In this document: positions 1 to 33,812 of the stretch, one piece after another
Numbering within the stretch: position 1 is the stretch's first letter
How the letters are laid out: each line of letters begins with the position of its first letter
Assembly (NCBI GenBank): GCA_018712905.1
Contig: DVGD01000147.1
Location: 1-33,812 of the forward strand
Direction of reading: 5' to 3'
DNA from: Candidatus Avoscillospira stercoripullorum
GTDB taxonomy: Bacteria > Bacillota > Clostridia > Oscillospirales > Oscillospiraceae
DNA: 33,812 bases
Notes under the pieces: model-generated
Seen by the model: only the letters and a program-made list of their open reading frames with translations
Told to the model about the DNA's origin: nothing
Database searches by the model: none
Program-made: the position numbers and the translations under genes

Positions 1-1517
1 GCCAGCACGGCAACGGGCAGGCCGGTGTGGCTGTAGGAGGTGAAGGACACGCCGGACTTGTTGTTGATGATGTGGGTGAGGGTCACGCTGAAGGGCTCGT
101 AGGTGCCGTAGAGCACATACTCTGCCTGCTGGGCATAGCCGGTCTCGGTGCCATTGATGCTCTTTTCATAGGCGGTCTTGAGGAGCTCCAGCTCGTAGTC
201 GGTGAGCACCAGCTTGTCACCCTCCTCGCCCTCGGTCTTGAGGCCGAAGAGCTCGGTCACATCGGCCATGGCCTCTTCAAAGGGCGTCTTGTTCTCCTTG
301 TAGGCGGAGACATAGTCGCTGTCGAACTTGGCATAGGAGATCTTCTGGCTCTCCAGGAGGTTGAGGTAGGTGTCGTAGTCGGTACCGGCAAAGCCGATGG
401 TGAGGCCGCCGGTCTCATGGTCGCCGGTCACCAGGATCAGGGTCTCCTCGGGATGCTCAGCGGCGAAGTCGATGGCCACCTGCACCGCGTCGGCCAGGGC
501 CATGGTGTCGTGGATGGAAGAGGCGGCGTCATTGGCGTGGCAGGCCCAGTCGATCTTGCCGCCCTCGCACATGAGGAAGAAGCCGTTGTCGTTGTCGAGA
601 ACCTCGATGCCCTTTGCCACATGGTCGGCGAGGGACCACATCTCGTCGGTACGGTCGAGCTCATAGGCCATGGCGTCGCCGTCGGCCAGGTGCTCGTCAA
701 TGATGATGACGGAGCCGTCGGTCACGGCTTCGGCCTCGGCCTGGGTTTTCACCACGGTGTAGCCCGCGGCTTCTGCCAGGGCGTAGAGATCCTCCTGGTC
801 ACCCTCGGCGCCGGTGGGCTTGAGGAAGGCGCCGCCGGAGAAGTAGTCGAAGCCGGAGTCGATGAGCTCCAGGCCGATCTCATAGTAGTTGTTGCGGCTG
901 GCCTGGTGGGCATAGAAGGCGGCGGGCGTGGCGTGGTTGAGGTTCACCGAGGAGATCACGCCGATTTCCCAGCCCTTCTGGGCTTTGAGCTGCTCGGCAA
1001 TGGTCTCATAGGCGGTGGTGCCGGTCTCATCCATGTTGATGGTGCCGGAATAAGTCTTGTGGCCGGTGGAGATGGAAGTGGCCGTGGACGCCGAGTCGGG
1101 GCAGAAGCTGTTGGAGTCATAGGTCACGGCGGAGCCGGCCACGGGGAAGTTCATAAAGTTGAGGTACTCCGGGCCATCGAGAATGGCGCCCTGGTTATCG
1201 TCCAGGCTGGGTTCAGCCTGCCAGTAATCGGCATCGCTCAGGGCGCCCAGGTAGTCGCTGGTGGACTGGATCTGGGGATAGCTCATGCCGTCGCCGATGA
1301 ACAGGAAGACATACTTGGGCGCGGCGGGCGTCTGCTCCTCTTCCGCGGGGGCGGGCGCAGGCTCTTCCGTCTCCGGGGCGGGATCTGCGGTTTCCTGCTG
1401 GGTGGTGTCGGTGGTGGTCGTTTCTTCCTCCTGGGTGGTTGTCGTCTCATTGGCGCAGCCGGCCAGCAGAGAGGCGCAGAGCACCAGGGAGAGAAGCATG
1501 GCGATCAGTTTCTTCAT
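1..1517 (-). CDS. Alkaline phosphatase (PhoA family), lipoprotein, 3' end truncated by window start
   Basis: Minus-strand reading from ATG at 1517: MKKLIAMLLSLVLCASLLAGCANETTTT... has a signal peptide and lipobox (LAGC), then YVFLFIGDGMS, catalytic CPDSASTATSISTG and VTGDHETGG, all typical of alkaline phosphatases. The frame is open to the window edge, which is why the ORF track lacks it. Confidence 0.93.
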   Translation of the reverse strand, partial: MKKLIAMLLSLVLCASLLAGCANETTTTQEEETTTTDTTQQETADPAPETEEPAPAPAEEEQTPAAPKYVFLFIGDGMSYPQIQSTSDYLGALSDADYWQAEPSLDDNQGAILDGPEYLNFMNFPVAGSAVTYDSNSFCPDSASTATSISTGHKTYSGTINMDETGTTAYETIAEQLKAQKGWEIGVISSVNLNHATPAAFYAHQASRNNYYEIGLELIDSGFDYFSGGAFLKPTGAEGDQEDLYALAEAAGYTVVKTQAEAEAVTDGSVIIIDEHLADGDAMAYELDRTDEMWSLADHVAKGIEVLDNDNGFFLMCEGGKIDWACHANDAASSIHDTMALADAVQVAIDFAAEHPEETLILVTGDHETGGLTIGFAGTDYDTYLNLLESQKISYAKFDSDYVSAYKENKTPFEEAMADVTELFGLKTEGEEGDKLVLTDYELELLKTAYEKSINGTETGYAQQAEYVLYGTYEPFSVTLTHIINNKSGVSFTSYSHTGLPVAVL

Positions 1518-1629
1518 GGATCTCGTTTCCTCCAATTTCTTTCTGATGATATGGATGTTTGGAACGGTTTTTATTCTATCCATGAAGCGTAAATTCCGCC
1601 ATCCTTCCCGTGTGAAAGGCAGGTAAAGT

Positions 1630-2961
1630 TCATCCATGCGGCCGCGCCGGATCCAGAACCGTGGCCGGGTCGAAGAAGAACCGCTTCACCCGCTCCGGGT
1701 AGTCCTTCATCACCATGCCGTCCAGGTTGAGCCTGCTCTGGAAGAGCATGCCGTTTTCCCAGCGGGTGGTCATGCTGGCCTCCACGGGGCAGTAGATGGT
1801 AAAGCCCTGCTCCTTGAGGTAGAGAAGCCGGGGATCGTTGTCCGGGAAGGCGACGCCAAAGGGCGAGATGAAAATATTCGTCTCCCCCACATAGGGGGCA
1901 ATGTCCCGCTTCCACCGGCCGATGTCGTACTCCTCCTGCTGGGCGGTGATGGTGCGGTCGCTCCAGTACTGGTTGTGGGTATAGCTGTGGCAGGCGATCT
2001 TCCAGCCGCTTTCCCGCAGCGCGGCGGCCACATCCCTGGTCTTCTGGAGCATCCATGCCTGGGTCGCCGCGTCATAGTCCTCCAAATCGGTGATGCGGTA
2101 GCCGAAGGCGCCCTCGTAGCCGGTGATGGCCACCACACCCTTGGCGCCCCGCCAGGAGAATTCCGGGTGCTTGGCCACGTAGGCGTCGAGAATGGGCATC
2201 ACGTCGCCGTCGTAGGTGGGTTGGCCGTCCACCACCGTCACCACCCGGCCTTCCTCGTCCACGTCCAGCCGCTGGGCAAAGCCGTCGCCCTCCATATATT
2301 TGTAGTAGTTCACATCGTCCACCGAGATCACCAGGGGCTTTTTCCCCGGCGGCAGCAGGATCTCCCGCCGGACAGCCTCCCCGTCGCGGAACTCCACCAG
2401 ATCGGTGATGTCATAGAGAATGAAGCCCGCCGCCTGGAGCTTGGGCAGCATGGCCTGGAACTCGGAGACGGTGGTCATATAGAGGTCGTAGCCGGTGGAA
2501 TCATAGTCGCCGTCAAAAGCGCGGTCGGTGTCCACGATGAGGCTGTGGAAAAACACGTGGTAGAACTGGTCGCCTTCATAGGGTACCAGTTCCGCCTGCT
2601 TTTGGGCAATCTCCCGGCGCAGTGCGTCGGTCTGGGCACTGCGAAGGGCTCCGGCCTGGTCGAGGAGCGCCAGCGCCTCGTCATAGTAGTAGCCCTGGGA
2701 GAGCTGGTAGGCGCGCTCCATCAGCGCCTGCCGCTCCTTGAGCATGGCCTCCTGCTCGGGATCCGGCTGCGGCTCCGGCTCGGGCTGTGGTTCCGGCTCC
2801 GGCACCGGCGTGAGCACCTCCGGCGGCTTGGAAGCCGCCGGTTCCTCCTTCTTCGCGGTGAGATATCGAAGAAAGATGCCCGCGGCAGCGAGCTCCACAA
2901 GCAGCACCAGCGCTAGCAATACGCCGGTCACGCGAACCCCGGCACTTCCCTTCGAGGTCAT
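1630..2961 (-). CDS. Membrane-anchored polysaccharide deacetylase family protein
   Basis: N-terminal TM segment, Pro/Glu-rich linker (PEPEPQPEPEPQPDPE), VISVDDVNYYKYM and CHSYTHNQY (HSxTH-like motif of NodB-type deacetylases). Confidence 0.82.
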   Translation of the reverse strand: MTSKGSAGVRVTGVLLALVLLVELAAAGIFLRYLTAKKEEPAASKPPEVLTPVPEPEPQPEPEPQPDPEQEAMLKERQALMERAYQLSQGYYYDEALALLDQAGALRSAQTDALRREIAQKQAELVPYEGDQFYHVFFHSLIVDTDRAFDGDYDSTGYDLYMTTVSEFQAMLPKLQAAGFILYDITDLVEFRDGEAVRREILLPPGKKPLVISVDDVNYYKYMEGDGFAQRLDVDEEGRVVTVVDGQPTYDGDVMPILDAYVAKHPEFSWRGAKGVVAITGYEGAFGYRITDLEDYDAATQAWMLQKTRDVAAALRESGWKIACHSYTHNQYWSDRTITAQQEEYDIGRWKRDIAPYVGETNIFISPFGVAFPDNDPRLLYLKEQGFTIYCPVEASMTTRWENGMLFQSRLNLDGMVMKDYPERVKRFFFDPATVLDPARPHG

Positions 2962-3057
2962 AGCTGCGCCTCCTTTCTCAAAGCATGGCGAGTTGGAACG
3001 ATTTTATCCTTTATTTTTTCAGACGGATTTTGGCGCATTTTGGTTCCCGCAAAAAAA

Positions 3058-3104
3058 CGACCCCTACAAATGCAGCGCAGATTGCGATGCACTTGTAGGG
3101 GTCG
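3058..3104. repeat. Long inverted repeat (17-bp arms, one mismatch)
   Basis: cgacccctacaaatgca ... tgcacttgtaggggtcg; overlaps a second perfect IR gggtcgatg-tcct-catcgaccc at 3099-3120. Confidence 0.8.
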
Positions 3105-3139
3105 ATGTCCTCATCGACCCGCTGGCGGCAAGGCTCATT

Positions 3140-3514
3140 TCAAGGAGCATCATGGGCGTCCTCCACCAGCTTCTTGAGCCGCTGAAGCTGCTCCTTGGAA
3201 AGCCTGCCGCCGGAGAGGAGGGCGGCAAAGAGCTGCTCCGGCGCGCCGCCGAAGAGCTTGCCCACCAGGGCTTCGGCCTCGTCGGCCTGCACCTCCTCCT
3301 TGCTCACGCAGGCGTGGCAGAGGAAATGGGGCTCGCTGCGGGCGATGGCGCCCTTGGCAATGCACTTTTTGATGACGGTGTAGGTGGTGTTCATGTTCCA
3401 GCCGGTCTCGTCCTTGAGGACGTCGGAGATGTGCTTGGCAGTCTGATCTCCCTCCCGCCACAGTACCTCCATGACCTTCAGCTCCGAATCGAATAGCTTC
3501 ACTGCCAATGCCAT
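3140..3514 (-). CDS. BlaI/MecI/CopY family transcriptional repressor
   Basis: MALAVKLFDSELKVMEVLWREGDQTAKHISDVLKDETGWNMNTTYTVIKKCIAKGAI: characteristic BlaI winged helix (T-N/Y-T-V-xKK). Confidence 0.9.
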   Translation of the reverse strand: MALAVKLFDSELKVMEVLWREGDQTAKHISDVLKDETGWNMNTTYTVIKKCIAKGAIARSEPHFLCHACVSKEEVQADEAEALVGKLFGGAPEQLFAALLSGGRLSKEQLQRLKKLVEDAHDAP

Positions 3515-3528
3515 CGCTCCTTTTCAAA

Positions 3529-3568
3529 GTTGTACTTTCATACTACCAAAATAGTTTTCCCTTGTCAA
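3529..3568 (-). promoter_or_regulatory. Predicted blaI-like gene promoter with overlapping dyad
   Basis: Minus strand TTGACA (3568-3563) - 17 nt - TAGTAT (3545-3540); imperfect dyad GTAGTA-N6-TACAAC at 3546-3529 overlaps the -10. Confidence 0.55.
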
Positions 3569-3650
3569 CCCAGGCCGGCTTGACTTCTCCCGCAGCGATT
3601 TTTATAATGGTTGCAGAAATCTTCGAAGAAATGGCAAAGGAGGTGCAGGT

Positions 3651-4589
3651 ATGGAACATTTTCTCCTCTGCTGCAATGGAATCCTGCCCATTTTGCTCCT
3701 GATGCTCCTGGGCTACGTCCTTCGGCGGCTTCATGTGCTGGACGCAGGAGCCTTTGCCGCCCTGGATCGGCTGTGCTTTCGCGTTCTCATCCCGGCCATG
3801 CTTTTTGTGAGCGTCTACACCGCCGACTTCTCCACGGCATTTCAGCCCAGCGCCATGGTCTTTGTCGTTCTGGCGGTGGTGGGGAACTTTCTTCTGGTTT
3901 TTCTGCTGGTGCCCCGGTGGATACCCGCCCCTGCCGACGCCGCCTCCACGGTGCACGGCCTGTGCCACACCAACATGGCCGCCCTGGGCATTCCGCTCAT
4001 CGTCAATCTCTTCGGCCAGTCCCAGCTGGCCGTCTACTCCATCCTCATGGCCTTCGCCTCGCCCCTGGTCAACGCCCTGATGGTCTTCGAGCACCTGTAC
4101 TTCCAGGGCGACCGGGTAAAATTGGGCAAACTGGCGCGGAATGTATTCACCTCGCCCTACCTGGTGGGCACCCTGGCGGGCATTGCCTGCAAAGTGCTGG
4201 GACTCCACTTCCCCACCTTTGCGGAAAGCGCCCTTACAAGCCTTCAGTCCGCGGCCACACCCATGTGCCTCATCGCCCTGGGCGGTTCCTTCACCTTCCG
4301 CAGCATCCGCGGGCAGGCTGGCCGGGTAACAGCCATCGTCCTTTCTAGGTGCGTGGGGATCCCGGCGGTAGTGCTGGGGATCGCGGTGGCGCTGGGCTTC
4401 CGCCGGATCGTGCTGGCGTCGCTTCTGGTGCTCTTCTGCTGCCCCAGTGCAGCTGCCACCTACTCCTTCTCCACTGGTTACTGCGGAAACCCCACCTTGG
4501 CCTCCCAGATCGTGGTCTACACCACCGCCGTCTCCCTCTTCACCATCTTCCTCTGGCTCTTTGCCTTCCTCCAACTGGGTCTTTTATAA
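3651..4589 (+). CDS. AEC (auxin efflux carrier) family transporter
   Basis: MEHFLLCCNGILPILLLMLLGYVLRRLHVLD...RLCFRVLIPAMLFVSVY; hydrophobic multi-TM protein with AEC-like N-terminus. Confidence 0.82.
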   Translation: MEHFLLCCNGILPILLLMLLGYVLRRLHVLDAGAFAALDRLCFRVLIPAMLFVSVYTADFSTAFQPSAMVFVVLAVVGNFLLVFLLVPRWIPAPADAASTVHGLCHTNMAALGIPLIVNLFGQSQLAVYSILMAFASPLVNALMVFEHLYFQGDRVKLGKLARNVFTSPYLVGTLAGIACKVLGLHFPTFAESALTSLQSAATPMCLIALGGSFTFRSIRGQAGRVTAIVLSRCVGIPAVVLGIAVALGFRRIVLASLLVLFCCPSAAATYSFSTGYCGNPTLASQIVVYTTAVSLFTIFLWLFAFLQLGLL

Positions 4590-4604
4590 CGGAGAATCAA
4601 GCCG

Positions 4605-4643
4605 TCCGAACCTGCTCTCATCATGGGCTGGTTCGGATATTTT
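4605..4643 (+). terminator. Rho-independent terminator of the AEC transporter gene
   Basis: tccgaacc ... ggttcgga (perfect 8-bp arms) followed by tatttttt. Confidence 0.7.
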
Positions 4644-4777
4644 TTGCGGCCGCGCCCCTGCGAAGGCAGGCGCGGCACGCCAGCCCTCATGCACTTGCGC
4701 CGTTGTGCCGATTTGTAAAATGCGTCAAATTTGTACAATATATATACAGAAATCGATTGTTTAATTCAAAATAATTG

Positions 4778-4806
4778 TTGCATTTTATGGATTTTCCCGT
4801 TATAAT
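4778..4806 (+). promoter_or_regulatory. Sigma-A type promoter
   Basis: TTGCAT (4778-4783) - 17 nt - TATAAT (4801-4806). It implies that translation starts at 4919, not at the 4775 ORF start. Confidence 0.7.
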
Positions 4807-4918
4807 ATTGAAGCTATCACGCAAGATTGTGTCTGTAATTTTGCCGCGTCCAGTGCGATTCTCAGAAGATATGGCGCATGGTTCATTGGTTGTAAATCTG
4901 TCTTTGGAGGCAAAGTTG

Positions 4919-5986
4919 ATGAAAATTGAAAAGCGAATCATTTCCAAGCTGAATAAGTGCTATGCCATTACCCGGCTGACTTACCAGGGAAAGCCCGCCT
5001 TTCTGGTGGCTGCTGAGCGGCACGATCCCTGCTACCTGTTCTCTGAGGACGGCGAACGGCTGGATACCGTTTGGACGGAACCCGGCGGCGTGATGAGTAT
5101 GACTCCTGTGCCCGGTACGGAGAACACCTTCCTGGCAGTCCACCAATTCTATTCCCCGGACGATTCCAAGGAGGCCAAAATCGTCATCGCCCAGAAACAG
5201 GATGGGGAGGGCTGGAGCATCCGAACCCTTTGTGATGCACCCTTTGTCCACCGCTTCGGCATTTTGTGCCGTGGGGGCATCCGTTATCTGCTGGTATGCT
5301 GCTTGAAGACCGGCCACGCCTACGACGATGATTGGCGCAGTCCCGGCGCCTGCTACGCCGCCGTGCTGCCTGAAGATCTCTCCCCATTCCATGAAAACCA
5401 TCAGCTCAAGCTGATGCCCATTCAGATCGGTATGCTGAAAAACCACGGCTACAGCCTGCTCCACAAAGACGGCTACGATGCTGCCGTTGTGGGTTGTGAA
5501 GAGGGCGTATTTGTGTTCAATCCTCCCGCTGCCGCCGGTGAACCCTGGAAAATCGATCATATTCTCAGCGTTCCCACCTCTGACGCCGTCCTGATGGACT
5601 TTGACGGGGACGGCCTGGACGAGCTGAGCTGCATTGCGCCCTTCCACGGCGACTCCCTGGTCATCTACCATCTGGATGTCCACGGAAACTATGTGCCCCA
5701 ATGGAAGCTGAGCCAGCCCGAAAAGGAAACCGGCATGATCCACGCCACCTGGGCATGCAATCTCCTGGGAACCCCCTCCTGGATCGTTGGCTGGAGAAAG
5801 GGAACCCGGGATACCATTGTCATCCATTGGGACAAGGAGGCCGGTACCTATGTCTTTGACTACCTGGACAAGAACACCGGCTGTGCCAACGCCATGCACT
5901 TTGTGAACACCAGGGGAGAAGACGTGGTGATCGGCACCAACCGGGAAATCGACGAAGTGGCCATGTATCTCATCAAAGCGGACTGA
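4919..5986 (+). CDS. Uncharacterised cytosolic propeller-like (VCBS/FG-GAP-like) protein
   Basis: Start ATG 4919 preceded by ttggagg; repeated beta-rich segments; DFDGDGLDEL calcium-loop-like motif; no signal peptide. Confidence 0.65.
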   Translation: MKIEKRIISKLNKCYAITRLTYQGKPAFLVAAERHDPCYLFSEDGERLDTVWTEPGGVMSMTPVPGTENTFLAVHQFYSPDDSKEAKIVIAQKQDGEGWSIRTLCDAPFVHRFGILCRGGIRYLLVCCLKTGHAYDDDWRSPGACYAAVLPEDLSPFHENHQLKLMPIQIGMLKNHGYSLLHKDGYDAAVVGCEEGVFVFNPPAAAGEPWKIDHILSVPTSDAVLMDFDGDGLDELSCIAPFHGDSLVIYHLDVHGNYVPQWKLSQPEKETGMIHATWACNLLGTPSWIVGWRKGTRDTIVIHWDKEAGTYVFDYLDKNTGCANAMHFVNTRGEDVVIGTNREIDEVAMYLIKAD

Positions 5987-6108
5987 TCCTCACAGGAGAG
6001 GCTGCCCAATCCCGTGCGACTGTCAAAAAACCTCGCCGAGACCTTATGTGACAGAGCAGCGGGGGGGGTGTGCGGGGGGCAAAAAGCCCACCGCGCGTTC
6101 CATCAACA

Positions 6109-6142
6109 GGATTTTGAAACTTTTTTGTAAGTTTCAAAATCC
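6109..6142. repeat. Perfect 14-bp inverted repeat
   Basis: ggattttgaaactt-ttttgt-aagtttcaaaatcc. Confidence 0.85.
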
Positions 6143-6180
6143 GCACAGCGGGGCGAAAATACTTTTTCGACACGCTGTCA

Positions 6181-6210
6181 GGCGCCCGGCTCAACCAAGA
6201 GCCGGGCGCC
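6181..6210. terminator. Strong GC hairpin between convergent genes
   Basis: ggcgcccggctc-aaccaa-gagccgggcgcc, perfect 12-bp stem between convergent CDS ends (5986 and 6253). It has no strong U-tract. Confidence 0.6.
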
Positions 6211-6252
6211 GGTTTATTGCAGGCGGTATCGCTTATTGCGGCTTCCTGAAAA

Positions 6253-8700
6253 TCAGATGTTATTTTCCGTTCTCTGGATCAGGTCATTCTGGCAATCTTC
6301 AGACAGCTCAATAAAGTAGGCGGAATACCCTGCGATCCGCACCACCAGATCCCGGAATTCTTCCGGATGCACCTGTGCCTTGCGCATCGTCTCGGTGGAA
6401 ACCACGTTGAACTGGATTTCTGCACCGCCGTTGGCCATATACACCTTCACCAGATCCCGCAGCTTGTGAACCCCTTCCGTGTTACTCAGGGCAGAGGGGT
6501 GAATCCGCAGATTCAGGCACACGCCGTCCATATACCGGCTCTGATCGTAGCATAGCGCCGAAGCCAGCACCGCCGTGGGGCCGTTTACGTCCCGCCCCTG
6601 CGCCGGGGAGGCTGCATCTGCAATGGGGGTGCCTGCCAGACGTCCATCCGGCGTCGCCCAGGTGGTGTAGCCCTGCCCCACATGATCTGCCGCGCCGTAA
6701 AGGCCGGCCTTAAAGACCTTCGCCCGCTTAGAGTAGCATTTCTTGGTGAAGCCGTAGTATTGCTCCAGCACCCAGCGCATCATGGCATCCGCGTTCTGAT
6801 CCGCATTGCCAAAGTGGGGGGCGTCATGGATCACTTTCTGGCGCAGCTCTTCATAGCCCTCCCAGTTGGCCATCACTGCGTCGTACATGGTCTTGCGATC
6901 CACAAACTGGTTGTCATAGCACAGATACTTGATGACGCTCAGAGAATCGGCCACTGTGGCAAGCCCCGTGGCCGTTCCGCCGTAGGAGTTATACTTGGCA
7001 CCGCCGGCAGTGCAGTCCTTCCCGGATTCCATGCAGCCGTCTAAGGAAATGGACAAAATGGCATGGGGGGTGTGGTACTGCACCAGGTATTCAAGATAGT
7101 TATTCAAGGATACCTGCGCCCGGAGGTAATACTCAGCCAGACGGCTCCAGGCCTGCTGCACCTGGGAGAAATCCTCCATCTCATAGAGAAAGCCGGTATG
7201 GATCGGGCTCTGATGGCCATTCATGGGGTTCTTGCCATCGTTGAGCGCCATGGCGAGGATGGAACTATAGTGAATGGAGGCATGGGGCGGGCAGACGCTG
7301 TTGGCACAGGAATAGTCGTTGCCGGAGCCGGTAATCTCCTGGCAGCCGATGATGGCATAGTCCCGGGCATCCTCCAGCGTAAAGCCCAGCTCTCGGACGA
7401 TGCCGGGGATGATGACATCGTCATTCTGGAACAGCGGCAGGCCGCCCACACGGCGGGAGGTCTCAATGGCAAGCTCCCACAGATCGTCGGGCGTATTCTT
7501 GCTGACACGCAGGGAAATCGTCGGATCGTGGAGGCTCAAGCGGCTGACGCTCTGCAGTACCATATACGTCACGGGGTTGGAGGCGTCCTCGCCGGTGGCG
7601 GGATCCACGCCGCCGATGGTATTGTGGAGATAGGTATTGCCGATTCCCACGATCTTCACCAGCGGCCCCTTGCCGCCGCCGTACATGCCATTGACCTTCA
7701 GGTAAAAGCAGTCCAGGATCTCCTGTGCCTGATCCATGGTCAGGCTGCCCTTTTCGAGATCCGATTTGAGGAACGGCCAGGTATACTGATCGATCCGGCC
7801 GAAGGAGCCAATCTGGCTCAGAGCGCCAAGATGCAGCAGGTACTGATATAGCAGCGCCGCCTGCAGCGCTTCGCGGAATGTGCGGCAGGGATTCTCCGAA
7901 ATCCAGTATAGGCTGTCCGCCATGGAAAGCAGCTCCGCCTTCCGGGCAGGATCCGGGCAGGTCTCGGCCTTGCGGGTACATTCGTCACCGTACCGGCGAA
8001 CATAGGTTGTGGCAGCGTCGCAGACGATGGTTACTGCGGTGTAAAACATCACCTTTTCCGCATCCTCGCCCATGAGGTTGTTCACATGGGCATCCAGCCA
8101 CTCCTGCGCCTCCCGGCGGATAGCGCCGTAGCCTTTGTTGATGATCTTGGCAAAGCCGGGGGTGAGATGCCCCGAAGGCATCATCATCAGTCCAACCTTG
8201 GGATTGGCAGCGGAAACGCCCGCCTCCGCCAGCTCCTGATACCCCTCCGGCACCCACTGGGCTGCCATGTCGTTATAGGTATTGCCCTTCCAGAAGTCTT
8301 CGATGGATTGGAATGCTTTCAGATCCTCCGGGCTGATGGCCATGGGCAGATCGTCGGTTTTGGGCGCGTGATAAAGGCCATCCGCCTCCAGCGTCCAGCC
8401 GCTTTCCTCCACGTCATGGGTCACCCATGTGCCCCGCCCCCACTCCGGCTCACTGCCGCAGCCACAGAAATTCTTACACTTGTTTCCCACGAGAACCTCG
8501 AAATCTTCCACCCGGATGGTCATTTTTTCGCAGATTTCCCGCAGCAGCATGGGGCGGCGAATGGCCGGCACCATATGTTTATGGGTACGATAGAATTCCG
8601 TGGTGATGAGCGCCCGCTCCGCATCGATGATATAAAGGCGGTTGCGCGTCTTCTCGTGCATGAGATGAATTCGATCCGTCACCGGACGAAATGTTACCAT
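6253..8700 (-). CDS. Glycyl radical enzyme (PFL-like, eliminase/dehydratase-type), GRE1
   Basis: Active-site Cys motif AIIGCQEITGSGND; C-terminal glycyl radical motif VVRIAGYSAYFIEL; PFL-like domain throughout; SLDGCMESGKDCTAGGAKYN. Confidence 0.93.
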   Translation of the reverse strand: MVTFRPVTDRIHLMHEKTRNRLYIIDAERALITTEFYRTHKHMVPAIRRPMLLREICEKMTIRVEDFEVLVGNKCKNFCGCGSEPEWGRGTWVTHDVEESGWTLEADGLYHAPKTDDLPMAISPEDLKAFQSIEDFWKGNTYNDMAAQWVPEGYQELAEAGVSAANPKVGLMMMPSGHLTPGFAKIINKGYGAIRREAQEWLDAHVNNLMGEDAEKVMFYTAVTIVCDAATTYVRRYGDECTRKAETCPDPARKAELLSMADSLYWISENPCRTFREALQAALLYQYLLHLGALSQIGSFGRIDQYTWPFLKSDLEKGSLTMDQAQEILDCFYLKVNGMYGGGKGPLVKIVGIGNTYLHNTIGGVDPATGEDASNPVTYMVLQSVSRLSLHDPTISLRVSKNTPDDLWELAIETSRRVGGLPLFQNDDVIIPGIVRELGFTLEDARDYAIIGCQEITGSGNDYSCANSVCPPHASIHYSSILAMALNDGKNPMNGHQSPIHTGFLYEMEDFSQVQQAWSRLAEYYLRAQVSLNNYLEYLVQYHTPHAILSISLDGCMESGKDCTAGGAKYNSYGGTATGLATVADSLSVIKYLCYDNQFVDRKTMYDAVMANWEGYEELRQKVIHDAPHFGNADQNADAMMRWVLEQYYGFTKKCYSKRAKVFKAGLYGAADHVGQGYTTWATPDGRLAGTPIADAASPAQGRDVNGPTAVLASALCYDQSRYMDGVCLNLRIHPSALSNTEGVHKLRDLVKVYMANGGAEIQFNVVSTETMRKAQVHPEEFRDLVVRIAGYSAYFIELSEDCQNDLIQRTENNI

Positions 8701-8721
8701 AAGCCCTTCTCCTTCCGTATA

Positions 8722-10662
8722 TTACAGCGCGTACGCGGCATCAAAGCCGCTGTGCACCGCATCGCCGATCTTGCCGGATCGGCAGCAGTCGCCGATCATG
8801 CGAAACTCCGGTACCACCCGGAATTGTTCCGCCTCCGCCCGGCGGGGTTTCAAGCCAACAGCCCAAATGACCAGATCCGCCTCCACCAAAATGGTCTCGC
8901 CGTTTCGCCGGCACTCCACCGCATCTGCGCCGATGCGCACAACCCGCGTCTCATCCAGCTCGGTAAGCCCCGCGCCGATGCGCTCGAGTAAGGCAATGGA
9001 CATGGTGCGGGTGGTGCGGCTGCCCGGCCCCATGGGCAAAACATCCCGGGCGCGCAGATCCACGATGTTCACCGTGTTCCCTGCTTCCTTGTAATGGCAG
9101 GCGGCCTCATACCCCGTCATCCCGCCGCCAATGATTACCACTCGCTTGCCGGTCACATCCATCGGAAGATTCTCACAGGTGTAGGTGGGCATTGCAGGAT
9201 CCGCCGCAATGGGTGCAGCCATGGGAGAAGCGCCCACTGCTGCGATCACGGCATCAAAGCCTTCCTGTTCCAAAAGCGCCGGCGTCGCTTCTGTATGGAG
9301 CCGGATATCTGCCACCAGCTTTTCCGTCTGCGCCACTGCCCAGTGCAGGTATGGCACAAAATCCTCCTTCACCGGCAGCATGGAAGCCGTTCGCAAATTG
9401 CCGCCCAGCTGGCTTTCCCGCTCAAACAGCGTTACGCTGTGGCCGCGCAGCACGGCAGTTCTTGCCGCCTGCATCCCGCCGGGGCCGCCGCCGATCACCG
9501 CCACGCGTTTGGATTTCCGGGCGGGCGGGAGGGTGCCCTCGGGGAATTCATCCTCCTGTCCACATAGGGGATTCACGGCGCACACCACGGTGCTGTCCTG
9601 GCTGACGCCGAAGCAGTAGCCGCAGCGGATGCAGGGAGCGGCCTCCTCGGGGTGGCCGGTGGCGTACTTGAGGGGGAAGTCCGGGTCGGCCAGGAAGGGG
9701 CGGCAAAATGCAATCATATCTGCATCGCCGTTTTCCAGCGCCCGTTCGCCCAGCTCCGGGTTCATCATACCGGCAACCACCGCCACAGCTGCCTTGGTGT
9801 GCCGCTTAATCTCCCGGGCAAACTTCAGATTGATGCCCTTTTCCATGTAGCAGTTGGGGAAGCAGAAGCGGCTATAGCCGGGCAGGCTGATGAGGCCGCC
9901 GGAAACGTGGTACAGGTCGATCTTCCCCTCCAGGCACTCCAACAGTTCCAGGGTGTCCTTGAGTTCCAGGCCGTCGGTGGTATACTCGCTGCCTGAGATC
10001 CGGTACTCGATGACAAAGTCTTCGCCGCACAGCCTCCGAACTTCATCGCACACTTCGCGGATGAACCGGCTGCGGTTTTCCACGCTGCCGCCATACGCGT
10101 CGGTACGGTGGTTGGTCAGGGGGCTTGCAAACTGCGCCAGCAGATTTCCGTGGCCGCCGTGAAGCATGACCATCCGAAAGCCGCTGTTCTTGCACAGCAA
10201 GGCAGACTGGGCGTAGGCATTTGCCATGTCGTGAATCTGCTCTATGGTCATTTCCACATCCCCGGGCTTCCGGGGAGAGGGGCCGATGGGCGCGCCGGTG
10301 CTTCGGAACGGATGGGCATTGAGGCCGGGATGGTTGATCTCAATGTCCGCCACAGCGCCGTAGCGCTCCACGCCCCGGACGAACTCGGAAAGGCCGATCT
10401 GTACCCGGGGACTGGATAAATCCACCTGCCGCGCTTCGTCGCGATAGTGGGTCATATCCAGCGAGCAGTTGCCCAAAGTGACCACTGCCGCGCCGCCTCG
10501 TGCGGAAGCGCGGTGAAACTGGATCAGCTCCCGGGTGACGCAGCCATCATTGGAGGCCATGCCCGGCACCATAGGAGCGTGAATGATTCGGTTGCGGAAC
10601 GTAATGCCCCGGATGGTCAGGGGGCTAAAAATCAGAGGATAATCCGTTTGCATCTGCTCCAT
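8722..10662 (-). CDS. NADH:flavin oxidoreductase/OYE-type FMN + 4Fe-4S + FAD/NAD(P) oxidoreductase (FadH/BaiCD-like architecture)
   Basis: MEQMQTDYPLIFSPLTIRGITFRNRIIHAPM; SPLTNHRTDAYGGSVENRSRF; CIRCGYCFGVSQDSTVVCAVNP cluster; KRVAVIGGGPGGMQAA and KRVVIIGGGMTGYEAA Rossmann motifs. Start taken as 10662 (10653 is an alternative), because the upstream ORF extension crosses the promoter. Confidence 0.9.
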   Translation of the reverse strand: MEQMQTDYPLIFSPLTIRGITFRNRIIHAPMVPGMASNDGCVTRELIQFHRASARGGAAVVTLGNCSLDMTHYRDEARQVDLSSPRVQIGLSEFVRGVERYGAVADIEINHPGLNAHPFRSTGAPIGPSPRKPGDVEMTIEQIHDMANAYAQSALLCKNSGFRMVMLHGGHGNLLAQFASPLTNHRTDAYGGSVENRSRFIREVCDEVRRLCGEDFVIEYRISGSEYTTDGLELKDTLELLECLEGKIDLYHVSGGLISLPGYSRFCFPNCYMEKGINLKFAREIKRHTKAAVAVVAGMMNPELGERALENGDADMIAFCRPFLADPDFPLKYATGHPEEAAPCIRCGYCFGVSQDSTVVCAVNPLCGQEDEFPEGTLPPARKSKRVAVIGGGPGGMQAARTAVLRGHSVTLFERESQLGGNLRTASMLPVKEDFVPYLHWAVAQTEKLVADIRLHTEATPALLEQEGFDAVIAAVGASPMAAPIAADPAMPTYTCENLPMDVTGKRVVIIGGGMTGYEAACHYKEAGNTVNIVDLRARDVLPMGPGSRTTRTMSIALLERIGAGLTELDETRVVRIGADAVECRRNGETILVEADLVIWAVGLKPRRAEAEQFRVVPEFRMIGDCCRSGKIGDAVHSGFDAAYAL

Positions 10663-10699
10663 TCCTTCCCATTGCGGCAGCGCCGCTTCTTCTGGTGCT

Positions 10700-10728
10700 A
10701 TTATAGCGCGGCTCCTTTGAATTAACAA
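10700..10728 (-). promoter_or_regulatory. Promoter of the OYE-GRE1 transcription unit
   Basis: Minus strand TTGTTA (10728-10723) - 17 nt - TATAAT (10705-10700). Confidence 0.65.
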
Positions 10729-10759
10729 ACAAAATATGAGGTAATATAACAAATAAATA

Positions 10760-10788
10760 TTGTTAATCAGCGCGTACTGTGCTATACT
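10760..10788 (+). promoter_or_regulatory. Promoter of the LysR gene
   Basis: TTGTTA (10760-10765) - 17 nt - TATACT (10783-10788). Confidence 0.65.
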
Positions 10789-10819
10789 GGCACCAATACA
10801 GCGAAAGGAGCGAAGGCGC

Positions 10820-11716
10820 ATGTTCAGCAAACACATTTCCTTTTTTCTAGAGGCCGCCCAGTGCCTGAACTTCACCGAGGCCGCCAAGCGGATGTATGTC
10901 AGCCAGCAGGCGATGACCTGGCATATTGCCGCCTTGGAAAAAGAGCTCAATCTCACGCTGTTCGTCCGTTCCACCCGCTCGGTGCAGCTGACGCCGGTGG
11001 GAATCTATCTGCGGGATCAGTTTTCCCGGCTCAGCGATGAGATGAATCTCATTGTGGAACGGGCAAAAAAAATGAGCACCGAGCAGCTCAGCCGCCTCAG
11101 CTTGGGTTTTTACCACGGCCTGTCCCGCCAGCGGATTATCATCCCGATCCTCACCGCGCTGCGCCAGCAGTGCCCGGATACGTTTTTCGACGTCCAGGTG
11201 CTGGATATGACCACATTGCGCAACCGCCTGCTGGACGGCAAGGTGGATCTTGGCATTACCATGACCGACGCCGGCACCGCATGGCCGGGGATGCAGACCA
11301 CCGTTCTGCGCAGCTACCCCTTCGGCATTTACCTCGCGAAGGATCATCCCCTGCTGGAGGGCGGCTTTTCTCCAGAAAAGCTGCGCGCCATCAGTTATCT
11401 CACCACGGAGCGTCCCGGCGCCCTGTTGGGAGAGGGGCGCCGGCAAGCGCGTCCCAGTTGGCTCCAGAATTTGCCCTGCCGGGACACACTGTTTTTGCCG
11501 GATATGGATACCCTGATGGTTTACGTGGAAAGCAGGCGTGGCTTTACCTGCCTGACGGACAATCTGCAGGCGCTGGACGGCAACGCCCGTCTCGTGCGGT
11601 TGGAACTGCCTGCACCGGGGGGCTTTTCCCAGATGATCTGCGCCTATCCGGAAAATACGCCCAATCCGTTGGCCGGCTCCATGGCCGGCCTGTGCCGCGG
11701 AGCCCTGGAGGAATAA
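10820..11716 (+). CDS. LysR family transcriptional regulator
   Basis: MFSKHISFFLEAAQCLNFTEAAKRMYVSQQAMTWHIAALEKELNLTLFVRSTRSVQLTPVG, a classic LysR HTH; RBS aaaggag; start 10820 rather than the ORF start 10760, which overlaps the promoter. Confidence 0.93.
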   Translation: MFSKHISFFLEAAQCLNFTEAAKRMYVSQQAMTWHIAALEKELNLTLFVRSTRSVQLTPVGIYLRDQFSRLSDEMNLIVERAKKMSTEQLSRLSLGFYHGLSRQRIIIPILTALRQQCPDTFFDVQVLDMTTLRNRLLDGKVDLGITMTDAGTAWPGMQTTVLRSYPFGIYLAKDHPLLEGGFSPEKLRAISYLTTERPGALLGEGRRQARPSWLQNLPCRDTLFLPDMDTLMVYVESRRGFTCLTDNLQALDGNARLVRLELPAPGGFSQMICAYPENTPNPLAGSMAGLCRGALEE

Positions 11717-11748
11717 GAAGGCCGCCAGCTTGGGATCGCCCCTTCTTG

Positions 11749-12531
11749 TCAGCGCACATTCCAGAACTGAAACAGCGCTTGGTAAAAGGGCGGCTGCGAG
11801 AAGGCAAGCTGCATCTGCGGGTGGAAATCCTCGTATCCCGCGCCCCGTTCACGCCAGTAGCGGCATCCCCGTTCCAGCTCTTCCAGCCGGCTGATGGGCA
11901 CCGCCAGAATGGTCTCGTTGGAGCCGGACAGGGCGCGCTCCTGGTCGCCGGGATCGGGAATGGCGATGCCATAGTCCCCTGTGAGGATTGGCTCAGCGAT
12001 GGTGTGCATGCAGGAATCGATGGGATCCAAGGTGGTCTGCAGCAGCGCACCTGTCTCGTGCTTGATCGCCATCAGGAAGAAACGGAGCTGAAAATTGTTG
12101 TCGCAGGGGAACAAAATCACATCCGGGCGGAAGGAGCAGGTTTCCGCCGGCCCCATCAAAATCCCCTGGTGGACGGGAAGCACCGGGAAAGACCGCAGGA
12201 GCTCGGCCGCTTTTTCCGGATCCCGGATCCCCAGGCGATCCCGGATGGCGAAAAAGGCCGGACTCCCCGGCGTGATCTCGCCCAGCCCCAGCCATACCAT
12301 GGGATTCCAGCAGCTGTGATCTGTCCGTTCCATGTAGACAGTTTTCCCCTCCCGCTTTACCAGCGCCAGCCCCTGACATAGGGCAATGGGAGTGCCCAGG
12401 GATGTGACGGGGCGGATTGCCTCCGGCGGCGCAGGATCATCCCAAAGTGCCACGGCCTGGGGATGGAGGCTCAGGCGGGCGGATTGCGCCACATAGTGGG
12501 CGGAAGCGCTGCATTGCGCCGGGGTCATCAT
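11749..12531 (-). CDS. DUF169-like protein
   Basis: MMTPAQCSASAHYVAQSARLSLHPQAVALWDD...DVILFPCDNNFQLRFFLMA resembles DUF169 proteins by eye. The ATG overlaps the kinase stop (ATGA-type coupling at 12528-12531). Confidence 0.6.
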   Translation of the reverse strand: MMTPAQCSASAHYVAQSARLSLHPQAVALWDDPAPPEAIRPVTSLGTPIALCQGLALVKREGKTVYMERTDHSCWNPMVWLGLGEITPGSPAFFAIRDRLGIRDPEKAAELLRSFPVLPVHQGILMGPAETCSFRPDVILFPCDNNFQLRFFLMAIKHETGALLQTTLDPIDSCMHTIAEPILTGDYGIAIPDPGDQERALSGSNETILAVPISRLEELERGCRYWRERGAGYEDFHPQMQLAFSQPPFYQALFQFWNVR

Positions 12532-14045
12532 CGGTCGATAAAGCACTGGATGGCGTCCCATACGCCGTCCAGGCCTTCGATGACCTTGCAGTACAGGTCG
12601 TACTTCCTGTCGTAGACATCCCGGTACGCCGCTCTGGGCAGGTACGTCCGCCCCAGCTTGGTCATGAGATCGGAGGCAGTCTGATAATCCTTGCAATTTC
12701 CGCAAGCTACGGACGCGTTGATGGCGCAGCCCAGGGTGCCGGTTTCGCCGATGTCGGCAGTCTGAACCGGCATGCCGCACACGTCCGCGAAGATCTGCGC
12801 CCACACCGCACTTTGGGCGGCACCGCCTGCCAGCCGGATGCCCGCCACCGGGTGATCCAGACTTTTCTTCAGCTTTTCCAGATGGTAGCGGTGGGAGAAC
12901 ACAATGCCCTCGTAAATGCCCCGTGTGATATGGGCACGGGTGTGGTGCATGGAAAGCCCCACCAGAGCGCCTCGGGCATTGGGGTGGACGTTGCTGGCCA
13001 TGAGAAACGGCAGAAAAATGGGGCAGAACGCATCCGGGCTGACGCTCTCGCACCAGGCATTGAGTTTCTCATAGACCGAGCCGGGCGTCTGCTTCACCTC
13101 CGGCAGCAATTGGTCGATATACCACTGGTTATTGCCCGCAGAGGTGGGGCTGCTCTCTTCCACCAGATAGTAGGCGGGGTCGCAGAACAGGGAGTTCAGC
13201 TTGACCGAGCCGTCCAGAGCCGGCGTCTCACGGATATACCCATTAATGCTCCAGGTGCCGGCGATCATGCACAGCCGGGCGGGATCGGACACGCCCACGG
13301 CAATGGCGCATGCATCGATGTCAAACATTCCGCCGGCCACGGGCGTACCGGCTGCCAGCCCGGTTTGCGCCGCGGTCTCGGGCGTGATGACGCCGCAAAT
13401 CTCCGCGGAAGTGCACAAAGGCGGCAGCGCATGGGCGAACATGGAAAGATCCAGCAGCTCCAAAATTCTCGGATCATACTGCTTGGTGTAGAGATTTAGC
13501 AAATTGGAACCGGATACGCATGTAAGCTCTGCCCGCGCCTGGCGGGTCAGCCGGAAGCGGATATAGTCCACACAGGAAAAGATATATTTGATCCGGTCAA
13601 TGAGCTCCGGCATTTCATCCCGGATCCACGCCAGCAGCGCCACCGGCTGGCAGCTGAGAATGCCCTGGCAGGTGTAGGCAAAGAGCTTTTGCGCCGTGCC
13701 GTCGGCCTCCCAGCGGGGCGGGTATGCCCACGCTCGGTTGTCTGTGGACAAAATGGCGTGGGACACAGGATGGCCGTCCTTGCCCCACAGATACAGCCCC
13801 TTGCCGTGGCCGCAGCAGGATATGCAGGCAATCTCCGCCGTATTCACGCCGGATTTCTCCAGCACCGTGCGGATCATCCGGCAGTTGTCCTCCCACATGG
13901 TTTCCATGTCCCGCTCGCAGTAGCCGGACTGGGATGCGATGGTACCGGAGCTGCAGGAAGCCACCTGAATTTCCCGTCCGGTTTCGTCGTAAAGGGCGGC
14001 TTTTGTGGTAGTGCCGCCGTTGTCTATTCCAAGATAATATGGCAT
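12528..14045 (-). CDS. FGGY-family carbohydrate kinase (L-xylulose/sugar-acid kinase-like)
   Basis: MPYYLGIDNGGTTTKAALYDETGREI; GHGKGLYLWGKDGHPVSHAILSTDNRA; GMFDIDACAIAVGV; GIRLAGGAAQSAVWAQIFADV. Alternative start 14051. Confidence 0.92.
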   Translation of the reverse strand: MPYYLGIDNGGTTTKAALYDETGREIQVASCSSGTIASQSGYCERDMETMWEDNCRMIRTVLEKSGVNTAEIACISCCGHGKGLYLWGKDGHPVSHAILSTDNRAWAYPPRWEADGTAQKLFAYTCQGILSCQPVALLAWIRDEMPELIDRIKYIFSCVDYIRFRLTRQARAELTCVSGSNLLNLYTKQYDPRILELLDLSMFAHALPPLCTSAEICGVITPETAAQTGLAAGTPVAGGMFDIDACAIAVGVSDPARLCMIAGTWSINGYIRETPALDGSVKLNSLFCDPAYYLVEESSPTSAGNNQWYIDQLLPEVKQTPGSVYEKLNAWCESVSPDAFCPIFLPFLMASNVHPNARGALVGLSMHHTRAHITRGIYEGIVFSHRYHLEKLKKSLDHPVAGIRLAGGAAQSAVWAQIFADVCGMPVQTADIGETGTLGCAINASVACGNCKDYQTASDLMTKLGRTYLPRAAYRDVYDRKYDLYCKVIEGLDGVWDAIQCFIDR

Positions 14046-14071
14046 AGGCATCTCCTCCTCGTCTTTTTTTC

Positions 14072-14100
14072 AACATAATCGACGGGCTTAAAAATGTCAA
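14072..14100 (-). promoter_or_regulatory. Promoter of the kinase-DUF169 unit
   Basis: Minus strand TTGACA (14100-14095) - 17 nt - TATGTT (14077-14072). Confidence 0.6.
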
Positions 14101-14139
14101 GCAGATCTATCTTACAGAATTTTTAATAATTAGTAATGT

Positions 14140-14168
14140 TTGACAGATGGTTTTTTTGTGCTTATAAT
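14140..14168 (+). promoter_or_regulatory. Perfect-consensus sigma-A promoter of the LacI gene
   Basis: TTGACA (14140-14145) - 17 nt - TATAAT (14163-14168). Confidence 0.8.
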
Positions 14169-14212
14169 ACAAACATCTATGGCTGCGACAGCCGAGGAGA
14201 GGACAGGTCTGT

Positions 14213-15217
14213 ATGACGATTTATGACATTGCAGAAATCGCAGGTGTCAATGCCAGCACCGTCTCCCGGGTCATCAACGGTAAGCCAGGGTGTGGGAAGA
14301 AGAAGCGGGAGGAGATCCTCGCGCTGCTGAAACAGTATAATTTCATCCCCGACGCAACTGCCCGCAACCTGGTATCCCAGCGCAATCACACCGTCGGAAT
14401 CCTCACAGATGATCTGCATTCCACCCACATGAACGAAGCGATTGCCATTTTGCAGAATGAACTTTTGAGCGCCGGATATCACTGCTATCTGAGCTATGTG
14501 AACGATGGAACCAGTCCAGATGCCGTGGAGCGAGGCTTCCGGGATCTGGCCAGCCGCCGGGTGGAGGGGGTGCTGCTTTTGGGGCAGTGCTTCCACGATC
14601 ATCAAGCGCTGGAGCCGGAGATTATCAAGTATCTGCCGGATAAGCCGGTGGTGCTGGTCAATCAGACGCAGCCCTCCCAGCTGGAAAACATCTATGCCAT
14701 CGGCGCCAACGAGCCGCGCGGCATCCACCGGTGTGTGGAGCTGCTGGTCAGCCGGAAGCGAAATCATCTCATGCTTCTCATTGACCGGGGCCGTACCAGT
14801 ACCCTGCAGCTGAAGCAGGCCTTCGAAGAGGCGCTGACAAAATACGGCAGCGAGATTGCAGGATGCACCGTCGCCGATGTCCCTTATCGCGGCACGGAGG
14901 GAGAAGAGACTGCCCTTACCATCATGCAGCAGCACCCCGAAGTGAACGGGATTATGTGCACCCATGACCGCATTGCCATCAACGCCATTTACGCATTGCA
15001 GAGTTTGGGGCGGGAGGTGCCCGGGGACGTGTCCGTCATCGGCGAGGATAACTCGGAGCTTTGCAAGGTATGCCGCCCCAAGCTCACCTCGCTGGATACC
15101 ATGATCCGGCAAATCACCCTTTTGTCTGCGGAAACCATACTCTGCGCGATGGAAGGACGCCCCTGCTCGCACTATGTGTCCCTGGAAATGGAAATGCATC
15201 ACAGGGACAGCGTATAG
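14213..15217 (+). CDS. LacI family transcriptional regulator
   Basis: MTIYDIAEIAGVNASTVSRVINGKPGCGKKKREEILALLKQYNFIPDATARNL HTH plus periplasmic-binding-like effector domain. Confidence 0.95.
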   Translation: MTIYDIAEIAGVNASTVSRVINGKPGCGKKKREEILALLKQYNFIPDATARNLVSQRNHTVGILTDDLHSTHMNEAIAILQNELLSAGYHCYLSYVNDGTSPDAVERGFRDLASRRVEGVLLLGQCFHDHQALEPEIIKYLPDKPVVLVNQTQPSQLENIYAIGANEPRGIHRCVELLVSRKRNHLMLLIDRGRTSTLQLKQAFEEALTKYGSEIAGCTVADVPYRGTEGEETALTIMQQHPEVNGIMCTHDRIAINAIYALQSLGREVPGDVSVIGEDNSELCKVCRPKLTSLDTMIRQITLLSAETILCAMEGRPCSHYVSLEMEMHHRDSV

Positions 15218-15232
15218 GAAAGGAAACTCCAT

Positions 15233-16141
15233 ATGACGTTCATTGACGCCCATGTTCACATTTTCCCCGAGACGGCACTGGGGCGCGTAAATCCCCGTTT
15301 TGGCGGGGAATATGCCCCCTATGGCTTTCTAAAGCTCCCCGGCGGCGGCGGATACCATGTCATGCCCCCCTACATCCACGACACCCAATTCACGGCAGAC
15401 ACCCTGGTTCATATGATGGATGTCTATGGCGTGAAACAGGCCGTGATTCAGCAGTCCATCCTGAATGAGCAGAACGCTGTGGTGGCGGAAGCCGTGGCGC
15501 GGTATCCCCACCGGCTCTCCGGCTCTATGATCCTCGAACCGGGTTCAAACTGGCAAGCGGATCTCCTGCACTGGAAAAAAGCCGGCCTCAACAGCATCAA
15601 GTTTGAAATGCGCGCCTTTTCCATGGCCTGCCCCGGTGTGGGCTACGACCATCCCTGGATGCGCAGCATGCTGGAGCTTGCCCGGCAGGAAGACCTGACG
15701 GTGGTATTTGATCCGGCACCCACGGATTTCCCGGTGTATCGCCCCGAGGCGCTGTTTGACGCGCTGCGCGCCCTGCCCGGAATTCGGGTGGTCATCTGCC
15801 ATCTGGGGTATCCCAAACCCATGGACACAGCGCAGAGCCGGAGCAAGTGGCAGGAGATGGTGGAGCTTGCCAAGCTGCCCGGGGTTTGGCTGGACGTCAG
15901 CGCGCTGCCGGACTTGTTCGAGGAAGAGGGGTGGCCCTATCCCACCGCCGCCGCATACCTGCGCCAGGTCAAAGACTGGGTGGGTGCGGACAAACTCATC
16001 TGGGGCACTGATGTGCCTGGTACGCTGTGCAACGCCACCTATCCGCAGATGCAGCGCATGTTCTCCATCCCGGGGCTTTTCTCGCAAGAGGAGCAGCAGC
16101 TTCTCTTCTCGGAAAATGCCCGGGCTGCCTACTGTCTGTAA
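15233..16141 (+). CDS. Amidohydrolase (amidohydrolase_2/TIM-barrel metal-dependent hydrolase) family protein
   Basis: FIDAHVHIFPE (HxH), VVICHLGYPKP, LIWGTDVPG metal ligand motifs. Confidence 0.85.
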   Translation: MTFIDAHVHIFPETALGRVNPRFGGEYAPYGFLKLPGGGGYHVMPPYIHDTQFTADTLVHMMDVYGVKQAVIQQSILNEQNAVVAEAVARYPHRLSGSMILEPGSNWQADLLHWKKAGLNSIKFEMRAFSMACPGVGYDHPWMRSMLELARQEDLTVVFDPAPTDFPVYRPEALFDALRALPGIRVVICHLGYPKPMDTAQSRSKWQEMVELAKLPGVWLDVSALPDLFEEEGWPYPTAAAYLRQVKDWVGADKLIWGTDVPGTLCNATYPQMQRMFSIPGLFSQEEQQLLFSENARAAYCL

Positions 16142-16183
16142 GCGCGAGAATCCAACCTCTGCAAAATAATAGCCGCCTCTTTG

Positions 16184-16228
16184 CTCCCTGCCGCTACTGC
16201 TTTTGCAGATGCGGCAGGGAGTTCTTTG
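16184..16228 (+). terminator. Terminator of the LacI-amidohydrolase unit
   Basis: ctccctgccgc ... gcggcagggag (perfect 11-bp stem) followed by ttctttg. Confidence 0.65.
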
Positions 16229-16338
16229 TCCTCTGGAAGGTATTTCCTCTGCGCAAGAGGGAATTGGGCGATTTCGCACAAAACGAAACGTAGTTTTTGA
16301 ACAGTTGTGCCAAATGTCGAAACAAGGCAAAAAACCAC

Positions 16339-16367
16339 TTGAAAAACTGTGCAGAATGTGTTATTTT
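16339..16367 (+). promoter_or_regulatory. Predicted promoter of the large catabolic operon
   Basis: TTGAAA (16339-16344) - 17 nt - TATTTT (16362-16367). Confidence 0.5.
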
Positions 16368-16377
16368 TTGTCATGAA

Positions 16378-16403
16378 AAATTGCGCAACCGATTGCGCAA
16401 TTT
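16378..16403. promoter_or_regulatory. Candidate operator: perfect 26-bp palindrome
   Basis: AAATTGCGCAACCGATTGCGCAATTT, 11-bp arms plus CCGA centre with central CG, located at about +4 to +30 relative to the predicted start site. Confidence 0.65.
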
Positions 16404-16477
16404 CACCACCAGCGCCGGTGTCCATGGTTTCAACTGAAAGTCCGATACTCATTTTGCTTGTAAGGAGAACAAAAACT

Positions 16478-17446
16478 ATGTCCAGCAAGAAAACGCTTCA
16501 GCAGATTCTGGAGGAAAGCAACAAATGCTTCCTCGTCCCCTGTGTTTACGACTGTGCATCCAACCACGCCATGGAGATGTGCGGCTTCCCTGTAACGCTG
16601 CTGTCCGGCGGTGAAGTTTCCATCGCCATGAACGGCGTTATTGACTACGGCTTCACTGGCCTGACGGATCTGGAGTGGGTTGTCAGCCGTGTTGCTAGCA
16701 CCAGCTCTGTGCCGCTGATCTGCGACATCGAAGATGGCTTTGGTGGACCTCTTGCTGTTTACCGCGCTGCCAAGCGCCTGGCTGCCGCCGGTGCCGCCGC
16801 CGTCCAGTTGGAAGACTCAGCGGACATGGAAGAGTCTGTCAAGCTGCTGCCGAGAGCGCAGTATTTGGCGAAGGTTCGCGCAGCGCTCCAGGCGCTCAAA
16901 GGTACCAACTGCCTTCTGATTGCACGAAGCAACGCAGATCCCTTCGATCCCGCGCAGATGAAGGAAGGCTGCGAGCGCCTGCAGGAGGCCATTGAGATCG
17001 GCAAGGCACAGGGTCAGATGGTGCTGGCCATGATGGTCTTGATCGTGGACTATGAGCATGCCAAGGAAATGGCCAAGATTGTCACCGGCCCCAAGGTCTA
17101 CGCCGATGTGCGCGCCGACAACGGCGTTCCCGCTGTGACCATGGAGCAGCTCACCGAGCTGGGCTTTGTGATGTGCTCCACGCACTTCACGCTGAAGTCC
17201 GCCATGGAGGGCATGCTGGAGCACGGCAAGAAAAACTTCGAGAGCCAATCCGTTGCCTACACCTTCACCCATGCCAGCGGTACCGGCGATCCCGACTTCA
17301 GCGCCACGCCCATGTTTGCACCCCAGGATTATATGGCACTGGAAAGCTCCTTCACCGGTGCGGATAAGGAATACACCATCGTAGGCCACAAAGTTGAGGA
17401 TTATCCCGAAGGCTTCAAGCGCATCGACATCGAAGACCGCCTGTAA
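16478..17446 (+). CDS. Isocitrate lyase/PEP mutase superfamily protein, paralog 1
   Basis: MSSKKTLQQILEESNKCFLVPCVYDCASNHAMEMCGF; CDIEDGFGG (DxDxGxG-like); AAGAAAVQLEDS; LIARSNADP. RBS aaggag. The ORF-track start at 16349 lies inside the regulatory region. Confidence 0.85.
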   Translation: MSSKKTLQQILEESNKCFLVPCVYDCASNHAMEMCGFPVTLLSGGEVSIAMNGVIDYGFTGLTDLEWVVSRVASTSSVPLICDIEDGFGGPLAVYRAAKRLAAAGAAAVQLEDSADMEESVKLLPRAQYLAKVRAALQALKGTNCLLIARSNADPFDPAQMKEGCERLQEAIEIGKAQGQMVLAMMVLIVDYEHAKEMAKIVTGPKVYADVRADNGVPAVTMEQLTELGFVMCSTHFTLKSAMEGMLEHGKKNFESQSVAYTFTHASGTGDPDFSATPMFAPQDYMALESSFTGADKEYTIVGHKVEDYPEGFKRIDIEDRL

Positions 17447-17461
17447 TTGGGAGGCTCGCAT

Positions 17462-18454
17462 ATGTATTTCCCTGAAGAAACGCTTCGCGCATACATTGCC
17501 GACGGCAAGGTTCGCCTGGTTCCGGAGCTGGCCGATTGTGCCGGCGCCAAGGCCGCGGAAATGAATGGCTTTGAGGTCATTATGATTAGCAGCGGAGATC
17601 TGGCCTGCTCCCTGACGGGCATTCCCGATCTGCAGCTCCTATCCATCGATGATTTCTGCCAGGCGACCCAACGCATTACCAACATGACCCGGATGCCGCT
17701 GATTGTAGACGCCGACGACGGCTTCGGCTTCGGCCGCGGCCTCAATACCTTCTATGGCTGCAAAAGAATTATGCAGTCCGGCGCAGCCGGTGTGCTGGTC
17801 ACCGACACCAGCGAGCTGGCACGCCAGGGGCAGCTCTCCATTGAGGACGCCGTACTCCGGTTCAAGGCAGCCCGGGATGGTCTGGATGAAGACGGACGCC
17901 ACGGCTTCCTCATCGCGCGGATCGATACCAACCCGGAAGAGGACTTTGACGACTGTGTCGCCCGGATGAAGGCCTATATGGCCGCCGGTGCAGATATGAT
18001 TTGCGTATTGTGGATGCACAAGCTCAAGAGCAACAAGTTCGAGCTGCTCCAGCGGCTGAAAGAAGCCTGTGACTGCCCCATGTGGTACCCCGACCTCTGC
18101 GGCAGGAGCTACGATCCCAACGAGATCACCATGGATGAGCTGCGCAGGCTGGGCAACTGTCATCTGGTTGGCATCCACTTCTCCTGTCACGCAGCCATGA
18201 TGGCCATGCTGGATGTAGGCCGTCATGTTCTCCGGGAAGAAACCAATGATTACCTCGATACTTGCTTTGACAATATCGGTTACAAATGCTACACTACTAT
18301 GTCTATGTATGGTCTGGCGGACGGCTACTGGGTTGACCGTGAAGGACGGTATGTACGGCATCCGCAGGATTCCCTGGCCAAGCGGAACGCTGACTACTTC
18401 CTGCGCAGCACCGACGTACTCGATCCCGACGCACCAAAAGACAGCAAGCTGTAG
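17462..18454 (+). CDS. Isocitrate lyase/PEP mutase superfamily protein, paralog 2
   Basis: RLVPELADCAGAKAAEMNGFEVIMISSGDLACS; IVDADDGFGFG; QSGAAGVLVTD; LIARIDTNPEEDFDD. RBS gggagg; start ATG 17462. Confidence 0.8.
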   Translation: MYFPEETLRAYIADGKVRLVPELADCAGAKAAEMNGFEVIMISSGDLACSLTGIPDLQLLSIDDFCQATQRITNMTRMPLIVDADDGFGFGRGLNTFYGCKRIMQSGAAGVLVTDTSELARQGQLSIEDAVLRFKAARDGLDEDGRHGFLIARIDTNPEEDFDDCVARMKAYMAAGADMICVLWMHKLKSNKFELLQRLKEACDCPMWYPDLCGRSYDPNEITMDELRRLGNCHLVGIHFSCHAAMMAMLDVGRHVLREETNDYLDTCFDNIGYKCYTTMSMYGLADGYWVDREGRYVRHPQDSLAKRNADYFLRSTDVLDPDAPKDSKL

Positions 18455-18487
18455 CATTTTAACAAAATACGAAAAGGAGAAAAAACA

Positions 18488-19840
18488 ATGAAGAAACTGG
18501 TTTGCTTACTGTTAGTAGTTGCCATGATCCTATCTCTGGCAGCCTGCGCTGGTGACAATAATGCCACCACAGACACCACCGACACCACCACTGACACCAC
18601 CGACACCACCACTGACACCACCAACACCACCACGGAACCTTCCGGGGATTCCGACGACACCGCTTCCTCCGGCGACACGATCAAGATCGGTGTGTGCGCC
18701 AACTACTCCAGCATTGCAATTTCCTTCTTCGCCCCCGGTCTTTATTACGCAATTAACGAGATCAACGCGGCCGGCGGCATCGACGGCAAGCAGGTCGAGT
18801 GGGTCTATCGCGATACCCAGGGCGACGCTTCCAACCTGACCCAGAAGCTCAACGAGCTCAAGGACGAAGGCGTTGTCGCCATTGTGGGTCCTGACTCCGA
18901 CGCCATGGCGCCCGCTGCTGCAAAGTGGGCAGAAGCCAACCAGATCGTTCTGGTTTCTCCCTCCACCATGTCCACCACCGTCGCCCTGGAGGCGCACAGT
19001 GATTACTTCTTCACTGCCGGCCTGAATGCTTGGGCCATCATCAACGCCATCAACAGCGACATCTCCGACAAGAACTACGAGAACTACGTTGTTATCGGCA
19101 CCGACGGCGGTTCCTCCGACGACTTCATCAAGCTCTCGGCACAGACCTTCGACGCCGAGCAGTCCAAGACCGTGCAGGTTACCACCGGCACCACCGACCT
19201 GAGCTCCGTTGTCATGTCCCTGATGGGCGACGATCCCGATTTCTCCATTTCCTCCATCTCCGCTACCACTTGGACTTCTTTCTTTGCCCAGGCTTCTCAG
19301 CTGGGTATGTACGACGAGATCATAAACTACGGCTGGGAATTCATCGACTCCCTGTACACCGGTATCGGTGAGGATTACCCCGCCGGTCACTTCCGCGGCG
19401 TTCTGGGCTGGCCCCACTGCATCCAGGATACCGAGGAGCAGCAGGCTATGACCGCCGCCTTCCTGCAGATTGCCGAGGACGAGTTCGACATGACTGCTTC
19501 TCCCGGCGCGCAGATGATGATGTGGTATATCGCCGGTCAGTCCATCATCGAGGCTCTGAAGATCGCCGGTGCGGATTGCACCACCGATGCCTTGATTGAT
19601 GCGCTGGAAAACATCGATTTTGCCACGCCTTGGGCCGACTCGATCTCCTACCGCGCCATGGATCACGCCCTGGTGATGCCCTACACCTTCGCCACTGCTG
19701 TGTGGGATGACCAGGAAGCCGGCACCGTCAAACTGGAAGACGTGATCGTCATGGATGCCAACGAACTCCTGCCCTCCTACGAGGACTACCAGAGCTACGC
19801 TGAGACCTACGGTCTGCCCTTCGACTGGGTGAAAGAGTAA
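18488..19840 (+). CDS. ABC transporter substrate-binding lipoprotein, Liv/branched-chain amino acid type
   Basis: MKKLVCLLLVVAMILSLAACAGDNN (lipobox LAAC), Thr/Asp linker, IKIGVCANYSS...AINEINAAGGIDGKQVEWVYRDTQGDASNLTQKLNELKDEGVVAIVGPDSDAMAPAAA. Confidence 0.93.
   Translation: MKKLVCLLLVVAMILSLAACAGDNNATTDTTDTTTDTTDTTTDTTNTTTEPSGDSDDTASSGDTIKIGVCANYSSIAISFFAPGLYYAINEINAAGGIDGKQVEWVYRDTQGDASNLTQKLNELKDEGVVAIVGPDSDAMAPAAAKWAEANQIVLVSPSTMSTTVALEAHSDYFFTAGLNAWAIINAINSDISDKNYENYVVIGTDGGSSDDFIKLSAQTFDAEQSKTVQVTTGTTDLSSVVMSLMGDDPDFSISSISATTWTSFFAQASQLGMYDEIINYGWEFIDSLYTGIGEDYPAGHFRGVLGWPHCIQDTEEQQAMTAAFLQIAEDEFDMTASPGAQMMMWYIAGQSIIEALKIAGADCTTDALIDALENIDFATPWADSISYRAMDHALVMPYTFATAVWDDQEAGTVKLEDVIVMDANELLPSYEDYQSYAETYGLPFDWVKE
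18572..18634 (+). repeat. 21-bp tandem repeat encoding a Thr/Asp linker
   Basis: gacaccaccgacaccaccact twice exactly (18572-18592, 18593-18613) plus a degenerate third unit (18614-18634). Confidence 0.85.
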
Positions 19841-19852
19841 ATCAATGAACAC

Positions 19853-19878
19853 GGTACGCCGCCTTCGGGCGGCGTACC
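19853..19878 (+). promoter_or_regulatory. Intra-operon UUCG-capped RNA hairpin between binding protein and permease genes
   Basis: ggtacgccgcc-ttcg-ggcggcgtacc, perfect 11-bp stem with a C(UUCG)G tetraloop and no U-tract. Confidence 0.75.
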
Positions 19879-19896
19879 ACCCCGGAGGTAAAACGC

Positions 19897-20763
19897 ATGA
19901 AAACCAGTTATCTTATTCAGGTTCTCATCATCGGAATCGCGAACGGCTTCCTGTACTACCTGATTGCCTGCGGTCTTTCACTGATTGTTTCCGGCATCGG
20001 TATTGTCAATGTGGCACAGGGTTGCTTCTTCATCCTCGGTATTTTCCTGTCTCTATCTCTGACGCCGAGCATCGGCCTGGGATGGTCGTGCTTACTTGTT
20101 CCCTGCATCATTGCTCTGTTCGCAATTCCCTTTGAGCGGCTGATCCGCCCGCTGCTCAGTAAACATGTTTTCTACGTCCTGTTGGCAACCTACGCACTGG
20201 CAATGATCATCGGCGATGTGACCTATTACTTCGTTGGTGGCAATCATGGCCTGACTGAGATCCCCGAAATTCTCAACGGCAGAGTCAATATTTTCGGGGG
20301 CAAAGTACCTGTCTATTATTTGTTCATCTGCGTTGTGGGTCTTCTGATCTACGCCGCCTACTGGCTGATGATGAACAGAACCAAACTTGGAAAAATCCTT
20401 CGTGCCAATATGACGGATCGTCAGATGGTCGAAGCTCTGGGATACAACGTCAATTTGCTGTTTATTGCGATGCTGATGCTGGCCTTTGCCATGAGCGCCC
20501 TGGGCGGCGTACTCAGCGGCTGCATCCAGTCCTATGACGCCAAGGGCAGCGTCACCGTGTTTACCAATGTCATGCCCATTATCTTTATCGGTGGTCTGCG
20601 GAATATGAAGGGCACACTTCCCTCCGCACTGCTCGTGGGTGTTGTGGGCGGCTTTGCAGCAGTTCTCACCCCGCAGTTTTACAACATGGTTCCGGCAGCT
20701 ATGATGGTGTTGGTCATGCTGGTGAAGCCAGAGGGTCTGTTCACCAGAAAGGAGAAAGCATGA
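19897..20763 (+). CDS. Branched-chain amino acid-type ABC transporter permease (LivH-like)
   Basis: LIIGIANGFLYYLIACGLSLIVSGIGIVNVAQGCFFILGIF...GLRNMKGTLPSALLVGVV. Confidence 0.92.
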   Translation: MKTSYLIQVLIIGIANGFLYYLIACGLSLIVSGIGIVNVAQGCFFILGIFLSLSLTPSIGLGWSCLLVPCIIALFAIPFERLIRPLLSKHVFYVLLATYALAMIIGDVTYYFVGGNHGLTEIPEILNGRVNIFGGKVPVYYLFICVVGLLIYAAYWLMMNRTKLGKILRANMTDRQMVEALGYNVNLLFIAMLMLAFAMSALGGVLSGCIQSYDAKGSVTVFTNVMPIIFIGGLRNMKGTLPSALLVGVVGGFAAVLTPQFYNMVPAAMMVLVMLVKPEGLFTRKEKA

Positions 20764-21728
20764 AAGCTCTGAAATCCAAAGCCGACCTCGTAACAGGTGT
20801 GGCGCTGATCGCGCTGCTGCTGGGGTTCTCCTTCTCCTCCAGCGTTTCCTTCAAGCATCTCATCATGAAAATTATCATCATGGGTCTGTTTGCTCTGAGC
20901 CTGAACATCCAGTCCGGCTGGGGCGGCCTGCGGCCTCTGGGGCACGGCCTCATGTTCGGCCTCGGCGCTTACACCTATGCCATTACCACCGTTCGGATGG
21001 ACATGAACCCCTACCTGGCAGTGCTGGTTACGGTGGTGTTCACGGTACTGGTTTCCATGTTCCTGGGCTATCTGCTGGTGCGCAAGAGTGATGATTTGGC
21101 ATTTTCCTTCCTCAGCATGGGCTTTTGCACCCTGACCTATACCATCATCCTCAAAACCAGCTACCTGGGCGTGGATGCCGGCATCAGCGGTGTGCCGCGT
21201 CTGCCCTTTGCAATCTCCGATGACGCCACCTATGTGCTGACCGTCGTCGTGGTCTGCATCGCTGTGCTGCTGATTTATCTTTTGTCCAAGTCCCAGTTCT
21301 CCTGGATTTTCCGTGCTGTCCGGGAAAACAAGGAAAAAGCCACCTGCATCGGTGTCAACATTGTGCGGGTGCAGCTGATGGGCTATGTCATCAGCGGTCT
21401 GTTCGCCTGCATTGCCGGCATGCTTTACACCATGAAGAACAACGGCGCGTATACTTATTCCTGCTCCGTGCAGCTTTCCATGGAAGCGCTGATTATGTGC
21501 CTGCTGGGCGGCATGAACAGCTTCTGGGGTCCGGCTCTGGGCGCCATGATCGTCACGCTGTTCAACACCCAGGTCACCAACACCACCATCTATGCGAACT
21601 TCTGGCTGGGCATTCTGACACTGTTCGTCGTGATGTTCATGCAGGGCGGTATTTTGGACGAAGGGCTGCGGGATCAGATCAAAGCCTTCCTCGTCAAGCG
21701 TCGCAGAAAGGGAACGGAAAAGTCATGA
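20760..21728 (+). CDS. Branched-chain amino acid-type ABC transporter permease (LivM-like)
   Basis: LFALSLNIQSGWGGLRPLGHGLMFGLGAYTYA...LGGMNSFWGPALGAM; ATGA overlap with the upstream gene. Confidence 0.92.
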   Translation: MKALKSKADLVTGVALIALLLGFSFSSSVSFKHLIMKIIIMGLFALSLNIQSGWGGLRPLGHGLMFGLGAYTYAITTVRMDMNPYLAVLVTVVFTVLVSMFLGYLLVRKSDDLAFSFLSMGFCTLTYTIILKTSYLGVDAGISGVPRLPFAISDDATYVLTVVVVCIAVLLIYLLSKSQFSWIFRAVRENKEKATCIGVNIVRVQLMGYVISGLFACIAGMLYTMKNNGAYTYSCSVQLSMEALIMCLLGGMNSFWGPALGAMIVTLFNTQVTNTTIYANFWLGILTLFVVMFMQGGILDEGLRDQIKAFLVKRRRKGTEKS

Positions 21729-22474
21729 GCGAACAAACGTATATTCTTAGAACCGAAAATCTCACGAAGAACTTCGGCAGCCTCAAGGCCGTGGATGATA
21801 TTTCCATTCAGGTTCCCTACGGTCAGATGCGGGCTGTCATCGGACCCAACGGCGCCGGCAAATCCACGCTGATGAATTTAATCATTCAGAAGACTCCCCT
21901 CTCCGCCGGCAAGGTATTTTTGATGGACAAAGAAATTACCGGCATCCCCACCCATACCATCTCCAATCTGGGTATGAGCAAGTGCTTCCAGATCACCCAG
22001 GTGTTCACATCGCTGACCGTGTTTGAAAACGTGCGCATGTCTCTGATCGTGGATCGGAAGAAGGCCTATAATGTGCTCCCGGTTGCCAGCAAATACCTGC
22101 GGGAAGAAGTCATGGAGATTCTCCGGCTGATCGGCATTGCGGATCTGGCAGACGAAGTGGTGAAAAACCTATCCTACGGCGACCAGCGCCGCCTGGAGAT
22201 TGCCATTACCCTGGCCAAGCGCCCCAAGCTGATGATCCTCGACGAGCCCGCTGCCGGCGTGGCGCGGAAGGAAAGCTATGTGCTCATGGATCTGGTGCGT
22301 GAACTGCGGGATAAGCTGAACATGACCATGCTGTTCATTGAGCACGATATGGACATTGTCTGGAACTATGCCGAGGAAATCACCGTGATGAACCTGGGGC
22401 AGTTTGTGGCCTCCGGTACGCCGGAGGAAATCCGGCATAACGATTTTGTGCAGAAAGCGTATCTGGGAGGATAA
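21725..22474 (+). CDS. ABC transporter ATP-binding protein (LivG-like)
   Basis: LRTENLTKNFGSLKAVDDISIQV; GPNGAGKST Walker A; LSYGDQRRLEIA; LMILDEPAAGV; ATG overlaps the LivM-like stop. ORF-track start 21497 is too far upstream. Confidence 0.94.
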   Translation: MSEQTYILRTENLTKNFGSLKAVDDISIQVPYGQMRAVIGPNGAGKSTLMNLIIQKTPLSAGKVFLMDKEITGIPTHTISNLGMSKCFQITQVFTSLTVFENVRMSLIVDRKKAYNVLPVASKYLREEVMEILRLIGIADLADEVVKNLSYGDQRRLEIAITLAKRPKLMILDEPAAGVARKESYVLMDLVRELRDKLNMTMLFIEHDMDIVWNYAEEITVMNLGQFVASGTPEEIRHNDFVQKAYLGG

Positions 22475-22478
22475 TGGT

Positions 22479-23192
22479 ATGATTCTGGAAGTGAAAGATG
22501 TACACGCATACTATAAAGACTCTCATGTGCTGTTCGGTATGGATTTCGGTGTGGACGAAGGCGAGTCCGTCTGCCTGATCGGCAGAAATGGTGCCGGCAA
22601 GACCACCACCATGAAGGCCATTATGGGTATGATGAACCCTGTCCACAAATGTACCACGAAGGGCAGTATCCTGTTTGATGGGAAAGAGATCTGCGGGAAA
22701 CCCACCTATGCCATCTCCAAAGCCGGTATGGGTTACGTTCCCCAGGGTCGTCACATCTTCTCTATGCTGACTGTGCGTGAGAACCTGGAAATCGCCGAGC
22801 GCAAGGGCGTGGGCGGCGAGATGACTTGGACGATGGAGCGGATTTTCGAGCTGTTCCCCCGTCTCAAAGAGCGGCTGAACTTCAAAGGCCCCAGCCTCTC
22901 CGGCGGTGAGCAGCAGATGCTGGCCGTGGCAAGAGGGCTGGTACAAAATCCCCGGATCCTGCTGCTGGACGAGATCACCGAAGGCCTAGCGCCTATCATT
23001 GTCGATGAGCTTGCCGAGATCATCGCCGAGCTGCGCAGGCAGGGCGTCACCGTCCTTGTGGCCGAGCAAAATATGAAGTTTGCGCTGAAGGTCTCGGATC
23101 GCTGCTGCATCCTGGAAAAGGGCAAAATCGTCTACAGCGATAAAACCTCCGATATCCCGCAGGAAATCTTTACAAAGTATCTGGGCGTTTAA
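22479..23192 (+). CDS. ABC transporter ATP-binding protein (LivF-like)
   Basis: MILEVKDVHAYYKDSHVLFGMDFGV; GRNGAGKTTT; LSGGEQQMLAVARGL; LLLDEITEGLAP. Confidence 0.94.
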   Translation: MILEVKDVHAYYKDSHVLFGMDFGVDEGESVCLIGRNGAGKTTTMKAIMGMMNPVHKCTTKGSILFDGKEICGKPTYAISKAGMGYVPQGRHIFSMLTVRENLEIAERKGVGGEMTWTMERIFELFPRLKERLNFKGPSLSGGEQQMLAVARGLVQNPRILLLDEITEGLAPIIVDELAEIIAELRRQGVTVLVAEQNMKFALKVSDRCCILEKGKIVYSDKTSDIPQEIFTKYLGV

Positions 23193-23199
23193 ACGCACC

Positions 23200-23247
23200 G
23201 TGTCCGGGGCGGCAGAGGCAATACCTCGGCGGCTCCGGGCACATTTT
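23200..23247 (+). terminator. Possible attenuator/partial terminator between LivF-like and GRE2 genes
   Basis: gtgtccgg ... ccgggcac stem (one G-U), inner gaggcaatacctc hairpin, followed by attttta. Confidence 0.4.
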
Positions 23248-23276
23248 TACATTTGCACAGGAAAGGAGCAACCCCT

Positions 23277-25676
23277 ATGTATCAATTTAAGCCGGTCAGT
23301 GATCGTGTGGCATATCTTCGGGAGCGCTATCGCACTTCCCCGGTGATTTTGGATTCCGAGCATGCCCGTCTGATGACGGAGGCTTATCAGAAATACGCCC
23401 ACGACGTGGCGATTATCAAGCGCGCCAAGACGCTCTACTATGTCTGTGAGCACCGCACCCTTCGCGTGGAAGACAAAGAGCTCATCGTGGGCAACCTGGG
23501 TCTTAACTACCGCGGCACCAGCATCTCCCCCGATTATGGCATGGGCTGGCTCATCGACGAGCTGGATACCGGCCTCTTCGACCAGCGGGATACCCAGCTT
23601 GAGCACATGGAGCTCTCTGAGGAGGATCGGAAGATTTTCCGGGAGATCTATCCCTTCTGGGAGCAGAACAGCGCCTCCACGTTCGTCGACAAGGCAATCC
23701 CCAGCGTGTTCTCCGACGTGCTGGCAGGCGGCGTCCTGTCCTATCGCGATAAGGGTAACGCAGACATGCCCACCGGCCACTTCAACGCCAATTATAAAAA
23801 GCTCATCAACCGGGGGCTTGCTTCCATCCGCCAGGAGGCGCAGGAGAAGCTGGACGGCCTGATGGGGCACATCGGCCCCAATGACCCCGGCCGGTTCTTC
23901 TTCTATCAGGCAATTATCACCTGCTGTGATGCCGTGATCCTGCTGGCCAAGCGCTACGCCAAGGCCTGCTATGAAAAGGCGGAAACGGCGGAGGAGCCGC
24001 GCAAGTCGGAGCTCCTCATGATGGCTGAGTCCCTGGATCGGATCATGGAAAACCCCTGCCAGACCTTCCACGATGCGGTGCAGGCCTGCTACCTCTATCA
24101 GATCGTCCTGGCACTGGACGGAAGCCTCCACGGCATCTCCTTCGGCCGGTTCGACCAGTACTGCTACCCCTTCCTCAAGGCGGATCTGGAGAGCGGCCGC
24201 ATCACCGAGGACGAGGCGCAGGAGACGGTGGACTGCTTCTTCCTGAAAATCAGCGAGATGTTCAAGGGTCGTTCCCACTTCGTTTCCATGGGCGGCGGCG
24301 GCTACACCTCCGGTCAGCAGATGAGCCTGGGCGGTGTGGATGCCGCGGGCAACGACGCCTCCAATCCCCTTTCTTACATGATGCTCCAGGCCTCCGCACG
24401 CCTGAAGCTGCACACGCCCCCGCTGTCGCTGCGGATTCATAAGAACACGCCCCGGGAGCTGTGGGAAGCGGCCACCGCCTGCACCAGTCAGGTGGGCGGC
24501 ATCCCCACGTTCCAGAATGATGATGTCATCATCCCCATGATGGTGAAAGCCGGCTACTCGCTGGAGGACGCCCGGGATTATTGCATCATCGGCTGCGTGG
24601 AGCCTGCCGGTTCCGGCAATGATTTCCCCGCCTGCGGCGGCCCGCACGCCAAGTGCTACATCAACATGGCCAACTGTCTGATTGTGGCCCTCAACGATGG
24701 CGTCAATCCCATCAATGGCATTCAGAGCGGCCCCCACACGGGAAAGCTCTCTGAAATGACCGACTTCCCCCAGGTGCTGGAGGCATTCAAGCGGCAGGTG
24801 GAGTTCTACATGGATTGGAAGATCTCCCTGACCAATATGATGGAGTTCATCACCCGGAATATCATGCCTCTGCCGGTGCTGTCCATGACCTTGGACGGCT
24901 GCATGGAGTCCGGCCTGGACTGCACCTCCGGCGGTGCCAAGTACAATAGCTGCGGCAGCGCATCGGTGGGTACCGGTACGGTGGGCAACAGCCTTGCCGC
25001 CATCAAGTGGGCTGTCTTCGATGAGAAAATCTGCACCGCCAAGGAGTTCTATGATGCCTGGATGGCCGGCTGGAAGGGGCATGAGGAGCTGCGGCAGATG
25101 TTAATTCACAAAGCGCCCCACTATGGCAACGGGGAGGACGCAGTGGATGAGCTGGCCTCCTGGGCCATGGATGTCTACGCCCAGAAATATAACGCCGGGC
25201 AGTGCCTCCGGGGCAGAATGAAGGCGGGACTGTTCTCCGTCTCCGGTCATATCCCCATGGGCAAGAGCACCATGGCCACCCCTGACGGACGTCTGGGCGG
25301 CACACCGCTATCCGACGGCATTTCTCCCTCCCAGGCCACCGACAAGCATGGCCCCATTCCCATTTTGCAGGGTGCTGCGAAGCTCAAGCAGAGCCACGAC
25401 TACAACGGCACGCTGCTCAATATGAAGTTCCATCCCAAATCCGTGGAAGGCCAGGAGGGCATTGACAAGCTGATCCGACTGGTGCAGACCTATTTTGACG
25501 AGGGCGGCATGCACATCCAGTACAATGTCGTTGGCTCAGATACGCTGCGGGACGCCCAGAAGCATCCGGAAAAATACCGGGATCTGGTGATTCGCATAGC
25601 CGGTTTCTCCGCTTATTTTGTGGAGCTTTATAAGGAGCTGCAGGACGATTTGATTTCGAGAACCGATCAACAGTAA
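23277..25676 (+). CDS. Glycyl radical enzyme (PFL-like, eliminase/dehydratase-type), GRE2
   Basis: CIIGCVEPAGSGNDF active-site Cys-Val-Glu motif; LVIRIAGFSAYFVEL glycyl radical motif; RBS aaaggag; start ATG 23277. Confidence 0.95.
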   Translation: MYQFKPVSDRVAYLRERYRTSPVILDSEHARLMTEAYQKYAHDVAIIKRAKTLYYVCEHRTLRVEDKELIVGNLGLNYRGTSISPDYGMGWLIDELDTGLFDQRDTQLEHMELSEEDRKIFREIYPFWEQNSASTFVDKAIPSVFSDVLAGGVLSYRDKGNADMPTGHFNANYKKLINRGLASIRQEAQEKLDGLMGHIGPNDPGRFFFYQAIITCCDAVILLAKRYAKACYEKAETAEEPRKSELLMMAESLDRIMENPCQTFHDAVQACYLYQIVLALDGSLHGISFGRFDQYCYPFLKADLESGRITEDEAQETVDCFFLKISEMFKGRSHFVSMGGGGYTSGQQMSLGGVDAAGNDASNPLSYMMLQASARLKLHTPPLSLRIHKNTPRELWEAATACTSQVGGIPTFQNDDVIIPMMVKAGYSLEDARDYCIIGCVEPAGSGNDFPACGGPHAKCYINMANCLIVALNDGVNPINGIQSGPHTGKLSEMTDFPQVLEAFKRQVEFYMDWKISLTNMMEFITRNIMPLPVLSMTLDGCMESGLDCTSGGAKYNSCGSASVGTGTVGNSLAAIKWAVFDEKICTAKEFYDAWMAGWKGHEELRQMLIHKAPHYGNGEDAVDELASWAMDVYAQKYNAGQCLRGRMKAGLFSVSGHIPMGKSTMATPDGRLGGTPLSDGISPSQATDKHGPIPILQGAAKLKQSHDYNGTLLNMKFHPKSVEGQEGIDKLIRLVQTYFDEGGMHIQYNVVGSDTLRDAQKHPEKYRDLVIRIAGFSAYFVELYKELQDDLISRTDQQ

Positions 25677-25689
25677 GGGAGGAACCCAC

Positions 25690-26649
25690 ATGGAAGACCG
25701 GGAGATCATCGGTCATTTATATGATATTCAAGGATATTCCGTCCACGACGGCCCCGGAATCCGCACCACCGTGTACCTCAAAGGCTGCCCCTTGAAGTGC
25801 CTGTGGTGCCACAGCCCGGAGTCCCAGACCTTTACCGATGAGCTGGCTTATATGAAGCTGCGGTGCGTGGGTGTGGAAGACTGCGGCGCCTGCCTCCGGG
25901 TGTGCCAGCATCAGGCCATTGCCCTGTGCGAGCCGGAGAAATCCGTGCTGGACGATACGGTGTATCTGACGAAGATCCGGGTGCTGCGGGATCGCTGCAC
26001 CCAGTGCATGGACTGTGCCAAAGCCTGCAATGCCGAAGCGCTGTTCTGCGATGGGTACGACATGACCGTGGGGGAGGTCTTTGCACGGGTCATGAAGGAC
26101 AAGCTGTTCTTTGGTGAAGACGGGGGCGTGACGATTTCCGGCGGAGAAGCCATGAGTCAGCCGGAATTCACCTACGCGCTGGCCAAAATGTGCAAAGAAG
26201 CCGGGATCAGCGTCTGCCTGGATACCACCGGATATTGCAGCTTCGAGCTGCTGGAGAAAATGATCCCTGTCACGGATCTGTTTCTTTATGATCTCAAGCA
26301 CATGGACAGCGCCAAGCACAAATCTTTTACCGGCGTGCCCAATGAACTGATTTTGGAAAATGCCCGGCGTCTTGCTGCCGCGGGCGGCAAGCTGCAGGTT
26401 CGCGTCCCCGTGATTCCCAAGCTGAATGGCGGCATGGAGAACATCCGCGCCACAGCTGCCTTCTGCAAGGAGCTGGGGGATGCCGTTACGCTGGTGCAGG
26501 TACTGCCCTACCACCGGATGGGCATTGCCAAGTATGAACGGCTGGATTTACCGTACCGGCTGGTCAATGTGGATCCGCCGGAGGATGAATATATGAATGC
26601 GCGCTTGCAGGTAATGCTGGATGCCGGCCTGAAGGCGCAGCTGCATTGA
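25690..26649 (+). CDS. Glycyl radical enzyme activating protein (radical SAM)
   Basis: YSVHDGPGIRTTVYLKGCPLKCLWCHSPE (CxxxCxxC SAM cluster); two ferredoxin-like clusters (CVGVEDCGACLRVCQH; CTQCMDCAKACN); VTISGGEAMSQPEF. Confidence 0.96.
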   Translation: MEDREIIGHLYDIQGYSVHDGPGIRTTVYLKGCPLKCLWCHSPESQTFTDELAYMKLRCVGVEDCGACLRVCQHQAIALCEPEKSVLDDTVYLTKIRVLRDRCTQCMDCAKACNAEALFCDGYDMTVGEVFARVMKDKLFFGEDGGVTISGGEAMSQPEFTYALAKMCKEAGISVCLDTTGYCSFELLEKMIPVTDLFLYDLKHMDSAKHKSFTGVPNELILENARRLAAAGGKLQVRVPVIPKLNGGMENIRATAAFCKELGDAVTLVQVLPYHRMGIAKYERLDLPYRLVNVDPPEDEYMNARLQVMLDAGLKAQLH

Positions 26650-26667
26650 ATTGAGGAGGTTCATCAG

Positions 26668-27645
26668 ATGAAAAAAATTGTCTCTCTGTTTGCAAAGGGA
26701 AATCCCCTGTATCAAATGCTCAACGACCGCGCGGCCAAGTATGCCGAAGAAAAGGGTCTTGCGTACGAGTGGGTGCCCATGGATCCGTTCACCCCGGAGA
26801 AGGCTGCCGCCGCGCTGAAGGAGGCAGACGCCGGCATCATCGATGTGGAACCCTATGACAAGGAAATCTTCTCTCAGATCTGCGATCGTACCAAGCTGCT
26901 CATCCGCTTTGGCGTGGGCTTTGACGCGGTGAACCTGGCGGACGCCACCGCATACGGGATCAAGGTCGCCCGCACCCAGGGCGCCAACGCCGGCGCCGTG
27001 GCGGAAGACGCGCTATTGATGATGATGGCGCTGCGCCGGAAGCTCAACCAGGGGCAGGTGGGCGTGAAGACCGGCAACTGGGTGAAGGAGATCGGCCATG
27101 AGACCATCGGCGCCACCGTGGGCATTCTGGGCTTCGGCGCCGTGGGCAAGACGCTGGCACGCCTGCTGCGCGGCTTCGGCTGCCGCATCCTGGCCTATGA
27201 TACGTATCACGACGAAACGGCCGCCGCCGAGCTGGGCGTGGAATTTGTGGATGCCGATACCATCTTCCAGACGTGCGATGCCATCAGCATTCACCTGGCG
27301 CTCAACGATGCGACCCGTGGCTATGTCAATGCCGAGCGTCTTGCCATGATGAAGCCCGATGCCGTCATCGTCAACACGGCACGCGGCCCGCTGGTGGACG
27401 ACGAAGCCATGGTGGCCGCGCTCAAAAATCATCAGATTGGCGGCGCCGGCCTGGATGTGTTTGCAGAAGAACCCCTGCCCGTGACCAGCCCCTACATCGG
27501 CCTGGACAATGTGATTCTGACCCCCCACGTGGCCAGCTCCACGGTGGAGTCCCTGTGGAACATCTATGCCATGGCCATCGATGTAGCTTACGACTTCTTC
27601 CACGGCACGGAGAGCGCCCAGACCAAGCGCTGCTGGCTGAACTGA
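26668..27645 (+). CDS. D-2-hydroxyacid dehydrogenase (NAD-binding, PGDH-like)
   Basis: GILGFGAVGKTLARLL; VNTARGPLVDDEAM (Arg), FAEEPLP (Glu), ILTPHVASST (His) catalytic elements. Confidence 0.93.
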   Translation: MKKIVSLFAKGNPLYQMLNDRAAKYAEEKGLAYEWVPMDPFTPEKAAAALKEADAGIIDVEPYDKEIFSQICDRTKLLIRFGVGFDAVNLADATAYGIKVARTQGANAGAVAEDALLMMMALRRKLNQGQVGVKTGNWVKEIGHETIGATVGILGFGAVGKTLARLLRGFGCRILAYDTYHDETAAAELGVEFVDADTIFQTCDAISIHLALNDATRGYVNAERLAMMKPDAVIVNTARGPLVDDEAMVAALKNHQIGGAGLDVFAEEPLPVTSPYIGLDNVILTPHVASSTVESLWNIYAMAIDVAYDFFHGTESAQTKRCWLN

Positions 27646-27659
27646 GTGGGAGGCGCGCC

Positions 27660-28121
27660 GTGCTTTACAATGAGCTCTCCATGCACCATCGCTATGATCT
27701 CAGCAGTCCGGCATTTGAGGCCGCCTTTTCCTTCCTGCGTCGGTCGGATCTCGCCGAGCTTGCCGCGGGCGAATATCCCGTATGCCCCGGCGTGACTGCC
27801 TACGTGCAGCGCTACACCACTTCGCCCGCCGAGGCGCTGGATTTTGAGACCCATAACAAATACTTTGATATTCAGTACGTGGTTGCCGGCCTGGAAGCCA
27901 TCGGCGTCATTCCGCGGCGTTGTCTTTCCGAACAGACTCCCTACGATTCCGCGCGTGACATACAGTACTGGCACGAGCCGGAATTTGCCGGCAGCGTGGT
28001 GCTGTATCCGGGCGACTATGCCGTGTTGCCGCCGGAGATGGCGCATAAGCCTCGCATCTCCCTGGGGGAAGACCGCCCTGTGCGCAAGGTGGTCATCAAG
28101 GTTCCCGCTGTTCCCCGATAA
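27660..28121 (+). CDS. YhcH/YjgK/YiaL (DUF386) family protein
   Basis: GTG start at 27660 with RBS gggagg; LYNELSMHHRYDLSSPAFEAAFSFL...DFETHNKYFDIQYVVAGLEAIGV...PGDYAVLPPEMAHKPRISLGEDRPVRKVVIKV. Confidence 0.85.
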   Translation: MLYNELSMHHRYDLSSPAFEAAFSFLRRSDLAELAAGEYPVCPGVTAYVQRYTTSPAEALDFETHNKYFDIQYVVAGLEAIGVIPRRCLSEQTPYDSARDIQYWHEPEFAGSVVLYPGDYAVLPPEMAHKPRISLGEDRPVRKVVIKVPAVPR

Positions 28122-28151
28122 TCCGATCACACACGAAAGGAAATTGATTTT

Positions 28152-29147
28152 ATGCTTACGAAACGACAGAATTTGCTGGAAACCATCCATGGCGGGAATC
28201 CCGACCGCTATGTCAATATGTTTGAGGCCTTCGGCTTTACCAGCTATATTCCCTTCTCTCTCCACGATCATCGTCCCAACCCCGGCGACCTGAATGTGGT
28301 CAATTCCTGGGGCGTCACCCGTTCGTGGCCGGTGGGCAACCCCGGCCCCTTCCCCATTCACACCGCCGACCGTCTGGTCGTGAAGGATATTGCCGAGTGG
28401 CAGCGCTATGTGAAAGCGCCGCAGGTGGTTTATGATGCCAAGGAGTGGGAGCAGGCCATTGCCCATGCCGAGAAGATCGACCGCAACGAGCAGTTTGTAA
28501 CCGCCACCTTCGCCCCGGGAATCTTTGAGAATATCCACTACCTGTGTGAAATGCAAAATACGCTCATGGCCTTCTATGAAGAGCCGGAAGCCCTGCAAGA
28601 GCTGATTGAGTTCCTGGGCGAGTGGGAAATCAGCTATGCCCAGGAAGTTTGCAAGTACCTCAAGCCCGACTGCCTGTTCCAGCATGATGACTGGGGCAGC
28701 CAGATTTCCACCTTCATTTCCCCCGATATGTTCGAGGAATTTCTGCTGCCCGTCTATAAGAAGGTATATGGCTATTACAAGAGCCACGGTGTGGAATTGA
28801 TCGTGCACCACTCCGATTCCTTCGCCGCCACCCTGGTGCCCTATATGATCGAAATGGGCATCGATATCTGGCAGGGTGTGATGACCACGAACAACATTCC
28901 CGAGCTCATCCAGAAGTACGGCGGCCAGATCTCCTTCATGGGCGGGATCGACAGCGCAGCCGTGGATCACGAGGGCTGGACGGAGGAGGAGATCCAGAAG
29001 AAAGTGTTTGAGGCATGCGACGCCTGCGGCAAGCATTACTTCATTCCCTCCGCATCGCAGGGCGGCGCCATGGCCACCTACCCAGGGGTCTACGACGCAT
29101 TGACCCGCGCCATCAACGCCAAGAGCGTCATCGACTTCGCAAAGTAA
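28152..29147 (+). CDS. Uroporphyrinogen decarboxylase/MtaA-like (UroD superfamily) protein
   Basis: TKRQNLLETIHGGNPDRY...FQHDDWGSQISTFISPDMFEEFLLPVYKKVYGYYKSHGVELIVHHSDSFA...GIDIWQGV fold signature. Confidence 0.85.
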   Translation: MLTKRQNLLETIHGGNPDRYVNMFEAFGFTSYIPFSLHDHRPNPGDLNVVNSWGVTRSWPVGNPGPFPIHTADRLVVKDIAEWQRYVKAPQVVYDAKEWEQAIAHAEKIDRNEQFVTATFAPGIFENIHYLCEMQNTLMAFYEEPEALQELIEFLGEWEISYAQEVCKYLKPDCLFQHDDWGSQISTFISPDMFEEFLLPVYKKVYGYYKSHGVELIVHHSDSFAATLVPYMIEMGIDIWQGVMTTNNIPELIQKYGGQISFMGGIDSAAVDHEGWTEEEIQKKVFEACDACGKHYFIPSASQGGAMATYPGVYDALTRAINAKSVIDFAK

Positions 29148-29225
29148 TGGAGATTTCAGCGGCCTGTGCAGCCTGGTGCATTGCCCTGCGCAGGCCGCTT
29201 TCAGTGGAAAAGGAGTTCGATTATC

Positions 29226-31196
29226 ATGTATCGCAGACTATTCCAACCCATTCAGATTGCCGGCATGCGGGTTCCAAACCGCATTGCCATGACCGCCATG
29301 GGCAACCATCTTGCCAATCCCGACGGCAGCGTGTCCGATGCCGATGTGGCATTCTATGCCGCCCGCGCCGCAGGCGGTGTGGGGCTTGTGATCACCGAGT
29401 GCGCCTGTGTGGACTTTGCCACCGGCAAGGGCAACCTCAGGCAGCTGGCGGTGAATGACGATCGGTATATCCCCGGCCTCAAGCGGCTGGCCGATGCGGT
29501 GCACGCCCACGGCGCTGCCCTGTGCGTGCAGCTCTATCATCCCGGCCGGCAGGGCATTGCCGCCGTCAACGGTGTGGAAACCATGGCAGCTCCCAGCGTA
29601 ACCGAGTGCCAGTGCGTCCATCAGCCCACCCATGCAATGACCACCGAAGAGATCCGCGAGATGGTGCACCGCTTTGCCATGGGCGCCTACCGCCTCAAGC
29701 AAGCCGGCGTGGATGCAGTGGAGTTCCACGGTGCCCATGGCTATCTGATCGGGCAGTTTCTCAGTCCTTATACCAACCGGCGCAGCGATGCCTATGGCGG
29801 TTCTTTTGAAAACAGGATGCGCTTCCTGGACGAGATTATCTTGGAGGCGCGCCGCCTTTGCGGCGACTATCCCATGCTGGTGCGCTTCTCTGTGGACGAG
29901 CATATGGACTATGCCGGCAAACCGGGCGAGGGGCTTCAATTATCCGACGGCATTGAGATCGCCCGCCACCTGGAGAAGCTGGGTGTGGACGCCCTGGATG
30001 TGAGCAGCGGCATCTACGAGACCATGAACACCGCCTGGGAACCGGTGGGCTTTGACGAAGGCTGGAAAATCGACGGGCCTGCCGCCGTAAAGAAGGCCGT
30101 TTCCATTCCGGTCATCGGAGCCTCTGTCATCCGCGAGCCCGCCTATGCTGAGCAAATCCTTTCCGAGGGCAAGGTAGATCTGGTGGGTTCCGCCCGTGCC
30201 TTCCTGGCCGATCCCCAGTGGGGTAAAAAGGCACTGGAGGGGCGTGACTGCGAGATCCGCAAGTGCATCTCCTGCCTATACTGCATGGAAACCCTGATGG
30301 CGGCCGATATGAGTCCCGTTCCCATGGGCTGTGCCATTAACTTCGAGGCCGGCCGGGAAGCCGTCTGGCAGGATACGCAGCTTCCCAAGGATGGAAATGG
30401 GCGCTGTGTTGCCGTGATTGGCGCCGGACCTGCCGGGATGGAAGCCGCCCGGGTGCTGGCGCTGCGGGGGTTCCGTCCGGTGGTCTTTGAGAAGACCGCC
30501 CATGTGGGCGGCCAGGTTCTGTTCGGCTCCAAGCCGCCCAAGAAGGAGAAGACCAGCTGGCTGGTGGAGTATCAGCTGGGACAGCTGGAAAAGCTGGGCG
30601 TGGAGATCAGGCTCAATACCCCCGCCACGGTGGAGGCGCTGCGGGAACTCCAGCCCTGCGCCGTGTTTGTAGCACAGGGCTCCCACAGCGTCAAGCCCCG
30701 CTCCATTCCCGGCCTGGACGGCGCGGACGTCTATGTGCCCGCCGATGTGCTCATGGGGCGCGTAAACCTCCGGGATCAGGATGTGTGCGTGGTGGGATCC
30801 GGCATGACGGGGATCGAAACCGCGGAACTGCTGGGCAGCCAGGGGAACCGGGTCACCGTATTTGAAATGGCGGACGAGATCGGCCCCGGCGTATTCTTAC
30901 AGAACTTGATTGATGTGATGCGCCGTGTTGACGCCCATCATACCAAGCGCTATCCCAAGCACAAGCTATTAAAGGTGGACGGCGGCGACGTCACCGTGGA
31001 AACCACCGATACCCATGTGCAAAAGGCCTTCCATTTTGACAGCGTTGTGATCTCCCTGGGCGTGGCGCCCAACCGCGAACTGGTGGAGGAGTTGGAGGCA
31101 AACTTTGACCACGTTGTGCAAATCGGAGATGCTAACAAGGGCGGCCGGATTGCGGACGCCATTGCGGCCGGCTATCTGGCTGCCGCCGAACTATAG
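29226..31196 (+). CDS. NADH:flavin oxidoreductase/OYE-type FMN + 4Fe-4S + FAD oxidoreductase (second copy of the family)
   Basis: MYRRLFQPIQIAGMRVPNRIAMTAMGNH; SPYTNRRSDAYGGSFENRMRF; CISCLYC...C; CVAVIGAGPAGMEAARV; DVCVVGSGMTGIETAE. Confidence 0.93.
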   Translation: MYRRLFQPIQIAGMRVPNRIAMTAMGNHLANPDGSVSDADVAFYAARAAGGVGLVITECACVDFATGKGNLRQLAVNDDRYIPGLKRLADAVHAHGAALCVQLYHPGRQGIAAVNGVETMAAPSVTECQCVHQPTHAMTTEEIREMVHRFAMGAYRLKQAGVDAVEFHGAHGYLIGQFLSPYTNRRSDAYGGSFENRMRFLDEIILEARRLCGDYPMLVRFSVDEHMDYAGKPGEGLQLSDGIEIARHLEKLGVDALDVSSGIYETMNTAWEPVGFDEGWKIDGPAAVKKAVSIPVIGASVIREPAYAEQILSEGKVDLVGSARAFLADPQWGKKALEGRDCEIRKCISCLYCMETLMAADMSPVPMGCAINFEAGREAVWQDTQLPKDGNGRCVAVIGAGPAGMEAARVLALRGFRPVVFEKTAHVGGQVLFGSKPPKKEKTSWLVEYQLGQLEKLGVEIRLNTPATVEALRELQPCAVFVAQGSHSVKPRSIPGLDGADVYVPADVLMGRVNLRDQDVCVVGSGMTGIETAELLGSQGNRVTVFEMADEIGPGVFLQNLIDVMRRVDAHHTKRYPKHKLLKVDGGDVTVETTDTHVQKAFHFDSVVISLGVAPNRELVEELEANFDHVVQIGDANKGGRIADAIAAGYLAAAEL

Positions 31197-31213
31197 AGAA
31201 AGGAGTTGATGTG

Positions 31214-32371
31214 ATGAACTACTATCCTTATTTCCAGCTGGCGCCGGTGTTGTTTGGCCGGGGTGTGGCCGGTCAAACCGGTGAAGTCGTCAAAAAACTG
31301 GGCTGCGGCAATGCGCTGCTGGTGACAGACCCAGGCGTTGCCGCCGTGGGCGCCGCGGAAACCGTCCGTGCCGCCCTGGCCGCCGCCGGCGTCGCCGTCA
31401 CGGTATGGGATCAGGCGCAGATGGATTGCCCCGAACAGACGGTGCGGGATGCAGCTGCCGTTGCCCGGGCACAGAAAGTGGACTGCGTGGTGGGCGTCGG
31501 CGGCGGCAGCGTGCTGGATACCGCCAAGGCCGTTGCCGCAGTGAGCGTCAACGGCGACGGTGTGCTGGGAGAGATGCCCTTGTATCTCACCGGGCAGAAG
31601 CAGTATGCCGTACCGCCGCTTGACGTGATTGAAGTGCCCACCACCTCCGGCACCGGTTCTGAGAGCACCTTTGTGGCCGTTGTCACCTCGGATGCCCTGG
31701 ACTGCAAGATCGGCCTGCCGGTGCATCCCGCCTACGGCGTGGTCGATCCTCTGCTGACGCGCACCGTGCCCCAGGATATTACCGCCTATACCGGCATGGA
31801 CGCATTCTCCCACGCCAACGAAGCGCTCACCGAGCAGAAGGCCTCCCGCCACTCCGATCTGCTGGCCTATGAAGCCATTCGGCTCATCCGGGATGATCTG
31901 CCTGCGGCAATTGCCGACGGCAGCAATATGGAAGCCCGTGAAAATCTAGCCTTTGCCAGCAATATCGCCGGTATCTCTTTCAATGAATCGGGCACCCATA
32001 TCGGCCATTCCATTGCCCATGCCCTGGGTCATGTCTATCACCTGCCCCACGGCGTCTGCTGCGCCAATGTAACGCCGGCTGTCATCGCCTTCACCGCACG
32101 CGCTTACCCGGAAAAGATGAGAAAGCTGGGAGAACTGATGGGCGCGGTGTTCTCCTCCGATGCGCCCGCCGAGATTGGCCGGGCAGCGGCAAAGGCCGTT
32201 CGGGAATTTGCCGTCCGGGTGGGCGTACCTACCTTCCGCCAGCTGGGTCTTGACGAGGAAAAGGTTTTGGCGGTTCGGGATGCCGTGTGGAACGATGCTC
32301 TGGCGCATGCCTACGGCGGCAGCTTCACACCCGAGGACGTGGAGCAAATGCTCCTGGATACGCTGGGATGA
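31214..32371 (+). CDS. Iron-containing (group III) alcohol dehydrogenase
   Basis: VVGVGGGSVLDTAKA; EVPTTSGTGSEST; GMDAFSHANEAL; GHSIAHALGHVYHLPHG metal ligands. Confidence 0.95.
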   Translation: MNYYPYFQLAPVLFGRGVAGQTGEVVKKLGCGNALLVTDPGVAAVGAAETVRAALAAAGVAVTVWDQAQMDCPEQTVRDAAAVARAQKVDCVVGVGGGSVLDTAKAVAAVSVNGDGVLGEMPLYLTGQKQYAVPPLDVIEVPTTSGTGSESTFVAVVTSDALDCKIGLPVHPAYGVVDPLLTRTVPQDITAYTGMDAFSHANEALTEQKASRHSDLLAYEAIRLIRDDLPAAIADGSNMEARENLAFASNIAGISFNESGTHIGHSIAHALGHVYHLPHGVCCANVTPAVIAFTARAYPEKMRKLGELMGAVFSSDAPAEIGRAAAKAVREFAVRVGVPTFRQLGLDEEKVLAVRDAVWNDALAHAYGGSFTPEDVEQMLLDTLG

Positions 32372-33366
32372 CGCGGTATTTAGAGGGAAAGGTGGCAATT
32401 GTCACCGGCTCGGGGCAAGGCATAGGCCGTGCCATCGCGGCGGCTCTGGCCGAGCAGGGCGCGGCGGTGGTTACCAATAATCGCCGTCCCGGCGCCACCA
32501 GCACCACCCAGCTCACCCCCGAGCGGCTTAGTAAACTCACGGAGGAAGAGCGGAACTGGGTCACACAAGAAATGCAGCGCTTCGGCGGGGATGCGGAAAG
32601 CACCGCAGAAATGATCCGCCAGCGCGGCGGCAAGGCCGTGGCCTGCTTTGCAGACATTACCGACTACGACGCCGCCGGACGCCTGATCGAGACGGCGGTG
32701 GAAGCCTTCGGCGGTGTGGATATTCTGGTCAACGTGGCGGGGGCGTTCGGCTTTTCTCCCTTTGAGAAGATGTCGCCGGCGCTGTTTCGAAAGGTTACCG
32801 CCGTCAAGCTGGACGGCTACTTCCATACCTGCCGTCATGCCGTCCCCCACATGCTGGAGAAGGGCTGGGGGCGGATCCTCAACTGCACCTCCCGGGCGTG
32901 GTTGGGCGACATCTTCCGCCACGCGGAATACTGCGCCGCCAATGCCGGGGTGGTGGGGCTGACCCGGGCGCTGGCTGTGGAATACGCCGGCCAGGGGATC
33001 ACCGCCAATTGTTTCTCCCCCTATGCCCGTACAAGATCGGCCATCGATCTTCAGATGTTTGACAAAACCGTGGAGCAGGCCGACCGGGTCATGGCGGTAG
33101 ACGGCGTCACCCCCAGGGTGGACAGCGCGCCGCCGCCGGAGGAACTGACGCCCCTCATATGCTATCTTTGTACCGATGCCGCGGCAAGGGTCAATGGCTC
33201 CGTCTTCAACATTGGCGGCAGCAAGATCGGCCTCTATTCCAATCCGGAGATCGTCTGCCAGGTCTGCAAGGCGCCGGGTGAGCGCTGGACTGTGGAAGAG
33301 TTGGTCCATTCCGCTGACGGAATGCTCCTCCAGGGCTACCACAGCGTGGTGGAAAACTACCGATAA
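32368..33366 (+). CDS. Short-chain dehydrogenase/reductase family protein with non-canonical YxxxN motif
   Basis: LEGKVAIVTGSGQGIGRAIA; DILVNVAGAFG; NCTSRAWLGDIFRHAEYCAANAGVVGLTRALAVEYAGQGITANCFSP; ATGA overlap with the Fe-ADH stop. Confidence 0.92.
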   Translation: MTRYLEGKVAIVTGSGQGIGRAIAAALAEQGAAVVTNNRRPGATSTTQLTPERLSKLTEEERNWVTQEMQRFGGDAESTAEMIRQRGGKAVACFADITDYDAAGRLIETAVEAFGGVDILVNVAGAFGFSPFEKMSPALFRKVTAVKLDGYFHTCRHAVPHMLEKGWGRILNCTSRAWLGDIFRHAEYCAANAGVVGLTRALAVEYAGQGITANCFSPYARTRSAIDLQMFDKTVEQADRVMAVDGVTPRVDSAPPPEELTPLICYLCTDAAARVNGSVFNIGGSKIGLYSNPEIVCQVCKAPGERWTVEELVHSADGMLLQGYHSVVENYR

Positions 33367-33398
33367 ATGCTCGATGTGCTGGACGTCCATTTTGCCAT

Positions 33399-33479
33399 GG
33401 GCGTCGAACCGTTGCTCCGAGGTTGGGACCATCAACGCCAAAAAAGATCCACACCCCCGTTGGGGATGCGGATCTTTTT
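33399..33479 (+). repeat. 81-bp direct repeat, copy 1
   Basis: gggcgtcgaaccgttgctccgaggttgggaccatcaacgccaaaaaagatccacacccccgttggggatg[c]ggatcttttt; differs from copy 2 at one base. Confidence 0.95.
33440..33479 (+). terminator. Rho-independent terminator of the large operon
   Basis: aaaaaagatccacacccc ... ggggatgcggatcttttt hairpin with T-tract, 74 bp after the SDR stop. Confidence 0.75.
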
Positions 33480-33530
33480 GGGGATATCGCAACAGTATAG
33501 ATGCTGCAGCGCTCAGGTTTTCGCCCAAAA

Positions 33531-33733
33531 CCAAATCACAACCCAGCACAGCGGTTGTGATTTGGAGAGGAGGAGCAAGGGAGCGAGCGGATGACATCTT
33601 TTTTTGCCATAGGCATAAAAAGATGTCGGAGCAAAGCGTACTTTGCTCCGACGTGGTGCCGGTGGCCGGCGTCTCCGCGCCAAGTGCCGCCGCGAGCGGC
33701 GGTTGCGCTCCGACACACCCGCCTGCGGGCGGG
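33531..33733. repeat. Cluster of five hairpins between the direct repeats
   Basis: 33531-33565 ccaaatcacaacc/ggttgtgatttgg; 33593-33627 gacatcttttt/aaaaagatgtc; 33626-33651 tcggagcaaag/ctttgctccga; 33687-33702 ccgccgc/gcggcgg; 33718-33733 cccgcc/ggcggg. Confidence 0.85.
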
Positions 33734-33811
33734 CGTCGAACCGTTGCTCCGAGGTTGGGACCATCAACGCCAAAAAAGATCCACACCCCCGTTGGGGATG
33801 TGGATCTTTTT
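33731..33811 (+). repeat. 81-bp direct repeat, copy 2 (reaches the window edge)
   Basis: Same sequence as 33399-33479 with t in place of c in gatg[t]ggatc; 80/81 by manual alignment. Confidence 0.95.
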
Positions 33812-33812
33812 T

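Follow-up and report, generated by a model that had tools for sequence, protein, structure and literature searches.

A predicted operator for a pathway-specific LacI-family repressor upstream of a PEP-mutase-like and glycyl radical enzyme operon

The window, by which we mean the whole stretch of 33,812 nt that was analysed, carries a lacI-amidohydrolase gene pair followed on the same strand by a large operon, and between them lies the palindromic element that is the subject of this work (Table 1). A LacI-family gene had been placed 1.2 kb upstream of this element in the first-pass annotation, and the gene at 14213-15217 does have both domains expected of it (PF00356 and PF13377) and ends 1.16 kb upstream. 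Its product has the hinge leucine (ARNL) that fits CcpA-like, CG-reading members of the family (PMC2329647). As a terminator-like stem-loop separates the lacI-amidohydrolase pair from the operon promoter, the large operon is probably on its own transcript. A second glycyl radical enzyme, encoded at 6253-8700, is 45% identical to the enzyme at 23253-25676, has GCQE where the latter has GCVE and likewise scores below every specific NCBIfam cut-off; relatives of both share one cluster in Blautia. At the contig end, an 81-bp direct repeat (33399-33479 and 33731-33811, 99% identical) contains a terminator-like hairpin.

Table 1. Features of the window around the candidate operator, in positions of the window.
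Feature	Position	Strand	Remarks
LacI-family regulator, predicted cognate repressor	14213..15217	+	PF00356, PF13377; DNA-binding domain TIYDIAEIAGVNASTVSRVIN; hinge ARNL
Amidohydrolase, probably cotranscribed with lacI	15233..16141	+	PF04909
Stem-loop then TTCTTT, probable intrinsic terminator of the lacI-amidohydrolase transcript	16183..16222	+	-33.0 kcal/mol
Predicted sigma-70-type promoter	16339..16367	+	TTGAAA-17-TATTTT, extended -10 TG
Candidate LacI-family operator, CG-centred imperfect palindrome	16378..16403	.	AAATTGCGCAACCGATTGCGCAATTT, 12/13 pairs
Operator core, conserved	16385..16396	.	GCAACCGATTGC; consensus GCAAYCGRTTGC
PEPM1, PEP mutase / isocitrate lyase family, first gene of the operon	16478..17446	+	
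PEPM2, second PEP mutase / isocitrate lyase family gene	17447..18454	+	start codon probably inside ORF start
Branched-chain-amino-acid-type ABC importer: binding protein, two permeases, two ATPases	18488..23192	+	
Glycyl radical enzyme	23253..25676	+	GCVE and RIAGF motifs; below every specific NCBIfam cut-off
Radical-SAM activase, 2-hydroxyacid dehydrogenase, UroD-like, OYE/BaiCD-like flavoenzyme, Fe-ADH, short-chain dehydrogenase	25690..33366	+	

The element had been described as a perfect 26-bp palindrome centred on CG. Sequence, coordinates and CG centre stand, with the centre between 16390 and 16391, but the palindrome is not perfect, because the pair beside the central CG is C/A. Each half is itself self-complementary (TTGCGCAA), as had been noted. 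An even palindrome with a central CG is the form usual for LacI-family operators, 1173 of 1303 motifs for such transcription factors having a central CG (PMC4052901). The conserved core spans 12-14 bp and the symmetry in the window 20-26 bp, set against an operator length of 16-22 nt for this family. It is the sole even 26-bp palindrome with at least 12 of 13 pairs in the whole window, and when the whole window was simulated 200 times with a Markov-1 model, 10 of the simulated sequences held one as good. With about 5% of simulated windows containing its equal, the palindrome alone is only moderately unusual, so the case rests on position and conservation; a chance palindrome without function is nevertheless extremely unlikely, given that core, spacing and co-occurrence are all conserved, as detailed below. 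The core derived from orthologous loci was matched with no more than one mismatch in the intergenic space of the window in only 31 of 20,000 simulations. The outer bases, TTGC...GCAA, are unlike those of most orthologous sites, which usually read TGCAATCGATTGCA.

The predicted promoter is the only promoter-like site in 16140-16480 (shuffled sequences give 0.4), and with +1 at about 16374 the element extends from about +4 to +29, in close agreement with the +4 to +30 first proposed. It precedes the first operon gene, as had also been claimed, lying 88 bp before the ATG at 16478 and thus within the 30-140 bp before the start codon where more than 75% of LacI-family sites are found (PMC4052901). 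A palindrome at this position could also act in RNA, as a hairpin in the 5'-UTR that protects or regulates the messenger, and an 11-bp stem with a CCGA loop can indeed be drawn at the predicted 5' end (-12.8 kcal/mol). The leader, however, has a z-score of only -1.6, and the orthologous sites keep the DNA core while forming at most short stems, several of them being asymmetric (GAAAYCGATTGCA), which makes a function in RNA very unlikely.

Conservation was assessed among relatives of PEPM1 found in a set of 84,980 species genomes. LacI orthologues of 41-47% identity are encoded just upstream of PEPM1-PEPM2-BP6-LivHMGF in 11 other records (L019, L021-L026, L028-L030 and L033), one of which, L030, is a variant with an amidohydrolase replacing PEPM2 (PEPM1-amidohydrolase-BP6-LivHMGF). 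The window LacI and these 11 linked orthologues form one clade with support of 98/99. Nine of the 11 records have, upstream of PEPM1, sites of the GCAAYCGRTTGC type that depart from it at no more than one of the eight half-site bases, and L019 and L023 have weaker ones there (6/8). Counting every site that keeps seven or more of the eight bases of GCAA...TTGC about a central CG gave 19 in the 9.5 kb upstream of PEPM1 vs five in 470 kb elsewhere in the loci, an enrichment of about 190-fold. The corresponding binomial value of 1.6e-28 overstates the case, because the motif came to light in the very loci that were then counted, and because several of these are closely related and do not count independently; the fold difference is the safer figure. 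The core is thus found upstream of the first gene wherever LacI and the operon are both kept, weakly in L019 and L023, which bears out the conservation expected by the first-pass annotation of a true operator.

The spacing between promoter and site is conserved as well. In seven of the eight loci with the site close to the gene, some of which have short flank stretches in common, the -10 hexamer lies 21-24 nt from the operator centre, L027 being the exception, and six of the eight have their top promoter score at the conserved spacing. The score peaks 22 nt before the operator centre, where its mean of 10.0 is above the highest value, 8.5, that any of 500 null simulations reached. The geometry is different in most Lachnospiraceae-type loci, with 218-331 bp separating the site from PEPM1. 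It is different also in L026, in which a small divergent gene (9315-9746), cupin-like by eye, stands between lacI and PEPM1; here the site is at the upstream edge of this gene, on the side of PEPM1. In three loci (L013, L022 and L030) the region upstream of PEPM1 holds a pair of operator-like sites spaced 145-152 bp apart, and such pairs might provide a basis for DNA looping; G307, G314 and G316 have pairs with a spacing of 63-66 bp close to other LacI genes. Since three loci have two sites, a second operator was looked for in the window, but nothing beyond a weak match with a CG centre, 72 bp upstream, came up. No core-matching site was found upstream of lacI itself, either in the window or in its orthologues.

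Site and LacI orthologue largely go together across genomes. Two loci, L012 (Blautia) and L013 (Lachnospiraceae), have the site and no adjacent LacI gene, and in both genomes an orthologue is encoded elsewhere (50% and 47% identity, respectively). The Blautia orthologue ends a cluster of about 29 kb that starts with the site and PEPM1 and in which the glycyl radical enzymes, flavoenzyme, Fe-ADH, activase, dehydrogenase and UroD-like gene of the window all have relatives, and in the L013 genome the orthologue adjoins glycyl radical enzyme and UroD-like genes. No such LacI was found at E 1e-30 in six genomes that lack the site and have PEPM1 in different surroundings, and three Spirochaetales genomes have the site together with LacI relatives of about 30% identity that fall outside the clade where placed. 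The genome of the window encodes seven LacI-family DNA-binding domains in all, and the site could be bound by one of the six others, or by a different palindrome-binding regulator altogether. The TIYDIA...STVSR head that accompanies the core elsewhere is present in the window's protein and in none of the other six, and linkage and co-occurrence favour the local LacI gene over other regulators, so that we regard binding by another protein as unlikely.

The core, including its 20-bp form, has one copy in its own genome, and there are zero to four copies per genome in 16 related genomes, often beside LacI genes; most of the sites away from PEPM1 in these genomes adjoin LacI genes with the TIYDIA...STVSR head. 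This distribution bears on the possibility that the element is a cre site, bound for carbon catabolite repression by a global CcpA rather than by the local LacI. The core fits the cre consensus WGNAANCGNTTNCW (cited in PMC5504672) except at the two outermost positions, and the many orthologous sites that read TGCAATCGATTGCA come closer still. Both outermost positions of the core do differ, however, the core is single-copy and co-occurs with a pathway-linked LacI, and no CcpA-grade protein was found in the genome, though this is 87% complete, the best one scoring 146.8 bits vs a cut-off of 442. A cre site is quite unlikely on these grounds. A CG-centred intergenic near match (GAAATCGATTGT) lies at 4743-4766 ahead of a TTGCAT-TATAAT-like promoter; as a further operator 4743-4766 (4749) was rejected, with two mismatches to the core and an estimated frequency at chance level. 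The 20-mer allowing one mismatch has just one further near match in 301 genomes of the family and no match in five genomes of the same genus, in which LacI and PEPM1 matches are also absent at E 1e-40. Searches with LacI in 394 genomes of the order (E 1e-60) and with PEPM1 in 391 genomes of the class (E 1e-120) returned the window's own gene only.

Taken together, the conserved core, the promoter spacing, the LacI linkage and the co-occurrence support the LacI-operator reading of the palindrome first put forward, and the element is, as far as sequence comparison can tell, very probably bound as operator by a pathway-specific LacI-family repressor whose gene lies 1.2 kb upstream. A dimer of this repressor would occupy the CG-centred palindrome, which spans about +4 to +29 of the operon promoter, and as long as inducer is absent would prevent RNA polymerase from initiating or from escaping the promoter, until a pathway metabolite released it from the operator. 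The element had been called a roadblock operator; the promoter-proximal operator is upheld, but roadblock is too specific and only one of two mechanisms, because a site at +4 to +29 also fits blocking of initiation by occlusion. That LacI binds the site, that it represses and does not activate, and what kind of inducer it answers to are inferred. The type of switch is ordinary, and the anaerobic degradation pathway that it would control seems to be uncharacterised. More tentatively, LacI and its operator may constitute an undescribed regulon for an uncharacterised glycyl-radical-enzyme degradation pathway with a non-sugar inducer, a reading that we consider possible but that falls just short of probable. 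A specific regulator and operator can now be named for a conserved bacterial cluster that encodes two PEP-mutase-like enzymes and an importer as well as glycyl radical enzymes without a match to any named function at cut-off, and the LacI effector would give a direct handle on the pathway substrate.

Among known systems, the predicted operator resembles the local LacI-family operators compiled in PMC4052901 in its even palindrome, central CG, distance of 30-140 bp and neighbouring regulator gene. It differs from them in a symmetry that reaches 26 bp and in that no autoregulatory site was seen, whereas three quarters of local LacI regulators autoregulate (PMC4052901); those operators also mostly control sugar use, while the window operon looks like a glycyl-radical-enzyme pathway. 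With CcpA cre sites it shares the CG centre and a similar inner AA..TT core, but it is set apart from them by the misfit of the outermost positions, the one core copy in the genome and the lack of a CcpA-grade protein among those found. A literature search on the core sequence and the gene cluster found nothing relevant except IolQ (DegA) of B. subtilis. This LacI-family repressor has a high-affinity footprint at iolX that extends from +4 to +30 (PMC5504672). IolQ/iolX is the closest measured case, with a near-identical position, a CG-centred core, TTGCGCAA and a resemblance to cre; it differs in its core (AGAAARCGCTTKCK), in its target, an inositol dehydrogenase gene, and in having a second, lower-affinity site at +68 to +88 (PMC5504672).
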